Below, piece by piece: positions 1-64,000 of a DNA stretch of 64,000 nt (its first letter is position 1; every line of letters begins with the position of its first letter). Both the position numbers and the translations under genes were made by a program. This DNA is from Actinomyces capricornis (GTDB taxonomy: Bacteria; Actinomycetota; Actinomycetes; Actinomycetales; Actinomycetaceae): positions 620,001-684,000 of the forward strand of contig NZ_AP025017.1 of NCBI RefSeq assembly GCF_019974135.1, read 5' to 3'. The notes under the pieces are model-generated. The model saw only the letters and a list, made by a program, of their open reading frames with translations. It was not told where the DNA came from and searched no databases.

Positions 1-693
1 GGCGGCGGCCGCGGCCCGCCAGGAGGGCGCACTCCTCCCCTGACGGGGATGAGCCGGCTGGGTCCACGTCCTTCCTCGGGAGGCTGCCAGCGGGGAGGAC
101 GGGGGCGTGAGGGGCCTCCAGCGGGACCTGGGCCACTGGGCCCGCCTCGCCCGCAGAGGCGATGGGCCTGGTCGGGCGGACTCGCCATGAGCAGGTCAGC
201 CGGCGGGCCCGCCGGGGCAGGGGGCCCGGCGCCACGGCCGCACCCACGATCGTGCCCCCACCGGGCTCACCGCACTCGCAGGGGACCGGAGTGCTGGGCT
301 GTCCGGATCGGTGGCCAAGGGCCCGGGGATGCAAGGGCGCCGGGGATGGCGGCAGGCCGGGGCTCGCTGCGATGCGATGGGGCCTCACTTGGCGACAAGT
401 GCGTCACTTGGCGGAATGGACGGTGCTTGTAGGTGTCGTCCATTCCGCCAAGTGACGCCGAAGCCGCCAAGCGACGCCCAACCTGCAGGCCCACCGTCCC
501 AACCCGCTTGGCCATCCCGAAGCACACGGCTCTCGCGGCACTCCGCTCCGGCCCTCCTGGCGCACCACCACCCGCCCCGCCCGCACCGACGGCGCCGGCC
601 AGCGCAAGGCCAGGGCCCACACCCCGAGCCGCCCCGAACCGGAAGGGGTACCGGGACCGCACCCGCCCTACTCTCCTCCCCGAGGAAGGGCAA
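1..693. other. Non-coding region upstream of the window's first gene
   Basis: No convincing gene is visible. The open frames here are G+C-driven and have no recognisable protein content. The only structured element is the long hairpin around 386-473, annotated separately. The stretch lies beyond the stop codon of manA and may separate it from a convergent gene outside the window. Confidence 0.6.
386..473. repeat. Intergenic hairpin element 1, with paired 19-nt-spaced half-sites
   Basis: A perfect 20-bp inverted repeat (403-422 with 437-456) encloses a 14-nt loop; the left arm reads GTCACTTGGCGGAATGGACG. The inner half-site CACTTGGCG at 405 is preceded by an identical copy at 386, exactly 19 nt away. 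The mirror half-site CGCCAAGTG at 446 is followed by CGCCAAGCG at 465, again 19 nt away. The element is therefore two half-sites facing two half-sites. Its sequence is related to the elements near 4074 and 13199. It lies 220 nt beyond the manA stop. Possible roles are a bidirectional terminator, a protein-binding array or a REP-type repeat. Confidence 0.85.
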
Positions 694-1884
694 CTAGGGG
701 ATGTCGGCCTGGATGAGCACGCCGTCGCCCTCGACGCTGAGCACGCGCTCATCGGCACCGACGAAGACGGCGCTGCCACGGGCCATCCGCTTGCTGCCCC
801 GGGGGCTGGTCAGCGTGGTGCTCCCCTCGACGGCCAGGACGATGCGCGGGCCCCGGCCGGGGATCTGCAGGGCGCCGTCGGCAGGCACCACGGTGGTGAC
901 CATGAGCTCGAAGTCGTCCACCGGGGCGTAGTAGGCGCGGGTGGCGCGCGAGAGGTACTCGGGCGCCGGGCGCACCGGGGGCGCGGCCACGTAGTCCACA
1001 CAGGCCAGCATCTCGGGCACATCGATGTGCTTGGTCGTCAGCCCCGCGCGCAGCACATTGTCCGAGGAGGCCATGATCTCCACCCCCAGGCCGCCGACAT
1101 AGGCGTGCACGCAGCCCGCGGGCACGAACAGCGCCTCCCCCGGCTGGAGGGTGACGGGGTTGAGCAGGAGGGAGGCGGCGACACCGGGGTCGGTGGGGAA
1201 GGTGCGGGCCATGGCCACCGCGGTGGCATCCACCCTCCTGGAGGGCGAGGCGCCGGCCTCGTGGCGGGCGGCGATCTGCGCCACGAGCTCCTCGATCTCA
1301 CCCGGGCCCGGGCGGGTCTCGGCGCTGATCAGATCGGTGAAGACCTGGCGGATGCCGAAGCGCGTGGGGTTGCGCCGCAGGCTGCGGCGCATGCGCTTGG
1401 CCAGGGGGCTGTCCAGGTCGGCCAGGACCTCCACGGCGCGGCGCGGCGCCCGGAATCCGGCCACGGCCTCGAAGCGGGTGAGGGCCAGGACCATCTCCGG
1501 CTTGTGGTTGTCGTCCTTGTAGCTGCGAGTGGGGTCCTCCAGGGCCAGGCCGGCCTCCTGCTCGCGCTGGTAGCCCGCGGCGGCCTGCTCCAGGCTGGGG
1601 TGGACCTGGAGGGACAGCGCCCGCTGGGGGGCGATGATCTTGAACAGGTAGGGCAGCCCGGTGCCGAAGCGGTGGACGACGTCCTGCCCCAGGAGCCGCT
1701 GGGGGTCGGCGTCGATGTGCTCGCGGAGGCTGGTGCCGTCGGCCAGCCGGGTGCACCCCGCGGGGTGGGTGCCGTACCAGGCCTCGGCCCAGGGGTCGGA
1801 GTCGGGCTCGCGGCCCAGCAGCTCGGGGATCGCGGTACTCGATCCCCAGTCATAGCGCTGGCGTGCGGGCTCAAGGGATTCCAT
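694..1884 (-). CDS. manA: Mannose-6-phosphate isomerase, class I
   Basis: 396 residues, the normal length for type I phosphomannose isomerase, which interconverts fructose-6-P and mannose-6-P in the cytoplasm and so feeds GDP-mannose and mannosylated glycans. The cupin signatures are visible: QVHPS near residues 93-97 and HKPE near 127-130 supply the usual zinc-ligand region, followed by the conserved FEAVAGF stretch. The ATG start is preceded by no Shine-Dalgarno sequence but by TATAGT eight bases upstream, which fits a leaderless mRNA. The gene is divergent from rmlA with a 209-bp gap. The sugar-nucleotide context suits a supply role for the surface polysaccharides that follow. Identification is secure; the actual sink for mannose is not shown here. 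Confidence 0.95.
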   Translation of the reverse strand: MESLEPARQRYDWGSSTAIPELLGREPDSDPWAEAWYGTHPAGCTRLADGTSLREHIDADPQRLLGQDVVHRFGTGLPYLFKIIAPQRALSLQVHPSLEQAAAGYQREQEAGLALEDPTRSYKDDNHKPEMVLALTRFEAVAGFRAPRRAVEVLADLDSPLAKRMRRSLRRNPTRFGIRQVFTDLISAETRPGPGEIEELVAQIAARHEAGASPSRRVDATAVAMARTFPTDPGVAASLLLNPVTLQPGEALFVPAGCVHAYVGGLGVEIMASSDNVLRAGLTTKHIDVPEMLACVDYVAAPPVRPAPEYLSRATRAYYAPVDDFELMVTTVVPADGALQIPGRGPRIVLAVEGSTTLTSPRGSKRMARGSAVFVGADERVLSVEGDGVLIQADIP

Positions 1885-1892
1885 AGGCGCAC

Positions 1893-1898
1893 ACTATA
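1893..1898 (-). promoter_or_regulatory. -10 element of manA, leaderless configuration
   Basis: TATAGT on the minus strand ends eight bases before the manA ATG. That spacing places the transcription start at or next to the A of the start codon. No purine-rich ribosome-binding sequence lies between. No good -35 hexamer is evident. Confidence 0.6.
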
Positions 1899-2093
1899 CC
1901 CGCCGCGGCCCCACGGGCCGCGCAAGGGAAGGATCACAATCGGATCAGGCCGCGAGCCCGGGGCCGGCGGCGGGCAGCGTCGGTCGGGGCCGGCGCGCCA
2001 CGCGGGGCCGGCGGGCAGGGACGGCATCGGGGCATGAGCGACCCGGCGGGCGCAGAAGTGCCCGATCGGGCAGATATAGGCCACACTAGGGCC

Positions 2094-2987
2094 ATGCGAG
2101 GCATCATCCTGGCCGGCGGCTCCGGCACGCGACTCAACCCCATCACCCTGGGCACCTCCAAGCAGCTGGTGCCGGTCTACGACAAGCCGATGATCTACTA
2201 CCCGCTGAGCACCCTCATGCTCGCCGGCATCCAGGATGTCCTGATCATCACCACTCCCCATGACGCCCCCAGCTTCCACCGCCTGCTGGGCGACGGCTCC
2301 CAGCTGGGCGTCAACCTGTCCTACACCGTCCAGGAGGTGCCCAACGGACTGGCCCAGGCCTTCGTCCTGGGCGCGGAGTTCATCGGCTCTGAGAGCGCCG
2401 CCCTGGTCCTGGGCGACAACATCTTCTACGGCCCGGGCATGGGCACCCAGCTGCGCCGCCACACCAGCCCCACCGGCGGTGTCGTCTACGCCTACCAGGT
2501 CGCCGACCCCAGCGCCTACGGCGTGGTGGAGTTCGACGCCGACTTCCGGGCCGTCTCCATCGAGGAGAAGCCCGCCGAGCCCAAGTCCGACTATGCCGTG
2601 CCGGGCCTGTACTTCTACGACAACGACGTCGTCGAGATCGCCAAGGCCCTCAAGCCCTCGGCGCGCGGGGAGTACGAGATCACCGACGTCAACCGCACCT
2701 ACCTGGAGGCGGGCCGCCTGAGCGTGGAGGTCCTGCCCCGCGGCACCGCCTGGCTGGACACCGGCACCTTCGACTCCCTGGCCGACGCCACCAGCTTCAT
2801 CCGCACCGTCCAGCACCGCCAGGGCCTCAACATCGGCTGCCCCGAGGAGGTGGCCTGGCGCATGGGCTTCATCGACGACCAGGGCCTGCGCTCCCGCGCC
2901 GAGCCACTGGTGAAGTCCGGCTACGGCCAGTACCTCCTGGACATCCTGGCCCGCTCCCGGCGCGGCCACGGGGCCGATGGGCGCTGA
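2094..2987 (+). CDS. rmlA: Glucose-1-phosphate thymidylyltransferase
   Basis: 297 residues. It makes dTDP-glucose from glucose-1-P and dTTP, the first step to dTDP-L-rhamnose. The protein opens directly with [14 protein letters not shown], the nucleotide-binding loop, followed by the [18 protein letters not shown] segment and the LGDNIFYG metal-site motif near residue 107, all classical for RmlA. An in-frame ATG 60 nt upstream would add residues with no family counterpart, so the ATG at 2094 is preferred; a TATAGG -10-like box sits at 2075. The partners rmlC-rmlD (17.1-18.6 kb) and rmlB (35-36 kb) are in the same window but not in the same operon. licD follows after 74 nt. Confidence 0.96.
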
Positions 2988-3061
2988 GGCGGCAGCGAGC
3001 ACGGGGCGATCGGTGGCCTGAGGGCGCCGTCGCCAGGGATGAGCAGGAGAGAAGAGGCACC

Positions 3062-4036
3062 ATGAGCTCCACTGAGAACTCCACTGAGCCCGGCGCATCC
3101 AGGGCACCGGGGGAGTCCTCCGGTGGGCCCACCGGCCCGGCCCCGTCCGGCCCCATCGACGGCACCGCCGATGAGGCGACGCTGCGCCGGGTGCAGCGGG
3201 CCACCACCCATGTGCTGCGCGAGCTGGACCGGGTGTGCGGTGAGCTGGGCATCGCCTACGCCGTCTACGGGGGCACCGCCATCGGCGCTGTGCGCCACCG
3301 GGGCTTCATCCCCTGGGACGACGACGTGGACGTGTGCATGCCCCGGGCCGACTACGAGCGCTTCCTGGAGCTGGCGCCCGGGGTGATCGGCGAGGACTTC
3401 GTGGTGATGAGCCAGCGCTCCCACCGCGACTACCCCAAGACCTTCGCGGTCATGGGACTGGTGGGCACGGAGTTCGTGCCGGCGGCGGCGGCCGACCGCG
3501 CCTTCCCCGTGCCCATCGGGGTCGATGTCTTCCCCCTGGACCGGGTGCCGCGGGACCGGCGGGCCTTCCGCCGTCAGAGCCGCCGCACCTGGGTGTGGGG
3601 GCGCCTGCTCTTCCTCCACGGCAGCGCCACCCCGGAGACGGGGCTGACGGGCGTGGTCGGGGCGGCGGCCTCCGCCGTCTTCCACGCGGTGCACGGGACG
3701 ATGAAGGGGCTGCGGGTCCCGCCGTCGGCCCTCTACCAGCGCTGGGAGCAGGCGGCGCGCCTGTACGAGGACGGCTCGGGCCGCAGTGCGGGGGGCTCGC
3801 GGGTCCTGGGGGACTACTCCACCCAGGAGCCGCTGCGCTGGTCGGCCAGCGAGGCCGAGCTCCTCCCCACCTCCCGTGTGCCCTTCGAGGACATCATGGT
3901 CGAGCTGCCCCGCGACTACGACGCCGTGCTGCGCCGCGGCTACGGCGACTACATGGAGCTGCCGCCCCCGGAGCAGCGGGTCAATCACAAGCCGGTGCGG
4001 GTGGACTTCGGCCGCCACGACCCCGACGCCATGTGA
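3062..4036 (+). CDS. licD: LicD-family phosphotransferase, copy 1
   Basis: 324 residues. LicD proteins transfer phosphocholine from CDP-choline (in some lineages other phospho-groups) onto a surface glycan. The family core is clear: GGTAIGAVRHRGFIPWDDD with a following DVDVCMPRADYERF (residues about 72-100), where the acidic cluster binds the metal. A 40-residue Ser/Pro/Gly-rich N-terminus precedes the domain. The start has a purine-rich AGGAGAGAAGAGG stretch just upstream. Co-directional with rmlA and probably in its transcript. The choline kinase/cytidylyltransferase at 8.9 kb and the choline permease at 10.7 kb argue that choline is the group transferred. It ends in a convergent intergenic region holding hairpin element 2. 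Confidence 0.9.
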   Translation: MSSTENSTEPGASRAPGESSGGPTGPAPSGPIDGTADEATLRRVQRATTHVLRELDRVCGELGIAYAVYGGTAIGAVRHRGFIPWDDDVDVCMPRADYERFLELAPGVIGEDFVVMSQRSHRDYPKTFAVMGLVGTEFVPAAAADRAFPVPIGVDVFPLDRVPRDRRAFRRQSRRTWVWGRLLFLHGSATPETGLTGVVGAAASAVFHAVHGTMKGLRVPPSALYQRWEQAARLYEDGSGRSAGGSRVLGDYSTQEPLRWSASEAELLPTSRVPFEDIMVELPRDYDAVLRRGYGDYMELPPPEQRVNHKPVRVDFGRHDPDAM

Positions 4037-4073
4037 GCCCGGCGATCCGGTGGGGCGCCGCTCGGCGACGGGG

Positions 4074-4150
4074 GCGTCACATCGCGACGTGGACGTACCC
4101 TGCAGGTGTCGCCTGAGTCGCGAAGTGACGCACACGTCGCGAAACGACGT
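4074..4150. repeat. Intergenic hairpin element 2, with 19-nt-spaced half-sites
   Basis: Between the convergent stops of licD (4036) and the flippase (4196). The left arm GCGTCACATCGCGAC (4074-4088) pairs with 4117-4131 with one mismatch. A second copy of the right half-site (GTCGCGAAACGACG at 4136) starts 19 nt after the first. It shares the GTCACTTCGCGAC core with element 3 and, less exactly, with element 1. Confidence 0.75.
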
Positions 4151-4195
4151 CGAACCTGAGCCCGCCCGCGCCTGCCGACAGGCCGACGACGCCCC

Positions 4196-5524
4196 TCAGG
4201 CCCTCAGGCGTCGGTAGTCGCGGGTGAAGAAGGCGGCCAGGACGGCGACGGCGGTCCCGTAGGCGGCCACACCCACCCAGCTGACGCCGTTCATGCCGAA
4301 GGCGGCCACCATGATGCTGGAGAAGACGAGCGTGACGGCGACGGCGGCCGCGTTGCCCAGGAAGCTGGCCTTGAAGTCCCGCAGCGCCAGGAGCAGGTCG
4401 TTGAAGAACCATGCGAAGGCGGTCATGAGGGTGCACAGGATCGTGGGCTGGAGCAGGCCAATGTAGGGCAGGACCTTGTCGCCGAACATGAGCCACAGGA
4501 TGGGGCGGCCCAGGAAGAGCAGGGCGATCGAGATGAGGGCGGTGACCGCGATGAGGGCCAGGACCGTCTTGCCCAGCAGGCGCAGCCCCGCCCGCTTGTC
4601 GCTCTGGAAGGCCTTGGCGAACTCGCCCATGAGGGGGCTGTAGACGTAGACCGCGCCCATCTGGACGATGACCGCCGGGGCGGCGATGGAGGAGTAGATG
4701 CCCAGGGCGCCCTCCCCCATGTCGTGGGCCAGCTGTTGTCGCGGGATGGCCAGCACTGCCGAGCTGGCGACCTGGGCCAGGACCAGCGGCAGCAGGGAGG
4801 CCAGGACCGCCAGCGCCGGGCGCCGGGCGATGATGGGGCGCAGGGGCTCGAAGCGGATGGTGCGGGGAACGTCGTAGAGGATGGCCACGCCGGCCACCGC
4901 CACCGCCATGAGCCCGACGGCCACCTCCAGGGAGTTGGTCAGCCACAGCCCGATGCAGAAGACCGCCAGGGTGGTCACGCCCTGGAGGATGTAGGACAGG
5001 CCGATGTAGTCCATGCGCCGGTGGCGCTGGTCGATGGCGTGGAAGCCCTCGATGAAGGTGGTGATGATGGAGTAGACGAGGTAGAGGGTGATGACGCCCA
5101 GGGAGGCCCAGCCGTTGGTCGCCAGGGAGTAGGCCACCCCCAGGGCGAAGGCGATGAGGGAGGTCAGCACCCGCAGCCCCACATACTCCCGGGAGCTGCG
5201 CTCACCGGTGACGTCGGTGACCTGGAGGGTGCGCAGGCGGAACTCGGCGAAGGGGATCGCCAGGCTGGAGACAGTGGTGGCCAGGGTGAGCACGCCGTTG
5301 GCGTCGAAGCCGCGCGACAGGCGCACGACGGCGATGGTCACCAGGTAGTTGCACACCAGTCGGGTGATGGACCCGCCGGTGTTCCACAGCATGTTGGTGC
5401 GCAGGGACAGCCCGCCGGCCCGCTCCCCCTCATCGGCCCTCCCCGGCTCACGCGGGTCCGATGCCAGGGGCTGGGGCATCGTCGGCTCCTCGGCTGTCCC
5501 GGGCGTCCCGGGGGTGGCTGACAC
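4196..5524 (-). CDS. Polysaccharide flippase (Wzx/MATE-like), copy 1
   Basis: 442 residues with about twelve to fourteen hydrophobic segments, the size and shape of a Wzx/PST-type lipid-linked oligosaccharide flippase. It would move undecaprenyl-linked repeat units across the membrane. Near residue 85 it carries RTLQVTDVTGERSSREYVGLRVLT, and the flippase at 11.7-13.0 kb has the matching RAYHVTDVGHRFSFGTYLATRL at a similar place, so the two are paralogues. Start is GTG, with GGGGAG ten bases upstream. The GT2 gene upstream ends 12 nt away and is certainly in the same operon. The substrate cannot be read from the sequence; the neighbouring LicD enzymes suggest a ChoP-decorated unit. Confidence 0.87.
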   Translation of the reverse strand: MSATPGTPGTAEEPTMPQPLASDPREPGRADEGERAGGLSLRTNMLWNTGGSITRLVCNYLVTIAVVRLSRGFDANGVLTLATTVSSLAIPFAEFRLRTLQVTDVTGERSSREYVGLRVLTSLIAFALGVAYSLATNGWASLGVITLYLVYSIITTFIEGFHAIDQRHRRMDYIGLSYILQGVTTLAVFCIGLWLTNSLEVAVGLMAVAVAGVAILYDVPRTIRFEPLRPIIARRPALAVLASLLPLVLAQVASSAVLAIPRQQLAHDMGEGALGIYSSIAAPAVIVQMGAVYVYSPLMGEFAKAFQSDKRAGLRLLGKTVLALIAVTALISIALLFLGRPILWLMFGDKVLPYIGLLQPTILCTLMTAFAWFFNDLLLALRDFKASFLGNAAAVAVTLVFSSIMVAAFGMNGVSWVGVAAYGTAVAVLAAFFTRDYRRLRA

Positions 5525-5536
5525 GGTCGGTCTCCC

Positions 5537-6484
5537 CTATCTGAAGATGGTGTGGCGGGCCACCAGGGCCGGCAGGTAGCAGGCGATGGCCATGGCCTTG
5601 TTCGGGGCCATGGAGACCGCTCCGCGCTGGCCCGCCAGGCGGCATCCCACGAGGTAGAGGAGTGTCTCGCGGGCCACGCCCTTGAGGGTGGTGGATCGCT
5701 GGGCGCAGTAGCGCTTGTGCTTCCAGTAGCCGATGGGGTTGCGCTTGGCGTTGGCCGCGAAGTTGTGGGTCAGCCCGTCGGGCAGGTAGTGGCAGATGGT
5801 GAGGATGGTGTTGTCGGCGAGCATGTCGTAGTGCTCATCGAGGCGGTAGTACACGGAGGTCTCGGCGATGAAGATCTCACCGGGGGCGACGTCGTAGGGG
5901 TGGTCCCGCAGCACCTCGGTGCGGTGGATGAGGGAGGTGTCCCCCCGGAATCCCATGGTCTCGAACAGGTCCCAGTACTTGACGTCCGTGGCGCCCTCGG
6001 GCATCCAGGTCTCCATGGGGGTGGCCTCATCGGTGCCGCGCAGGGCCACGATGCCGGCATAGCGGTCCTGGCCCTCGATCGTCCTCCACACGGAGAGCAC
6101 ATGCTCGATGGCGGTGGGCACCAGCCAGTCATCGGAGTCGACGACGAAGAACAGCGGGCTGGTGGTTCGCTCCACCCCCACGTTGATGGCCCGGGGCTTG
6201 CCGCCGTTCTCGGTGCGCACGTAGTCGATGGCGATGCGGCCCTCCTCGATCCAGGAGCGCACGAGCTCCTCGGTGGAGTCGGTGGAGCCGTCGTCGACGA
6301 TCATCCACACGAAGTCCTGGGAGGTCTGAGCCACCAGGCTCTGGTAGAGCACAGGCAGGATGTAGGCGCGCTCGTAGGTGGGGGTGAAGACGCAGACGGT
6401 GGGGGGCGTACGGTCCTGCTCCTGGGCCCGGGCGCCCGGCCCGCCGGTGGGCGCAGCGGAGGGATGGCTCACGTGCTCAGTCAT
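5537..6484 (-). CDS. Family 2 glycosyltransferase
   Basis: 315 residues. The GT-A nucleotide-sugar fold starts near residue 33 (TVCVFTPTYERAYILPVLYQ), with the VDDGSTDSTEEL motif and a DSDD metal-binding motif near residue 120. It is a cytoplasmic, membrane-associated enzyme adding one sugar to a lipid carrier. Longer open sequence upstream is the shadow of licD; the ATG at 6484 overlaps the licD stop by eight bases, which indicates translational coupling. The context (licD upstream, flippase downstream) points to assembly of the acceptor sugar for ChoP. Donor and acceptor are unknown. Confidence 0.9.
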   Translation of the reverse strand: MTEHVSHPSAAPTGGPGARAQEQDRTPPTVCVFTPTYERAYILPVLYQSLVAQTSQDFVWMIVDDGSTDSTEELVRSWIEEGRIAIDYVRTENGGKPRAINVGVERTTSPLFFVVDSDDWLVPTAIEHVLSVWRTIEGQDRYAGIVALRGTDEATPMETWMPEGATDVKYWDLFETMGFRGDTSLIHRTEVLRDHPYDVAPGEIFIAETSVYYRLDEHYDMLADNTILTICHYLPDGLTHNFAANAKRNPIGYWKHKRYCAQRSTTLKGVARETLLYLVGCRLAGQRGAVSMAPNKAMAIACYLPALVARHTIFR

Positions 6485-7331
6485 GGTGGGCCTCGCCGTC
6501 GTGCTCCGGGTGGACCCAGGTGACCGACCGCAGGTGGGAGGGCGGGCGCTCCTCGGGAGGCGGCACGCGCCTCCAGTCGCCGTAGTAGGAGGTGAGGACC
6601 TCCTCGGCCCGGGCAGGCACCGCGAAGGACTGCCCCTCGAAGGTGGCCCGACGGGCGGGCAGGAGGTCGTCGGGGGCCAGGATGTTGCGGTCCATGGAGT
6701 CGTCGGTGAGCAGCACGTAGCGCAGGTCCTCCTGGCGCGCCCCCGCACCGGCACCGGCCGAGCGGGCCAGGGCGTCGGCCTTGCGGGCGACATCGTAGGG
6801 GTCGATGCGCCGGGTGAAGGGGTGGATGAGGCGCTTGACCAGGCGGGCGGCGGTGGAGGTGGCGTAGCGGGGGTCGGTGGCGGCCAGGTGGCGCCACCAC
6901 ACGAGGCGGGAGGCCCGCTTCTTGATCCGCTGCAGGCGGGGGTCGGTGAGGTCGACGCGCTCCAGGGGGAAGATGTCCACCCACAGGCCCAGGGCATTGC
7001 GCTCGTCGATGAAGGTCTCCTCAGCGCGGGTGCGGGTGTCCACCAGCTTGAAGAAGGGGTAGATCGAGGAGCGGTCCCGGTAGGAGGCTATGGTGAAGCG
7101 GGGGTCCAGGGCGCCGTCCTGGTAGAGGCGGTAGAGCCGCTCGTAGTCGGCCCGGGGCATATGCACGTCGATGTCGTCATCCCAGGGGATGAAGCCCTCG
7201 TGGCGCAGGGCCCCGATGAGGGTGCCGTAGGCCAGGACGTAGGTCAGGCCGTGCTCCGCGCACAGGCGGTCCAACTCGCGCAGGCAGTCCAGCTCGACCT
7301 TCTTGATCTCCTCCAAGGAGAGCGAACCCAT
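6477..7331 (-). CDS. licD: LicD-family phosphotransferase, copy 2
   Basis: 284 residues. It contains YVLAYGTLIGALRHEGFIPW followed by DDDIDVHMPRADYERLY (about residues 27-63), the LicD catalytic core, and lacks the long N-terminal tail of copy 1. The ATG at 7331 begins MGSLSLEEIKKVELDCLREL, the normal start of the family; upstream in-frame sequence is not homologous. It heads the minus-strand arm licD-GT2-flippase. The plus-strand arm carrying licCA and licB starts 222 bp away in the opposite direction. Having two LicD copies suggests two acceptor residues or two glycans. Confidence 0.9.
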   Translation of the reverse strand: MGSLSLEEIKKVELDCLRELDRLCAEHGLTYVLAYGTLIGALRHEGFIPWDDDIDVHMPRADYERLYRLYQDGALDPRFTIASYRDRSSIYPFFKLVDTRTRAEETFIDERNALGLWVDIFPLERVDLTDPRLQRIKKRASRLVWWRHLAATDPRYATSTAARLVKRLIHPFTRRIDPYDVARKADALARSAGAGAGARQEDLRYVLLTDDSMDRNILAPDDLLPARRATFEGQSFAVPARAEEVLTSYYGDWRRVPPPEERPPSHLRSVTWVHPEHDGEAHHD

Positions 7332-7512
7332 TGCGGCCCTTCCCTTCACGACGTCCGTGCCCGCCGCACCGGCCAGTGCCCTGGCGGCAGCGGCGCCACG
7401 ATGGTACCTGCTCAAGCGCTCGGGCCGCGCCCGCCGGTGGCTCCCAGCCGCCCCGTCCCGCCACGAGTCGGCGCGGGTCGGCGCGGGTCGGCGCACACTC
7501 GCCGGCCCGCCG

Positions 7513-7518
7513 TAGCAT
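7513..7518 (+). promoter_or_regulatory. Candidate -10 for the plus-strand GT2-DUF2304 arm
   Basis: TAGCAT lies 34 nt before the ATG at 7553. A start point near 7525 would leave a short leader containing AGGAG (7542-7546) at a normal distance from the ATG. No convincing -35 is visible. Confidence 0.4.
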
Positions 7519-7552
7519 GGGCACTGTCTGCGCCCCGGCCGTCAGGAGCCCC

Positions 7553-8314
7553 ATGCCCACACGTGTCCCTCGAACGCTCGTCATCATGCCCGCCTGGAAC
7601 GAGGAGGCGGCCATCGGCGAGACCATTCGCGAGCTGCGTCGGGCCGTCCCCGACTACGACCTCCTCGTGGTCAACGACGGCTCGCAGGACCGCACCTCCC
7701 AGGTCGCCCGGCGGGCCGGGGCCCACGTCCTGGACCTGCCCTACAACCTCGGCGTGGGGGGCGCCATGCGCGCGGGCTACAAGTTCGCCCACCGCTTCGG
7801 CTACGAGCGCGCCATCCAGGTCGACGCCGACGGCCAGCACGACCCGCGCGACATCGAGGCCGTCCTGGAGGGCCTGGAGCGCTCCAACATCTCCATCGGG
7901 GCGCGCTTCGCCGAGGCCGGGACCTACAGGGCCCGCGGCCCGCGCCGCTGGGCCATGGTCATGCTCGCCGCGATCGTGGGGCGCGTGGCCAGGACCCGGC
8001 TCACCGACGTCACCAGTGGATTCAGGGCCGCCGACGCCACCGCCATCGACCAGTACTGCCTGCACTACCCCGCCGAATACCTGGGCGACACGATCGACTC
8101 CCTGGTCATCGCCCTGCGCTCGGGCCTGACCGTCAGCCAGGTGGGGGTCTCCATGCGCCCGCGCCAGGCCGGCACACCGTCGAACAACCCGTGGAAGTCC
8201 GCCATCTACCTGGGCCGCAGCATGTTCGCCCTGTTCATCTCCCTGACCCGCCGCCCCATCGACCGCACCCGGCGCCCCACCACGGCGCCCAGTGCCGCGG
8301 CCCAGGAGGCCTGA
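7553..8314 (+). CDS. Family 2 glycosyltransferase (DPM1/GtrB-like)
   Basis: 253 residues. LVIMPAWNEEAAIGETIREL opens the GT-A domain; VVNDGSQDRT and QVDADGQHDPRD (about residue 90) are the nucleotide and metal motifs of polyprenyl-phosphate sugar transferases related to DPM1/GtrB. Such enzymes load a single sugar onto the lipid carrier for later transfer outside the cell. ATG at 7553 has AGGAG six bases upstream; an ATG at 7517 is also in frame but has no ribosome site. The DUF2304 gene starts two bases after the stop, and the same pair recurs at 57.2-58.3 kb. Confidence 0.9.
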   Translation: MPTRVPRTLVIMPAWNEEAAIGETIRELRRAVPDYDLLVVNDGSQDRTSQVARRAGAHVLDLPYNLGVGGAMRAGYKFAHRFGYERAIQVDADGQHDPRDIEAVLEGLERSNISIGARFAEAGTYRARGPRRWAMVMLAAIVGRVARTRLTDVTSGFRAADATAIDQYCLHYPAEYLGDTIDSLVIALRSGLTVSQVGVSMRPRQAGTPSNNPWKSAIYLGRSMFALFISLTRRPIDRTRRPTTAPSAAAQEA

Positions 8315-8316
8315 CC

Positions 8317-8805
8317 ATGCTCCAGCTCTTCTACGTCCTGGTGGCGGCCCTGACGGTCTTCTTCATCCTGGCCCTGCTGCGCAGCCGGAGGCTGCGGGAG
8401 AAGTACGCCGCGCTGTGGATCGTCGTCGGCCTGGCCATCGTGCTCCTGGCCACCGTGCCAGGCCTGCTCAAATCCCTGTCCCAGCTCCTGGGCTTCGAGG
8501 TGCCCTCCAACCTGCTCTTCGTCCTGGCGATCTTCCTGCTCCTGGGCGTGGCCCTCCACCTGTCCCTGGAGATCAGCCGGTTGGAGGACGAGACCCGGGT
8601 CCTGGCGGAGAACATCGCCATCCTCAACCTCATCGTCACCGAGGCGGGCCTGACCGAGCCACTGTCACACACCACCCCCACCGGTCCCGCAGGCCCAGCC
8701 GCCTCCACAGGCCGCATCCACTGCGCCGAGAGCCATCGCACCGCTGCGGGCCCCGAGTCCGCGGGCCCCCCGCAACCAGGCCCCCCACCCACCACCACGG
8801 ACTAG
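8317..8805 (+). CDS. DUF2304 small membrane protein
   Basis: 162 residues with three hydrophobic segments (about residues 3-20, 32-48, 63-85), then an amphipathic acidic helix and a Pro/Thr/Gly-rich soluble tail. The pattern RSRRLREKYAALWIVVGLAI is typical of DUF2304. These proteins sit next to GtrB-like glycosyltransferases and probably assist membrane anchoring or flipping of the lipid-linked sugar; that is inference from neighbourhood. AGGAGG lies eight bases before the ATG and overlaps the end of the GT2 gene. Translation of the two is surely coupled. Confidence 0.85.
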   Translation: MLQLFYVLVAALTVFFILALLRSRRLREKYAALWIVVGLAIVLLATVPGLLKSLSQLLGFEVPSNLLFVLAIFLLLGVALHLSLEISRLEDETRVLAENIAILNLIVTEAGLTEPLSHTTPTGPAGPAASTGRIHCAESHRTAAGPESAGPPQPGPPPTTTD

Positions 8806-8850
8806 GTGCTCGACGCCACACCCCCATACGTTCAGGTTCCGCCCCCTGGG

Positions 8851-8856
8851 TACTAT
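8851..8856 (+). promoter_or_regulatory. Candidate -10 for licCA
   Basis: TACTAT in the 88-nt gap before licCA predicts a start point near 8863 and a 31-nt leader. A second box, CATGAT at 8882-8887, lies exactly six bases before the ATG and would give a leaderless transcript. The sequence cannot decide between them. Confidence 0.4.
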
Positions 8857-8893
8857 TCTCGAACGCACCCACAACCCCTTCCATGATGAACGG

Positions 8894-10750
8894 ATGGTGC
8901 CTTTCGTGACCAGCCCAGCGGGCACGCTCACCCAGCCCCAGTTCGACGTCCTCTACGCCCTCCTGCGCGCCGGGGCCGCCCTGACTCAGCGCCAGATCCA
9001 CGAGTCCACCGGCATGTCCCTGGGCAGCGTCAACACCGCGGTGCGCGAGTGCGAGGCGCTGGGCCACATCGCCGAGCGCGCCATCACCGACGCCGGCCGG
9101 CGGGCCCTGGAGCCCTACCGGGTGGACAACGCCGTCATCATGGCCGCCGGGCTCTCGCGCCGATTCGCGCCGATCTCCTACGAGCGCCCCAAGGGCACGC
9201 TGCGCGTGCGCGGGGAGGTGCTCGTCGAGCGCCAGATCCGCCAGCTCCAGGAGGCCGGGATCACCGACATCACCCTGGTGGTGGGCTACAAGAAGGAGTA
9301 CTTCTTCCACCTGGCCGAGCAGCTGGGGGTGCGCATCGTCGTCAACGACGACTACGTCACCCGCAACAACAACGGCTCCCTGTGGCTGGTGCGCGAGGAG
9401 CTGGGCAACACCTACGTGTGCTCCTCGGACGACTACTTCACCGTCAACCCCTTCGACTCCCACGTCTACAAGGCCTACTACTCGGCTCAGTACGTCGAGG
9501 GCCCCACCCAGGAGTGGTGCCTGACCACCGGCCCCGGCGGGCGCATCACCGGCGCCCAGGTCGGCGGCGCCGATGCCTGGACGATGCTGGGCCACGTCTA
9601 CTTCGACCGCGCCTTCTCCGCCGCCTTCCGCCGCATCCTGGAGCGGGTCTACCACCTGCCCGAGACGCTGCCCAAGCTGTGGGAGTCGATCTACATCGAG
9701 CACGTCAAGGAACTCGACATGGTCATCCGCCACTACCCGGCGGGGGTCATCAACGAGTTCGACTCGGTGGACGAGATCCGCGGCTTCGACCCCATGTTCA
9801 TGGAGAACCTCGACTCCGAGGTCTTCGACAACATCGCGGCCTCCCTGGGGTGCGCCAAGTCCGAGATCCAGGACTTCTACCCGCTCAAGCAGGGCATCAC
9901 CAACCTGTCCTGCCACTTCTCGGTCGCGGGCCGGGAGTACGTCTACCGCCACCCGGGCATCGGCACGGACAAGATCGTGGATCGCCAGGCCGAGATCGAG
10001 GCCCTGCACCTGGCCCGCGATCTGGGCCTGGACGGCACCTTCCTCGTCGGAGACCCGCTCAAGGGGTGGAAGATCTCCCGCTTCATCCCCGGCGCCCACA
10101 ACCTCGACGCCTCCAGCACCCACGAGCTCTCCCAGGCCATGACCATGGCGCGCAGCCTCCACCAGAGCGGGAGGACCCTGTCGCGCAGCTTCGACTTCAT
10201 CCAGGAGGCCGCCCGCTACGAGGGGCTGCTCCAGGAGCACGGCCCCATCGACGTCCCCGGCTATCCCGAGCTGCGCGAGAAGATCATGCGGCTCAAGACC
10301 CATGCCGACGCCGACGGCTTCCCCCTGGTCCCCAGCCACAACGACTTCTTCCCCCTGAACTTCCTGGTCGACCCCCGCGACGGCATCCACCTCATCGACT
10401 GGGAGTACGCCGGCATGTCCGACGTCGCCAACGACTTCGGCACCATGGTGGTGTGCGCCGAGCTGTCCGAGGAGCGCGCCGATGAGGCGCTCGGCTTCTA
10501 CTTCGGCCGCACGCCCACCGACGTCGAGCGCCGCCACTTCTGGTCCTACGTCGTCTTCGCCGGGTGGTGCTGGTACGTGTGGGCCCTGGTCAAGGCCGCC
10601 GAGGGCGACGACGCCGGGGAGTGGCTCCTCATCTACTACCGCCACGCGGCCAACTACGTCGACGCCCTCCTGGCGTCCTACGACTCCGGCACCACCGAGC
10701 TGCCCTCCCCCCTGGACAGCCACCGACTGAGCACGAGGAGCGGATCATGA
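8894..10750 (+). CDS. licCA: wHTH - phosphocholine cytidylyltransferase (LicC) - choline kinase (LicA) fusion
   Basis: 618 residues, three parts. Residues about 10-65 form a winged helix (LTQPQFDVLYALLRAGAALT, then QRQIHESTGMSLGSV). From about residue 79 a nucleotidyltransferase domain begins NAVIMAAGLSRRFAPISYER and continues PKGTLRVRG, with VVGYKKEYF and SSDDYF, as in LicC, which makes CDP-choline from phosphocholine and CTP. From about residue 331 a choline/ethanolamine kinase domain carries the phosphotransfer motif HNDFFPLNFL (about 482) and IDWEYAG (about 501). Fused LicC-LicA proteins are known, for example in Treponema denticola. The stop overlaps licB by four bases. The N-terminal DNA-binding-like domain could allow self-regulation or could be purely structural. 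Confidence 0.9.
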   Translation: MVPFVTSPAGTLTQPQFDVLYALLRAGAALTQRQIHESTGMSLGSVNTAVRECEALGHIAERAITDAGRRALEPYRVDNAVIMAAGLSRRFAPISYERPKGTLRVRGEVLVERQIRQLQEAGITDITLVVGYKKEYFFHLAEQLGVRIVVNDDYVTRNNNGSLWLVREELGNTYVCSSDDYFTVNPFDSHVYKAYYSAQYVEGPTQEWCLTTGPGGRITGAQVGGADAWTMLGHVYFDRAFSAAFRRILERVYHLPETLPKLWESIYIEHVKELDMVIRHYPAGVINEFDSVDEIRGFDPMFMENLDSEVFDNIAASLGCAKSEIQDFYPLKQGITNLSCHFSVAGREYVYRHPGIGTDKIVDRQAEIEALHLARDLGLDGTFLVGDPLKGWKISRFIPGAHNLDASSTHELSQAMTMARSLHQSGRTLSRSFDFIQEAARYEGLLQEHGPIDVPGYPELREKIMRLKTHADADGFPLVPSHNDFFPLNFLVDPRDGIHLIDWEYAGMSDVANDFGTMVVCAELSEERADEALGFYFGRTPTDVERRHFWSYVVFAGWCWYVWALVKAAEGDDAGEWLLIYYRHAANYVDALLASYDSGTTELPSPLDSHRLSTRSGS

Positions 10751-11712
10751 GGTTCGGTATCGTCTCGGGCTGCCTGTGGGGGCTGGATACTGTGGTCCTG
10801 GGCATCGCCCTGGCGATGTCCCCCTTCCTGGGGGCCGGCCAGGCCTCCCTGGCCAGCGCCCTGCTGCACGACGCCGTCTCCGCCATCATCCTCCTGGTCT
10901 ACATGCGGATGCGCGGGCGGCTGGGGCACACCCTGGAGGCCCTCAGGACCCGCAGCGGCAAGGCCGTCATGGCCGGCGCCATCATGGGCGGGCCGGTGGG
11001 GATGAGCGGCTACCTCATCGCCATCAACAACATCGGCCCCGGCTACACCGCCATCATCTCCACCTTCTACCCCGCCGTGGGCACGCTTCTGGCCTTCCTC
11101 CTGCTCAAGGAGCGGATGCGGCCCCGCCAGATTGTGGCGCTCATGGTGGCCCTGGCCGCCATCGTCCTCATCGCCTGGTCATCCTCGACGACGCAGACCG
11201 GCCCCTCCCCCATCATCGGGGTCGTCGCGGCCCTGGCCTGCGTCCTGGGCTGGGGAGGGGAGGCGGTCATCCTCGCCTGGGGGATGCGCGACGACAAGGT
11301 GGACAACGAGACGGCCCTGCACATCCGCCAGACGACGTCGGGGCTCGCCTACATCCTCATCGTCGCGCCCGTGGCCGGGATCGTGGGGTTCTCGGCGCAG
11401 GCCGCCCTGTCGCCCTCGATGGGCATGGTCTTCCTCGCCTCCCTGGCCGGCGCGGTGTCCTACCTGTTCTACTTCAAGGCCATCGGCCAGATCGGCGCCT
11501 CGCGGGGCATGGCCCTCAACATCTCCTACTCGGCCTGGGCCGTGGTCTTCGCCCTGCTCCTCCAGGGGACGGTGCCCACTGTCCTGCAGGTGGTGTGCTG
11601 CGTGGTCATCCTCGTGGGCACGGTGCTCGCGGCGACCCCCGACTGGCGCGACCTGCGCCCGGGGCCCCCGCGCAGCCGTACCGGAGCGGGAGCCCGGGTC
11701 CTCACCCACTGA
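10747..11712 (+). CDS. licB: LicB-type choline permease (DMT/EamA family)
   Basis: 321 residues, about ten transmembrane segments arranged as two EamA-like halves; opens MRFGIVSGCLWGLDTVVLGI. LicB imports choline for ChoP synthesis. Features supporting this rather than a general DMT exporter are its four-base ATGA overlap with the kinase/cytidylyltransferase fusion and the pattern GPVGMSGYLIAINNIGPGYT. Together licB and licCA give the complete uptake-activation route, with the two licD products as transferases. A flippase gene follows after 23 nt. Confidence 0.88.
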   Translation: MRFGIVSGCLWGLDTVVLGIALAMSPFLGAGQASLASALLHDAVSAIILLVYMRMRGRLGHTLEALRTRSGKAVMAGAIMGGPVGMSGYLIAINNIGPGYTAIISTFYPAVGTLLAFLLLKERMRPRQIVALMVALAAIVLIAWSSSTTQTGPSPIIGVVAALACVLGWGGEAVILAWGMRDDKVDNETALHIRQTTSGLAYILIVAPVAGIVGFSAQAALSPSMGMVFLASLAGAVSYLFYFKAIGQIGASRGMALNISYSAWAVVFALLLQGTVPTVLQVVCCVVILVGTVLAATPDWRDLRPGPPRSRTGAGARVLTH

Positions 11713-11735
11713 CCGGGCCCTCCCAGGCGGCAGCC

Positions 11736-13034
11736 GTGCGCAGCGACAGACCCCGGGCACCGGAGGCAGCGCAGCTCAAGCGCGACTACGCGTGGAACGC
11801 GGCAGCCTCCGTGTCGGGCTCCCTCGCCCTGGTGGTCATGCTCGCGGTGGTCAACCGGGCGGCCGGAATCGAGGCCCTGGGGCTGTACTCCCTGGCCATC
11901 GGGATCGGCCAGCTGTTCCAGACCCTGGGCATGTACGAGGTGCGGGCCTACCACGTCACCGATGTGGGGCACCGCTTCAGCTTCGGCACCTACCTGGCTA
12001 CCCGCCTGGTGACGGTGGCGCTCATGGTGCTGGGGATCATCGCCAACGCCCTGTGGGTCTCGCCCACCGCCTCCACCGCCCTGCTGGTCATCATGGTGGC
12101 CTGCCTGCGGGTCTTCGATGCCCTGGAGGACGTCTTCCTCGCCGAGTTCCAGCGGGCCGGGCGCCTGGACTTGGGAGGGCGGGCCGCCACGGTGCGCACG
12201 GCGGTGACCGTGGGCGTCTTCTGCCTGGCCCTCGCGCTTACCCGGGACCTGGCCGCCTCCGCCCTCGTGGCGCTGCCGGTGTCGGCGGCGGTGATGCTGC
12301 TGGCCTTCCTCCCGCCGGCACGCGGGCTTTTCGCGTGCCAGCCCCAGTGGCGGGCGCGGGCCATCGTCGGGGTGCTCGTGCAGTGCCTGCCGCTGTTCGT
12401 CGCCTCCTTCCTGGCGATGTACCTGGTCAATGCGCCGCGCTACGCGATCGCCGCCCACCTGGATCTGCGCGCGCAGGGCTGCTTCGCGATCATCTACATG
12501 CCCGCGGTGACCATCAACCTGCTCTCCCTGCTGGTCTTCCGGCCCCTGCTCACGCCGATGGCGGTGCACTGGGCCCGGGGGGAGCTCGCGGCCTTCACCG
12601 GCCGGATCCACCGGGGTCTGGCCACCACGGGCGTGGCCTTCCTGGTGGTGGCCGCGGTCGCCTGGCCGCTGGGGCCGTGGATCCTGGAGGCGGTCCTCGG
12701 CCAGGACGTCCGCCCCCTGCGCGCCGAGCTCATGGTGCTGGTGGCCGGGGGCGCCCTCAATGCGGCGGCCGTCATCCTCTACTACGCGCTGACCACGATG
12801 CGTCGCCAGCGCCTGGTCCTCCTGGGCTATGCGCTGGCCGCCGCCGCCTCCTGGGCCCTGTGCCGCCTGCTGGTGCCCCGCAGCGGGCTCATGGGGGCCT
12901 CCGCCGCCTACGCCGCCTCCATGGGGGTGCTGGCCGCCGCCTTCGCGCTCTGCCTGCTGCCGGCGTCGGGGATCGCCCGGGGGCGCGTGGGCCAGCGCTG
13001 GCCCACGCGCCACGGGCTGAGCAGGGGGCGCTGA
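11736..13034 (+). CDS. Polysaccharide flippase (Wzx/MATE-like), copy 2
   Basis: 432 residues, about twelve to fourteen membrane segments. The homologous N-terminus begins LKRDYAWNAAASVSGSLALV and contains RAYHVTDVGHRFSFGTYLAT, aligning with copy 1 at 4.2-5.5 kb. The long open frame extending upstream is the shadow of licB; the best start is GTG at 11736, with only a weak AGGCGG in front. Last gene of the GT2-DUF2304-licCA-licB-flippase arm. Probably exports the lipid-linked unit that is to be, or has been, modified with ChoP. Confidence 0.85.
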   Translation: MRSDRPRAPEAAQLKRDYAWNAAASVSGSLALVVMLAVVNRAAGIEALGLYSLAIGIGQLFQTLGMYEVRAYHVTDVGHRFSFGTYLATRLVTVALMVLGIIANALWVSPTASTALLVIMVACLRVFDALEDVFLAEFQRAGRLDLGGRAATVRTAVTVGVFCLALALTRDLAASALVALPVSAAVMLLAFLPPARGLFACQPQWRARAIVGVLVQCLPLFVASFLAMYLVNAPRYAIAAHLDLRAQGCFAIIYMPAVTINLLSLLVFRPLLTPMAVHWARGELAAFTGRIHRGLATTGVAFLVVAAVAWPLGPWILEAVLGQDVRPLRAELMVLVAGGALNAAAVILYYALTTMRRQRLVLLGYALAAAASWALCRLLVPRSGLMGASAAYAASMGVLAAAFALCLLPASGIARGRVGQRWPTRHGLSRGR

Positions 13035-13686
13035 TCGTCCGGGCGCTCAGGGCCCCATTCGAGGGAGACGGGGCGAGCGCGGTGGGGCGCAGGGCCAGAT
13101 CGGCCGGGCCCACTGGGCTGGCAGCAGTGCAGTACCCCGGGCCGGCCGACCGGGGCACCCGCGGTGGGCCAAGGCGGTGATGGGCTGGGTGCGATTGGGC
13201 GTCGCTTCGCGACAGGCGCATCGCTTAGCGACTTGGACGACACTCACAGGTGTCGTCCAAGTCGCGAAGTGACGCCCAACGTGAGGCCCACCCCCTCCCC
13301 GAGCACCTGGCCCTCCCGCCCCCTGACCCTCCCGCCCCCTGGTTCTGCCAGCGCATCAACCGAGCCCCCAACGAGGTCGGGCAAGAGCGATGGAGCCGCA
13401 GCCGAGCAGCCTGAGAAACCGAGAATGGCCCGCGTCCGAACTCCCAGCACCGGCCGTGCCGTGCAGGTGTGCCGGCCGGCCGGTGCCGCCCCGCAGCCAT
13501 CCAGCGCAGGCCCCTGGCACATGCCCGGGCGTTCCGTAACCTGCACCCGGGATGGCCTCGATCCGGAAGGGCTCCAGGACCTCACCGCCCCGGTGGGGCC
13601 TGAGCGGCGTCGTCGGGCTCCTCGGCTAGCATGGTCGCAGCCCTGGTGGGCTCCCTCACCACCGGGCACGGCAGGAGAATGACCAG
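13035..13686. other. 650-bp intergenic region with one hairpin and a promoter
   Basis: No supported gene. It holds hairpin element 3 at 13199-13280 and, near its end, TAGCAT at 13627-13632, a possible -10 about 55 nt before the next ATG. The open frames across it have no recognisable protein. Confidence 0.6.
13199..13280. repeat. Intergenic hairpin element 3, with 19-nt-spaced half-sites
   Basis: Arms 13221-13242 and 13251-13272 pair over 22 bp with two mismatches, loop eight bases. The left half-site TCGCTTAGCGAC (13221) is preceded 19 nt upstream by TCGCTTCGCGAC (13202). The right arm continues into GTGACGCCCAAC, also found (as GCGACGCCCAAC) at the end of element 1. Clear sequence relative of elements 1 and 2. 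Unlike most others it lies between co-directional genes, 165 nt after a flippase stop. Confidence 0.85.
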
Positions 13687-14799
13687 ATGAAGCTCGCCAT
13701 CATCACCAACACCTACCCTCCCCGGACCGGCGGGTTGGAGCTCCATGTCCATAACCTCGCCCAGGGGCTGGTGGAGCAGGGCCACACGGTCCGTGTCCTG
13801 ACGATCTCCCAGGACGGCGCCCCCGCCTCTCGCCGCGATGGCCGAGTGACCGTCCTGACCGGGCGCTCCCACCTGCCTGTGGCCGATGTCATCAGCTTCC
13901 CCTCCCTGGGCACCACCCGCCGCATGGCCGGCTACCTGGCCGCCGAGGGCATTGAGGTGGTCTCCACGCACACCCGCTTCTTCCCCATGAGCCTGGTGGG
14001 GCTGCGGGCGGCCCGGCGAGCGGGCATCCCGGTCATCCACACCGAGCACGGCAGCGGCTTCGTGGCCTCGACCTCGCCGGTGATCGCGGCGGGCTCGCGG
14101 ACGGTGGACCTGACCTGGGGCCGCTACGTGCTGCGCCGCGCCGACCGGGTCCTGGCGGTCTCCCCCCAGGCGGCGGACTTCGTCACGCGCCTGAGTGGGG
14201 TGGGGGCGGAGGTGTTCTACAACGCGATCACTCCGCCGGTGGCGGGCGTGGTGCACGGCGACCGGCCCGCCCATCTGGTCTTCGTGGGGCGGGTCGTTGA
14301 CGGCAAGGGCTGGGACACCTTCCTGGAGGCGGTGGCCGCGCTGCGCAGGGGTGGGCTGGAGGTGGACGGGGAGCTGCTGGGCGACGGCGCCGATCTGGCC
14401 CTGGCGCGCCGGCGGGCGAAGGACCTGGGGCTGGAGGGCGTTGTCGATATCCCCGGGAGGGTGCCCGCCGCCCAGGTGCGCGAGCGCCTGGACGGGGCGA
14501 CCCTGGTCAACCCGACGGTCCTGTCCGAGGGCTTCCAGACCACGCTGCTGGAGGCGATCGCCGAGGGCGGCCGGGTGGTGACCTTCGAGGTGCCCGGTGC
14601 GCAGCTGCTGCGCGAGTCGGGGGCGCCGGTGGCGATCTGCCCCGAGCGCACGACGACCTCACTGGTGGCCACCCTGCGCGAGTTCCTGGCCGCCCCGCCC
14701 CCTTCCGCCGTCCCCGATCTCATCACCCCCTGGACCTGGCCGGTACGGGCCCAGCAGTACAGCCGGATCGCCCAGGAGGTCCTCGACGGCGCCCGCTGA
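13687..14799 (+). CDS. Family 4 glycosyltransferase (GT-B)
   Basis: 370 residues. N-terminal Rossmann half MKLAIITNTYPPRTGGLELH with HNLAQGLVEQGH; C-terminal half with VFVGRVVDGKGWDTFLEAVA and the EGFQTTLLEAIAEGG donor-binding motif (about residues 280-295). Retaining GT4 enzymes of this type add mannose, glucose or related sugars to lipid-linked glycans. AGGAGA lies eight bases before the ATG. It stands alone, convergent with the DUF2142 gene across hairpin element 4. Specificity is not deducible. Confidence 0.92.
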   Translation: MKLAIITNTYPPRTGGLELHVHNLAQGLVEQGHTVRVLTISQDGAPASRRDGRVTVLTGRSHLPVADVISFPSLGTTRRMAGYLAAEGIEVVSTHTRFFPMSLVGLRAARRAGIPVIHTEHGSGFVASTSPVIAAGSRTVDLTWGRYVLRRADRVLAVSPQAADFVTRLSGVGAEVFYNAITPPVAGVVHGDRPAHLVFVGRVVDGKGWDTFLEAVAALRRGGLEVDGELLGDGADLALARRRAKDLGLEGVVDIPGRVPAAQVRERLDGATLVNPTVLSEGFQTTLLEAIAEGGRVVTFEVPGAQLLRESGAPVAICPERTTTSLVATLREFLAAPPPSAVPDLITPWTWPVRAQQYSRIAQEVLDGAR

Positions 14800-14853
14800 G
14801 CCCGGATGAGCCCCGCCGGGCCCGGACCCGACGCTTCATCCTGACCCCTGCCT

Positions 14854-14930
14854 CGCGGATTCGCCCTTCAAGACGCGGATTCGCCCCTCCAGAGCCGGTC
14901 AATCCGCGTCTGGAGGGGCGACATCGCGTC
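14854..14930. repeat. Intergenic hairpin element 4, with 20-nt-spaced half-sites
   Basis: Between convergent stops at 14799 and 14964. Arms 14872-14893 and 14909-14930 pair over 22 bp with about three mismatches; the inner 13 bp (TCGCCCCTCCAGA with its complement) are perfect. The left half-site GCGGATTCGCCC occurs at 14855 and again at 14875, 20 nt apart. The sequence is unrelated to elements 1-3 but the architecture is the same. Confidence 0.8.
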
Positions 14931-14963
14931 GCTCGGGGATATCGGGACGATTCGGCGCGCGGC

Positions 14964-17102
14964 CTACCCGGCGGCGCCGGCCGCGCAGGCCGCCGAGCTG
15001 ACGGAGGCGGGCCCCGAGTCGGCGGTCGTGGGGTCGATGACCATCGGGTCCCATTGCGGCTCGATATCCGCCCACTCCCCCGGCTCCACCGGGCGGGCCT
15101 CGTCCTCCGCCAGGCGGCCGCCCTGGGGCGGCGAGTCCTGCCCCGGTGCGCCCTCGGAGAACTCAACCGGCTCGGATGAGGCTGCCGGAGCGGCCCCGGT
15201 ACCAGGATCAGGACTGCCCTCGGCACCTTCAGACGAGGTGATCGGACCAGACACGCTGCCACCGGCACCGGCCTCCTCCGCCCCCTCCTCACGGGAGCCG
15301 GGGTCCTGGGTTCCAGCGGCAACCGCAGCCGCGGCACCGCCGCCCACCACCGGGTCGCCCGCAGCCGAGGCGTCCACTGCCCGCGCCCCGGCCTGCCGGC
15401 CCTCACCGCCGCCACCGCGCGGGTCGGCGGGCTCCACCGGCTCCTCCTGGCCATGGGCGTCGAGGCCGCGGGCGAGCAGGAGGGCGCAGATGAGCGCCAC
15501 CGCGTACATGAGGGAGCCGATCGCCCAGACTCCCATGGGCGAGATCGGGATGTCCCACCACCACTGGGGCTGGAAGTCCAGGTTGATGGGCAGCCATCCG
15601 GCGGCATCCTTGCCCAGGTTCACCAGGCCGTGGGTGTAGCGCAGCAGGATGCGGTGCAGGGCGTAGGCGTGAGCCAGGCAGGACAGGCCCACGATGAGCA
15701 CCGCCTGCGGGGTGGACAGGATCCGCTCCCCGCTGCGCTGGCGCAGCCACACAAGGAGGAAGGGGGCCAGCAGCGGCAGGAGGTAGCGGGGCTGGAGCTC
15801 GTAGTTCGACTCGAAGCCCTGCGTGTAGGACAGCGCGGCGGGCAGGCAGACCAGCGCGCCGGCCAGGACCCCAGCCGACAGCAGCTTCCTCCAGCCCACG
15901 GTGCGGGCACCGATGAACAGGGCGATGCCCGCCAGGCCCAGGGCCATGACGGCGATCGGCCCGTCGAAGGGCACGTCGAACCAGCCCGCGCCCCAGCGGT
16001 CGCCCCCGTAGAAGCCCCCGAAGTACTCGGGGATGGTCAGGATGATGAGCTTCAGGCGCGTGCCGTTCGACAGCGCACTGGTGGGCTCGGAGGAGACCAC
16101 CGCCTGGGACTGCCCCGAGCCGAGCATCATCCAGGCGCCGATAGCGCTGACCACGGCCGCCACCGCGGCCTGCAGGAGCACCCGGCGGCGCCACCTCAGG
16201 CCGATGAACAGCGCCAGGGAGACCACGAGCAGGTAGAAGGCGGAATCACCACGGCAGGCGCAGGCCAGGAGGGCGCCCACCAGGGCCAGGCCCAGCAGCA
16301 CCCAGCGCCGTCGGCCCCGGCTGCGCAGCGAGCCGTACATGCCCGCGGCGTAGCCCAGCACGCCGGTCAGCGCCCAGGAACTGGGGTTGTTCGAGGCCAC
16401 GAGGTAGAGGCCCATGGGCATCCAGGCCAGGATGATCGCCAGGCTGTACTGCTCGCGCAGCCGCGCGGGCATGGCGCCACCGATGGCGCCCAGCAGGCCC
16501 ACGGCGATGAGCAGGTTGACCGCCCGCATCGTCAGCGCCGAGGTATCGACGTCGTCGCCGATGAGCAGGTGGTGGAAGCGGTAGTAGCCCTTGGGGTAGT
16601 TGCCGTCGTCGTAGCGGCGCGAGTAGATCTCGCTGTCCTCGGGCACCGCGCCCTGGCAGGAGGCGGGAACGTCGTCGTGGAAGGCGTAGCAGCGGGCGGT
16701 CTCCGAGACGCGCGAGGGCACCAGTACCTGGACCTCCCCGTTGTGCTCGCGCGTGGCGCAGCCCGAGGAGGACACCGGCCGCGGGCACCAGATGCTCCCC
16801 AGGTGGAAGTCGTCGTCGGGGGACCCGCCCACCGGGGAGGCCACCACCCAGCTCAGGCCCGTGGCCAGGACCGCGGCGGCCAGCACCAGTCCCAGGGCCC
16901 ACCGGGAGCCCGCCCGACGGCGGTCGGAGCGCCGGCCGGAGCGGTGCTGAGGGCCGTGCGTGGCGGCGAGCCGGCGCAGCGCGGTGCGGGCGGGCCCGGG
17001 GGAATCGGCCGTGGAGGACGGCTCTGCGGTGGCGGTGGCGGAATCGTGCACAGTGCTCTCAGGACTCTCGGTGGTCTCGGGGTTCTCAGGGCTCTCAGTC
17101 AC
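14964..17102 (-). CDS. DUF2142-like multi-span membrane protein, probable GT-C enzyme
   Basis: 712 residues. A Ser/Thr/Glu-rich cytoplasmic N-terminus (about 65 residues) precedes the first membrane helix. The extracytoplasmic loop then carries SPVGGSPDDDFHLGSIWCP, an acidic motif placed where GT-C polyprenol-dependent glycosyltransferases keep their catalytic aspartates. About ten to twelve further helices follow, then a 190-residue Ala/Glu/Ser/Pro-rich tail. Four Cys in the first loop may form disulphides. It would use a polyprenyl-phosphate sugar on the outer face, but polymerase activity is also possible. Its start overlaps the rmlC-rmlD stop by eight bases. Confidence 0.78.
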   Translation of the reverse strand: MTESPENPETTESPESTVHDSATATAEPSSTADSPGPARTALRRLAATHGPQHRSGRRSDRRRAGSRWALGLVLAAAVLATGLSWVVASPVGGSPDDDFHLGSIWCPRPVSSSGCATREHNGEVQVLVPSRVSETARCYAFHDDVPASCQGAVPEDSEIYSRRYDDGNYPKGYYRFHHLLIGDDVDTSALTMRAVNLLIAVGLLGAIGGAMPARLREQYSLAIILAWMPMGLYLVASNNPSSWALTGVLGYAAGMYGSLRSRGRRRWVLLGLALVGALLACACRGDSAFYLLVVSLALFIGLRWRRRVLLQAAVAAVVSAIGAWMMLGSGQSQAVVSSEPTSALSNGTRLKLIILTIPEYFGGFYGGDRWGAGWFDVPFDGPIAVMALGLAGIALFIGARTVGWRKLLSAGVLAGALVCLPAALSYTQGFESNYELQPRYLLPLLAPFLLVWLRQRSGERILSTPQAVLIVGLSCLAHAYALHRILLRYTHGLVNLGKDAAGWLPINLDFQPQWWWDIPISPMGVWAIGSLMYAVALICALLLARGLDAHGQEEPVEPADPRGGGGEGRQAGARAVDASAAGDPVVGGGAAAAVAAGTQDPGSREEGAEEAGAGGSVSGPITSSEGAEGSPDPGTGAAPAASSEPVEFSEGAPGQDSPPQGGRLAEDEARPVEPGEWADIEPQWDPMVIDPTTADSGPASVSSAACAAGAAG

Positions 17103-18576
17103 GGTCCCCGGCCTTCTGGACGAGGGAGGAGACGTAGTCCTCCAGTCGGCGCATGGAGTCGGCGGGGGTGAAGCCGGTGGCCTTGATCTTGGACAGGTCC
17201 AGGGTGGAGCACAGGGGGCGGGGGGCCACCTCCTGGCCGGCGAAGTACTCCTCGGTGGTGATCGGGGTGACCGACTCGGGGCTGTGCCCGGTCAGCTCGT
17301 AGACGCGCTTGGCCACATCGGCCCAGGAGACCACCTCGCCCTCGCCGGAGAGGTTGTAGGTGCCCCAGGGGGCGCCGGTGCTCAGCAGGTGGACGATGCC
17401 CTCGGCGAGGTCCGCGGTGAAGGTCAGGCGCCCGACCTGGTCGGCCACGACCTTGGGCTCCACCCCACGCTCGGCCAGGGAGGCCATGGTGCGCACGAAG
17501 TTCTTGCCCTCGCCCACCACCCAGGAGGTGCGCACGAGGTAGTGGCGGGGGGCCGAGGCCACGGCGGCGTCGCCCCCGGCCTTGGACTGGCCGTAGACGC
17601 CCAGCGGGCTGGGGTCCTCGTCCTCGGTGTGGATCTCGGCGGTGCCGTCGAAGGTGTACTCGCTGGAGATGTGCACCAGGGTCAGGCTGTGGCGGGCGGC
17701 GGCGCGGGCGAGGTTGGCCGGGCCGGTGGCGTTGGCCCGCCAGGACAGGCGCCGCCCCTCGGGGGTCTCGGCGCCGTCGACATTGGTCCAGGCGGCGGCG
17801 TTGATGATGATGTCGTAGGCGCCCCAGTCGGTGGCCTCCATGGCGGCGGCATCCGAGATGTCCACCTCGGGCAGGTCCACACCGGTGGCCGTGAAGCCCG
17901 CCTGGGGCAGGCGGGTCATGAGCTCGCGGCCCAGCTGGCCGTTGGCTCCGGTGACCAGCACCCTGCGGCCCGCGGGCGCCGTCGGGGCATCAGGGGCAGC
18001 AGACGACGTCGGGGCCGCGGGGAAGGGGGTGACCGCCTCCAGACGCGGGTGGGCGCGGTCCTTGTCGGACAGGATCGCCTCGCTCAACGGGATGGGCCAG
18101 GGCACGGCCACGGTCTCGTCGGCCAGGTTGAGGAAGGTGTACTGGGCCTCGGGGGACCAGTGGTCATTGACCAGGTAGGTGTAGGCGGTGCCCGGCTCCA
18201 GGGTCTGGTAGGCGTTGCCCACGCCCTTGGGCACGTAGACGGCCACGGAGGGGTCGATCTCACAGGTGTAGACCGCCCCGAAGGTCTCCCCCTCGCGCAG
18301 GTCCACCCAGGCCCCGAAAACCCGGCCGGTGGCCACCGAGACGTACTTGTCCCAGGGCTCGGCGTGGATACCGCGGGTCACGCCCGTCTCATCGTTGAAG
18401 GAGATGTTGTTCTGCACCGGGCCGAAGTCGGGCAGGCCCAGGGCGAGCATCTTCTCGCGCTGCCAGTTCTCCTTGAACCAGCCCCGGTTGTCCCCATGGA
18501 CGGTCAGGTCGATCCGCAGGAACCCCGGGATCGGTGTGGTCTCGATGCCCAGGGGCTTGGCGGTCTGGACGGTCAT
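17095..18576 (-). CDS. rmlC-rmlD: Bifunctional dTDP-4-dehydrorhamnose 3,5-epimerase / reductase
   Basis: 493 residues, two enzymes in one chain. Residues 1 to about 195 are RmlC: DNRGWFKENWQREKM, QNNISFNDETGVTRGIHAEP (catalytic His) and the cupin core. After a Pro/Ala linker, residues about 215-490 are RmlD: VLVTGANGQLGRELMTRLPQ, INAAAWTNVDGAE and the catalytic YGQSK. Together they carry out the last two steps to dTDP-L-rhamnose. GGAG lies seven bases before the ATG. The DUF2142 gene overlaps downstream. The fusion order C-then-D occurs in some actinobacteria. RmlA and RmlB are elsewhere in this window. Confidence 0.95.
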   Translation of the reverse strand: MTVQTAKPLGIETTPIPGFLRIDLTVHGDNRGWFKENWQREKMLALGLPDFGPVQNNISFNDETGVTRGIHAEPWDKYVSVATGRVFGAWVDLREGETFGAVYTCEIDPSVAVYVPKGVGNAYQTLEPGTAYTYLVNDHWSPEAQYTFLNLADETVAVPWPIPLSEAILSDKDRAHPRLEAVTPFPAAPTSSAAPDAPTAPAGRRVLVTGANGQLGRELMTRLPQAGFTATGVDLPEVDISDAAAMEATDWGAYDIIINAAAWTNVDGAETPEGRRLSWRANATGPANLARAAARHSLTLVHISSEYTFDGTAEIHTEDEDPSPLGVYGQSKAGGDAAVASAPRHYLVRTSWVVGEGKNFVRTMASLAERGVEPKVVADQVGRLTFTADLAEGIVHLLSTGAPWGTYNLSGEGEVVSWADVAKRVYELTGHSPESVTPITTEEYFAGQEVAPRPLCSTLDLSKIKATGFTPADSMRRLEDYVSSLVQKAGDRD

Positions 18577-18714
18577 GGGCGCTCCTATCGAGGATCTTCA
18601 GGATTTCCCGACATGTTTGTCACGGGGGTCGTGGCGGGAACTGACGCGGCCCGGCGATCATAGCGCCTGTCCGGGACACGATCGCCACCCCGCGCGGCCA
18701 CCACCGGGCCCCGC

Positions 18715-20337
18715 TCACCCCCAGTACTCGATGTGGGGGTCGGTGGCCATGAAATCCACCCAGGGGGCCAGCGCGGCGGCCTCGGAGTCCAGGGTCCGGG
18801 CCTGGCGGGTGGAGGACTCCCGGTGCACCAGGCGCACGCTGTTGACGCAGACGATGGCCGTCCCCCGGCCGGCCAGGCGCAGGCAGAAGTCGGTGTCGTT
18901 GAAGTTCAGCGGGAGGTCCTCGTTCCACCCGTCCACGGCCTCGTGGTCGGCGCGACGGTACATGAGGCAGGCGCCCGTGACCGCCAGGTACTCCACATCG
19001 GCCTGCGCCAGGGGGTCGGTGGGGTCGTCGGGCTCGTGGAGCCGGGGGTGGGTGGGCAGGATCGTGGGCGGGCAGACCACGCCCAGGTGCTGGATGCCCC
19101 CGTCGTCGAAGAGCAGGCGGGCCCCCACGGCCCCCACGCCCGGCAGGTCGAGGGCGGCGAGCATGTCCTGGATCCAGCCGGGGCGCACGGGCTCGATATC
19201 GTCGTTGAGCAGCAGGACGACGTCGCCGCGGGCCTCGGCCACGCCGGCGTTGATGGCCCGGGAGAAGTTGAACCCCCCACGGGTGCGCGCCACGCGCAGG
19301 GGCCCGTGCCACAGGGCCCGGCAGGCCTCGATGGCCGCCTCGGGGGCGGCCTCATCGACGACGAGGACGATCTCGCAGTCCACGCCCCCGGTGGTCTGGT
19401 CCAGGGCGGCCACCAGGGCCTCGACCAGGACGCGAGGTCCGGCGTCGGCCAGGTCCCTGCGGGTGAAGGCGGTGGGCACGACCACCGAGACCCGGTGCTC
19501 GCGCGGCCGGCGGGGAAGGACCCGGGGCAGGCCCGTGGGCCCGGGGCGCACGGTCTCGCCGCTGCGGCCCTGGCGCTCCAAGTGGCGGCGGACTGCGGCC
19601 AGGCGGTCGGCCAGGGTGCCGGCCCGCACCGGGCTCGCCTGGTTGACGGCCACCACCGGGCAGTGCTCGACGACGCCGGCGGCATCGACCAGCCGCAACT
19701 GGAGGTCCCACTCGGTGGCACCGCCCAGTGCCTCGGGCGCGCCGCCCTCACTCGGGGCGGAGGAGGGCTCCTGCCCCGAGCCGGTGACCTCGCGCAGCAG
19801 CTCGGTGCTCACCAGCAGGGCGCGCCCCGCATAGGGCAGCTGCTCCAGCAGGCGCAGGGAGAAGCGCGGGCAGCGGCGGATACTGCCCTGCTCGATGCGG
19901 TCGGCGGTGAGGACCTGGGCCGAGCGCGCCCGGGCGAAGCCCTCCAGGGCGCGCAGGCTGCCGGGCTCCAGGCGGTCCCCGGCCCGCAGCAGCAGGGCGT
20001 AGGGGGCCTCGGTGCGCCGGGCGCCCTGCCCCCAGGTGGTGCACACATGCAGCTCGTCGGCGGGCGAGGACACCACGCGGGTACTGGCGGTGGTCGCCTC
20101 GACCTCCTGGGGGGCCCCGTCCAGGACGAGGACCGCGACGCCGCGGGGGGCCTCCTGCCCGGTGGGCGCCTGCGGGCCCGGGGCGCCGGCATTCTCGAGC
20201 ACTCCAGCGGTCTCGGGGGCTCCCACATCCTCGGGGGTTGCCGCGGTCACCGGCGTGGCGGGGGTGACCGGTGTGGTGGTCTCCTCGCTGCCGGCGCGGC
20301 CCGGGCCGGTGCTGGCGGCGGGACTGGCGGCGCTCAT
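18715..20337 (-). CDS. Family 2 glycosyltransferase with long N-terminal region
   Basis: 540 residues. The first 60 are Thr/Pro/Ala-rich, then a degenerate Rossmann-like region. A GT2 domain (about residues 285-540) follows with VSVVVPTAFTRRD, RGGFNFSRAINAGVAEARGD and the metal motif LLNDDIEPV, then NDTDFCLRL, as in rhamnosyltransferases of O-antigen and rhamnan loci. The ATG overlaps the stop of the coiled-coil gene by four bases. Rhamnose transfer is likely because rmlC-rmlD follows 139 nt downstream on the same strand, but this is inference. Confidence 0.88.
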   Translation of the reverse strand: MSAASPAASTGPGRAGSEETTTPVTPATPVTAATPEDVGAPETAGVLENAGAPGPQAPTGQEAPRGVAVLVLDGAPQEVEATTASTRVVSSPADELHVCTTWGQGARRTEAPYALLLRAGDRLEPGSLRALEGFARARSAQVLTADRIEQGSIRRCPRFSLRLLEQLPYAGRALLVSTELLREVTGSGQEPSSAPSEGGAPEALGGATEWDLQLRLVDAAGVVEHCPVVAVNQASPVRAGTLADRLAAVRRHLERQGRSGETVRPGPTGLPRVLPRRPREHRVSVVVPTAFTRRDLADAGPRVLVEALVAALDQTTGGVDCEIVLVVDEAAPEAAIEACRALWHGPLRVARTRGGFNFSRAINAGVAEARGDVVLLLNDDIEPVRPGWIQDMLAALDLPGVGAVGARLLFDDGGIQHLGVVCPPTILPTHPRLHEPDDPTDPLAQADVEYLAVTGACLMYRRADHEAVDGWNEDLPLNFNDTDFCLRLAGRGTAIVCVNSVRLVHRESSTRQARTLDSEAAALAPWVDFMATDPHIEYWG

Positions 20338-20810
20338 CGCAGGAGCCTCCGTACCGCTCCGCCCGCGCGGCGCCGCAGGCCCCAGTAGGCCCGGCTACGC
20401 AGGCTTGCGGCCGAGGGCCCCACCGGGCCGGCGCCCTGGCCCAGCTGGCGCTGGAGCTCGGCGACCAGGGCGTCCACGGCCTTAAGGTGGCGCTCCAGAT
20501 CACCGATGTGGGCGATCTGCTCCTCGATGATGTCGGCCCGGATCGCCGCCGCCGAGGACAGGGAGGTCACCTGGGCCTGGAGCTCATCGCAGCGCAGGGA
20601 CAGCGCCCTCATCGAGATGGCGGCCAGCTCGGAGTCGGCCTGCCCGGGCTGCTCCGACGGCGGGGAGGCGGCACGGCCGGGCTGCGCCTCACCGTCGGCG
20701 AGGCCGGTCTGCGGGGCGCGCTCCCCATCGGCCTGGGGCCCGCCGGCCTCACCGGCGTCGGGGGCCGCCTGCGCCCGGGACTGGGTGTGGGAGGACTCCT
20801 GGCTGCTCAT
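20334..20810 (-). CDS. Small coiled-coil protein of unknown function
   Basis: 158 residues, not recognised as a known family. The N-terminal 55 residues are Gln/Ala/Pro/Gly-rich and probably disordered. Residues about 60-125 (ELAAISMRALSLRCDELQAQ and onward to VDALVAELQRQLG) have heptad-like spacing and should form a coiled coil. The C-terminus is very basic (SLRSRAYWGLRRRAGGAVRR). It might tether or oligomerise the glycosyltransferase encoded immediately downstream, with which it overlaps by four bases. A TATGCT box six bases before the ATG, with no ribosome site, points to a leaderless start. Confidence 0.75.
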   Translation of the reverse strand: MSSQESSHTQSRAQAAPDAGEAGGPQADGERAPQTGLADGEAQPGRAASPPSEQPGQADSELAAISMRALSLRCDELQAQVTSLSSAAAIRADIIEEQIAHIGDLERHLKAVDALVAELQRQLGQGAGPVGPSAASLRSRAYWGLRRRAGGAVRRLLR

Positions 20811-20816
20811 GTGCCC

Positions 20817-20822
20817 AGCATA
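20817..20822 (-). promoter_or_regulatory. -10 of the coiled-coil/GT2 operon, leaderless, in a divergent promoter
   Basis: TATGCT on the minus strand lies exactly six bases before the ATG at 20810. It overlaps, on the other strand, CATAGG (20819-20824), a possible -10 for the divergent 898-residue glycosyltransferase. The whole intergenic gap is only 47 bp, so the two transcription units are likely to compete for polymerase. Confidence 0.5.
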
Positions 20823-20857
20823 GGGCCCTGCCTGGGGGCCGGAGGAACATCGGTACC

Positions 20858-23554
20858 ATGAGGCCCATGAGGATTGCCCAGGTCTCTGCCCACTACCCGC
20901 CGAACTTCGTCTCGGGAGGGACCCTGGTGCCCCAGCGCATCGCGCGCCTCGTGGCGGCCGCCGGGCACGAGTCCCACGTCTACGCCGGATACCTGGACGA
21001 CTCGCGCACCCCCCTGGAGACCTGGACGCAGGCCGACGGCCACGGGGTGGAGGTCACCTGGCTGGTGACCACGCCGTGGACGGCCTGGAGCGACCCGCTC
21101 AACTTCGACAACCCCGGGGCCGCCCAGGCCTTCGCCGCCTGGCTGGAGCAGGTGCGCCCCGACGTCGTGCACATCCACTCCCTGCAGACCCTGGGGGTGG
21201 GCCTGGTGGAGGCCGCACACCGCTTCGGGGCGAGGGTGGTCCTCACGATGCACGACTTCTGGTGGTTCGGCTCCCGCCAGTTCCTGGTGGACCACGACAT
21301 GCGGCCCTGCTCCCTGGTCAGCGAGTGCGGCTCCTGCGACTGCGACTCCGCCCCCCAGCTGCGCGGGCGCGGCGCCCGGCTGCGCCGGGCCCTGCACAGC
21401 GCCGACCTGGTCCTGGCGCCCTCGGCCTCCGCCGCCCGGGTCTTCGCGGCCAACGGGGTGGACCCCGATCGCCTGCGCGTCAACGAGAACGGCCTTCCCG
21501 ATGACCAGCTCGCCCGGCTGGGAACCACCCCCCGGGCGCGCACCGGACAGGGCCCCCTGCGGCTCATGTACGCCGGGGGGGAGCAGGAGATGAAGGGCTT
21601 CCACATCCTGACTCAGGCGGCACGCAGCATCGGGCAGCGCGAGGGGCTGAGCCTGGATGCCTACGGGGTGGGGGCGGCGGCCGCCAAGGGCATGCCCTCG
21701 TGGTTCCACGCCCGCGAGGCCTTCAAGCCCGAGGAGCTCCTGAGCGTCCTGGAGGACCATGACGTGCTGGTGCTGCCCTCGGTGATGCGCGAGTCCCACT
21801 CGATCCTCACCCGCGAGGCCCTGGCCGCGGGCCTGGCCGTGGTGTGCACCGACACCCTGGGGCCTGAGGAGGCCGTGGCCGAGGGCGTCAACGGGCATGT
21901 GGTGCCCGCCGGGGAGCCCGGCGCCCTGGCCGAGGTCCTCCAGTGCCTGGCCGACGACCCCGCCGCCGCCCGGACCCTGACCGGCCAGGGCTCGGCCTCC
22001 CCGATCCGCTCCCTGTCCCAGCAGGGCGCCGAGCTGCTGGGGATCTATGACGGGCTCGCCCAGGACCGGGGCACCGATCCCTCCAGCCCCATGCTGCTGG
22101 AGCCCGCCGGCGAGCAGCCCGACATCCTGGCAGCGCAGGCCCAGCTGCTCCACCGCATCCTGTTCATCGTGGGCATCGACGGCGCCCCCCTGCGCTACCG
22201 CTGCTACCTGCCCGCCGAGGCCCTGGCCCTGCACGGCCACGAGGTCACGGTGCGCCACTACTCCGACCCGCGCCTGTCCCAGGACATCCACGAGGCCGAC
22301 GCCGTGGTCCTCTACCGCGTGCCGGCCACCGACCGCATCCTGGGGATCATCGAGGAGCTCAAGGCCCGCCCCGAGCCGGTCCCCGTCCTGTTCGACGTCG
22401 ACGACCTCATCTTCGACTCCACCCTGCGCGGCCGCCTCGATGGCCTGGCCTCCCTGTCCGCGGCCGAGCAGGACCTGTGGTGGCACGGCGTGGACCGCTA
22501 CCGCACCACCATGGAGGCCTGCGACGGCTTCGTGGGCTCGACCCAGACGCTGTGCCAGGAGGCCACCCGGCTGACCGGCATGCCCTCCTACCGCTTCTCC
22601 AACGGGGTGGGCATCCCCCTGGCGCGGGCCTCGGACACGGCGGTGCGCACCGAGCCCACTGCGCCGTCAGGCACCAGTGCCCCGGGCGAGGGCTCGGCGC
22701 AGGGTGCCGACGGCGCCCAGCAGGCCGCCGGCCCGTCGGCCACGGCGGCGAGCGAGGAGAGGGGCAGCGTCACCATCGGCTACTTCTCGGGCACGACGAC
22801 CCATGACGCCGACTGGGCCGCCGTTGAGCCGGCCGTCATCGCCGTCATGCGCCGCCACCCCCGAGTGCGCCTGACCCTGGGCGGGCACCTCAAGCCCACC
22901 CGGGCCCTGGCCGAGTTCGGGGACCGGGTCTCGCGCATGCCCTTCACCTCCTGGCTGGAGCTGCCCACCCTGCTGCGCCGCACCGACATCTGCCTGGCGC
23001 CCCTGACCGGGGACTCGATCTTCAATGAGGCCAAGTCGGCGATCAAGTGGCTGGAGGCGGCCCTGGTCTCGCGCCCCACCATCGCCAGCCCCACCCAGCC
23101 CTTCCGGGAGGTCATCGAGCCGGGCCGCACCGGCATGCTGGCCTCCACGACGGCCGAGTGGGAGGAGGCGCTGGAGGCGCTGGTGACCTCGGTGTCCCTG
23201 CGCACCCGCATGGGCGCGATGGCCAGGCGCGAGGCGCTGCTGCGCTTCTCGCCCTTCCTCCAGGGCCGCGTCTACCGCGAGCTGCTGGCCCGGGCGGCCA
23301 TCAGGGTGCGCCTGGAGGGCCACCGCGGCGACTCTGCCTGGGAGCCTGTCTCCGACCCCGAGCCCGCCTCGCCCATCCCTGTGGAGCTCGACCCCTACGG
23401 CCCCGACGTGGCCCCTCGCCACCTGGTGGCCCCCACCTCCACGGACCGGGCCAAGCGCCTGGCGCGCCGAGCCGTGGCCATGGCGCGCACGGAGGGTGCG
23501 GGACCGGTGCTGCGCCGCGCCCGCCAGAAAGTGGCCCGGCGCCTGCGCGGGTAG
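20858..23554 (+). CDS. Two-domain glycosyltransferase (tandem GT-B)
   Basis: 898 residues, more than twice the usual length. Module 1 (about 1-400) is a GT4: RIAQVSAHYPPNFVSGGTLV, DVVHIHSLQTLGVGLVEAAH, MHDFWWFGSRQF and ESHSILTREALAAG. Module 2 (about 428-830) is another GT-B unit: LFIVGIDGAPLRYRCYLPAE, VLFDVDDLIFDS, TIGYFSGTTTHDADW and NEAKSAIKWLEAALVSRP. An Ala/Ser/Gly-rich insert of about 50 residues lies in the middle of module 2, and a basic tail ends the protein. Such tandem enzymes often add two sugars in turn. GGAGGA is eleven bases before the ATG at 20858; a second ATG nine bases on is possible. Confidence 0.9.
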   Translation: MRPMRIAQVSAHYPPNFVSGGTLVPQRIARLVAAAGHESHVYAGYLDDSRTPLETWTQADGHGVEVTWLVTTPWTAWSDPLNFDNPGAAQAFAAWLEQVRPDVVHIHSLQTLGVGLVEAAHRFGARVVLTMHDFWWFGSRQFLVDHDMRPCSLVSECGSCDCDSAPQLRGRGARLRRALHSADLVLAPSASAARVFAANGVDPDRLRVNENGLPDDQLARLGTTPRARTGQGPLRLMYAGGEQEMKGFHILTQAARSIGQREGLSLDAYGVGAAAAKGMPSWFHAREAFKPEELLSVLEDHDVLVLPSVMRESHSILTREALAAGLAVVCTDTLGPEEAVAEGVNGHVVPAGEPGALAEVLQCLADDPAAARTLTGQGSASPIRSLSQQGAELLGIYDGLAQDRGTDPSSPMLLEPAGEQPDILAAQAQLLHRILFIVGIDGAPLRYRCYLPAEALALHGHEVTVRHYSDPRLSQDIHEADAVVLYRVPATDRILGIIEELKARPEPVPVLFDVDDLIFDSTLRGRLDGLASLSAAEQDLWWHGVDRYRTTMEACDGFVGSTQTLCQEATRLTGMPSYRFSNGVGIPLARASDTAVRTEPTAPSGTSAPGEGSAQGADGAQQAAGPSATAASEERGSVTIGYFSGTTTHDADWAAVEPAVIAVMRRHPRVRLTLGGHLKPTRALAEFGDRVSRMPFTSWLELPTLLRRTDICLAPLTGDSIFNEAKSAIKWLEAALVSRPTIASPTQPFREVIEPGRTGMLASTTAEWEEALEALVTSVSLRTRMGAMARREALLRFSPFLQGRVYRELLARAAIRVRLEGHRGDSAWEPVSDPEPASPIPVELDPYGPDVAPRHLVAPTSTDRAKRLARRAVAMARTEGAGPVLRRARQKVARRLRG

Positions 23555-23591
23555 CCGCGGCCCGCGGCGATATGAGGGCCCGCTCCTCCAC

Positions 23592-23656
23592 AATGCGAGT
23601 TCGGGGTGCAGAATGCGACTGCAGGGCCATCGCATTCTGCACCCCGAACTCGCATT
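23592..23656. repeat. Intergenic hairpin element 5, perfect 27-bp stem
   Basis: Between convergent stops at 23554 and 23667. Arms 23592-23618 and 23630-23656 are perfectly complementary over 27 bp with an 11-nt loop. Each arm contains AATGCGA twice, 20 nt apart, so it shows the same half-site spacing as the other elements. The stem is less G+C-rich than its surroundings and has no T-run. Likely bidirectional terminator or protein-binding site. Confidence 0.9.
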
Positions 23657-23666
23657 CCGGGCGCCC

Positions 23667-24623
23667 TTAAGAGGGCCGGGGGCCCAGGCGGCCGCGCAGG
23701 CCGTGGGCGATGCCCTGGGCCAGGGCCCGGGCGCGCTGACGGCGCGGTGGGGCCAGCAGGGCGTTGAAGGCCGCGTACTTGGCCATCCACACCAGGTAGC
23801 CCACCCGCCAGGCCATGGGCAGCAGGCCCGAGCCGATGAGCGCGATGGTGTTGCGCGCCAGGTAGTAGTTGCGCACCGGAGCGTGCACGTGGATGGGCTG
23901 GGCGCGCCCGGGCAGGCGCACCACGGAGTCGCCCAAAGAGTGGGCCATGGTGGTGCGCGTGGCCACGTAGAGCTCGTAGCCCTCGCGGCGCGCCCGCAGC
24001 CCCCACTCCAGGTCCACGTGGTCGATGAAGAGGTCCTCGTTCATGCCCCCCACGCGGTCCAGGGCCTCCATGGAGATGAGGCAGCCCGAGGCCACCAGGA
24101 AGGCGACGCTCAGCAGGGGCTGGTCCAGCTCCTGGGGGGTGGCGCGGCGCGGCCCCCAGCGGCGGGGGACGTAGACGAGCTGGTCGCGGCCCTCGCGCTC
24201 CTCCCCCACCAGGGGCCCCACGGCGGCGGTGGGCCGGGGCTTGGGGGTCCCTGAGGGGCTGGAGTGAGAGCCGGCGGCGAAGGCCTCCAGGAGGGAGACG
24301 ACCATCCCGGGGCGGGGCTCGGAGTCGTCGTCGGAGAGCAGGACCCAGCGTGCGCCCAGGTCGCGCGCCCGGGCGATCCCGATGTTCTGGGCGGCGGCGA
24401 TGCCCAGGTTCTCGCCGTTGGCGACCAGCTGGGCGCCGGTGCGCTCACAGGCGCGCCCGATGGGCTCCGTCTCGGCGCCGGTGGAGCCGTTGTCGACGAC
24501 GACCACCCACTGGCACTGGCGGGCCAGCTCCTCGATGAGGGCGGGGGCGGCGGCGTCGGGGTGGTAGGTGATCACGACGGCGGCCACCGCGTTGGCGGGG
24601 CCGGCCGGGGGCGCGGCGCTCAT
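23667..24623 (-). CDS. Family 2 glycosyltransferase (rhamnosyltransferase-like)
   Basis: 318 residues. AAVVITYHPDAAAPALIEEL, VVVDNGS, NLGIAAAQNIGIARARDLGA and LLSDDDSEP (about residue 95) match the RfbF/WbbL-type rhamnosyltransferase pattern; a hydrophobic helix near the C-terminus may bind the membrane. The frame is open further upstream, but the ATG at 24623 overlaps the upstream GT4 stop by four bases and begins at the family's normal start. It is the last gene of the operon wzm-wzt-GT4-GT2, so it should act on the polymer exported by that ABC transporter. Confidence 0.88.
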   Translation of the reverse strand: MSAAPPAGPANAVAAVVITYHPDAAAPALIEELARQCQWVVVVDNGSTGAETEPIGRACERTGAQLVANGENLGIAAAQNIGIARARDLGARWVLLSDDDSEPRPGMVVSLLEAFAAGSHSSPSGTPKPRPTAAVGPLVGEEREGRDQLVYVPRRWGPRRATPQELDQPLLSVAFLVASGCLISMEALDRVGGMNEDLFIDHVDLEWGLRARREGYELYVATRTTMAHSLGDSVVRLPGRAQPIHVHAPVRNYYLARNTIALIGSGLLPMAWRVGYLVWMAKYAAFNALLAPPRRQRARALAQGIAHGLRGRLGPRPS

Positions 24624-26059
24624 CGGCGGTACCTGGCCAGGCGCCAGGTGATCTTGTCGGCCACGCCCTTGACGCCGCGGGTGCGCAGGACGCGCACGGC
24701 GGCCCTCAGGTCGCGGCGGGCGGCGGCGACCAGGGACAGGCCGGCCGTCCCTGCCGCCTCGGCGAGGCAATCGTGGTCGGCGGCGCGCTGGGGGTCGGCG
24801 CAGTAGTCCACCAGTGGCGCCAGGCTGCGGCGCCAGCGGAAGGCCTCGGCGGCCTCGGCGACCCGGCCCCGGATCTGCTCGGCGTGGGCCTCATCGGTGA
24901 GGATCTCGATGATGGCGCTGGCCAGGGCCTCGGTGTCCTCCACCGGGACGGTGGCGCCCAGGCCCTGGCGCTCCACGAGGGTGCCGAAGGAGTCCCCGGC
25001 CGAGCACACGATGGGCAGGCCCGCCCACAGGTAGTCCAGGATGCGGGTGCGGAAGGAGAAGGCCGTCTCGATGTGGTCGAAGTGGGTGGAGATGCCGATG
25101 TCGGCGTCCATGAGGTAGTTGATGCGGTCCTCGTAGACCACCCAGTCCTCGTGGAAGAAGACGGTGGTGCCGGTCAGGCCCAGGCGGTCGGCCTCCTGGC
25201 GGGTGCGCAGGGCCATGTCCATCTCGGGCACGTCGGGGTTGGGGTGCTTCATACCCAGGAAGAACAGGCGCACGTTGGGCACGGTGGCCCGCACGATGTC
25301 GATGGCGCGCACGACGCTGAGCGGGTCGAACCAGTTGTAGACGCCGCCGCCCCAGATGATGACCGGGTCGTCCTGGGCGATGCCGGGGATGGTGCCCTTG
25401 ATGGGGTGGTGGGTCTGGGTGGGGGCCTCGTCGGAGGTGCCGAAGGGCACGACGTCGATGAGGCTGCGCAGGGAGGGGTCGGCGTCGTAGGTGACGGGGT
25501 TGATGCGCCCGGCGGCTGCCAGGTGGCCCAGCCACAGGTCGCGCTGCTTGTCCGAGGCGCAGACGAAGTAGTCCCCGCGCGAGACCTGGGCGCCCAACTC
25601 GGCCAGTGCCCGGGCCAGGGCAGCGTCGCGGTCCTCCAGGGGCTGGTACTTCTCCACCTCCAGGGACTCCAGGTGGAAGGGGTCGTAGAGGTCGACGACG
25701 ATCTTCTGCTCGACCTCCCGCAGCCAGGGGAAGGTGGCGGCGATGTAGCCCTGGATGATGACGACGTCGGCGCTCTCGACCTCGCGGCGGAAGGTCTCCA
25801 CGCTGGTGCGCGCCACCAGGAAGCTCTCGGAGCGGCGCTGGCACTCGGCGAAGGTCACCAGGCGCACCCGGTGGCCCTCGGCGGCCAAGCGGGCGGAGAT
25901 CTCCCAGGCGCGGATGGCCGGGCCCGCCATCCTCTCCCCCAGGGTGTCCAGGGTGACCACGAGGATGCGCCGGGGGGCGGCGCCGGCCGGGGCTGCGCTG
26001 GTGGCGGCGGGCGCGGAGCCCTCCTGGGGCGCCGCTGCGGCGCTGCTGTGCTCGGTCAT
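24620..26059 (-). CDS. Family 4 glycosyltransferase of the ABC-export operon
   Basis: 479 residues. After a 28-residue Ala/Pro-rich leader the GT-B fold starts ILVVTLDTLGERMAGPAIRA. Later landmarks are VVDLYDPFHLESLE, IIWGGGVYNWFDPLSVVRAI, FLGMKHPNPDVPEMD and FSFRTRILDYLWAGLPIVCS. This subgroup is regularly encoded beside Wzm/Wzt exporters in actinobacteria and is thought to build or prime the exported chain. Start and stop overlap the neighbouring genes by four bases each. The donor sugar cannot be read from the sequence. Confidence 0.88.
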   Translation of the reverse strand: MTEHSSAAAAPQEGSAPAATSAAPAGAAPRRILVVTLDTLGERMAGPAIRAWEISARLAAEGHRVRLVTFAECQRRSESFLVARTSVETFRREVESADVVIIQGYIAATFPWLREVEQKIVVDLYDPFHLESLEVEKYQPLEDRDAALARALAELGAQVSRGDYFVCASDKQRDLWLGHLAAAGRINPVTYDADPSLRSLIDVVPFGTSDEAPTQTHHPIKGTIPGIAQDDPVIIWGGGVYNWFDPLSVVRAIDIVRATVPNVRLFFLGMKHPNPDVPEMDMALRTRQEADRLGLTGTTVFFHEDWVVYEDRINYLMDADIGISTHFDHIETAFSFRTRILDYLWAGLPIVCSAGDSFGTLVERQGLGATVPVEDTEALASAIIEILTDEAHAEQIRGRVAEAAEAFRWRRSLAPLVDYCADPQRAADHDCLAEAAGTAGLSLVAAARRDLRAAVRVLRTRGVKGVADKITWRLARYRR

Positions 26060-27306
26060 GACTGTGTGCCCTCCTGTACCTGCTCCTGCTGGGGTGCCTG
26101 CGCCCGGGCGGGCTCCGGCGCCTGCCACTGCCCGGACATGGCCACCGGCCCCCCGGAGTCCAGGCCGGTGCCGTGGCCCACGTGGAGCCAGGCGATGTCG
26201 CGCACGAAGTCGACGACGTCGTCGGCCCCGGTGCCCACGATGCCGGCGTGGATCCGGTAGAGGCCGCGCTGGAGGGGCAGGGCGGGGATGGTGATGTCCA
26301 CGTGCCCGCGGCCCTCCAGGGCCTCCAGGCGCGCCCCCTGGTCCCGGGAGAAGCAGGCCCACAGGTTCTCCCCCTCGGAGGTGTCCAGGGTGATGCCGAG
26401 GTTGGGGTCGGGGATCGGCGAGCGGGCGCTGTAGTGGATGCGCAGGGTGGTGGGCTCGCCGCTGCGCAGGCCCTCCTCGCCCACCGGCCCGTGGGGGCCG
26501 AGGATCTCCACCTGCTCGACCAGGGCCTCGCCGGTGCCCCAGCGCACCCGCCCGCTGTCGTCGGTGCGGATGTTGGTGCGGGCGGCGTCGGCGTACTGCT
26601 CCAGGACGACCTCGGCGGCCCCGTAGGCGCGCAGCTCGCCGTGGTCGAGGTAGGCGGCGTGGTCGGCCATCTCGCGCAGCTGGGGCAGGGAGTGGGACAC
26701 GACGACGACGGTGCGCCCGTCGCGGCGGAACTCGGCGAACTTCTGGGCGCACTTGTCCTGGAAGGAGGCGTCGCCCACGGCGAGGATCTCGTCGACGAGC
26801 ATGATCTCGGGCTCGGTGTGGATGGCCACGGAGAAGCCCAGGCGCACGTACATGCCCGAGGAGTAGTTCTTCACGGGCTGGTCGATGAAGTCCTCCACGC
26901 CGGAGAAGTCGACGATCTGGTCGAACTTGGCGTCGACCTCGCGGCGGGACATGCCCAGGATGGAGCCGTTGAGGTAGACGTTGTCGCGCCCGGAGAGCTC
27001 GGGGTGGAAGCCGGAGCCGACCTCGAGCATGGCGGCGATGCGGCCGTGGCGGGTGATGGTGCCGGCGTCGGGCACGAGGATCCGCGCCAGGCACTTGAGC
27101 AGGGTGGACTTGCCCGAGCCGTTGTCCCCCACGAGGGCGAAGGTGGAGCCCTGGGGGATGTCCAGGTCAATGCCCTTGAGGGCCTGGAACTCGGTGTGCC
27201 GTGAACGCCCGCGCCGCAGCAGCGCGGATTTCAGGGTGTTGTTGCGCTCCTTGTTGACGCGGAAGGTCTTGGCCACGCCCCTGATGGTGATCGCCGGCTG
27301 GGTCAT
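26056..27306 (-). CDS. wzt: Polysaccharide ABC transporter ATPase with C-terminal glycan-binding domain
   Basis: 416 residues. The ATPase half (1 to about 245) shows Walker A GDNGSGKST (60-68), the signature KNYSSGMYVRLGFS and Walker B IMLVDEILAVGD. Residues about 265-385 form a beta-rich extension (VEQVEILGPHGPVGEEGLRS and onward) like the Wzt C-terminal domain that recognises the chain end of the exported polymer. A Gln/Pro-rich tail ends it. It powers export of an undecaprenyl-linked chain with Wzm. The ATG overlaps the wzm stop by a single base. Presence of the extension suggests that a terminal modification signals export. Confidence 0.95.
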   Translation of the reverse strand: MTQPAITIRGVAKTFRVNKERNNTLKSALLRRGRSRHTEFQALKGIDLDIPQGSTFALVGDNGSGKSTLLKCLARILVPDAGTITRHGRIAAMLEVGSGFHPELSGRDNVYLNGSILGMSRREVDAKFDQIVDFSGVEDFIDQPVKNYSSGMYVRLGFSVAIHTEPEIMLVDEILAVGDASFQDKCAQKFAEFRRDGRTVVVVSHSLPQLREMADHAAYLDHGELRAYGAAEVVLEQYADAARTNIRTDDSGRVRWGTGEALVEQVEILGPHGPVGEEGLRSGEPTTLRIHYSARSPIPDPNLGITLDTSEGENLWACFSRDQGARLEALEGRGHVDITIPALPLQRGLYRIHAGIVGTGADDVVDFVRDIAWLHVGHGTGLDSGGPVAMSGQWQAPEPARAQAPQQEQVQEGTQS

Positions 27307-28136
27307 CACAGCACCTCCGCGAGTCGCGACTGGTGGCGGTCGAAGACCCGCCAGCCGATGAGGAAGGCCCCCAGGGACAGGGCCAGCACGATGAGGCTGG
27401 TGCTGGCGTCGGGGAGCCGGTTGTCGTAGAGCAGGTTCCTGAAGGCCTCGATGAAGTGGTAGAAGGGGTTGAGCTCGTAGAGGCGGATGACGGTGATGCC
27501 GTGGAAGGAGCCCAGGGAGTCCGAGACCTTGCGCACCATGGAGGCGGGGTAGACGATCGGGTTGGCGTAGAACCAGATCTGGAAGAGGATGCCCACGAGG
27601 TACTGGGTGTCGCGGAAGTAGACGTTGGCGATGGACAGCATCATGGCGACCCCGGTGGCGAAGAGGGTCAGCAGGATCATGAGGGCCATGGCCGGCAGGA
27701 TGTAGAGGTAGGGCACCCCGCCCAGCAGCGCCACCACCAGGACGAGCACGATCATCTCGATGCTCCAGGAGTAGAGCCAGGACAGGGAGTTGGACACCAG
27801 GAGGGCGGAGCGGGGGAAGTAGACCTTCTTGATGAGGTTCTCGTTGCCCACGAGGGTTCCCATGCCGCCGTTGACGACGTTGGCGAAGAAGGACCAGGGC
27901 AGCAGGGCGCACATGAGCCACAGGGCGAAGACGTTGAGCCCCGAGGGGTCGCCGGGGTCGGGCTGGACCCTGATGATAAAGCGGAAGACGAAGGAGTAGA
28001 CGATCATCAGGGCGATGGGGTTGGCCAGGGACCACAGTTGGCCCAGCGCCGTGCGCTTGTACTTGCCCTTGACCTCGCGCATGGTGAGGTTGTAGAGGAG
28101 CTCGCGGGACTCCCGCAGATCAGTGATGATCGCCAA
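27306..28136 (-). CDS. wzm: Polysaccharide ABC transporter permease, ABC-2 type
   Basis: 276 residues with six predicted membrane helices. The cytoplasmic amphipathic start LRESRELLYNLTMREVKGKY with KRTALGQLW is diagnostic of Wzm/TagG permeases; ALLPWSFFANVVNGG and the C-terminal LNPFYHFIEAFRNLL follow. It forms the channel for the Wzt ATPase. The frame is open back to 28238, but the best start is TTG at 28136: GAAGGA lies six bases upstream and the resulting length equals the family norm. It is first in the operon; the 344 bp upstream are non-coding. Confidence 0.92.
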   Translation of the reverse strand: MAIITDLRESRELLYNLTMREVKGKYKRTALGQLWSLANPIALMIVYSFVFRFIIRVQPDPGDPSGLNVFALWLMCALLPWSFFANVVNGGMGTLVGNENLIKKVYFPRSALLVSNSLSWLYSWSIEMIVLVLVVALLGGVPYLYILPAMALMILLTLFATGVAMMLSIANVYFRDTQYLVGILFQIWFYANPIVYPASMVRKVSDSLGSFHGITVIRLYELNPFYHFIEAFRNLLYDNRLPDASTSLIVLALSLGAFLIGWRVFDRHQSRLAEVL

Positions 28137-28479
28137 GACGCATCCTTCGATTGAGTGGAGCCGGTCCAGTCCCACCACCGCGCTCGTGCCGCAGCGGGCC
28201 CGGGGCCCGCGAGGGTCGAGAGGCCCAGCGGGGCCCACCGCGACAGCCGCCCGGCTCGGACACCGGACGGGCGGGCCGGGGCTGTGAAGGGACCGGGGCG
28301 CTCGGGAGGACGACGGACAGGACGAGCGGCGCCGTCCCCCGCAGTAGGGGTCTGGCGCGCCCGCCCTACGCTACCACCATGCGCCGGCCGGCCACCGCGC
28401 CGGGAGACCCGCGGGTGGTCAGCCGGCCCGTAGGCGGCGGTCCCCGGGTGGTCGGCAGCCGGACTTATGAGCCAGTCGG
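28137..28479. other. Non-coding region between the island and the wzm operon
   Basis: No gene is supported. It is as G+C-rich as the surroundings up to about 28480, where composition drops sharply. It must hold the wzm promoter; no single -10/-35 pair stands out. Confidence 0.5.
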
Positions 28480-29099
28480 CTAGGCCTCACGGGCGGGGTA
28501 CGAGGTGACAGGATGATCAGGGCCGGAGGCCACTTGAGGAATCTTCTGCCCAATACGCTCAAACAAGGCGATCAGCACGTCCAGCTCCTCCTGCTTGATC
28601 GGAGCATCAGGATCTGGGCGACCACCCACCACCGACGCCCCATAACCATCAGGATAGGACCACACAAAGGCAGCCCTGCCCTTATTATCCACCGTCACCC
28701 CCTGACCCTCAACACCCTCCACCGACACAGGCACCGCACTACGATGCTCCGCAATACTGGAAAACGTACCCTGCTCCCCAACATCGATATCACCAAAATG
28801 GTCATAATCATAGGTCAACACTATTTCCTGGAACAGGCCATCAGATAGTGTGAACGTAACGGAACATTTTAACTCACGATGACTGTCGGGACTCCTCACC
28901 CAGAACACGAAAGAATCTATCTGCCGCCCCACCACATCCTCCACCACGCTAGCCGAAGTCAGTTCACACACACCGACTCCCCGCCTACAACATCCCCGTT
29001 ACTGGAATCCAATGAGGGCACCGAACAACCGGACAACACAGGAATAGAAAGCAATAGTACGAGCCCGGCCCATTGAGCCGCACTATAACTAATAGGCAT
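28480..29099 (-). pseudogene. Lipoprotein gene split by a frameshift at a GT repeat (possibly phase-variable)
   Basis: The ATG at 29099 overlaps the upstream gene's stop by one base (TGATG). Its frame encodes a lipoprotein signal: a hydrophobic stretch AGLVLLLSIPVLSGC, with the lipobox Cys at residue 25, then SVPSLDSSNGDVVGGES. After a run of GTGTGTGTG (28973-28965) the frame stops at once. The continuation lies in another frame, starting inside the same run: 163 residues with DSFVFWVRSPDSHRELKCSV and KQEELDVLIALFERIG. Losing one GT unit would join both into 205 residues. The 163-residue part has no other plausible start: its frame is closed 9-10 codons upstream. It could be a true mutation, an off-phase contingency locus or a sequencing error. 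No known family recognised. Confidence 0.7.
28965..28973 (-). repeat. GT dinucleotide run at the frameshift point
   Basis: Nine bases, GTGTGTGTG on the coding strand (four units plus G), exactly where the two reading frames of the lipoprotein meet. Such runs are slippage-prone, although four units is short for classical contingency loci. Confidence 0.8.
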
Positions 29100-31207
29100 C
29101 ACCTCTCGATCTCCTTGGAAATTTCGTATCCCCGTTGTTCACCTCGCGAATAACTGCCATTAAAGTCGTTTGACAACCCCTCATGGATATCCTCGTTAGG
29201 AGTTCCGTCCATGCTTCTCGTCCACGTCCTCACCTTGTTGTAGGCATCACTGTCGGCACTGGAAAGATCCATGCGATACGTACCATCCGCATCCCGAACG
29301 ATCCAGGAGTACTCACCAGAGAATTTCTTCAGATCCTCCTGGCTGATCAGACCGTCATCACCAGTAACGTCCCCCGAGTTAGCAGCACTCTGAACCGCCA
29401 TCGCCCAGAGAGCAGAATCGGCATCAGACTTCATCATCTTCGACTCCGGTGACTCTGTTTTAGGGACCATTATATCCGCAATGACAGGTGACAGGAGCGT
29501 TGTCGCCACCGAGGTCGCGGCCCCACCTGCAGGCGATCTCATAAACGTAGCGGCCGATCCGCCTGCGGAAGTGAGTCCCGCGGTAACCACCGTCGTGAAC
29601 ACACCTATCGCCGTCTGAGCGGATGCCGTCCGCGCAGCATGATCATCCCTGGCTTCTCCTGCCTTGGCGTCCGCCATGCCACCAAGCGCACCGATAGCCT
29701 CAGCGGCCGGAACATACGCATCATTGATTCCATCGATCTGCTCCGCCCTATTGCCTGCATTGGCAGCGATATCAGCGTTCGCAACGGATCGCGCATGCTG
29801 CGCGATTCCGGCACTGATCGTCCCCGCGGCATCCTCATTGTCGATCACCCGGTAGATCAAGGTATTGAAATCATCTGAAGATGCCGCCGGAATTTGCTCT
29901 GGATGTGGACCCACTCCCGAAGCTGTCGCGCCGCAAAGAACGGACTCCACCTCAGGTGCGCAGTTCGCAAGAAGAACACCGAGCCTTGCCTTCGCCGCGT
30001 CGCTATAGAGACCCTCCTCCGTATTCTTCACCAGATAGTGAACGGCGTGTCCCGCCAAGTCATCAGCTCTTGCCGCCATTGTCGAATCATCACTAGCTCG
30101 ATGAGCCGAGGCTGAAGCGATCGCAGCGGTGAGCGCCGCAAAACCCTTCTTATCCCAACGCCGCTCCGATAACTCATGCATCCGATTCATATTCCCGCCT
30201 GCACGGCTTCCGTCGGGGATCGATCCTTCCGGAGCCAAGAAATCAAGCGCGGCATCAGGGTTATTCCCCATTGCATCGAGTACTCCAGACAAATGATGAG
30301 GGCCGATCACTACATCAGAATTTCCTTTTCCCGCCAGAGACTTAACGCCAATATTAGAGTAAGTTGCCATAGTTTCCCATGGCAACTCTTCAAGACCGTT
30401 CCCAAGGGAAACGAGGAAGTCCTTGCCGAACTTCAGATCGTTCACATGATCACCGTTGGCATCATGATCGCCGAGTATGGCATTGAGGATGGTGATTCTA
30501 TCCCATTCCCCTTCTTCATCCACGGAACTAACAATCTTATTCGCTACTATCTCTGACTTCTCCGCACTCCAGGTTCCAGACGCAGTGGACAGAGCGACTC
30601 CAAGAAGCTTGTCTATCTCGCTCCCCGACCCTGGGCGAACACTAGCCTTCCGAAAATACCTCATATTCGCACCAAAAGTCTCCCGCACATCTAGGGAAAT
30701 CCTGATCAGGTTCTCCGGACCTATAGTGTCGACGAGGCCATTCGCATAGGTAGTGTTCTCCTTGTTCGCCTCGATCGACTTCACCAAGTCATCGTAACTG
30801 CGGCCACTCGGAAGTCGCCCACCGTTGTCAAGGTTCTTCAGATCATGTGCATCCGTCGCACCCTGAGCCCACTGGCTCAGGGTCTCCGAAGAAGTCACAT
30901 TTGCCTCAGTAGGAATCTCCACCGTGATCCCGCCACTACTATCAGCGACAGTCACTCCATTGCTATTGAGATCCTCGATCACATTCTTGCACTTCGCTAT
31001 GTCACTAGCCCTAGCATTGACGGCATCGATCGCCGTCTGGATGCTCGTCAAGTGCACATCGATCGATACCGCCTTCATTGGATCATGCAACTGCTCACTC
31101 TGATCATCGATCCGGCTCTTAGCCACCGTCGCCGACATAGCCAAGGCCCACATCGCTTCGATCTTCCCAGCCAGCTTCTCGGGGTTCATGTACAACTTCG
31201 TCATCAT
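29099..31207 (-). CDS. Large Ala-rich protein of the low-GC island, DUF6571-like
   Basis: 702 residues, no signal peptide. The N-terminal 95 residues are helical (MNPEKLAGKIEAMWALAMSA and onward), reminiscent of WXG/ESX-type helical modules. The middle has LSGVLDAMGNNPDAALDFLA, a HELSERRWDKKGFAALTAAI segment and HAVHYLVKN. It resembles, from memory, the actinobacterial DUF6571 group; that match needs a profile search. A hydrophobic Gly/Ala segment near residues 570-610 could insert in a membrane. The final 100 residues (DADSALWAMAVQSAANSGDV, DGLISQEDLKKF) may be the effector or anchor end. ATG has AAAGGTGG in front. Base composition is near 50% G+C, unlike all neighbours. Confidence 0.72.
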   Translation of the reverse strand: MMTKLYMNPEKLAGKIEAMWALAMSATVAKSRIDDQSEQLHDPMKAVSIDVHLTSIQTAIDAVNARASDIAKCKNVIEDLNSNGVTVADSSGGITVEIPTEANVTSSETLSQWAQGATDAHDLKNLDNGGRLPSGRSYDDLVKSIEANKENTTYANGLVDTIGPENLIRISLDVRETFGANMRYFRKASVRPGSGSEIDKLLGVALSTASGTWSAEKSEIVANKIVSSVDEEGEWDRITILNAILGDHDANGDHVNDLKFGKDFLVSLGNGLEELPWETMATYSNIGVKSLAGKGNSDVVIGPHHLSGVLDAMGNNPDAALDFLAPEGSIPDGSRAGGNMNRMHELSERRWDKKGFAALTAAIASASAHRASDDSTMAARADDLAGHAVHYLVKNTEEGLYSDAAKARLGVLLANCAPEVESVLCGATASGVGPHPEQIPAASSDDFNTLIYRVIDNEDAAGTISAGIAQHARSVANADIAANAGNRAEQIDGINDAYVPAAEAIGALGGMADAKAGEARDDHAARTASAQTAIGVFTTVVTAGLTSAGGSAATFMRSPAGGAATSVATTLLSPVIADIMVPKTESPESKMMKSDADSALWAMAVQSAANSGDVTGDDGLISQEDLKKFSGEYSWIVRDADGTYRMDLSSADSDAYNKVRTWTRSMDGTPNEDIHEGLSNDFNGSYSRGEQRGYEISKEIER

Positions 31208-31254
31208 GCCACCTTTATCGATACGTTTAATATTCTAGCAGAACCAGTAGCAGG

Positions 31255-31587
31255 TCAGGCGTTCGGCCACCGACCCTCATCGGACTCCGAGTCCACCATA
31301 TCCTCCATCCCCGAACGTTCAGAGTCGATAGCGGAAATAATGTCCAAGAACGCATTTGCCAACGAACCCACTTCCGCCTTCATTGCATCATTCTGTGCGT
31401 CCGCCAGATTGCTGGTCCACGTATCAGGACTATTGACCCCACCACTCGCTGATGTCAGATCCACCACGGGCCCAGACGGGATTTCCACGAAGTTACCCTC
31501 AACCCCCATCGGATCCATCTCTTTCTCCACAGTGGCCCGCAGTAGCGCTAGAGCCCTCTTCCGCGGATTGCTGATCATGTCCCCCAT
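31255..31587 (-). CDS. Small acidic helical protein, first gene of the island
   Basis: 110 residues, acidic, no signal peptide and no recognised family. A basic N-terminus (NPRKRALALLRATVEKEMDP) leads to a variable middle and an amphipathic helix (DAMKAEVGSLANAFLDIISA). Size and helical content recall small WXG100-like partner proteins, though no WXG motif is present; the nearest feature is DTWTSNL near residue 55. GAGGAGGGG stands four bases before the ATG. The 702-residue gene follows 47 nt later. It could be a chaperone or co-secreted partner of that protein, but this is inference from position. Confidence 0.7.
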   Translation of the reverse strand: MGDMISNPRKRALALLRATVEKEMDPMGVEGNFVEIPSGPVVDLTSASGGVNSPDTWTSNLADAQNDAMKAEVGSLANAFLDIISAIDSERSGMEDMVDSESDEGRWPNA

Positions 31588-31621
31588 CGAGCCCCTCCTC
31601 GTAATCGAATGATCAATGAGA

Positions 31622-31650
31622 AGAGTACTGTCCCCTTATCTGACGCTCAA
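31622..31650 (-). promoter_or_regulatory. Promoter of the low-GC island operon
   Basis: On the minus strand TTGAGC (31650-31645) and TACTCT (31627-31622) are separated by exactly 17 bases, the best -35/-10 pair in the window. Transcription would start near 31615, about 28 nt before the ATG of the 110-residue gene. Confidence 0.65.
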
Positions 31651-31653
31651 GGC

Positions 31654-31665
31654 ACCCATATGGGT
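31654..31665. promoter_or_regulatory. 12-bp palindrome abutting the island promoter
   Basis: ACCCATATGGGT is a perfect inverted repeat whose edge lies three bases upstream of the -35 hexamer. This is a good place for an activator or repressor site. No regulator gene is in the island itself. Confidence 0.45.
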
Positions 31666-31714
31666 AGATCTCCACATGGTCCTCCGGCGCCCCAACTACT
31701 GCCAGGGCAACGAG

Positions 31715-31764
31715 GTGATTGCCCCTTGGTCCCGGAGGATTTCCGGGAACCAAGGGGCAATCAC
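31715..31764. terminator. Intergenic hairpin element 6, probable terminator of the choline-binding hydrolase antisense boundary
   Basis: GTGATTGCCCCTTGGT (31715-31730) pairs perfectly with 31749-31764, and CCCGG (31731-31735) pairs with 31743-31747 across a one-base bulge, giving a 21-bp stem with a seven-base loop. A partial second copy of ACCAAGG occurs 22 nt after the first (31749 and 31771). It lies between the island promoter and the hydrolase stop, so it ends no known minus-strand gene; it may insulate the island from read-through from the plus strand. Confidence 0.65.
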
Positions 31765-31799
31765 ATACGCACCAAGGAGGGCCTCACATCGGCCTCACC

Positions 31800-34634
31800 T
31801 CAGCCGAAGTACTGGTCCATGAGCTTGACCAGCTCGATGCCGTAGTGGCGCGATGCCGCCCAGCCACCACCGTTCGGGTTCTCCTGGATACCGAGGTACT
31901 GGATGTAGGGGGCCGACCCCTTGCGCACGTACTGGAAGCGCGGGTCCACCACCGGGTTCGCCAGGGAGCCGGCACTCACCCCGGCCTCCGCGTAGGCCCT
32001 CAAGTGCTGGGCCTGGGCCCGCAGGCCCACGCGCACACTCGGGAAGCGATTGCCCGCCACACCTCCCCCGGTGGCGCCCAGGCCGCCGAAGTTGAACTGG
32101 CTGACCTTCACATCCCCGCCGAACTGCAGCCAGCCGGTCTCCTTGACCACCTGGGCGAAGAGCAGCTCGGGGCTCACCCCCTCGGCCACGGCCTCCTCAT
32201 AGACGATGGTGAAGAAGTCCTTGGCGGTCGGGGCACCTCCCCGCCCCAGAGCAGTAGCCGGATAGGAGCGCCCCGAGCCGGCGTAGGCCGAGGTCATCGT
32301 CGAGACGAGCCGGTCCTTGCTGGCGGTGGGGGCAGCCATCACCGGGCGCAGAGGCTGGGACTCCACGGCCCGGCCGCCCCGGTAGAGGGTGTAGGTCGAT
32401 CCCTCGAGGCTCCACCCGTCCTTGACCTCCCTGGCCGCCGAGGCCTCACCGATCCAGGCGCCCGAGCCGGAGAAGCTGTGGGAGGCGCCGTCGATCCGCA
32501 CCGTGCCGGTGGCCATGGCGCCGCTGGAGGGGTTCAGGTAGTACCAGGTGCCGCTGATCTTCTGCCAGCCGGTGGCCATCGCCCCACTGGAGGACAGGTA
32601 GTACCAGGAGCCGCCCACCTTCGCCCAGCCCGTGGCCATCGCACCATTGGAGGGGTTCAGGTAGTACCAGGTGCCGCTGATCTTCTGCCAGCCCGTGGTC
32701 ATCGCCCCACTGGAGGCCAGGTAGTACCAGGCCCCACCGACCTTCTGCCAGCCCGTGGCCATCGCACCGCTGGAGCCCAGGAGGTACCAGGACCCGCCGA
32801 TCTTCTGCCAGCCCGCGGCCATGGCACCGCTGGAGGGATGGAGGTAGTACCAGGCCCCGCCGATCTTCTGCCAGCCCGTGGCCATCGCCCCACTGGAGGA
32901 CAGGTAGTACCACGACCCGCCGGACTTCAGCCAGCCCGTGGCCATGGCGCCGTCAGAGCCCAGGAAGTACCAGGAGCCCCCCACCTTCTGCCAGCCCGTG
33001 GCCATCGCCCCACCGGGGGGATTGAGGTAGTACCACTGCCCCTTGTAGGACACCCAGCCGGTGGACTTGGCTCCGTCGGCGCTGTAGTGGCGCCACACGC
33101 CGCCCTCCTTGACCCACCGGGAGCCGTCATGCATCTGGGACTGGGCGATGGAGCGGATCTGCCCCAGGCGCGAGTAGCCGACATTGCCGGGGCAGGCGGT
33201 ATAGCCCACGTCCCGGTGCCCCAGGATGCGGGGCAGGGTCACCGTACTGCCCGCCGCGTACTTCTCAGTGGTCTTGATGGTGAAGGGCGCCGACCCGGTG
33301 GCGTCGCTCACGCCGGCGCGCCCCAGGAACCAGCCGGCCATCCGCCCCACCGCATCGAGCTGGGAGGCGGAGGGTGCCACCGTGCTGTAGTCGCCCATCA
33401 TCGACAGGCCCATCGTGCCCGTATTCGCCCCGCGGGCGTGCGCGCCCACCGCCATCTTGCCGGCGGCGGCCCTGGTGGAGCCGTAGCGGCCCTCGAAGAC
33501 CTGGCCGTACTTGTCGATGAGGAAGTTGTAGCCGATGTCGCCCCAGTCCAGGGTGACGGCGTGGTAGTGGTAGATGCCCCGCACGATGGAGGGCGACTGG
33601 GAGGCGGTGTAGTTGTTCGTGCCGGCGGTGTGGTGGACCACCACGTGGCTGGCGCTGGCATAGGTGGGGCTCCAGGACATGTACGCGGGGTTGGCCCCCC
33701 ACTGCTCTCGGGTGGTCACCGACACCGGCAGGCCACTGACCGTAGCCGCCAGAGCGGTGCTCACCCCCGGGCCGATCCCCATTCCGCCCGCCGGCGAGGC
33801 CGAGCCGTGGACGGCCGCAGACGACGGGGAGTGCTGGGGCGCCGGGGAGGGCGCCGCCTGCTCGGGCGCCTCGGCGGCCTGCGGCGCCGTCGTCGGCTCC
33901 ACGGGACTGGCCGCAGGGCCGACGGGCTGGGCGCTCTGGGAGGCCACGGCCGTGGGCTCCGCCTGGGAGGTGGCCAGCTGCGAGGCCTCCAGTACCTCCT
34001 CGCCCTGGGGCCGGCCGGGCACGAGGGTCAGCTTGAGGTCGGCGGGCAGGGACTCGGCACTGCCGACCACGGAGGCCTGGACGGCCTCAGCCCCACCGGT
34101 GATGAACTCGGCGGTGCCGTTGAAGGTGCTCTCATCCGGGCCGCCGTCGACCAGCTCATTGAGGAACCACGGGGACCAGGCGCCGCCCTCGCGCACGCGC
34201 AGGTAGATCTGGACGTCCTCGGCCGGGCCCGACCCGCCGCTCCAGGTGAAGCCCGCGACATAGAAGTCGTCGACCTCCAGGGGGTCGGTGAGCAGCACGG
34301 CGTCGGCCTCGGGGTCCACCCCGGCCCCCACCTCGGCGGCCAGCAGTGAGGGCAGGCCCGGGCGCACGGACATGCCGCCGGAGGTGCCCGCCGGAGCCTC
34401 ATCGCCCCGGTCCTGCGGGGAGGGCGTGTCTTGCGGTCCGGGCGAGGCGACATCGGGGGAGTCGAGCCCTCCCCGGCCCAGCTCCGTGCCGGCCCCCGAG
34501 GGGGTCGTCAGGGGCAGGATCTGGACGGGTGCGGGGTCCTGGGCGCTCTGCGGCTCAGCGATCGCCGCTGGTGGTGCTCCCACCAGGAGGAGGGGCATCG
34601 CTACCGCGACGCCGAGGAAGCGTCGTGCCGACAT
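31800..34634 (-). CDS. Secreted amidase / glucosaminidase with choline-binding-type repeats
   Basis: 944 residues. Signal peptide: basic start MSARR, hydrophobic core, cleavage near AIA-EP (about 26). A Pro/Ser/Ala-rich, beta-containing region runs to about 300. Residues about 303-500 are an N-acetylmuramoyl-L-alanine amidase/PGRP domain with VVHHTAG, GHRDVG and ACPG supplying two His and the Cys of the zinc site. Residues about 505-728 hold nine canonical 20-21-residue repeats of the form TGWQKxGGxWYYLxxSGAMA plus a degenerate copy at each end. Residues about 774-944 resemble a glucosaminidase (VVKETGWLQF with the catalytic Glu; FNFGGLGATG). AAAGGA precedes the ATG. It would bind ChoP on the wall and cut peptidoglycan, like pneumococcal choline-binding hydrolases. 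Confidence 0.92.
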   Translation of the reverse strand: MSARRFLGVAVAMPLLLVGAPPAAIAEPQSAQDPAPVQILPLTTPSGAGTELGRGGLDSPDVASPGPQDTPSPQDRGDEAPAGTSGGMSVRPGLPSLLAAEVGAGVDPEADAVLLTDPLEVDDFYVAGFTWSGGSGPAEDVQIYLRVREGGAWSPWFLNELVDGGPDESTFNGTAEFITGGAEAVQASVVGSAESLPADLKLTLVPGRPQGEEVLEASQLATSQAEPTAVASQSAQPVGPAASPVEPTTAPQAAEAPEQAAPSPAPQHSPSSAAVHGSASPAGGMGIGPGVSTALAATVSGLPVSVTTREQWGANPAYMSWSPTYASASHVVVHHTAGTNNYTASQSPSIVRGIYHYHAVTLDWGDIGYNFLIDKYGQVFEGRYGSTRAAAGKMAVGAHARGANTGTMGLSMMGDYSTVAPSASQLDAVGRMAGWFLGRAGVSDATGSAPFTIKTTEKYAAGSTVTLPRILGHRDVGYTACPGNVGYSRLGQIRSIAQSQMHDGSRWVKEGGVWRHYSADGAKSTGWVSYKGQWYYLNPPGGAMATGWQKVGGSWYFLGSDGAMATGWLKSGGSWYYLSSSGAMATGWQKIGGAWYYLHPSSGAMAAGWQKIGGSWYLLGSSGAMATGWQKVGGAWYYLASSGAMTTGWQKISGTWYYLNPSNGAMATGWAKVGGSWYYLSSSGAMATGWQKISGTWYYLNPSSGAMATGTVRIDGASHSFSGSGAWIGEASAAREVKDGWSLEGSTYTLYRGGRAVESQPLRPVMAAPTASKDRLVSTMTSAYAGSGRSYPATALGRGGAPTAKDFFTIVYEEAVAEGVSPELLFAQVVKETGWLQFGGDVKVSQFNFGGLGATGGGVAGNRFPSVRVGLRAQAQHLRAYAEAGVSAGSLANPVVDPRFQYVRKGSAPYIQYLGIQENPNGGGWAASRHYGIELVKLMDQYFG
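32450..33120 (-). repeat. Tandem 60/63-bp repeats encoding choline-binding modules
   Basis: Eleven consecutive units (nine canonical, two degenerate) of 60 or 63 bp, with strong nucleotide identity between units such as GGCCATCGCCCCACTGGAGG. Such arrays expand and contract by recombination, so repeat number probably differs among strains. Confidence 0.9.
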
Positions 34635-36040
<1,406 letters not shown>

Positions 36041-36076
36041 GCCGGAGCCGCCCCGCCTCCTGAGCCGGTCCTCGAC

Positions 36077-38119
36077 TCAGGAGCCGTCCCGCTGCTGGTC
36101 CAGCAGGCCCGCCTGACTCGCCTGGGCCAGCGGGTCGCAGGCGGTGACGCGCCAGACGGCCACCTGCCCGTTGGTGGCCAGGAGCGTGAAGCCCTGCGAG
36201 GTATCGACATCGAGGTACCCGGGGAACTCCCCCCGGACCTCCCGCGGGTCCACGGTGCGGTCCTCGTAGTACAGGGGCGTGCCCCCGACCTCGTTGATGA
36301 TGGCGCAGACCTTCGGGTCGGTGCGCAGCTCGTCGAAGGCCCTGCCCACGTAGCGCTTGTCCGGGCGGTCCCCCCCGACGCTGTTGATCCGGTGGAAGGA
36401 CTCGACGTCGGTGAGGACGGGCAGCAGCCCGGCGCCGGAGGCGGGGTAGCCGTAGACCACCGCGTCATCCGGAAGAGACCGCTCCAGGTAGGCCATGAAC
36501 TGCTCCTCCCCCGGACCCACCCAGGGGACGTGGATCATGTCATCCACGTCGTAGGCCCGGCGCGCCCATAGCGAGTCATCCTCCAGGGAGCCGTGGCCGA
36601 TGGCGCCCACCGCGAGCGCGAGCACCAGGAGCCCTGCCACCGCCGTCGATCGACTCCCGCGGCGCAGGGCCTCCAGGCACCAGGTGCCCAGGCGGCCCAG
36701 GGCGTAGGCGGCCAGGACCCCGGCCAGGACGGCCAGGACGGCCCGGAAGCGGGCCTCATCACGCCACCAGCCCCCCACGTAGGCGCTCCACCAGCCCGCG
36801 GGCAGCACGGCGATGAGGTCGAGGATGAGGATGACGCTCCAGCACAGGACGAAGGTCCACTGCCGCCTGGCAATGAGCAGTCCCAGGCCGACCAGGGAGG
36901 CCAGCGCCAGCACGAGGTGGTGCCAGACAGTGCCGACCTCGGCGAAGGGCGCCAGGGTCAGGGCGTTGAGCAGGGCCCGGCCCGCGGGCACCTCGGTGCG
37001 GTAGTAGGTGCCCATGAACCGAAGGGTCGACGAGGCGCCCATGACCGCCAGGAGGAGCAGGCCGGCCAGGGCCGGCAGGGGCGAGGCCAGGCGCGCCCAG
37101 AGCCCCAGGCGCCGCCAGGCGGCGAGGAGCTGGCCGCTCCACACCAGCCCCAGCACGGCGCCGACGACGATGAGGATCTGCCCGGCGCCCGCATGCGCAA
37201 GCCCGACCCCCGCCACTGCCGCCAGGGCCGCGCACAGGGTGCCCAGGCGCGCTCGGTCGCCGAACCACTCCACGACGGCGGCCAGGGCGAAGGGGATGAG
37301 CGCCACCGACAGGGCGGTGGGAGCCTGCCCGTGGAAGTAGAGCATGAGGCCGGGGAACCACATGGTGACCGTGGCAGTGAAGGGCGCGAGGGCCATCGCC
37401 ACCGCCCCGCCTCCCAGGGCCCGCACCAGGGCGATGCACCCCAGGGGCGTCAGGAGCGCGGAGACCATGATGAGCACGATGTTGAAGCCGGTGGTGACGG
37501 GGACGCCGGGCAGGATGGCGGCCACGGCGTGCCACAGGTTGGGGTAGTAGCCCCCGCCGTTGACCGGGTGGGCGGAGGTCAGGAGGGAGGCGTTGCCGTT
37601 GGCCCTGATCTCGGCGATGAGGTTGAGGTGGAACATCGCGTCGTGGTTCTGGAAGATCGCCGAGGGCCGGTCCATGGCCTCGATGAGCACGACGGTCTGG
37701 GGGATGGCCACCACCAGCACGCCGATGATCCCCGGCCAGTACTCACGGGGCCCCCACCGCCCGGGGTTCATCGACTGCTCCCTGAGCGCCCGGCGCGCCC
37801 AGTGCCTCCACTCCCCCCGGTTGTCCCAGAGCTCGGCGACGGCGGCCAGCCGGGGGCGGCCCTGGCGCCGCAGGACGCCGGCGGCGCCGAGGATGCAGGC
37901 ACCCAGGAGCAGGGCGGTGGCCGTGCCCAGAGTCCAGTCCACCCCCGCCCGGTCCAGCAGGACGGTGGAGGCGGTGATGGCGATGACGCCGAGCCCCGGC
38001 GCTCCGGCCAGGGCGGCAAGGCGGCCGGTACCCAGGGCGCGCAGGAGGAGGGCCCCGGGGGCCACGAGGGCGATAAGGAGCAGGGCCGCCAGTGCCAATG
38101 CCATCGCCCATTCGGTCAC
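36077..38119 (-). CDS. DUF6541-type polytopic membrane protein, paralogue 1
   Basis: 680 residues, about 12-14 helices, C-terminal extracytoplasmic domain of about 150 residues. The loop QNHDAMFHLNLIAEIRANGN (about 175-195) holds an Asp-His pair at the place of GT-C catalytic residues; GGGYYPNLWHAVAAILPG follows. The extracytoplasmic end contains SVWRVTACDP-like features shared with the two paralogues (DPKVCAIINEVGGTPLYYED). Function is not established: probably a polyprenol-sugar-dependent glycosyltransferase or polymerase. GTG at 38119 is chosen because a TAGCCT box lies seven bases upstream (leaderless) and the first membrane helix begins at once; GTG at 38164 is the alternative. Confidence 0.78.
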   Translation of the reverse strand: MTEWAMALALAALLLIALVAPGALLLRALGTGRLAALAGAPGLGVIAITASTVLLDRAGVDWTLGTATALLLGACILGAAGVLRRQGRPRLAAVAELWDNRGEWRHWARRALREQSMNPGRWGPREYWPGIIGVLVVAIPQTVVLIEAMDRPSAIFQNHDAMFHLNLIAEIRANGNASLLTSAHPVNGGGYYPNLWHAVAAILPGVPVTTGFNIVLIMVSALLTPLGCIALVRALGGGAVAMALAPFTATVTMWFPGLMLYFHGQAPTALSVALIPFALAAVVEWFGDRARLGTLCAALAAVAGVGLAHAGAGQILIVVGAVLGLVWSGQLLAAWRRLGLWARLASPLPALAGLLLLAVMGASSTLRFMGTYYRTEVPAGRALLNALTLAPFAEVGTVWHHLVLALASLVGLGLLIARRQWTFVLCWSVILILDLIAVLPAGWWSAYVGGWWRDEARFRAVLAVLAGVLAAYALGRLGTWCLEALRRGSRSTAVAGLLVLALAVGAIGHGSLEDDSLWARRAYDVDDMIHVPWVGPGEEQFMAYLERSLPDDAVVYGYPASGAGLLPVLTDVESFHRINSVGGDRPDKRYVGRAFDELRTDPKVCAIINEVGGTPLYYEDRTVDPREVRGEFPGYLDVDTSQGFTLLATNGQVAVWRVTACDPLAQASQAGLLDQQRDGS

Positions 38120-38126
38120 AATAGGA

Positions 38127-38132
38127 AGGCTA
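38127..38132 (-). promoter_or_regulatory. -10 of DUF6541 paralogue 1, leaderless configuration
   Basis: TAGCCT on the minus strand, seven bases before GTG 38119; no ribosome-binding sequence lies between. Confidence 0.45.
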
Positions 38133-38214
38133 TCCCATGGCCCCGGCGCTGAGGCGCTGGACACCGCCGGTGATCCTTTTGCAATCCTCCCCGTCCTCCT
38201 CCGCCTCTCTGCCT

Positions 38215-38289
38215 CCGCCGAGCCCGACGGTTCTCACCGAGACCGACGGTGCTACCGCCTGCTTCAGTGAGAAGTGTCGGGCTCGGCGG
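38215..38289. repeat. Intergenic hairpin element 7, with 19-nt-spaced half-site
   Basis: Arms 38215-38237 and 38267-38289 pair over 23 bp with two mismatches; loop 29 nt. CGAGCCCGACGGT at 38219 recurs as CGAGACCGACGGT at 38238, 19 nt on, inside the loop. Lies between the start of DUF6541 paralogue 1 and the stop of paralogue 2, both on the minus strand, so it can end the upstream unit. Confidence 0.8.
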
Positions 38290-38308
38290 GGAGGGATGGG
38301 GCTCGGGG

Positions 38309-40330
38309 TCAGGTGCAGGCGGTGATGCGCCACAGGACCGCCGTGCCCTGACTGTCAATGGGCTCGAGCGCACTGCGCGGCACCTCTGCCAGCGCCTGTC
38401 CCCACAGCGGCTTGCGGGCTCCTCCGACGACGCCGTCTGCAGGGGCGTCGTCGGAGTAGTAGTAGGCGGCCCCGTGCCGGCGCAGGATCTCGCAGACCCT
38501 CGGCTCGGTCTCGATCCGGTTGGCGTTATTGCCCAACCAGGTCAGCTCCTCGCTGACCGGCCCGGGCCGGGAGGGGTAGATGACGCGCACCCCGGACACG
38601 CTCCACAGATAGGGGCTTCCGTTGGAGGGATCCCCCAGGACCACGGCGTCCTCGGGCAGCACCTGCGGGGCGCGGCGGATGAGCTCCAGCTCGCCGTCGG
38701 AGAGCATGGCGCCGTAGGAGACGCTGTCCGGATCGTGGATGGCCGCCAGGAGATCCTCGCGCAGCCCCCACCTCCAGGCCGGCGCCAGCAGAAGGGACGC
38801 CAGCAGGATTGCGACGGGCACATCCCTGCGGGCCCGCACCAGCAGTGGGCGCATAGCGGCGGGCAGGCGACGGGCCTTGTCATCGTCATCCTGGCCGCCA
38901 GCACCCCTAGTACCCCATCGACGTGTCGCCTCCTGGATGCCGATGGCTGCCAGAACGAGCATCGCCACGGTCAGCAGCGGCATAATGCGGGCGCGCTGGG
39001 TGTACCAGGGGCCCGCCAGTAGCCGCAGGGGCCAGGCCGGCCCGGTGGCCAGGAGGAGCAGGAGCAGTGATGCACCGGCGCCCACCGCCCAGGCGCGCAC
39101 CTGCGGCACGCGCTTCCAGGCCCCGGCACCCAGGACAGCCAGGACGAGCACCACGATATTGCCCGGGATCCAGGGGAAGAAGGTCGCCAGCAGGGGATGG
39201 TCGACAACGACGGCGAACAGCGTCTCCCAGATCGTGGCAGACCCCCGCTGGAAGCTGAAGACCGAGATGAGCGAGCGGCGCATGAACCAGGCCCCGCCGA
39301 CCACCACCGCCAGACAGCCGGCCAGGGCCAGCACCAGAGCGGCGCGCGCCAGGCCGCCGCGCACCCAGATACGGCGCACAGCCGGGAGTCCCCCCATGAT
39401 CACGACGGGAAGCCCCAGGACGACGAGGTTGAAGACCCCAGTGCCGTGGGCCATGACGACGCCCAGCGCCCCGAGACCGGCCAGCATCCAGGCCGAGCCT
39501 CGGCGCACCGCGCCCACGCTCCCCCGGCGCACCGCACGCACGAGCAGCGCCAGCGCACCGGGCAGCACAACGACAGACAGCCCGTAGGGCCACACGCTGG
39601 TGAGCATGAGCAGCGGCGCAATGACCGAGCCGGCCAGCGCGCCGCCCACGGCCAGTGACCTGCCGGTATCCCGCAGCACCTCGCGCAGGAGGGCCGCCAT
39701 GCTCAGCGGCCACACCAGTGCGCCCAACACAGCCACCATCGCATTGGCACCTGTCACCACGTCCCCGGGCAGCAGGGAGGCCAGGGCGTGCCAGCCTGTG
39801 GGGTAGTAGACGCTCATACCGTCGTACATGGGGGCCAGGCCGCCAAGGAAGGATGCGTCCCCCGTAAGGCGGACGAAGGCTGTGGCGGACAGGTGGAAGA
39901 CGCCGTCGGAGGCCTGTGCGGGGCTGTCCCAGCCATTGGTGCCGACCGCCACCGGGATGGCGGTCAGGACGACGGCCAGTACCAGGGCTCCAGCAAACTC
40001 CAGGGCGTCGCGGCGCCCCATGGCGGGGCGATCCAGGCCCTCCCCCCGCCCGGCTGCGGCACGGCGCCCCAGCCAGGTGCACACCAGGCCCGTGACGATT
40101 CCGCTCACAAGCAGAACCATTGGCCAGCCCGTCAGGAGGATCGCGGGGGCCCAGCGCTGTGAGGAGCGCTGGGCCAGCAGGGTCGCCGGACCGAGGATCG
40201 CCAGGCTCAGGGCTGGGGCAGCCCCTAGAGCCGTGGTGCCCCGAGCTCCCCAGGCCCGGGCCAGGAGCCAGCCGGGCGTGAGGATCAGGGCGGCGGTTGC
40301 CGCCAGGACAAGGGCAGGAGCGTTGGTCAC
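38309..40330 (-). CDS. DUF6541-type polytopic membrane protein, paralogue 2
   Basis: 673 residues with about 12-14 helices. The Asp/His loop reads ASDGVFHLSATAFVRLTGDA (about 120-140), followed by SVYYPTGWHALASLLPG, corresponding in position and order to paralogues 1 and 3. The C-terminal soluble domain includes EDAVVLGDPSNGSPYLWSVS, EPRVCEILRRHGAAYYYSDD and a final TAVLWRITAC. The open frame continues far upstream as a shadow of the dehydrogenase; GTG at 40330 overlaps that gene's stop by four bases and is the natural start. Co-transcription with the UDP-sugar dehydrogenase suggests that it handles the uronic-acid-containing unit. Confidence 0.78.
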   Translation of the reverse strand: MTNAPALVLAATAALILTPGWLLARAWGARGTTALGAAPALSLAILGPATLLAQRSSQRWAPAILLTGWPMVLLVSGIVTGLVCTWLGRRAAAGRGEGLDRPAMGRRDALEFAGALVLAVVLTAIPVAVGTNGWDSPAQASDGVFHLSATAFVRLTGDASFLGGLAPMYDGMSVYYPTGWHALASLLPGDVVTGANAMVAVLGALVWPLSMAALLREVLRDTGRSLAVGGALAGSVIAPLLMLTSVWPYGLSVVVLPGALALLVRAVRRGSVGAVRRGSAWMLAGLGALGVVMAHGTGVFNLVVLGLPVVIMGGLPAVRRIWVRGGLARAALVLALAGCLAVVVGGAWFMRRSLISVFSFQRGSATIWETLFAVVVDHPLLATFFPWIPGNIVVLVLAVLGAGAWKRVPQVRAWAVGAGASLLLLLLATGPAWPLRLLAGPWYTQRARIMPLLTVAMLVLAAIGIQEATRRWGTRGAGGQDDDDKARRLPAAMRPLLVRARRDVPVAILLASLLLAPAWRWGLREDLLAAIHDPDSVSYGAMLSDGELELIRRAPQVLPEDAVVLGDPSNGSPYLWSVSGVRVIYPSRPGPVSEELTWLGNNANRIETEPRVCEILRRHGAAYYYSDDAPADGVVGGARKPLWGQALAEVPRSALEPIDSQGTAVLWRITACT

Positions 40331-41631
40331 TGGCCTCCGCCGATGGTCAGGCGCGGTACGCCGCTCCAGGCGGCGGGATCGGTGGCGCGGCGCCCGTCGA
40401 GCAGCAGGCGCAGGCCGGGCAGGTCGGTGGGCGCCAGCTCGCGGTACTCGGCGTGGTCGGCCTGGACGATGGCCACATCGACCTGCTCGCCCAGGTGGTA
40501 GGGGGTCCAGCCGAAGGAGGCCAGCTCCTCGTCGGTGTACATGGGGTCGTGGACGCTGACCCTGGCGCCGGCGGCCTCCAGTGCCTCGACGGCGGGGAAG
40601 ACCCCGGAGAAGGCGGTCTCCTTGACCCCGCCCCGGTAGGAGGCTCCCAGGACCACCACGTGCAGGCCCTCCAGGGAGCCGAGGACCTCCTGGGCCCGGT
40701 CCACCACGTAGCCGGGCATGGTGGCGTTGAAGGTGCGCGCGGTGCGCACCACCGAGGCGTCGGGGTCGGTGGACAGGTACAGGCGCGGGTAGACGGGGAT
40801 GCAGTGGCCGCCCACGGCGATCCCGGGCTTGTGGATGTGGGAGTAGGGCTGGGAGTTGCAGGCCTCGATGACGCGCTCGACGTCGAAGCCGGCCTTGTCG
40901 GCGTAGACGGCGAACTGGTTGGCCAGCCCGATGTTGACGTCCCGGTAGGTGGTCTCGGCGAGCTTGGCCATCTCGGCGGCCTCGGCGGTGCCCATGTCCC
41001 ACACGCCGTTGGGGCGGGGCAGGTCCTCGCGCTCATCGAAGTCCAGGACCTGCTCGTAGAACTCGATGCCGGCCCGGGTGCCGGCCTCGCTCAGGCCCCC
41101 CACGAGCTTGGGGTAGCGGCGCAGGTCGGCGAAGACCCGGCCGGTGAGCACGCGCTCGGGGCTGAAGACCAGGTGGAAGTCCTTGCCCTCCTCCAGGCCC
41201 GAGATCCTCTCGATCATGGGCTTCCAGCGGCCCCGCAGGGTGCCCACGGGCAGGGTGGTCTCATAGGAGATGAGGGTGCCGGGGCTCAGGTGCTCGGCCA
41301 GGGAGGCGGTGGCGGCGTCCATCCAGGCGAAGTCGGGCTCCCAGGTGGCGTCGTCGACGAACAGCGGCACCACCAGCACGATCGCCTCGGCGCCCGGGAT
41401 GGCCTGGGAGTAGTCGGTGGTGGCGCGCAGGGAGCCGTTGCCGGTGGCGGGGCTCAGGGCGGCGAGCTTCTCGGCCAGGTGGGCCTCCCCGGGGAAGGGC
41501 TCGATCCCGGCGTTGACGGCCTCGACGGTGGCCGGGTTGACGTCCACCCCGATGACCTCGTGGCCCTTCTCGGCGTACTGGACGGCCAGGGGGAGCCCGA
41601 TCTTGCCCAGGGCGACGACGGCGATACGCAT
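40327..41631 (-). CDS. wecC: UDP-sugar 6-dehydrogenase (WecC/WbpA type)
   Basis: 434 residues. MRIAVVALGKIGLPLAVQYA holds the NAD-binding glycines; ETTLPVGTLRG, LVFSPERVLTGRVFADLRRY and GGHCIPVYP with the catalytic Cys (about 277) follow. The GGHCIPV form and the ERVLTG motif place it with UDP-GlcNAc/UDP-ManNAc dehydrogenases (WbpA, WecC) rather than UDP-glucose dehydrogenase. Two NAD-dependent oxidations turn CH2OH at C6 into a carboxylate. The ATG has AAGAAGGG upstream. With the 2-epimerase at 49.8 kb and the wbpB-E-D homologues at 54-57 kb, it could make ManNAcA or ManNAc3NAcA. Confidence 0.93.
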   Translation of the reverse strand: MRIAVVALGKIGLPLAVQYAEKGHEVIGVDVNPATVEAVNAGIEPFPGEAHLAEKLAALSPATGNGSLRATTDYSQAIPGAEAIVLVVPLFVDDATWEPDFAWMDAATASLAEHLSPGTLISYETTLPVGTLRGRWKPMIERISGLEEGKDFHLVFSPERVLTGRVFADLRRYPKLVGGLSEAGTRAGIEFYEQVLDFDEREDLPRPNGVWDMGTAEAAEMAKLAETTYRDVNIGLANQFAVYADKAGFDVERVIEACNSQPYSHIHKPGIAVGGHCIPVYPRLYLSTDPDASVVRTARTFNATMPGYVVDRAQEVLGSLEGLHVVVLGASYRGGVKETAFSGVFPAVEALEAAGARVSVHDPMYTDEELASFGWTPYHLGEQVDVAIVQADHAEYRELAPTDLPGLRLLLDGRRATDPAAWSGVPRLTIGGGQ

Positions 41632-41721
41632 GCTTGTCCCTTCTTTCGTCCCGCCCGGCACCGCGCCGAGGGGATGAGGTTCCTTGGGGTCCTATGTCTT
41701 GCGCCCACCGGGCACCGGCCC

Positions 41722-41727
41722 AGGATA
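41722..41727 (-). promoter_or_regulatory. Candidate -10 for the dehydrogenase operon
   Basis: TATCCT on the minus strand, 90 bases before the ATG, in the 134-bp gap after DUF6541 paralogue 3. No clear -35. Moderately convincing. Confidence 0.35.
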
Positions 41728-41765
41728 GTGCAGGCGTGGGACGGCTCGGCCAGGCGGGGCGGGTC

Positions 41766-43970
41766 TCAGCCGGTGTAGCACATATCGATGCGGTAGACGG
41801 CGGCCTGGCCGCCGCGGTCGACCAGGGTGAAGCCCTGGGCCACCCCCACCCCGTACAGGCCGGGGCGGAGCATCGGCGTGGGGACGCCGTTGAAGGGCTG
41901 GGAGACGTCCCGGTAGAAGTGGGTGATGCCGTGCTTGCGCACGATCTCGCACACCCGCGGGTCGCGGTGGATGTCGCGGAAGTGGTAGCGCAGGTAGAGC
42001 CCGTCGGCGTCGGAGTCGGCCTGGCCGGCGAACATCCACACGCTGCGCCGCCCGGAGGTGAAGGGCAGCATGGCGGTGCCCGCCACGGGGTCGCCCACGA
42101 CCAGGGCGTCGGGCGGCAGCTCGCTGCTCAGGCGCTCGATCATCGCCAGCTCGGCGGAGGAGACGACCATGCGGGTGTGCCCCAGGCGCGGGGCGAAGGC
42201 CCCGGCGACGTCGAGGCGCAGTGCCGGCAGGCTCCCCACCGTCCCGGCGACCAGGACGACGAGGGCGGCCACTGCAGGGCTCCAGCGCCTCATCGGGCCC
42301 CCGGCGGGCCGGGGCAGGGTGTCGGGCAGGGCGCCGTCGGGCGCCTGCTGCACACCCCCATGGGTCGGCGGGCGGCCGGCCTCGGCCCCGGTGGCCCTGC
42401 CTGCCCGGCTGCGCCCGCGCCGCCAGTCCCACAGCTCCACCAGCCAGGGGCCCAGGGCCGCCATGGCGATGACGGCCAGCAGGATGGCGGGCACGGCAGT
42501 CATGGCCTTGAGCCGGTGGGGGTTGTTGTAGAAGGTGCCGGTCAGGGAGGACAGGATCGGCACCGGGGCCGTGGCCGCCAGGGTCAGGGGCAGGCAGGCC
42601 ACCCAGGCCACGGCCACCCCCCGGTGGCGGTGGCGCACATAGGACACCGCCACGCCCAGGAAGCACAGGAGCGCCAGGGTGATGTAGACGGTCTTGGTCA
42701 TCCATCCCCCGCCCCCGTAGAACAGCAGCACCGGGATGGCCAGCTTGATGATGGGGTTGTCCCAGTTGCGGTCGGGACTGCGACTGAAGTGCTCCTGCTG
42801 GGGGCCGGGGGCCAGGACGAAGACGATGCCCGCCACGACCACCATGGCGGCCAGGCCCAGCAGCATCATCCCCCGCCGCCGGCGGCGGGCCTCACCCGAG
42901 CGCAGGTGCCGGGTGCCGGCCAGCAGGATGCCCGTCCAGGCGACGACGGCCAGGGGCCAGCCGATGATGACGCTGGCCGAGGGGTGGGCCAGGATGACGC
43001 CCAGCAGTCCCGCCATGGGCGCCAGGAGCACCAGGGGGGTGCGGCGCCGCCGCCCCACGGCCCACAGCCACATGCAGCGCCGCCAGGCCGCCACCATCCA
43101 GGCCACGACGGCGGGGCTGGCGGCCAGGGCCAGGCAGTAGGGCCAGACCGCGGTGTCCATGAGCAGGCGCATGGGGAAGATGGGGGTCAGGCCCGCCGCC
43201 CCCAGGGTCAGGAGCACCGACCCCCGGATCTCGGGCAGGATGACCTGGGCGAGGTAGACCATCCCCACCAGCCACACCAGGGGCACCACCAGGAGCATGA
43301 CATTGGTGACCGGCACCACCTGGGTCCAGCCCACGGCCACGATGGTGACGATCTCGTGCCAGACCATCGGGTAGAAGCTGTACTTGCCGTCCAGGCCGAA
43401 CATGCCCGCATTGCCGTCGAGCATGGAGGCGTTGCCGGTGTGCTCGATGAGCCAGGCCTGATTGTAGTGGTAGATCGAGTCGGCCGACTGGATGGGGATG
43501 CCCGGGCCCGTGCCCGGGAGCACCGGCAGGGTCATGATCACCCAGGTCACCACGATGGCCCCCCACACCAGGGCCGGCGATCCCAGGGTGGCGCGGGCAT
43601 CGGCCATGGGCGGCTCCCCCGGGGCGCCCATGGAGCTGGTGGCCCCGGGCCCATCATCAGGCGCGGGGCCCAACCAGGTGCGCAGGCCCGGGTGCTCCCC
43701 GCGCAGGCGCAGCCACCCCCAGCGGGTGGCGGCCACGGCCAGGGCGCACACGATGATGTAGGCGATGACGGTGGGGGCGTGCCAGCGCACCCCCAGGAGG
43801 CGGAAGAGCAGGCCTCCGACTCCCATGAGCAGGAAGGTCATGGCGGGGGCGCAGGCGATGGCGGCCAGCCGGTAGCGCGCTCCCCCGGCCACCAGGATGA
43901 GCCATCCGGGGGCGAAGGTGGTGATGACGAGCAGGCCCAGGATGGGCAGGGCCGTGATCCACGGGCTCAC
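41766..43970 (-). CDS. DUF6541-type polytopic membrane protein, paralogue 3
   Basis: 734 residues, the longest of the three. Loop SADSIYHYNQAWLIEHTGNA (about 165-185) matches the Asp/His loops of the others, followed by GKYSFYPMVWHEIVTIVAVG. A Gly/Pro-rich cytoplasmic insert of about 60 residues comes before the last helix. The C-terminal domain has PDALVVGDPVAGTAMLPFTS and DPRVCEIVRKHGITHFYRDV, ending DMCYTG. The three share the DP(K/R)VC(A/E)I element and a terminal Cys-containing strand, so a conserved soluble domain is likely. GTG at 43970 overlaps the GT4 stop by four bases. Operon order is GT, GT4, this gene. Confidence 0.78.
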   Translation of the reverse strand: MSPWITALPILGLLVITTFAPGWLILVAGGARYRLAAIACAPAMTFLLMGVGGLLFRLLGVRWHAPTVIAYIIVCALAVAATRWGWLRLRGEHPGLRTWLGPAPDDGPGATSSMGAPGEPPMADARATLGSPALVWGAIVVTWVIMTLPVLPGTGPGIPIQSADSIYHYNQAWLIEHTGNASMLDGNAGMFGLDGKYSFYPMVWHEIVTIVAVGWTQVVPVTNVMLLVVPLVWLVGMVYLAQVILPEIRGSVLLTLGAAGLTPIFPMRLLMDTAVWPYCLALAASPAVVAWMVAAWRRCMWLWAVGRRRRTPLVLLAPMAGLLGVILAHPSASVIIGWPLAVVAWTGILLAGTRHLRSGEARRRRRGMMLLGLAAMVVVAGIVFVLAPGPQQEHFSRSPDRNWDNPIIKLAIPVLLFYGGGGWMTKTVYITLALLCFLGVAVSYVRHRHRGVAVAWVACLPLTLAATAPVPILSSLTGTFYNNPHRLKAMTAVPAILLAVIAMAALGPWLVELWDWRRGRSRAGRATGAEAGRPPTHGGVQQAPDGALPDTLPRPAGGPMRRWSPAVAALVVLVAGTVGSLPALRLDVAGAFAPRLGHTRMVVSSAELAMIERLSSELPPDALVVGDPVAGTAMLPFTSGRRSVWMFAGQADSDADGLYLRYHFRDIHRDPRVCEIVRKHGITHFYRDVSQPFNGVPTPMLRPGLYGVGVAQGFTLVDRGGQAAVYRIDMCYTG

Positions 43971-45211
43971 CCGCGCACCACCTCCCGCAGCCGGCGGGCC
44001 ACGGACTCCCCGGTGGCCTCCAGGGAGCGGTGCACCCGGACCCAGGCGTGCAGGCGCTCGGCCCGCTCCCGGCGCCCCTGGCCGCCCTGCGCCTCCAGGG
44101 CGGCGTCCTGGTCCAGGGCCAGGCCCAGGGCGCGGGCGACGTCGTCGGCCTCGTAGGCGGCCGCCCACCCCAGGGAGCCGTCCTCCAGGTCGGCGCGCAC
44201 CGGGCCGAGGCCCGCGTAGACCACGGGGGTGCCGCAGGCCAGGGCCGCCAGGACCTTGGTGGGGTAGGCGAAGTCGTAGCCCTGGCCGGGGCGGATGGAG
44301 ACCAGGCAGGCGGCGGCGCCGCGCTGCCAGCGGGCGGCGTCCTGGGGGGCCATGAGGTCGTGCATGACGACGGCGGGGGCGCCGTCGGGGCCGGGGGGCA
44401 GGGCGGCGGCGGCCCGGGCGATGGCATCCCAGTCCGAGCCCTGCCCGATGAACAGGGCCTGCGCGCCGGGGTGGGTGCGGCGCACCTGGGCCAGGGCCTG
44501 GACGAAGATGCCGGCCCCCTGCCACTCCGAGGCGGTCCCGGCGTAGACCAGGTAGGGGCCGGTGATGCCCAGGGCCTCGCGCTCGGCAGGCGTGGGCGTG
44601 GGGCCGGTGGGCTCGAACACGGAGGTGTCGATCCCGTTGGGGATGACCACGACCTTGCGGGCGCCCAGGGCGCGCACCCGCTCGGCGACCTCCTCGTTGA
44701 CGGCGATGACGGCCTGGGCGCCCCGCACGGCGTAGGCCTCGGCGGCGCGCACGGCGCGCGCCACGAAGCCGGGGGCGCCGGTGGAGGCCACGGCCTCGGA
44801 CCACACGTCCGGGGCGTACCACACGTAGGGGGTGCGCCGCAGGGCGCAGATGGTGCGGGCCACCACCCCGGTGGTGGGCGGGGGCTCGACCAGGACGACG
44901 TCGGGGCGCGGTGCCAGCCCCAGGCGCAGCGCCAGGGGGGCGTCGAAGGACAGGTAGGGCAGGTAGCCGCGCAGGTAGCCCGACTCGTCGCGCAGGGCGG
45001 GCCAGCGCGAGACCGACACCCCCGGGGGGTCCTGGACCTGGGGCGCGGGGACGCCGTCGCGGCCGGGGACCGTGGTGGTCAGGACCCGCACGGGCACGCC
45101 GTGGCGGGCCAGGGCGCGCTCGACGCCGTCGAGGCGGAAGGAGGCGGCGGCGGCCTCGGGCAGGTGGATGCGGGTGGCCAGGAGCGCCCCTCCACGTCTG
45201 AACCTGGTCAT
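43967..45211 (-). CDS. Family 4 glycosyltransferase
   Basis: 414 residues. LLATRIHLPEAAAASFRLDG starts the GT-B N-domain; APRPDVVLVEPPPTTGVVAR and WYAPDVWSEAVAS follow, and the donor domain has VVIPNGIDTSVFEPTGP, GPYLVYAGTASEWQGAGIF and YPTKVLAALACGTPVVYAG. It resembles WbuB/FucNAc-type transferases encoded near UDP-ManNAcA genes, but the match is too loose to name a donor. ATG at 45211 overlaps the upstream gene's stop by four bases; upstream open sequence is a shadow. Confidence 0.88.
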   Translation of the reverse strand: MTRFRRGGALLATRIHLPEAAAASFRLDGVERALARHGVPVRVLTTTVPGRDGVPAPQVQDPPGVSVSRWPALRDESGYLRGYLPYLSFDAPLALRLGLAPRPDVVLVEPPPTTGVVARTICALRRTPYVWYAPDVWSEAVASTGAPGFVARAVRAAEAYAVRGAQAVIAVNEEVAERVRALGARKVVVIPNGIDTSVFEPTGPTPTPAEREALGITGPYLVYAGTASEWQGAGIFVQALAQVRRTHPGAQALFIGQGSDWDAIARAAAALPPGPDGAPAVVMHDLMAPQDAARWQRGAAACLVSIRPGQGYDFAYPTKVLAALACGTPVVYAGLGPVRADLEDGSLGWAAAYEADDVARALGLALDQDAALEAQGGQGRRERAERLHAWVRVHRSLEATGESVARRLREVVRG

Positions 45212-46383
45212 GGCGTCCTCTCGGTCGTGTCGGTCATGCATCCTGCCGGGGTGGTGCTGGCGGTCGGGGCCGGGCCGCTGAGGACCTCGGCGACGGTGCG
45301 GGCCCGGGCCTGCCAGGTCTGGGTGGGCAGGACCTGGCGCATGCGCTCCCGCACGGCGGCCAGCTCCTCGGGGGCGTGGGCGAGTCGGCGCAGGAGGGCG
45401 GCCAGGGCCGCCGGGTCGTAGTCGAGCGCCCAGCCGATCCCCATCTGCTCGACCAGGCGGCCGGTCTGGGTGCCGCGCACGGCGATGACGGGCAGCTCGT
45501 GGGCCAGGTACTCGTAGAGCTTGTAGGGCACCGCGAAGTCCCAGTAGGGGTTGGGCTCGGTGAAGAGCACCCCCAGGGCCGCCCGGGCGTAGAGGGGCTC
45601 CAGCTCGGACCCGGAGCGGTGGATGACCTGGCAGCGCCCCGGGGGCAGGAGGGGGGCGTAGTGGTCGCGCGACTCCTCCCAGGTCTCCTGGCGCACGCAC
45701 AGGGTCAGGCGGGCCTCATCGACCTGGCGCACCGCCTCCAGGCAGGCGTCGAGACGGTAGTTGTCCTGCAGGACGCCCACGAAGAGCAGCTCCAGGCCCT
45801 GCCCCGTGGGCCGCGAGACGCTGGTGGCCTGCGGCGCCCCGGGGGGCAGTGCGCTCATGCGCTGGACGGGGAAGAGGGGGACGTGGCGGGCCATGGCCTG
45901 GCTGGGCAGGAAGAGGTGGGCCCCGGCGGCGCGCAGGCCCAGCAGCTCACCGCGGTAGGCGGCTTGGAGCCCGGCCTCCAGCACCGGGTGGATGCCCTCG
46001 CGGAAGCGGGGGAAGCGCCAGTACACGTCCCGGTAGAAGACCCCGGTCCCGGCCCCGCGGGAGCGGCAGTGGGCCAGGAAGGCGGTGTCGAGCAGGGGGT
46101 GGGGGGGCAGGTGGCGCGGCTCGGTCAGGGCGCTGGGGATGGTGGCGTTCTCGGAGTAGACGAAGGCGGGGCGCCGCCCGTCCCGCATGGCCCGGCGCAC
46201 CCGCTCCATGGCCCGGCGCCGCTGGGCCGCATAGCCGGTGACCTCCATGACCTCATAGCCCAGCTCCATGAAGGCCCGGCGCATGGCCAGCGGGCGCAGC
46301 ATCGAGGCGGCCACCCGGTCCGGCTGGAGCGGAAAGGGGGCGTGGAAGACCATGAGCTCCCGCTCCGCGACGTGCTGGGTCAC
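45208..46383 (-). CDS. Glycosyltransferase, GT-B fold
   Basis: 391 residues. N-terminal MVFHAPFPLQPDRVAASMLR, a domain with FVYSENATIPSAL and GTGVFYRDVYWRFPRF, and a C-terminal donor half with LELLFVGVLQDNYRLDACLE, ALGVLFTEPNPYWDFAVPYK and LYEYLAHELPVIAVRGT (the GT4-like E-rich segment). Start chosen at GTG 46383, because GGAGG lies seven bases upstream; the frame is open to 46560 without homologous content. First gene of the operon with the GT4 and DUF6541 paralogue 3. Specificity unknown. Confidence 0.85.
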   Translation of the reverse strand: MTQHVAERELMVFHAPFPLQPDRVAASMLRPLAMRRAFMELGYEVMEVTGYAAQRRRAMERVRRAMRDGRRPAFVYSENATIPSALTEPRHLPPHPLLDTAFLAHCRSRGAGTGVFYRDVYWRFPRFREGIHPVLEAGLQAAYRGELLGLRAAGAHLFLPSQAMARHVPLFPVQRMSALPPGAPQATSVSRPTGQGLELLFVGVLQDNYRLDACLEAVRQVDEARLTLCVRQETWEESRDHYAPLLPPGRCQVIHRSGSELEPLYARAALGVLFTEPNPYWDFAVPYKLYEYLAHELPVIAVRGTQTGRLVEQMGIGWALDYDPAALAALLRRLAHAPEELAAVRERMRQVLPTQTWQARARTVAEVLSGPAPTASTTPAGCMTDTTERTP

Positions 46384-46822
46384 GCCGTCACCTCCGTTTA
46401 CTGCACATGTGCTCTGGCGTTGTGGTTCATGGGTGGGCAAAGGGCATCGAGCGGCATGGACGTGGGTGGTGCGCACGTCCGGGCCGGGGCTCCGCCGGGC
46501 CCACGCCGTACCCCGGCTGATTCCTGCCATCAGCCTACCCATCATAAATCGCTCCACCACTCACCGTTGATGCATGCGGGGCGGCGATGCGCACAGATGA
46601 TGCGCACAGATGCGCGACCAGCCGGGCCGCGCTCCGCGTCGCGGTGGGGGCGCGGTGGGGGCACACGACGGGGGCGGGACGGCGCCATGATGCGCGATTC
46701 CGGGGGTTGGGCCGGGCCGGTCCCTTGACCGGCGTGTGGCACACTGTGCCTGATCACTCGGCGTCGCGCCGCTGCTGGCCCGCCCCGATGGCGGCCCGAC
46801 CGCGAGCGCCCGGAGGATCGGT
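46384..46822. other. 440-bp divergent intergenic region with short repeats
   Basis: No gene. It contains a perfect palindrome GCACATGTGC (46403-46412); ATAAATCGC near 46550, the complement of a TATGAT-like -10 for the leftward operon; a tandem GATGCGCACAGA at 46586 and 46599; and GGCACACTGTGCC (46738-46750), an inverted repeat just after TTGACC (46725-46730), in front of the asparagine-synthase-like gene. These are candidates for regulatory sites. Confidence 0.5.
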
Positions 46823-48547
46823 TTGACGGGTTCATTGCCGGATATGGGAGAGCGCGACGTGAACGACCTTGAGGTGGACCTGCGGCTCATCAGCCCCCAC
46901 TGGCGCCGGGAGGCGGCCGGCGCGACCACCGGTGAGTCCGCCGTCGCCCCGGGCGGCGCCCCGACCAGCGTCCCGGGCCTGTGGGTGCGCAGCGACCTGC
47001 CCTGCCCCGCGCCCACGGATCCTGCCGCGCTGCGCTCCCACCCCGGCCGCCTGGCGGCCGTCGAGGTGGGGGCCGGCGAGGTGGTGCTGACGCAGGACCG
47101 CCTGCGCTCCTGGCCGCTGTTCTGGTCGATCCAGCCCCCCGCCTCCCCACAGGCCCGCCCGCGCCTGGTCATCAGTGATGACGCCGCGGCCATGCGCGGG
47201 GCCCTGGAGAGCCCCGCCCTCGATGAGCGCGCCTGCCGCGAGCTGGTCGACGCCGGATTCGTCTCGGGCTCCGACACCCTCCTGCGGGGCGTGTTCCAGG
47301 TGGAGCAGGGCTCGATGGTGCGCATCGACCTGGGCTCGGGCACCGCGCGCACCACCACTCACAGCCTGGGCAGGTTCAGCCAGCCCCAGGAGCAGGTCGA
47401 GGATCCGCAGGTCTTCTCCGAGATGCTGGAGGAGGCCCTGGACGCCGTCATGGGGCGCCTGGTGGACGGGCTGGGGGATGCCCGGATCGTCCTGCCCCTC
47501 TCCGGGGGCCTGGACTCGCGGCTGCTGGTGGCCTGGCTGGCCATCCACGGGCTGAGCGACCGCGTGGTGTCCTTCACCTATGGGCGCCCGGGATCGCGCG
47601 AGATGGAGGTCTCGCGGGCGGTGGCCCAGGCGGTGGGCATGCCGTGGCACGCGGTGGACTATGTGCCCCGGACCCTGCGCGAGGCCTGGCGCACCCAGGA
47701 GGCCGCCGACTTCCTGGCGAGCAGCTACGCGCTCAGCGCCCTGCCCCATGTGCAGGACTGGTACGCGCTGCGCGAGCTGCTGGAGCGCGGGGTCATCGGC
47801 CCCGGGGACGTGGTGCTGCCCGGCCACACGGTGGTGGGCAATATGCATGACGAGCACCTGCTGGAGGCCGCCCCGGTCTCCCGCGGCCAGGTGGCCCGAG
47901 CCATCATCTGGCACCACCAGGAGCTCCAGGGCCGTCAGGCCCAGGCCTGGGCCGACCCCTACCGGGCCGCGAAGCTCAAGGACTTCCTGGCCCTGTGGCC
48001 CTTCACGGGGGATACCCGCGATGTGCAGAGCATCCTGGAGTCCTACAACCTGCGCGAACGCCAGACGAAGTACATCAACAACTCGGTGCGCGCCTATGAG
48101 CACCTGGGCCTGGAGTGGGCCCTGCCGATGCTGGATGTGGAGTTCTGGGAGGCCTGGCACCGCGGGGCGGTGGGGCTGACGGCCACGCGCGACTTCTACG
48201 GCGTGTTCATCGGGCGGCTGTGGGCCAGGGCCACGGGCTCAGGGCAGGACGGGCCGGAGGACCTGCCCTACTTCGCGGTCACCCAGGTCGATGAGGCGAC
48301 GCGCTCGCGCCTGAAGTCGGCCCTGGCGGCCACGGGCCTGCTGCCGCTGGCCGAGCGCAGCTTCTCGACCTGGTCGACGCTGCATGACTCCATGGCCTTC
48401 GACGCGTTCATCACCGATGTACCGCGGCCGGTGGCGGCCGCCCAGCTGATGGCGGGCCGCAAGCTGCTGGGCTTCTGGACCAGCGCCTTCCTGGCCGACA
48501 CGTGGTGCCCGGCCTCCCGGCTCTTCTCCGACCTGCCGCGTCTCTGA
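46823..48547 (+). CDS. Asparagine-synthase-like amidotransferase without a glutaminase Cys
   Basis: 574 residues. The ATP-pyrophosphatase motif LPLSGGLDSRLLVAW (about residue 225) marks the synthetase domain of the AsnB family, with VVSFTYGRPGSREMEVSRAV after it. The N-terminal 200 residues keep a degenerate Ntn-like layout (LVISDDAAAMRGALESPALD, RGVFQVEQGSMVRIDLG), but the catalytic N-terminal Cys of true AsnB is missing. Homologues in polysaccharide loci (WbpS type) amidate uronic acids; here UDP-ManNAcA-like sugars would be the candidate. Start is TTG 46823, supported by GGAGG six bases upstream. It is isolated, convergent with a GT4 gene. Confidence 0.8.
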   Translation: MTGSLPDMGERDVNDLEVDLRLISPHWRREAAGATTGESAVAPGGAPTSVPGLWVRSDLPCPAPTDPAALRSHPGRLAAVEVGAGEVVLTQDRLRSWPLFWSIQPPASPQARPRLVISDDAAAMRGALESPALDERACRELVDAGFVSGSDTLLRGVFQVEQGSMVRIDLGSGTARTTTHSLGRFSQPQEQVEDPQVFSEMLEEALDAVMGRLVDGLGDARIVLPLSGGLDSRLLVAWLAIHGLSDRVVSFTYGRPGSREMEVSRAVAQAVGMPWHAVDYVPRTLREAWRTQEAADFLASSYALSALPHVQDWYALRELLERGVIGPGDVVLPGHTVVGNMHDEHLLEAAPVSRGQVARAIIWHHQELQGRQAQAWADPYRAAKLKDFLALWPFTGDTRDVQSILESYNLRERQTKYINNSVRAYEHLGLEWALPMLDVEFWEAWHRGAVGLTATRDFYGVFIGRLWARATGSGQDGPEDLPYFAVTQVDEATRSRLKSALAATGLLPLAERSFSTWSTLHDSMAFDAFITDVPRPVAAAQLMAGRKLLGFWTSAFLADTWCPASRLFSDLPRL

Positions 48548-48600
48548 GCCGGTCGCCGTCGGGGGACGTGCGGAGCGTCGTCGGGGCGGGCGCCGGCCGG

Positions 48601-49722
48601 TCAGCGGCTGATGCCGCCAGCGCACTCCTCGTGGACGCGCCGGTAGGCGGCGCCCACGCTGGCTGAGGAGAAGCGGTCGCCGATGGTGGCGGCGATGGCG
48701 GCGGGACCGGCGTCGGCCAGGCGCTCGTGGGTCTCCACGACGGCCGCCGCCCACTGGGCGGGGTCGGATGCCAGGGGCAGGACGGTGCCGTTGGCCTCGG
48801 TGACGTACTCGCTCTGACCCCCGGCGTCGGAGACGACGACGGGACGGCCGCTGGTGATGGCCTCGGCGGCGGAGACGAAGAAGTTGTCGCCCCGGGTGGG
48901 GCCGATGAAGACGTCGGCGCGGGCGAGCTCGGCGCGCACGCCCGCGGCGTCCAGGCCGCCGGTCAGGCGGGTGTGCTGGGCCAGGGCCGGGGAGGTGGCC
49001 AGGCGCGCCTCGATGTCCTGGCGCAGCGGCCCCTCCCCCACGAAGGTCATGGTGGACCGCTGCCCGGCGGCGAGCAGCTCGGCAAGGATGTCGAGGCAGG
49101 CCAGGGGGTCCTTGCGCTCGATGAGGCCGCCGACGGTGACCATGTCGATGGAGGCGTTCCGGGGGGCGGGCTCCAGGTGCTCCTGGGGCTCGACGATGCA
49201 GGGCACGACGAGGGTGGACAGGCCGTGGCGCATGGCGCGGATGGGGGTGGCCAGGTACTCGCAGACGGCGGTGACGACGTCGGGGCGGGTCAGTCCGTGG
49301 CCGACCACCGGCACGGCGGCGCTCAGGGCGGGCCCCAGGGTGTCGGGGTTGGTCAGGCCCGACCAGTGCTCGGTGTGGACCCAGGGGTGGGTGATCCGGT
49401 GGGCGTGGTCCAGAGCGGTCAGGGGCAGCAGGGAGCTCATGGCCATGGAGTGCAGGACGTCGGTGCCCTCCAGGGCGGGGGCCAGGGCGCGCGCGGCCCG
49501 GGCCACGGACAGGGGGTTGGCGGGGGCCATGGGGATGGTCAGGACCCGCATACCCTCCAGGTAGTGGTGGCGCCGCCCGTCGTCCTGGTGGGGCGGGGCC
49601 AGGTGGATGATGCGCACCTCCTGGCCGGCCTGGGCCATGGCGGCGCAGTCGCGCAGGACGAAGGAGCCGGAGCTGGGGGCGAGGGCGGTGGGCAGCCAGG
49701 TGGTCACGACGGTCACACGCAT
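48601..49722 (-). CDS. Family 4 glycosyltransferase
   Basis: 373 residues. MRVTVVTTWLPTALAPSSGS opens the acceptor domain; HSMAMSSLLPLTALDHAHRI and VHTEHWSGLTNPD follow; the donor domain has VTVGGLIERKDPLACLDILA, RADVFIGPTRGDNFFVSAAE and AITSGRPVVVSDAGGQSEYV, the standard GT4 EAxxxGxPVV region. There is no ribosome site before the ATG, but TAGAGT lies six bases upstream, so the mRNA is probably leaderless. Divergent from the 2-epimerase, with 65 bp between the two starts. Confidence 0.9.
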   Translation of the reverse strand: MRVTVVTTWLPTALAPSSGSFVLRDCAAMAQAGQEVRIIHLAPPHQDDGRRHHYLEGMRVLTIPMAPANPLSVARAARALAPALEGTDVLHSMAMSSLLPLTALDHAHRITHPWVHTEHWSGLTNPDTLGPALSAAVPVVGHGLTRPDVVTAVCEYLATPIRAMRHGLSTLVVPCIVEPQEHLEPAPRNASIDMVTVGGLIERKDPLACLDILAELLAAGQRSTMTFVGEGPLRQDIEARLATSPALAQHTRLTGGLDAAGVRAELARADVFIGPTRGDNFFVSAAEAITSGRPVVVSDAGGQSEYVTEANGTVLPLASDPAQWAAAVVETHERLADAGPAAIAATIGDRFSSASVGAAYRRVHEECAGGISR

Positions 49723-49728
49723 GGGGCC

Positions 49729-49734
49729 ACTCTA
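49729..49734 (-). promoter_or_regulatory. -10 of the GT4 gene, leaderless, in a bidirectional promoter
   Basis: TAGAGT, six bases before the ATG at 49722. Mirrors the -10 of the 2-epimerase on the other strand, 42 bp away. Confidence 0.6.
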
Positions 49735-49775
49735 TGCGCCCTCCATGCGTGCCGCCTGGATGCGCGCGGGCCCCG

Positions 49776-49781
49776 TAGGAT
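49776..49781 (+). promoter_or_regulatory. -10 of the 2-epimerase gene, leaderless
   Basis: TAGGAT, six bases before the ATG at 49788; the bases between (CGGGGC) are no good ribosome-binding site. Confidence 0.6.
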
Positions 49782-49787
49782 CGGGGC

Positions 49788-50882
49788 ATGCGCGTCGTTT
49801 CCGTTGTCGGGGCCCGGCCCCAGTTCGTCAAGCTCGCCCCCGTGGCCCACGCCATGGATGCCGCCGGGGTGGAGCACGTCATCATCCACACCGGGCAGCA
49901 CTACGACCCGATGCTCTCCGATGTCTTCTTCTCCGACCTGGGCATCCCCGCCCCGGACCTGCACCTGGGGGTGGGCTCGGGGGGCCACGGCGCCCAGACC
50001 GGGGCGATGCTCGCGGCCCTCGACGAGGCACTGCCGGGCCTGTCCCCCGACTGGGTGCTGGTCTACGGGGATACCAACTCCACACTGGCCGCGGCCCTGG
50101 CCGCAGTCAAGCTGCACCTGCCGGTGGCCCACCTGGAGGCGGGGCTGCGCTCCTTCAACCGCGCCATGCCCGAGGAGATCAACCGGGTCCTGACCGACCA
50201 CGCCGCCGACCTGCTCCTGACCCCCACGGCGGTGGGCGCCGGGCACCTGGCCGATGAGGGCCTGAGCGGGCGCACCGTGGTGGTGGGCGATGTCATGACC
50301 GACGTGCTGCTCCAGGTGCGCGATCGCGTGGCCGGTCAGCCCTCCCCGGTCATGGCCGAGCTGGACCTGGACGAGGGCGGCTACTCCCTGGCCACCATCC
50401 ACCGCGCGGAGAACACCGACGACGCCGCGCGCCTGGCCGCGGTCCTGGACTCCCTGGCGGCGGTGGACCACCCGGTGGTGCTGCTGGCCCACCCGCGCCT
50501 GGTGGCCAAGTGCGCCGAGCACGGCCTGGAACTGCCGGCCTCCGGGCGCGGCTCGCTGCTGGTCCACCCGCCCCTGGCCTACCCCGAGCTCATCGCCTCG
50601 GCCCTGCATGCACGCGGCGTCATCACCGATTCCGGCGGCCTGCAGAAGGAGGCCTTCCTACTGCGCGTGCCCACCACCACGGTGCGCCCCCAGACCGAGT
50701 GGGTGGAGACCGTCGAGCTGGGGTGGAATGTGCTGGTCGAGCCCGGCCCGGCCCTAGTGGAGGCCGCCGGCCGCCCGCGCCCGGCCGAGCCCGCCCAGGA
50801 GGACGCCCACCCCTACGGGGATGGCCACGCCGCCGAGCGCGTCGTCGAGGAGCTGGCCGCCCACAGGCGCTCGCAGGCCTGA
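49788..50882 (+). CDS. wecB: UDP-N-acetylglucosamine 2-epimerase, non-hydrolysing (WecB/WbpI type)
   Basis: 364 residues, family norm about 370. MRVVSVVGARPQFVKLAPVA, VIIHTGQHYDPMLSDVFF, GDTNSTLAAALAAVKLHLPV, AHLEAGLRSFNRAMPEEINR and TDHAADLL are the conserved active-site segments; ITDSGGLQKEAFLL and RPQTEWVETVELGWN bind UDP. It inverts C2 of UDP-GlcNAc to UDP-ManNAc, or, as WbpI, of UDP-GlcNAc3NAcA to UDP-ManNAc3NAcA. Either fits: the dehydrogenase at 40.3 kb uses the first route, wbpB-E-D homologues at 54-57 kb the second. Convergent with a GT4 gene across hairpin element 8. Confidence 0.95.
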   Translation: MRVVSVVGARPQFVKLAPVAHAMDAAGVEHVIIHTGQHYDPMLSDVFFSDLGIPAPDLHLGVGSGGHGAQTGAMLAALDEALPGLSPDWVLVYGDTNSTLAAALAAVKLHLPVAHLEAGLRSFNRAMPEEINRVLTDHAADLLLTPTAVGAGHLADEGLSGRTVVVGDVMTDVLLQVRDRVAGQPSPVMAELDLDEGGYSLATIHRAENTDDAARLAAVLDSLAAVDHPVVLLAHPRLVAKCAEHGLELPASGRGSLLVHPPLAYPELIASALHARGVITDSGGLQKEAFLLRVPTTTVRPQTEWVETVELGWNVLVEPGPALVEAAGRPRPAEPAQEDAHPYGDGHAAERVVEELAAHRRSQA

Positions 50883-50957
50883 GCGGGCCGCCAGTCTCCG
50901 GCCGCCGCGGCCCTGCTCCTCCGGGCCTGGCCCCATGCCGCCGGGGTTAGCCGTATA

Positions 50958-51072
50958 TCGCAGAGTTGTCGGCACACTGCAGGGGATGTCGGTACTCCGC
51001 ACCCCTGGGACCCCTCCGATCTGCAGACAACCCTGCCAATCCGCAGACAACCCCGCGATTTGCGGACAACGC
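50958..51072. repeat. Intergenic hairpin/tandem element 8, with 19-20-nt-spaced half-sites
   Basis: Between convergent stops at 50882 and 51144. The left side has GTTGTCGG at 50965 and GATGTCGG at 50985 (20 nt apart). The right side has the opposite orientation three times: CTGCAGACAAC at 51021, CCGCAGACAAC at 51041 and TTGCGGACAAC at 51060 (20 and 19 nt apart). It is the clearest case of multiple half-sites facing one another. It is not CRISPR-like: the spacing is too short and the copies are imperfect. Confidence 0.75.
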
Positions 51073-51143
51073 GGCGATCCACGCCCCTCCCCGACCCCAA
51101 CAACAGAGCGGCTCACCGATGGCGACAGCCCGCTCAGGCACGT

Positions 51144-52478
51144 TCAGGCCTGCTCGGCCCCCTCGACCCCTTCCAGGGCCACCAGGCCCTCGGTGAACTC
51201 GCGGTACTGGCGCTCGGCGTCGGACATGCGCGCCCAGGTGGCGTGCGCCTCCCGGCTCATCGCCTCATAGGCCTGCTCGTCCAGGTCCATGACGGACTCC
51301 ACGGCGTCGGCGATCTGCGCGGGGCTGACCTCCACCGGGATGAGACGGCCGTTGACGCCGTCGTGCACGATCTCGCCCGTGCCCCCGGCGGCGGTGGCCA
51401 CCACCGGCAGGCCCGTGGCCTGGGCCTCCATGACCGAGACCGGCACCCCCTCGCCGTCAGAGCAGTTGAGGAAGCAGGAGAAGTCCTGCGAGGCATAGAG
51501 CTCTCGCACCTCGGCATTGGTCATATGCCCGGTGAAGGTCACCGGGCTGCGGCTGATGGCGGCCCGGGCGCGCTCGCGCATGGCCTCCAGGCGCTCGGCG
51601 TCGAACTCCCCGATATGGGTCCAGGCCACACGCCGCCCGCGCCGCTCCAGCTCGGCGACGGCCTCCACGATGAGGTCCACCCGCTTATAGGGGGCCATGT
51701 GGGAGCAGGAGACCAGGGCGAAGGGCTCGGTGGGGCGGCGCCGGGTCGCCTTCGCGGCCGGCACGCCCAGGCGCCGCACCTCGATCCTGTCAGTGACCCC
51801 CGGGAAGCGGCGGAGCAGGAAGCCGGCCGCGTACTGGGAGATCGGGTACACCCGGTCCACCGCCCTCATGACGAAGCGGCGCGCCGGCACGTACCCGCGC
51901 GGCGCATCCTTCTCATCGACGTCGTAGGCGTGGGCCCGGGCCACCACCCGCACCCTGCGGCCCGCCAGCTCGCGGCGGCGCAGCATGCCGCCCAGGGCCG
52001 CCCCGGTGAAGAACCAGTAGGAGTAGATGACCAGGCTGCTCGAACCCTCCAGGCCCAGAGAGGGCAGGAGGCGGCGCATCCGGCTGTAGGCGCTCAGGGC
52101 GATCGCGGCGAAGCGCACATCCATGCCGAAGCGCCCCGGGCTGCGCCACGGGGGCGTCTCGACCATGCGCTCGCGCCCCAGGAGGATCTGGGGGGCGCGC
52201 AGGAGCGCCTGGGCCCGCCAGTCGGGCAGGCGCGAGGCCGGCAGGAGGGCGCAGCGGGCATTGGGCGGCAGGGGGCGGGTCTGGCGGGCCCCCTCGCTCA
52301 GGCGCACCGGCACGATGACCACCTCATCGAAGGCGGCGCACAGGGTCTCGATCTCCTGCTCCAGGAACTCCTCGCCCACCTCGTAGGGGTAGAAGTCGGT
52401 GAGCAGCAGCAGGCTGCGGCGGCCTGCCCCGCTGGCGGCTTCGGCGCGCTCGCCCCCAGCCCGTGGTGCCTGCGTCAT
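51144..52478 (-). CDS. Family 4 glycosyltransferase
   Basis: 444 residues. After a 20-residue Ala/Gly-rich leader the fold starts SLLLLTDFYPYEVGEEFLEQ, with VVIVPVRLSEGA. The donor domain has FALVSCSHMAPYKRVDLIVE, VTFTGHMTNAEVRELYASQD, FLNCSDGEGVPVSVMEAQAT and GLPVVATAAGGTGEIVHDGV, the complete GT4 signature. GAAGGG lies about eight bases before the ATG. It is probably part of the unit headed by the wbpD-E-B homologues and the third flippase, although a 207-bp gap separates it from the flippase. Sugar specificity is unknown. Confidence 0.9.
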   Translation of the reverse strand: MTQAPRAGGERAEAASGAGRRSLLLLTDFYPYEVGEEFLEQEIETLCAAFDEVVIVPVRLSEGARQTRPLPPNARCALLPASRLPDWRAQALLRAPQILLGRERMVETPPWRSPGRFGMDVRFAAIALSAYSRMRRLLPSLGLEGSSSLVIYSYWFFTGAALGGMLRRRELAGRRVRVVARAHAYDVDEKDAPRGYVPARRFVMRAVDRVYPISQYAAGFLLRRFPGVTDRIEVRRLGVPAAKATRRRPTEPFALVSCSHMAPYKRVDLIVEAVAELERRGRRVAWTHIGEFDAERLEAMRERARAAISRSPVTFTGHMTNAEVRELYASQDFSCFLNCSDGEGVPVSVMEAQATGLPVVATAAGGTGEIVHDGVNGRLIPVEVSPAQIADAVESVMDLDEQAYEAMSREAHATWARMSDAERQYREFTEGLVALEGVEGAEQA

Positions 52479-52685
52479 GGTGCGGTCCCTTCACATCAAC
52501 AAGGCGGACGTCGCCCCAGGATAGGGCACGCACCGCCCCGGGGCCCGGGCGGCAGGCCCGCGGATCGCCAGGCACATCCGTGACGCCCGCTCTCCGTCCA
52601 ACCAGCCTCAGCCCGTCCGCCGTACCGCCACGTCAGTCCAGCCCCAGCCCGGTGTCGGCGCGGCCCCCTCCGGCCTCGCCCGGCC

Positions 52686-54023
52686 TCAGTGCCCGGCCTC
52701 CTGGCCCTCCTGCCCGGTCTCGGGCCGACCGGCCCCGGGCCGGGGCGTGCGGTCGAAGTGGCCGGCGGCCAGGTCGGCCATGAGGGTCATGAGGACCAGC
52801 AGCCCGCCCATGATCGCCCCCAGGATGTAGCTGGTGGCCAGCAGGTCCAGCGGGGAGAGCGCCAGCCAGGCCAGGGGCGCGGCGGCATAGAGGATGGAGA
52901 AGCCCAGCAGCCAGTCCTGGTGCTCGGTGACCACGAACAGGTTCGAGATCGGGGAGGTGATGAGCAGCATGAACAGCCAGGGGGTCAGCGCCCGGCCGAA
53001 GTCGCCGGCCTGATCCCACTGGCCCCCGAAGAACAGGGGGAAGAACCAGGGGGACAGCAGGTAGATGAGGGCGAAGGGCACCGCGCCCACCAGCACCGCC
53101 CGCCTGATGGTGGCGCGCACCAGGGGCCGCATCTGGCCCGGCTCGATGGCCGAGAGCTTCTGGAAGAACACGCGGGCCACCGCGCCGTTGATGAGGATGA
53201 GGGGCGCGTCCAGCACCCGCCAGGCCAGCTGGAACTGGCCCAGGGCGGCCGCGGAGTACCCGCCGATGAGCAACTGGATGCCATTGAGCCGCACGGCGTC
53301 CACCAGGGCGTTGGGGGCGTTGAGCAGTGGCATCCGCCGGTAGCGGCGGGCCGCCCAGCGCAGCGGCGGGGCGTCGGCGGGCAGGGCTCGCCGCAGGGCC
53401 GGCGCCTGGCGCCCCAGGTTGAGGAAGGCGAAGAGCTGCCCGGCCGTATGCCCCAGGATGAGACCCGGCAGGCCCCCCAGCCAGGTCAGCCCCAGGAGGA
53501 GCTGCCCCCCGGTCAGGCCGATCTGCTGCTCGGCCTGGTTGACCGCGATGACACGGTAGTCGCTGTGGCGGTTGAACCAGTACTTCAGCAGCTCGACCCC
53601 CGCCATGAGCAGCGTGGTCAGGCCCAGCAGCGGCAGCCAGGCCGCCAGCTCCCCGCCCCAGTAGCGGGCGGCCAGGCCCCGCAGCGGGAAGGACAGCACC
53701 GTGGCCAGCGCGGAGACCACGACGATGCACCACATGCCCAGCCTGGCCACGCTCAGCGCCTGGGCATCGGTCTTGGGCAGCATGATCGCCATGTCGTAGC
53801 GCAGGGCCGCCACCGCCACCACGATGGAGGCCACCGCGATATAGGCGGCCAGGTGCCCCATGTCCTCGGGGGTGTAGATGCGCGCCAGGACCATCGTCAT
53901 GAGGAAGGTGATGACCTGGGCCACGGCCGTGCCCGTCATGAGGGTGAGCACATGGCCCAGGAAGGGCGAGGAGCGCAGGACCGAGGCCGCGTGCTCGCGC
54001 AGCCGCCCCACGGCCCCCCTCAC
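52686..54023 (-). CDS. Polysaccharide flippase (Wzx type), copy 3
   Basis: 445 residues, about fourteen membrane segments (FLGHVLTLMTGTAVAQVITF, RIYTPEDMGHLAAYIAVASI, RYDMAIMLPKTDAQALSV), which is the O-antigen-flippase signature with the usual early YDxAIxxP element. It is unlike flippase copies 1 and 2, so probably of different origin and substrate. It would flip the unit made by the wbp-type genes just upstream. The frame is open further upstream without homology; GTG at 54023 gives the normal length, but the ribosome site is poor, so the start is uncertain. C-terminal tail Gly/Gln/Glu-rich. Confidence 0.87.
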   Translation of the reverse strand: MRGAVGRLREHAASVLRSSPFLGHVLTLMTGTAVAQVITFLMTMVLARIYTPEDMGHLAAYIAVASIVVAVAALRYDMAIMLPKTDAQALSVARLGMWCIVVVSALATVLSFPLRGLAARYWGGELAAWLPLLGLTTLLMAGVELLKYWFNRHSDYRVIAVNQAEQQIGLTGGQLLLGLTWLGGLPGLILGHTAGQLFAFLNLGRQAPALRRALPADAPPLRWAARRYRRMPLLNAPNALVDAVRLNGIQLLIGGYSAAALGQFQLAWRVLDAPLILINGAVARVFFQKLSAIEPGQMRPLVRATIRRAVLVGAVPFALIYLLSPWFFPLFFGGQWDQAGDFGRALTPWLFMLLITSPISNLFVVTEHQDWLLGFSILYAAAPLAWLALSPLDLLATSYILGAIMGGLLVLMTLMADLAAGHFDRTPRPGAGRPETGQEGQEAGH

Positions 54024-54141
54024 CGCGCCGCCCCGACGACGGCGCCCCGCGCGCAACCGGGCGCCCCGCCGGGCCTGCGGGCACTGGCCCGCACGGGCGC
54101 GCCAGTGGCAATGGTCCCCACGGGCGGCGTCACGGGGTGCG

Positions 54142-55239
54142 TCACAGGGTGATGGTCCGCGACTCGGCCGCCGAGACCAGCACCGCCTCGACGACGTCGA
54201 GCGTGGCCACGCCCTCGGCCATGGTGACGTGCTGGGAGCCCACCCCGCGCACGGCGTCGCGGAAGTGCTCCTGCTCCAGGGCCAGGGGCTCGCGCTTGGC
54301 GATGGCGTAGCGGATGACGTCGCCCTCGCTGACCCCCCGGAAGTTGGCCACCTGGTCCCAGGTGGAGGCCACCGTCCCATTGGCGTGGAAGGTCAGGTCC
54401 CCGGTGAGGGTGTCGGCCACGAAGGCGCCCTTCTCCCCCAGGGCGATGGTCACCCGCTCCTTGAAGGGGGTGAGCCAGTTGACCTCGTGGCAGGCGATGA
54501 CGCCGTTGGCCAGGCGCCCGTTGGCCACCATGAGGTCCTCGGTCTGCCGGCCGGAGCGGTGGGCCACCTGGGCGCTGATGGTGGCGTAGGGGGCGCCGGC
54601 CACCCAGGCGGTCAGGTCGATGTCGTGGGTGGCCAGGTCCTTGACCACGCCCACGTCGCTGATGCGCGCCGGGAAGGGCCCCTGGCGGCGGGTGATGACC
54701 TGGTAGACCTCCCCCAGGTCGCCCCGGTCCAGGCGCTCGCGCAGGGCCCGCAGGGCGGGGTTGCAGCGCTCGACGTAGCCCACGGCGCCCACCAGGCCCT
54801 GGGAGGCGAAGGCCTGGGCCACGCGGCGGCCCGCGGCGGCGTCGTGCGCGATGGGCTTCTCCACCATGGTGTGCACGCCCGCCTCGGCCAGGGCCAGGGC
54901 CACCTGCTCGTGGTAGACGGTGGGCACGGCCACCATGGCGGCGTCCAGCCCGGCGTCGATGAGCTCCTCGATGCCGCCCAGCACCGGCAGGTCCCCGGCC
55001 ACCCCGAAGCGGTCCCCGCCCGGGTCGGCCACGGCCACCAACTCCATGCCCTCGGTGGTGCGGATGACGCGGGCGTGGTGGCGCCCCATGGAGCCCAGGC
55101 CGATGAGGCCCACGCGCAGGGGGGCCTCGGCGGTGCCCTTGTCGGGCAGGTGCCTCATGGGCGCCTGCGGGGCGCCGTCGGCGCCATCGGTGCTCGCCGG
55201 TGCGGCGGCCAGGCCATCGGGGGTGATGTGCTCGCTCAT
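54142..55239 (-). CDS. wbpB: Gfo/Idh/MocA oxidoreductase, WbpB-like UDP-sugar 3-dehydrogenase
   Basis: 365 residues. A 40-residue leader, then VGLIGLGSMGRHHARVIRTT (NAD-binding), MVAVPTVYHEQVALALAEAG, VEKPIAHDAAAG (the EKP motif) and the substrate-domain VKDLATHDIDLTAWVAG. WbpB/WlbA oxidise C3 of a UDP-N-acetylglucosaminuronic acid so that the partner aminotransferase can add an amine. The ATG at 55239 starts one base after the aminotransferase stop; a GTG at 55248 is an alternative. Order wbpD-wbpE-wbpB in one transcript makes the functional assignment strong, although sequence alone would only give the broad family. Confidence 0.85.
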   Translation of the reverse strand: MSEHITPDGLAAAPASTDGADGAPQAPMRHLPDKGTAEAPLRVGLIGLGSMGRHHARVIRTTEGMELVAVADPGGDRFGVAGDLPVLGGIEELIDAGLDAAMVAVPTVYHEQVALALAEAGVHTMVEKPIAHDAAAGRRVAQAFASQGLVGAVGYVERCNPALRALRERLDRGDLGEVYQVITRRQGPFPARISDVGVVKDLATHDIDLTAWVAGAPYATISAQVAHRSGRQTEDLMVANGRLANGVIACHEVNWLTPFKERVTIALGEKGAFVADTLTGDLTFHANGTVASTWDQVANFRGVSEGDVIRYAIAKREPLALEQEHFRDAVRGVGSQHVTMAEGVATLDVVEAVLVSAAESRTITL

Positions 55240-55240
55240 C

Positions 55241-56362
55241 TCAGGCACCCGCCTTCACGGTCGCGGCCACGGCCTCGACGATGCGCTCGAGGTCCTCGCG
55301 GCTCAGGCTGGGGTGGACGGGCAGGGAGAGGCACTCGCGGGCGGCCTTCTCCGTGCCGGGCAGCTCCAGGCCCGGGGCGTAGGGGGCCAGGGACTCCAGG
55401 CGGTGGTTGGGGATGGGGTAGTACACGCCGGTGCCCACCTGCCACTCCTCGCGCAGGGCGGCCTGAACGGCGTCGCGCTCGGCGGCACTGGCCCCCTCCA
55501 GGCGGATCGTGTACTGGTGGTAGACGTGTGTGTACCCCTCGGGCACGGCGGGGGTGACCACGCCCGCGACCCCGGCCAGGCCCTCGTCCAGGGCGGCGGC
55601 GTTGGCCTGGCGGGCCGAGGTCCAGCCGGCCAGCCTGGTCAGCTGGACGCGGCCGACGGCGGCACCCACGTCGGTCATGCGGTTGTTGAGGCCCACCAGC
55701 TCGTTGGCGTACTGCTTGTCCATGCCCTGGTTGCGGATGAGGCGGCAGCGGCGCGCCAGCTCGGGGTCGGAGGTGGTGATCATGCCGCCCTCGAGGCTGG
55801 TCATGTTCTTGGTGGGGTAGAAGGAGAAGGAGCCCCAGGCCCCGAAGGTGCCCACGGGCCTGCCGTCGATGGCTGCGGCGTGGGCCTGGGCGGCGTCCTC
55901 GAAGACCGCCAGGCCGTGGCGCTCGGCGATCTGCAGGATCGCGGGCATGTTCGCGGGCAGTCCGTAGAGGTGGACCACCTCGATGGCGGCCGTGCGCTCG
56001 GTGATGGCGGCCTCGACACTGGCCGGGTCCAGGGTGAAGGTGACCGGGTCGATGTCGGCGAAGACCGGCCGGGCGCCCGAGACGGCCACCGAGTTGCCGG
56101 TGGCCGCGAAGGTGAAGGAGGGGACGATGACCTCGGCGCCCTCGGGCAGCCGGCTGGCCAGGGTGGCCACGTGCTGGGCGGAGGTGCCGGAGTTGACGGC
56201 CACGGACTCGGCCCCGGCCACCACCTGGGCGCTGAACTCCTCCTCGAAGGCCTTGACCTGGGGGCCCTGGACCACCATGCCCGAGGCGATGACCGCATCG
56301 ACGGCCTCGCGCTCCTCCTGGCCGATGATGGGCTTGGCGGCGGGGATGAACTCGCGTGACAT
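55241..56362 (-). CDS. wbpE: PLP-dependent sugar aminotransferase, WbpE-like
   Basis: 373 residues of the DegT/DnrJ/EryC1/StrS family. VNSGTSAQHVATLASRLPEG, VPSFTFAATGNSVAVSGARP, EDAAQAHAAAIDGRPVGTFG and FYPTKNMTSLEGGMITTSDP are present; the PLP-binding Lys is residue 185. WbpE transfers an amino group from glutamate to C3 of UDP-3-keto-GlcNAcA. The ATG overlaps the acetyltransferase stop by one base (TGATG), and the WbpB-like gene begins one base after its own stop, so the three are translated as one block. Confidence 0.9.
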   Translation of the reverse strand: MSREFIPAAKPIIGQEEREAVDAVIASGMVVQGPQVKAFEEEFSAQVVAGAESVAVNSGTSAQHVATLASRLPEGAEVIVPSFTFAATGNSVAVSGARPVFADIDPVTFTLDPASVEAAITERTAAIEVVHLYGLPANMPAILQIAERHGLAVFEDAAQAHAAAIDGRPVGTFGAWGSFSFYPTKNMTSLEGGMITTSDPELARRCRLIRNQGMDKQYANELVGLNNRMTDVGAAVGRVQLTRLAGWTSARQANAAALDEGLAGVAGVVTPAVPEGYTHVYHQYTIRLEGASAAERDAVQAALREEWQVGTGVYYPIPNHRLESLAPYAPGLELPGTEKAARECLSLPVHPSLSREDLERIVEAVAATVKAGA

Positions 56363-56973
56363 CAGTGGGTGACCTCTCGGATGGTGGTGTCGGACTCTTC
56401 GTACAGGGCGCCGGTGACGGGGCAGCGCCAGCGCGCCGCCCCCTCACTGCCGCCCTCGATGGGGACCAGGGGCTCGCCGGCGCGCCCCACCCAGCCGATG
56501 CGGCGGGCCGGAACGCCCGCGACCAGGGCGTGGGCGGGCACATCCTTGGTGACCACGGCGCCGGCGGCCACCGTGGCCCACGCCCCGATGCGCACCGGGG
56601 CCACGCACACGGCGCGCGCCCCGATGGAGGCGCCCTGCTCGATGCTCACCCCCACCGGCTCCCAATCGCTGGCGGACTTCAGGGTGCCGTCGGGATTGAC
56701 GGCGCGGGGGAAGTGGTCGTTGGTCAGGGTCACCGCCGGGCCGATGAAGACCCCGTCGGCCAGGACCGCGGGCTCGTAGACCAGGGCGTAGTTCTGCACC
56801 TTGCAGTTGTCGCCCATGCGCACCCCCTCACCGATGTAGGCGCCACGGCCCACGACGCAGTTCTCACCGAGCACGGCTCTCTCGCGCACCTGGGCGAGGT
56901 GCCAGATGCTCGTTCCCTCGCCGATGGCGGCCTCGGGGGAGACATCGGCGGTGGGGGCGATACGGGTGGGCAC
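56362..56973 (-). CDS. wbpD: UDP-sugar N-acetyltransferase, WbpD-like
   Basis: 203 residues, left-handed beta-helix built of hexapeptide repeats: IGEGTSIWHLAQVRERAVLG, ENCVVGRGAYIGEGVRMGDN, CKVQNYALVYEPAVLADGVF and ITNDHF-like TLTNDHFPRA. The match to WbpD/WlbB is good throughout, including the SIEQGASIGARAVCVAPVRI coil set. It acetylates the 3-amino group formed by WbpE, using acetyl-CoA. Start is GTG 56973 with AGGAG seven bases upstream. First gene of the wbpD-wbpE-wbpB operon, divergent from a GT2 gene. Confidence 0.9.
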   Translation of the reverse strand: MPTRIAPTADVSPEAAIGEGTSIWHLAQVRERAVLGENCVVGRGAYIGEGVRMGDNCKVQNYALVYEPAVLADGVFIGPAVTLTNDHFPRAVNPDGTLKSASDWEPVGVSIEQGASIGARAVCVAPVRIGAWATVAAGAVVTKDVPAHALVAGVPARRIGWVGRAGEPLVPIEGGSEGAARWRCPVTGALYEESDTTIREVTH

Positions 56974-57140
56974 AGCGGCTCCTGGGGGTGGACGACGGGG
57001 TCATGGCCGACGGAGGCCCCTGCCGCCCGGGGGAGCGGCGGCGCCCTCGCAGCGGAGCGAGACGGACCAGCAGGCCGCCTGAGGCTCTGACGAACGCAGT
57101 TATCCTAACCGCCTTCGACAGCCTGGGCGGCGCGCCGTGC

Positions 57141-57146
57141 GAGAAT
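57141..57146 (+). promoter_or_regulatory. Candidate leaderless -10 for the second GT2-DUF2304 pair
   Basis: GAGAAT lies six bases before GTG 57153. Farther up, TTATCCTAA (57100-57108) contains a -10-like box on both strands (TATCCT and TAGGAT) and may drive the divergent wbpD and GT2 units. Confidence 0.4.
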
Positions 57147-57152
57147 GCGGGG

Positions 57153-57887
57153 GTGATTTCTCCTGACCCCGCCCCCGGCACCGGCACCTCACCAGCGCCG
57201 CCGCGCTCCCCGGCCGCCACGGTCACCGACGCCTGGCTGGTCATCCCCCTGTTCAATGAGGCCACCGTCATCCGCGGGGTCATCGAGCAGGCCCGGCAGA
57301 TCTTCCCCCTGGTCGTCGTGGTCGACGACGGCTCGACCGACGACTCGGCGCGCCAGGCCGAGCTGGCGGGGGCCGTCGTCGTGCGCCACCCCGTCAACCT
57401 GGGCCAGGGCGCCGCCCTGCAGACCGGATTCCGCTACCTGCTGGAGCGCACCGAGGCCGCCTACGCGGTCACCTTCGACGCCGACGGGCAGCACTCGGCC
57501 CAGGACGCCGCCGACATGGTGCGCGCCGCCCGCCAGGAGGACCTGGCCGTCGTCCTGGGCTCGCGCTTCCTCAAGGGCCCCTCCCCCGTGGGCTGGCTCA
57601 AGCGCCTGGTGCTGCGCACCGCGGCGGCGGTGAGCTCGCGCACCTCCGGCATGCGCCTGACCGACGCCCACAACGGCCTGCGGGTCCTGCGCCGCGATGC
57701 GCTCGAGCGCCTGGACCTGCGCCAGAACCGCATGGCGCACGCCAGTGAGATCGTCCGCCAGATCGGGGCCATGGGCCTGCCCTGGCGGGAGTTCCCGGTG
57801 ACCATCACCTACACCGAGTACTCCAAGGCCAAGGGCCAGTCCCTGTGGAACTCCGTGAACATCCTCGTCGACCTGCTCTTCTCCTGA
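57153..57887 (+). CDS. Family 2 glycosyltransferase (DPM1/GtrB-like), second copy
   Basis: 244 residues. DAWLVIPLFNEATVIRGVIE, VVVVDDGSTDDSARQAELAG, RHPVNLGQGAALQTGFRYLL and TFDADGQHSAQDAADMVRAA are the DPM1-type motifs; SRTSGMRLTDAHNGLRVLRR and YTEYSKAKGQSLWNSVNILV finish the domain. It loads a sugar on polyprenyl-phosphate. The open frame extends 55 codons upstream with no homology; GTG at 57153 is preferred. A DUF2304 gene follows after 28 nt, as in the pair at 7.5-8.8 kb. Confidence 0.88.
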   Translation: MISPDPAPGTGTSPAPPRSPAATVTDAWLVIPLFNEATVIRGVIEQARQIFPLVVVVDDGSTDDSARQAELAGAVVVRHPVNLGQGAALQTGFRYLLERTEAAYAVTFDADGQHSAQDAADMVRAARQEDLAVVLGSRFLKGPSPVGWLKRLVLRTAAAVSSRTSGMRLTDAHNGLRVLRRDALERLDLRQNRMAHASEIVRQIGAMGLPWREFPVTITYTEYSKAKGQSLWNSVNILVDLLFS

Positions 57888-57915
57888 GCACCGCCCACGC
57901 ACAAGGAGAGTCGCC

Positions 57916-58317
57916 ATGAGCTCCCAGATCATCATCCAAGTCCTTCTCATCACCGCCGTCGCCGCCGTGGGGTGGATGATGATGCGCAGCCCCGGCGGGG
58001 CCCGCCACCAGGCCGCGCGCCGGGTGGCCACCCTGGCCTTCGCCCTGTTCGCCATCATCGCCATCCTCACCCCCTCCCTGACCACCACCGTGGCCCACAT
58101 GGTGGGCGTGGGCCGCGGGGCCGACCTGCTGCTCTACGCACTGGTGGTCGCCTTCCTGGCCCAGGTCCTGTCCTCCTTCCGGCGCAATGCCGCCAGGGAG
58201 AGGCAGATCACTCGCCTGGCGCGCCGCATCGCCCTGGACGCCGCTCCCCCGCCGCCCAGCACCGCCGGCACCGGCACCACAGGGTCCGCTGGCACCGAGC
58301 GGCCCGCCGGCACCTGA
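57916..58317 (+). CDS. DUF2304 small membrane protein, second copy
   Basis: 133 residues: three hydrophobic segments (IIIQVLLITAVAAVGWMMMR, VATLAFALFAIIAILTPSLT, LLLYALVVAFLAQVLSSF), a basic stretch NAARERQITRLARRIALDAA and a Pro/Thr/Gly-rich tail. It has the same topology as the copy at 8.3 kb but shorter, and belongs to DUF2304. AAGGAGAG lies seven bases before the ATG. Presumed partner of the preceding GT2. Confidence 0.85.
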   Translation: MSSQIIIQVLLITAVAAVGWMMMRSPGGARHQAARRVATLAFALFAIIAILTPSLTTTVAHMVGVGRGADLLLYALVVAFLAQVLSSFRRNAARERQITRLARRIALDAAPPPPSTAGTGTTGSAGTERPAGT

Positions 58318-58387
58318 GCGCCGTCGACCCGGCCCTGCGGGACCGCGCCCGATTGCAGACCCGACTGCAGGCCTGCCCGCAGCGCCC

Positions 58388-59302
58388 CTACTGCTCCTCG
58401 CCCCGGCGCTGGCTGCGCCGGGCGGCCAGGACGGTGACCTCCTCGCGCAGCCACAGCCCCAGGCCCACCGCCCAGCGCACCGGCGCCTGCCAGGTGGCGC
58501 TGTAGACGCCGCGCAGGTAGCGGCGCGCTGAGGCGTGGTGGGCCCGGATCATCCTCTCGGGGCGGGCCTTCCAGCTCGCCCCCTGCTCGTGGACGACGAC
58601 GGCGTCGAGCACCTGGACGTTGAGCCACCCGGCCCGGCCCACGCGCTCCCCCAGGTCCACATCCTCGAAGAACATGAAGTAGTTCTCATCGAAGCCACCC
58701 AGGCGGCGCCACACGGCGGCCGGCAGCAGCAGGCAGGCCCCCGAGAGCCAGCCCACCTCGCGCACGCCCTCCTGGGAGTCCACCGCCGTGTGGTAGGCGC
58801 TGGAGAAGGGGTTGGATGGCCAGATGCGGCCCAGCAGCGCGTGGCCGCCCCCCTTGAACAGGGAGGGCAGGGCGCGCCCCGAGGGGTAGATGCTGCCGTC
58901 GGTGTTGAGCAGGCGCGGCCCCAGGGCCCCGGCGCGGGGGGCGGCCAGGGCCGCGTCCAGGAGACGGTCCAGGCTGCCGGGCTCCCACACCAGGTCGGGG
59001 TTGGCCACCACCAGCCACTCCTCCTCCAGGTCCGCGGCCGCCAGGTTGGCTCCGGCCCCATACCCCCGGTTGCGCCCGTCGCCCACCACGCGGGCGCCGT
59101 GGGCCTGGGCGGCGGCCTCGACGACGTCGTGCTGCGTGCCGTTGTCGGCGATGACGACGCTCAGCGGGCGCCGGGTCGCCCCGGCCAGGGTTCCCAGGAA
59201 GCGGTCGAGCTCGGCACCGGGGTTGTAGGCGACAGTGACGACGCGCACACGCTCGTCGTCCACGGGGCGGTCGGGGGCCGCCGGATCCACAGTTCTGGTC
59301 AC
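58388..59302 (-). CDS. wbbL: Rhamnosyltransferase, WbbL-like family 2
   Basis: 304 residues. VRVVTVAYNPGAELDRFLGT, VIADNGTQHD, NRGYGAGANLAAADLEEEWL, VVANPDLVWEPGSLDRLLDA and the later GACLLLPAAVWRRLGGFDEN with MFFEDVDLGERV are the full actinobacterial WbbL pattern. In mycobacteria WbbL adds rhamnose to GlcNAc-PP-decaprenyl, making the linker between wall glycan and peptidoglycan; a like role is inferred. GTG start with TAGGCT exactly six bases upstream and only C residues between, so no ribosome site is present. It is encoded next to two LCP ligases, which use such linkers. Confidence 0.9.
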   Translation of the reverse strand: MTRTVDPAAPDRPVDDERVRVVTVAYNPGAELDRFLGTLAGATRRPLSVVIADNGTQHDVVEAAAQAHGARVVGDGRNRGYGAGANLAAADLEEEWLVVANPDLVWEPGSLDRLLDAALAAPRAGALGPRLLNTDGSIYPSGRALPSLFKGGGHALLGRIWPSNPFSSAYHTAVDSQEGVREVGWLSGACLLLPAAVWRRLGGFDENYFMFFEDVDLGERVGRAGWLNVQVLDAVVVHEQGASWKARPERMIRAHHASARRYLRGVYSATWQAPVRWAVGLGLWLREEVTVLAARRSQRRGEEQ

Positions 59303-59308
59303 GGGGGG

Positions 59309-59314
59309 AGCCTA
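59309..59314 (-). promoter_or_regulatory. -10 of the WbbL-like gene, leaderless
   Basis: TAGGCT, then CCCCCC, then the GTG start codon. A Shine-Dalgarno sequence is clearly absent. Confidence 0.6.
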
Positions 59315-59408
59315 GCGCCGTGACCAACGTGAGGGGCTTCACCGCTTATAGGCGAATCTCATCCGGGGGGAGGAGAAGAACCCATGGGGATTCTCCGCAG
59401 AGTTCCCT

Positions 59409-60695
59409 ATGATCACCAACGTGCCAAAGACAGCCTTGCCGCACGCGCGGCACTCCGTGAAGGATCTGGGCCGCCACGCCGGGCGGCGCGTCATGCTGTG
59501 CGTCCTGGCGGTGGCGCTCTTCGCGGCCTCCGGCGTCGGCTTCGCCTGGCACGACCTGCAGTCCCGCATCAACTCCGTGGACGTCGGCGACATCCTGGGC
59601 GGGGACCGCCCCGGCGAGGACCTCCCCGACAGCTACGAGGGCCGCGCCGTCAACCTCCTGGTCCTGGGCACGGACTCGCGCAGCGGCGCCAACAACGTCG
59701 ACAACTCCGAGGGCACCGAGGAGGGGGCCGGGGCCCGCTCGGACACGGCGATGATCATGCACATCTCGGCCGACCGCAAGCGCATCGAGGTCGTCTCCGT
59801 GCCCCGCGACACCCTGGTGGACATCCCGGAGTGCACCACCCTGGACGGCGAGACCACCGAGTCCTCCACCGACACGCAGTTCAACTTCGCCTTCTCCAAC
59901 GGCTCCAACGGCGGCAACGAGACCAAGGACGTGGCCTCCGGGGCGGCCTGCACCCAGCGCACCGTGGAGCAGATGACGGGCATCCGCATCGACGACTTCG
60001 TCGTGGTGGACTTCAACGGCCTGTCCACGATGGTCGACTCCCTGGGCGGGGTCAAGGTCTACGTCGATGAGCCGATCGACGACCCCGAGTACACCGGCCT
60101 GGTCCTGGACGAGGGCTGCCACACCATGAACGGCGCCACCGCCCTGCAGTACTCCCGCGTGCGCCACGGGGTGGGCAACGGATCGGACATCTCCCGCATC
60201 CCCCGCCAGCAGAACCTCGTGGGCGCCATGATGCGCACCGCCCAGTCCAAGAACCTGCTGACCAACGCCGACCAGCTCTACACCTTCTCCGCCTCCGCCC
60301 TGGAGACCCTGACCACCTCCGAGCGCATCGGCAAGCTCCAGACCCTCATGGGCCTGGCCTCCAGCGTCCAGAGCGTGGGGATGGAGAACATCAGCTTCAT
60401 CACCATGCCCCACCAGGAGGCCGAGTGGGACCCGGATCGGGTCGAGCCCACCGCGGAGGCCGATGCGGTGTGGAAGGCGCTGCGGGCAGACAAGCCGGTG
60501 GCCGAGGCCTCCGTGACCTCCCAGGCCGACGGCAGCGTCCCCAGCCAGGAGCCCACCGACGGCGAGCAGACCGAGTCCGCCGAGCCCACGCCGGAGGAGC
60601 CCACCGCCGAGGAGAGCCAGGACGGCAGCGCCACCCCCAGCGAGGACGCGAGCGCGGCGGCAGCCAAGGCAGCCGCCATCCAGCAGTGCCGGTGA
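59409..60695 (+). CDS. LytR-CpsA-Psr (LCP) glycopolymer ligase 1
   Basis: 428 residues. Cytoplasmic basic start, one membrane helix (about residues 28-46), then the LCP domain: VNLLVLGTDSRSG, RSDTAMIMHISADRKRIEVV, SVPRDTLVDIP, LGGVKVYVDEPIDD, ALQYSRVRHG and SRIPRQQNLVGAMM, with the Arg/Asp residues that bind the lipid pyrophosphate. It moves finished polymer from undecaprenyl-PP to peptidoglycan. The last 70 residues are an acidic Glu/Pro/Thr/Ser tail. ATG 59409 is favoured because it opens the basic pre-helix segment, but no ribosome site precedes it; a well-placed GGAGGAG serves an out-of-frame ATG at 59384. Confidence 0.9.
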   Translation: MITNVPKTALPHARHSVKDLGRHAGRRVMLCVLAVALFAASGVGFAWHDLQSRINSVDVGDILGGDRPGEDLPDSYEGRAVNLLVLGTDSRSGANNVDNSEGTEEGAGARSDTAMIMHISADRKRIEVVSVPRDTLVDIPECTTLDGETTESSTDTQFNFAFSNGSNGGNETKDVASGAACTQRTVEQMTGIRIDDFVVVDFNGLSTMVDSLGGVKVYVDEPIDDPEYTGLVLDEGCHTMNGATALQYSRVRHGVGNGSDISRIPRQQNLVGAMMRTAQSKNLLTNADQLYTFSASALETLTTSERIGKLQTLMGLASSVQSVGMENISFITMPHQEAEWDPDRVEPTAEADAVWKALRADKPVAEASVTSQADGSVPSQEPTDGEQTESAEPTPEEPTAEESQDGSATPSEDASAAAAKAAAIQQCR

Positions 60696-60740
60696 GCCAG
60701 CGATGACACATCACCCGCGTACCGGCGCCGGGCCGGCCCG

Positions 60741-60746
60741 TACCAT
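60741..60746 (+). promoter_or_regulatory. Candidate -10 for LCP ligase 2
   Basis: TACCAT about 39 bases before the GTG, in the 89-bp gap after LCP 1. A short leader with GAGGAAGGA would follow. Confidence 0.35.
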
Positions 60747-60784
60747 GGAATGCCGGTGACGCCGGCGAGGAAGGACCCCATAGC

Positions 60785-62743
60785 GTGAGCTCTGACGATC
60801 AGCTTCCCCCCTCCATCTCTCCGGGATCCGGAGGGGCGGACTGGCGTCGTCGTCGCAGCGCCAACGGTGATCCGGCCGGCGCGGGCCGGGGCGGCCGGGG
60901 GGCGGTCCCGGGCCCCGGGCAGTCGGGGGACGGCCCCGGCCGCCCGGTGTCCGCCGGCTCGGCCTCCGGCTCCCGGGGGTCCTCCCGTGGCCCCGCAGGC
61001 AGTCCCACGATGCCCCCGGCGGTGCCGCCCGCCCGGGCGCCGCGCTCCTCGGCCGGAGCGTCCGGCCAGTCGGGCCCGGCCCAGCCCCCACGATCGATCC
61101 CGCCCTCCGCCCGGCGCGCCGGGAGCGCCGTCGGGCCCGGTGGGACCAGGGGAGCCGGCGGCCCCCAGGGACCCGGCGCGTCCGGGACCGCCCGGTCGGC
61201 CGCCGCCGCGGGCTCCGGGCGTGCGGGGGATCCCCCGCGTCCGGGTGGGCCCGGTCCGCACGGGCCCGCGGTAGGGACCGGGGCCTCCGGGACCTCCGGG
61301 GCACGCCCCCGGCGCCCCCAGCCACCGGCCGCCTCGCGCGGGGCGGGGCGGGAGGAGGCCCACTCCCCCGCCTCGCGCCCCACCGCCGGTTCCACGAGGT
61401 CCGGGCAGGCCCAGCCCGGCCGCGCCGCAGCAGGCGCCGCCTCCGGCCGTGACGAGGCCGGTGGGAACGGCGCCGGTGGGAACGGCTTCGCCGGCCCCCG
61501 CCGTCCCCGGGTGCCCTCGGGGCAGAGCCGGGCCCGGGCAGGCTCCTCGGCCGTGCCCCTGGATGCCGACGCCGCCCCGGGCACCCCCGCCTCCTCGGGT
61601 TCGCAGGCCCCTCGCGGTGGGGCGCCGGCCTCGGCCCGCCGCGGCACCTTCCCGACCCGCCCCCGGGCCTACGAGGGCACCCGAGTGATGCCCGCGGGCG
61701 CCCGAGCCTCCCGACCCGACCCGCGCCCCGCCGTCGTGCCCGCGGGGTCCTCACCGGACCAGCCCGAGGCCCCCGCCTCCCGGGACGGCGGGCGGCGCGG
61801 GCGGAAGGTGCTGCGCTGGGTGGCCATCACCCTGGTGGTCCTCCTGGTGCTGGTGGGGGCGCGGGTGGCCTGGCTGTGGCACTCGGTGTCCTCCCAGCTC
61901 CAGCGCGTCGAGGCGCTCTCGGGGGCGCAGGACACCCCCGGGGAGACCTGGCTCATCGTGGGCTCAGACGCGCGGGCCGATGGGCCGATCCAGGACGGCA
62001 CCGAGGGCGCGCGCGCCGATTCCGTCATGCTCCTGCACCGGGCGGACAACGGCCAGGCGAGCCTGACCACGCTGCCGCGCGACACCTACGCGGAGATCCC
62101 CGACTACGGGGGCGAGAAGATCAATGCCGCCTACTCCCTGGGCGGGCCCCAGCTGCTGGTGCGGACGGTGGAGTCCCTCTCCGGGCTGACCGTGGACCAT
62201 TATGTGGAGGTCGGCATGGGCGGGGTCTCCCAGATGGTCGATGCGGTGGGGGGCGTGGAGGTCTGCCTGGACTACGACGTCGACGACCCCGACTCGGGGC
62301 TGGTGTGGGACACCTCGCAGGGGACCTGCCAGAGCGTGGACGGGACCAAGGCCCTGGCCTACGCGCGCATGCGCAAGGCCGACCCCACCGGGGACATCGG
62401 TCGGGGGCTGCGCCAGCGCGCCGTCATCTCGGCGGTGGTGAGCAAGGCCGCCTCGCCCTCGACGATCACCAATTTCTCCCAGCAGGACGCGCTGGTGGAT
62501 GCCGGCACCCAGGTGCTCACCGTCGATGAGAGCGCCGGCGTGATCGACCTGGCCCAGATGGTGCTGGCCTTCCGCGCGGCCTCCGGGGCGCAGATGACCG
62601 GGGCGCCGCCGATCGAGGACCTGGCCTACGAGCCGGGGGGCATCGGCCAGTCGGTGCTCCTCCAGGACACCACCGCGCCGGGCTTCTTCACCAGGCTGCG
62701 CGACGGCGAGCTGACCCCCGCCGACTTCAACCAGCCCACCTAA
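60785..62743 (+). CDS. LytR-CpsA-Psr (LCP) glycopolymer ligase 2, with long disordered cytoplasmic region
   Basis: 652 residues. The first 340 are Pro/Gly/Ala/Ser/Arg-rich low-complexity sequence, cytoplasmic and certainly disordered. A helix follows (about 341-365: VAITLVVLLVLVGARVAWLW), then the LCP domain with WLIVGSDARADG, RADSVMLLHRADN, TLPRDTYAEIPDYGGEKINA, VGGVEVCLDYDVDD, KALAYARMRKADPTGDIGRG and LRQRAVISAVV. Start is GTG 60785, with GAGGAAGGA ten bases upstream. Two LCP genes in tandem suggest two glycopolymers or different linkers. The long N-terminus may bind cytoplasmic partners. It ends at hairpin element 9. Confidence 0.9.
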   Translation: MSSDDQLPPSISPGSGGADWRRRRSANGDPAGAGRGGRGAVPGPGQSGDGPGRPVSAGSASGSRGSSRGPAGSPTMPPAVPPARAPRSSAGASGQSGPAQPPRSIPPSARRAGSAVGPGGTRGAGGPQGPGASGTARSAAAAGSGRAGDPPRPGGPGPHGPAVGTGASGTSGARPRRPQPPAASRGAGREEAHSPASRPTAGSTRSGQAQPGRAAAGAASGRDEAGGNGAGGNGFAGPRRPRVPSGQSRARAGSSAVPLDADAAPGTPASSGSQAPRGGAPASARRGTFPTRPRAYEGTRVMPAGARASRPDPRPAVVPAGSSPDQPEAPASRDGGRRGRKVLRWVAITLVVLLVLVGARVAWLWHSVSSQLQRVEALSGAQDTPGETWLIVGSDARADGPIQDGTEGARADSVMLLHRADNGQASLTTLPRDTYAEIPDYGGEKINAAYSLGGPQLLVRTVESLSGLTVDHYVEVGMGGVSQMVDAVGGVEVCLDYDVDDPDSGLVWDTSQGTCQSVDGTKALAYARMRKADPTGDIGRGLRQRAVISAVVSKAASPSTITNFSQQDALVDAGTQVLTVDESAGVIDLAQMVLAFRAASGAQMTGAPPIEDLAYEPGGIGQSVLLQDTTAPGFFTRLRDGELTPADFNQPT

Positions 62744-62752
62744 CCCCTTCTT

Positions 62753-62820
62753 TTCGACAATTTGCATGAGATCGTACTTCTCCGGGCCTGGAAAAGTACG
62801 ATCTCATGCAAATTGTCGAA
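62753..62820. terminator. Intergenic hairpin element 9, 31-bp stem overlapping a gene end
   Basis: Arms 62753-62783 and 62790-62820 pair over 31 bp with one mismatch; loop six bases. The stem is A+T-rich (contains GACAATTTGCATGAGATCGT), quite unlike its surroundings. Its right arm includes the stop codon and the last codons of the minus-strand AbiEi-like gene; its left edge is ten bases after the stop of LCP 2. It should end transcription from both sides. Confidence 0.85.
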
Positions 62821-63916
62821 GGTTGGGCGGGGGTTGGAGGCCCGGGACGGGATGGAGATTGGCGACGACGTCATCGGGGAAGGCCCGCACGAGCTCCTCG
62901 ACCACCGGGGTCAGGGAGGCGACGTCGACCCAGATGAAGCGCAGGACGGTACCGAGCCGGCGCAGGTCGTCCTCCCGGATCTTCTCCTGGGCCAGGGCCC
63001 GCCCGTCCTGCCCGGTGTACTTCAGCAGCCCGTCGGCCTCCACGAGGATCCGGTGCCTCGGCCAGGCCAGGTCAACCCGGTAGCGGCCATGAGGGCCGCT
63101 CACGGGCATCTGCAGCACCGGCTCCGGGAAACCGGCTTGCAGGATCACCCAGCGCAGCGCGGACTCCAGGGGGCTCTCGGCACGGGCCGAGGCCTGCTCC
63201 ACAATCGCCCGGGCGCGCTTGATCCCGCGGCGGGCCCCGCCGCGCTTGAGCCCTTCCAGGCGCGCCAGGAGCGAGGCTCGCGCCTCCTGCTCGGCGCCCT
63301 TGTAGCCGGGATCGTCGACGTCGTCGCTCCCGCTGGCCAGGGCGCAGCCGCGTAGGTGGCCGTCCACGACCACCAGAGCATCGCGCGGGTGGAGCTCGCG
63401 GGCGCAGTCCAGGACCGTGCGCTCCAGGCTGGTGACTCGCAGGCCCTCGACGTAGACGACGTCCTCCTCGGGCAGGACCTGCACCCGGCGCCGGTGGACG
63501 GTGCGCCGGCCGGGGCGTGTGGGGCGCGGGCGGGTTGAGCCGGGGTGCGTCGGGCCGGGGTGCGTGCTGCCTCCGTCAGCCGGCCCGCTGGGGTGGGGGT
63601 AGTCGACGACGGGGTAGCGGTAGATGACCCGGCGAGGAGCAGTGCGCTGGATCGTGGTGATGTCGGGCTCGGCCTCCCACAGTGGCAGACCGTGGACGAA
63701 GGCGGCCGACTCGTGGGCCAGGACGGCGTCGGTGCGCGAGCAGTGCAGGGCGGCCTGGCAGCGGGCGCGGGTAACCTGGGCCTTGAGCCGCCATGGGGGC
63801 TCGGAGAGGTCGAGGGGCTCGATGTAGGCGCCGTCGCGGATCTTGAGCTTGGCCGAGGGGGTGGGCTGGTGGGAGCCGAGGTAGGCCGAGGAGAAGGAGA
63901 CTGGTGTGGTGTCCAT
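62804..63916 (-). CDS. AbiEi-antitoxin-like / DUF559-type protein
   Basis: 370 residues. The N-terminal half (ARCQAALHCSRTDAVLAHES, AAFVHGLPLWE, ITTIQRTAPRR, VYVEGLRVTSLERTVLDCAR) is the AbiEi-like layout common in actinobacteria. The C-terminal half has ESPLESALRWVILQAGFPEP, VDLAWPRHRILVEADGLLKY and LRRLGTVLRFIWVDV, an endonuclease-like (DUF559/Vsr-type) core. A His/Pro/Gly/Thr-rich insert lies near residue 115. Such proteins are usually solitary; no AbiEii toxin is visible next to it. Start at ATG 63916 or GTG 63934, no good ribosome site. Unrelated to polysaccharide synthesis, so it marks the end of the surface locus. Confidence 0.78.
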   Translation of the reverse strand: MDTTPVSFSSAYLGSHQPTPSAKLKIRDGAYIEPLDLSEPPWRLKAQVTRARCQAALHCSRTDAVLAHESAAFVHGLPLWEAEPDITTIQRTAPRRVIYRYPVVDYPHPSGPADGGSTHPGPTHPGSTRPRPTRPGRRTVHRRRVQVLPEEDVVYVEGLRVTSLERTVLDCARELHPRDALVVVDGHLRGCALASGSDDVDDPGYKGAEQEARASLLARLEGLKRGGARRGIKRARAIVEQASARAESPLESALRWVILQAGFPEPVLQMPVSGPHGRYRVDLAWPRHRILVEADGLLKYTGQDGRALAQEKIREDDLRRLGTVLRFIWVDVASLTPVVEELVRAFPDDVVANLHPVPGLQPPPNLRQFA

Positions 63917-64000
63917 GCCGGCACTGTGCGGCACCGGGCTCGCCTCGCGCCACGGGAGTGATCGGCCCTGTGGAGAGCACCTGCACGAAACCCGCCTGTG
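63917..64000. other. Window end, no gene seen
   Basis: Eighty-four bases upstream of the AbiEi-like gene, with no recognisable feature beyond a possible promoter for it. Confidence 0.4.

Follow-up and report, generated by a model that had tools for sequence, protein, structure and literature searches.

A predicted Lic-1 phosphocholine pathway beside rhamnose-polysaccharide genes in Actinomyces capricornis

The 3.17-Mb genome of Actinomyces capricornis holds a lic cluster at positions 3062-13034 of the window, which is the whole 64,000-nucleotide stretch of DNA analysed here. Conversion of choline to CDP-choline and placement of phosphocholine (ChoP) on a glycan is a well-supported prediction and the best explanation of the lic genes, and we give a probability of about three in four to the proposal as a whole, in which a Lic-1 phosphocholine pathway would be embedded in a rhamnose-polysaccharide island. 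ChoP is very likely present on the cell surface of this organism, the more so because choline-binding repeats are encoded elsewhere in the genome. Lic-1 genes and TEPC-15 reactivity are already published for Actinomyces and are not new for the genus: Lic-1 enzymes are described in A. gerencseriae and A. viscosus, both TEPC-15 reactive and of unknown structure (Zhang et al. 2023, PMC10434233). These species share the genus and the Lic-1 pathway with the present organism, and the A. gerencseriae locus (L034) is 77% identical in LicCA, 72% in LicB, 53% in LicD1 and 57% in Wzx2. The excerpts of PMC10434233 available to us mention neither a winged-helix head nor an operator nor proteins that bind choline, whereas the present locus has candidates for all three.

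Organization of the lic cluster

The gene set at 3062-13034 is confirmed as real, far beyond chance. A sequence-only reading had listed a fused LicCA, LicB, two LicDs, two GT2 enzymes, a DUF2304 protein and two flippases, and all were found in place (Table 1). The start of licB overlaps the end of licCA by exactly four bases as claimed, both LicD-type proteins within the 10 kb match PF04991, and the flippases said to be related share 28.6% identity over 283 aa. The two divergent arms were borne out by the sequence, with a gap of 221 bp, and the assignment to the lic pathway held, since LicC, LicA and LicB each have a counterpart among Lic proteins of solved structure and LicD is placed by its Pfam family. 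The interpretation as a whole has partial support. That reading was silent on the winged-helix head of LicCA, the operator-like repeat and the choline-binding autolysin. An Rfam search of positions 1-36000 gave no match.

Table 1. Features of the lic cluster and the surrounding island (window positions)
Feature	Position	Strand	Evidence
RmlA, dTDP-rhamnose supply	2088..2987	+	TIGR01207 480.9 bits, above cut-off
LicD1, predicted phosphocholine transferase	3062..4036	+	PF04991 4.1e-32, profile positions 1-107
Wzx1, Wzx/MOP-type flippase	4196..5524	-	PF01943 3.6e-5, below cut-off; homologous to Wzx2, E 2.5e-18
GT2a glycosyltransferase	5537..6484	-	PF00535 8.3e-19, scored on 5537-6388
LicD2, predicted phosphocholine transferase	6477..7331	-	PF04991 7e-43, full-length
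Divergent intergenic region between arms	7332..7552		Sequence
GT2b, polyprenyl-P-sugar synthase type, GacI-like position	7553..8314	+	PF00535 3.4e-20
DUF2304 membrane protein, GacJ-like, 3 hydrophobic stretches (hydropathy)	8311..8805	+	PF10066 5.5e-24
GTTC-N27-GAAC inverted repeat, candidate licCA operator	8830..8864		Conservation ahead of LicCA genes
LicCA: winged helix + CTP:phosphocholine cytidylyltransferase + choline kinase	8894..10750	+	Pfam and PDB matches
LicB choline permease	10747..11712	+	PDB 7b0k 9.4e-33
Wzx2 flippase	11736..13034	+	AlphaFold model matches WzxE 9g9n
DUF2142 membrane protein, candidate GT-C transferase	14964..17102	-	PF09913 2.4e-41
RmlC-RmlD fusion	17095..18576	-	PF00908 and PF04321
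Wzt, ABC ATPase with Wzt_C domain (start approximate)	26056..27306	-	PF00005 1.6e-20, PF14524 6.3e-16
Wzm, ABC-2 polysaccharide export permease	27306..28238	-	PF01061 2.9e-15
CBP1: secreted-looking Amidase_2 + choline-binding repeats + Glucosaminidase, 944 aa	31800..34634	-	Pfam
RmlB-type dTDP-glucose 4,6-dehydratase	35000..36040	+	PF16363 1e-70

Predicted choline uptake, activation and transfer

The LicC domain of LicCA matches PDB 1jyk (E 6.6e-38, chain positions 25-249 of 254), the LicA domain matches PDB 4r77 (E 9.6e-30), and residues 2-293 of the 321 in LicB match the solved LicB. The aromatic residues of the LicA choline cage are named as Tyr197, Trp251, Trp254 and Tyr268 (PMC4364537). 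Our alignment keeps Tyr197, Trp251 and Trp254 and has Trp for Tyr268; Thr29, Asp176, Asn181, Asp194 and Glu196 are also retained. Two further positions differ: Cys aligns with Glu213, the residue in contact with the choline charge, and Phe aligns with Val178. The alignment thus shows that the predicted choline pocket of LicCA is mostly conserved. Among phage records, four carry LicCA-like pieces, all distant (<60% identity).

LicD1 and LicD2 are 34% identical over 266 aa, are the only PF04991 matches in the whole genome, and both contain PWDDD(V/I)DV, a motif that we take to be catalytic. The sole NCBIfam match of either protein is Mf1 (1.8e-23 and 8.2e-15, both below cut-off). An alternative is that LicD moves a head group other than phosphocholine, for instance phosphoethanolamine or an aminophosphonate, which the LicC-like domain would activate; nucleotidyltransferases for phosphonates are presumably akin to LicC. 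Such enzymes are on record (PMC6697681), Mf1 also accepts CDP-ethanolamine (PMC11982090), and the Cys at Glu213 would fit. However, the near full-length match of LicB to the solved LicB, the conserved aromatic cage, and choline-type repeats that occur in the same genome and track LicCA across genomes make this very improbable.

A choline kinase fused to a cytidylyltransferase, as here, is also found in Treponema denticola, whose LicCA is said to serve phosphatidylcholine synthesis. A homologue of phosphatidylcholine synthase (Pcs) lies at about 1.817 Mb of the present genome (NF045887, E 5.1e-66, 222.6 bits, below the cut-off of 300; no relative by PDB sequence search) and can be a second possible sink for imported choline. 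That choline goes mainly to phosphatidylcholine through Pcs, with the lic genes secondary or serving another product, is nevertheless extremely improbable, because the substrates of Pcs are free choline and CDP-diacylglycerol (PMC10434233), which would leave LicCA and both LicDs without purpose; in addition, the lic genes sit together in a single cluster and Pcs is elsewhere.

The winged-helix head of LicCA and the GTTC-N27-GAAC repeat

Residues 12-69 of LicCA form a MarR_2 winged helix (E 3.2e-9, above cut-off), and of 3490 relatives at E <= 1e-60, 120 were listed, 119 of them with a precomputed winged-helix domain. Ahead of licCA stands a GTTC-N27-GAAC inverted repeat, spanning about three helical turns. 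The repeat was found at a spacing of 26-28 in 73 of 81 LicCA upstream regions and was missing from eight (L056, L073, L092, L093, L094, L097, L106 and L109). The 18 kb of sequence upstream of LicCA genes contains 64 instances of the flanked motif at spacing 27-28, against 22 in the remaining 1.51 Mb of these loci. Exact 7-base palindromes proved not to be the conserved element.

We rejected a mere promoter spacing effect as the main reading of the repeat, for three reasons: 20/81 LicCA upstream regions carry two or more copies; at L056 and L073 the repeat is placed before same-strand genes that come ahead of LicB and LicCA; and L076 and L088 have it also in front of a LicB gene that stands apart from LicCA. 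Nineteen LicB genes were judged to stand apart in this way; the repeat (spacing 26-28) lies within about 330 bases of seven of them, for several of which it may belong to an adjoining LicCA gene, and of none of the other 12. At L062, one repeat precedes an ABC solute-binding protein gene. A simple sigma-70 scan of 8700-8920 gave no promoter, so that only visual inspection could set the repeat over a -35/-10 pair.

The winged-helix head and the conserved repeat ahead of licCA suggest autoregulation, and two features of a trigger enzyme were found, namely a DNA-binding domain fused to an enzyme and, in front of the gene for that enzyme, a conserved repeat that resembles an operator. Whether the LicCA head autoregulates licCA through predicted binding to the repeat is, in our judgement, evenly balanced. 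In this genome, the repeat is absent upstream of the CBP and licD genes and the divergent arms, so it does not define a regulon of the whole system here.

Choline-binding proteins

Four proteins of the genome (CBP1-4) carry 34 choline-binding repeats. All have signal-like N-termini, as judged by eye, and the LPxTG sortase motif is absent from all four. CBP1 is encoded 19 kb from the lic cluster, inside the window, and is a two-headed autolysin of amidase-repeats-glucosaminidase order (PF01510 2.9e-14, PF19127 2e-62, PF01473 1.9e-56 in 9 stretches, PF01832 1.4e-7). Here the amidase and the glucosaminidase flank the repeats in one protein; in pneumococcus, LytA and LytB are separate proteins. 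In a PDB search, the repeats match the choline-binding proteins CbpJ, CbpF and LytA, and also glucosyltransferases with similar repeats. The choline-binding proteins are probably held by the cell's own ChoP. Searches of an open-access library listed no paper tying LicD to choline-binding proteins in Actinomycetota.

Co-occurrence of the repeats with LicCA

Among 200 genomes of the family, 48 have both LicCA and repeats, 20 LicCA only, 4 repeats only and 128 neither, so that LicCA is present in 48/52 repeat-bearing genomes. In the order (297 genomes), the counts were 11, 9, 2 and 275, respectively, and in the phylum (366 genomes, fused LicCA counted) 11, 6, 2 and 347, where the two repeat-only genomes have one marginal match each. 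Within five mixed genera (94 genomes), both occurred together in 48 genomes compared to 32.5 expected, and 0 of 200000 permutations reached the observed count. An rpoB tree built from 90 of the 200 genomes of the family gave 14 independent pairs, of which on average 8.2 ran in the same direction, 0 ran in the opposite one and 5.8 showed no difference (median p 0.008). Taken together, these results show that the repeats track LicCA across the family, within genera and in independent pairs.

Repeats are missing in 20/68 LicCA-positive family genomes, 4 of which have partial LicCA matches only; A. gerencseriae also has LicCA and no repeat match, whereas the present genome has four repeat proteins. 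Choline-binding proteins are therefore not obligatory. Because each genome contributed only its few best candidates to the scoring (3-6 in the case of LicCA), a gene counted as absent may in some cases have been overlooked.

Binding of foreign ChoP, from host lipids or neighbouring streptococci, or of glucans instead of the cell's own ChoP could explain the four family genomes, a single clade on the rpoB tree, that bear repeats and have neither LicCA nor LicD, and it agrees with the similar repeats of glucosyltransferases. We consider this unlikely, since nearly all repeat-bearing family genomes have LicCA, no independent pair runs in the opposite direction, the wall-hydrolase domains of CBP1 need a ligand on the wall, and the repeats match CbpJ, CbpF and LytA.

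A candidate acceptor glycan and the rhamnose island

In the lic cluster, a GT2 gene is followed by a DUF2304 gene together with a Wzx flippase. GT2b also matches PpgS (NF058614, 4.2e-27, below cut-off). The AlphaFold model of Wzx2 (pLDDT 89) has its best match in the lipid III flippase WzxE 9g9n (E 1.2e-9, TM 0.74), which gives it a MOP/Wzx fold by model match; Wzx2 has no Pfam match, and neither flippase has a relative by PDB sequence search. The DUF2142 model is of low confidence (pLDDT 68), with a weak best match to ArnT (E 7e-3).

In group A streptococci, DUF2304 is the GacJ-like partner of a GacI-type GT2 and Wzx flips side-chain units, and GacI/GacJ/GacK/GacL resemble the present arrangement in having a GT2 beside DUF2304, a Wzx-type flippase, a polytopic membrane protein and rhamnose genes (PMC8327497, PMC8035078). 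Unlike the Gac module, licCA and licB sit here inside the GT2-DUF2304-Wzx run, and LicD is added. Because this run resembles GacI/GacJ/GacK and stands beside rhamnose and Wzm/Wzt genes, a side chain of the rhamnose polysaccharide is a tentative candidate for the ChoP acceptor, at somewhat less than even odds. By sequence, a wall polysaccharide, a lipoglycan and a glycolipid are all candidate classes of acceptor.

The Mf1 matches of both LicDs would also fit a ChoP-bearing membrane glycolipid or lipoglycan as product, since Mf1 of Mycoplasma fermentans is a biochemically characterised ChoP transferase to glucosyl diacylglycerol (PMC11982090). This is quite improbable: two Wzx proteins, the GT2-DUF2304 pair, the rhamnose genes and Wzm/Wzt fit a lipid-linked glycan exported to the wall, and the peptidoglycan hydrolase domains of CBP1 need ChoP near peptidoglycan.

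Comparison with Haemophilus and pneumococcus

In Haemophilus influenzae, licABCD are four separate genes, lipooligosaccharide is modified, and no choline-binding protein partners are known. Its four activities are shared by the present locus (PMC10434233). The pairing of surface ChoP with secreted proteins that bind it is best known from pneumococcus. Streptococcus pneumoniae lic1/lic2 shares LicA, LicB, LicC, two LicDs, an MOP flippase and repeat-bearing wall hydrolases with the present system (PMC4364537, PMC13385700), and its ChoP-gated flippase TacF has ChoP-reading arginines, R230 and R333 (PMC13385700). Unlike in S. pneumoniae, LicC and LicA are here fused behind a winged helix, and there are two flippases and a GacI/GacJ-like pair with adjoining rhamnose genes. 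The carrier of ChoP in pneumococcus is teichoic acid; the neighbourhood here points to a rhamnose polysaccharide as a candidate carrier.

Proposed mechanism and implications

We propose that LicB would take in choline and LicCA would convert it to phosphocholine and then CDP-choline, while the GT2 enzymes and the DUF2304 protein would assemble a lipid-linked sugar unit inside the cell. LicD1 and LicD2 would place phosphocholine onto this unit, Wzx1 and Wzx2 would flip it, and a membrane glycosyltransferase would attach it to the wall polysaccharide. The exposed ChoP would retain CBP1 and the other secreted choline-binding proteins, all without a sortase motif, and LicCA may bind GTTC-N27-GAAC before its own gene, adjusting its synthesis to the choline supply. 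A closed ChoP economy of Actinomycetota unlike the pneumococcal one, with self-repressing LicCA, GacI/GacJ-type ChoP on rhamnose polysaccharide, Wzx flipping and wall anchoring of choline-binding proteins, is possible but doubtful; LicCA would then sense choline or CDP-choline and repress its own promoter through the operator, and ChoP would anchor autolysins and further choline-binding proteins to the wall.

If the proposal is correct, many Actinomycetota of the mouth and gut would build choline into the wall as a structural component and, as in pneumococcus, choline would decide which autolysins and surface proteins such cells hold; LicCA and repeats also occur together in, for example, Actinomyces, Schaalia, Collinsella, Olsenella and Adlercreutzia records. 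It would also explain the TEPC-15 reactivity of Actinomyces, provide a candidate acceptor, and bear on whether a choline kinase doubles as a transcriptional regulator. Choline-binding protein genes are reported to be raised in an Actinomyces odontolyticus host in the presence of its epibiont TM7x (PMC6166536), and therefore the ChoP anchor may matter for this partnership too.

Lic genes and their setting

The window covers positions 620001-684000 of the single-contig, 3.17-Mb genome, and every gene that the sequence-only reading had listed at the lic locus was found where it was listed. The protein described there as a LicC-LicA fusion (LicCA) was matched in both parts, the LicC part to the CTP:phosphocholine cytidylyltransferase 1jyk (E 6.6e-38) and the LicA part to the choline kinase 4r77 (E 9.6e-30), but it is not merely a fusion, as residues 12-69 form a MarR-type winged-helix head that scores over the Pfam cut-off. 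Its closest named relative is LicCA of Actinomyces bowdenii (94%). When pneumococcal LicA residues from excerpts of PMC4364537 were mapped onto LicCA, Thr29, Asp176, Asn181, Asp194, Glu196, Tyr197, Trp251 and Trp254 were retained, and six were changed (Tyr268 to Trp, Val178 to Phe, Glu213 to Cys, Gln31 to Leu, Asn32 to Ser and Lys45 to Arg). LicB, which aligns with the solved LicB over residues 2-293, does overlap LicCA by four bases; the two LicD-type transferases are the sole PF04991 matches in the genome, and the two flippases, Wzx1 and Wzx2, are related to each other as proposed. For Wzx2, neither a Pfam nor a PDB sequence match was found, and its predicted fold resembles WzxE. The locus likely encodes a lic-type phosphocholine (ChoP) pathway that would display ChoP on a surface glycan. 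Excerpts of Zhang et al. 2023 (PMC10434233) report that A. viscosus and A. gerencseriae react with the anti-ChoP antibody TEPC-15, the structure being unknown, and that both have Lic-1 enzymes; ChoP is thus already known in Actinomyces, and the pathway reading is not new for the genus.

The glycosyltransferase GT2b and the DUF2304 protein have the GacI/GacJ arrangement. In the excerpts available, PMC8327497 describes DUF2304 as typical of GacJ-like proteins, directly downstream of a gacI homologue, and a Wzx protein that flips decorative units, and in PMC8035078 the Wzx-type flippase is GacK and the GT-C transferase is GacL. Going by a poor-quality model, a DUF2142 protein may provide the GT-C step here. 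The same island also encodes RmlA, an RmlC-RmlD fusion, Wzm, Wzt and an RmlB-type protein. Since the GacI/GacJ-like pair shares the island with these rhamnose and Wzm/Wzt genes, the likeliest ChoP acceptor would be a rhamnose-polysaccharide side chain, and this setting of the lic genes is among the new parts of the analysis. Among the 54 named LicCA loci flanked on each side by 9 kb or more, tblastn (E <= 1e-5 and 45 bits) found LicD in 42, LicB in 46 and Wzx in 36, where an absence may mean low similarity or more distant gene placement. Elsewhere in the genome lies a homologue of phosphatidylcholine synthase (Pcs; NF045887, E 5.1e-66, below cut-off), and A. capricornis may also use this choline for phosphatidylcholine synthesis.

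Features at the lic locus and elsewhere (window positions unless another stretch is named)
Feature	Position	Strand	Description
Operator-like repeat	8830-8864		GTTC and GAAC half-sites 27 bases apart, upstream of LicCA
licCA	8894-10750
Low-G+C stretch	28000-32000		G+C 55-60% vs 68-77% over most of the window
DUF6571 protein	29099-31207	-	702 aa; in low-G+C stretch together with a small protein
Second GTTC-N27-GAAC pair	31317-31351		about 110 bp upstream of DUF6571 gene
CBP1	31800-34634		N-terminal amidase, nine PF01473 stretches, C-terminal glucosaminidase
Three other CBPs	about 851.5-852.2, 854.0-854.5 and 158.4-158.9 kb of genome
Pcs homologue	L125:1429-2172 (G000:C1 about 1.817 Mb)
Transposase-like gene	L126:7447-8793		by eye; near two neighbouring CBP genes
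Importer genes of L059, L061, L062	about 11960-16330		solute-binding protein, then apparent ABC ATPase and permease

Choline-binding repeats track LicCA

When the genome was searched for the choline-binding repeat family, 34 repeats turned up in four proteins (CBP1-4), with the approximate consensus GWxKxGGxWYYLxxxGAMATGW. The N-termini are signal-peptide-like when judged by eye, LPxTG is absent from all four proteins, and the CBP1 gene adjoins the RmlB-type gene. In a search of PDB chains, the repeats resembled choline-binding proteins J and F and the autolysin LytA; glucosyltransferases and clostridial toxins were also matched, so the repeat family alone is no proof of choline binding. The low-G+C stretch between Wzm and CBP1 looks recently acquired. 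Of the two neighbouring CBP genes on L126, one additionally encodes a long tandem repeat with many Glu, Pro, Thr, Asp and Lys residues.

The repeats would be expected to track LicCA if they serve ChoP made by the cell itself. With thresholds of E <= 1e-20 for LicCA and E <= 1e-3 for repeats, the order sample (n=297) had both in 11 genomes, LicCA only in 9, repeats only in 2 and neither in 275, and the family sample (n=200) had 48, 20 (4 of them partial LicCA matches), 4 and 128, respectively. Within Actinomyces (n=37), repeats were found in 22 of 25 LicCA-positive genomes vs 0 of 12 LicCA-negative ones. The Fisher p values for these three samples were 4e-13, 3e-25 and 2e-7 in tests that ignore the relatedness of genomes. 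Counting only the 17 fused LicCAs in the phylum sample (n=366), both were present in 11 genomes, LicCA only in 6, repeats only in 2 (each on one marginal match) and neither in 347, and none of 12 further genomes with kinase-only matches had repeats. Some absences may be misses, because the searches scored just the best few candidates per genome.

Permutation within five mixed genera (94 genomes) gave 48 observed co-occurrences vs 32.5 expected, with as extreme a value in 0 of 200000. An rpoB tree was built with 90 of the 200 family genomes (60 hand-picked from seven LicCA-variable genera plus 30 others, and including 6 of the 37 Actinomyces). On it, 14 independent pairs differing in LicCA gave means of 8.2 in the same direction, 0 opposite and 5.8 without difference (median p 0.008, range 0.002-0.031). 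In the reverse test, with 13 pairs, the corresponding means were 7.3, 0 and 5.7 (median p 0.016, range 0.008-0.063). Four genomes with repeats (G405, G423, G461 and G469) form one clade on this tree; neither LicCA at E <= 1e-20 nor LicD was found in them, and their repeats may bind foreign ChoP or some other sugar. Of the 43 genomes searched behind 44 named LicCA loci (out of 80 loci), 33 had repeats; the ten in which none were found include A. gerencseriae and A. glycerinitolerans. Choline-binding proteins are mentioned in excerpts of PMC6166536 (the A. odontolyticus host of TM7x), PMC2788695 (Bifidobacterium dentium) and PMC8235330 (Arcanobacterium phocae), with no LicD link in those excerpts, and a search of open-access literature yielded no article linking LicD to choline-binding proteins in Actinomycetota. 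The co-occurrence of CBPs with LicCA is also among the new parts.

An operator-like repeat ahead of licCA

The GTTC/GAAC pair was found in 22 of 22 loci comprising the window and L033-L053 (mostly Actinomyces and Schaalia records), with a spacing of exactly 27 in 21 and 26 in one. In the 59 loci L054-L112, mostly Coriobacteriia, it was found at a spacing of 26-28 in 51 and exactly 27 in 33. With any spacing of 15-32 allowed, 22 of 22 and 52 of 59 loci had the pair vs letter-shuffle means of 0.9 and 2.6. Across the same 80 loci, the LicCA upstreams, 18 kb in total, contained 64 copies of the flanked motif (GTTC then A or G, GAAC after T or C, spacing 27-28) vs 22 in the remaining 1.51 Mb, and raw spacing counts in the upstreams peaked at 27 (64), 26 (17) and 28 (12), with at most 4 at each other spacing within 15-39. 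In 64 aligned copies, A directly followed GTTC in 86%, and none of the remaining columns between the half-sites exceeded 67% for one letter, so the conservation is not simple sequence inertia, even though some loci are near-copies of one another.

Two or more copies were present in 20 of 81 LicCA upstreams. In L056 and L073, where it is lacking at LicCA, the repeat precedes the genes that lie in front of LicB and LicCA, and in L076 and L088 it precedes a LicB gene separate from LicCA. In A. capricornis, no such pair was found upstream of the genes for CBP1, LicD and RmlA or of the divergent-arm genes, nor in the stretches that contain pcs and the genes of CBP2-4. The simplest candidate reader of the repeat would be LicCA's own winged helix, and a conserved operator-like repeat ahead of a winged-helix enzyme is a further new part of the analysis.

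Near LicCA in three Olsenella and Tractidigestivibacter loci (L059, L061 and L062), no LicB match was found. Their importer genes, of which the solute-binding protein was Pfam-tested in L062, possibly encode another choline or phosphonate importer. Next comes a 295-aa protein with an N-terminus that, by eye, looks like the winged-helix head of LicCA, and in L062 a GTTC-N27-GAAC repeat lies ahead of the importer genes. The second such pair in the window, upstream of the DUF6571 gene, could be due to chance.
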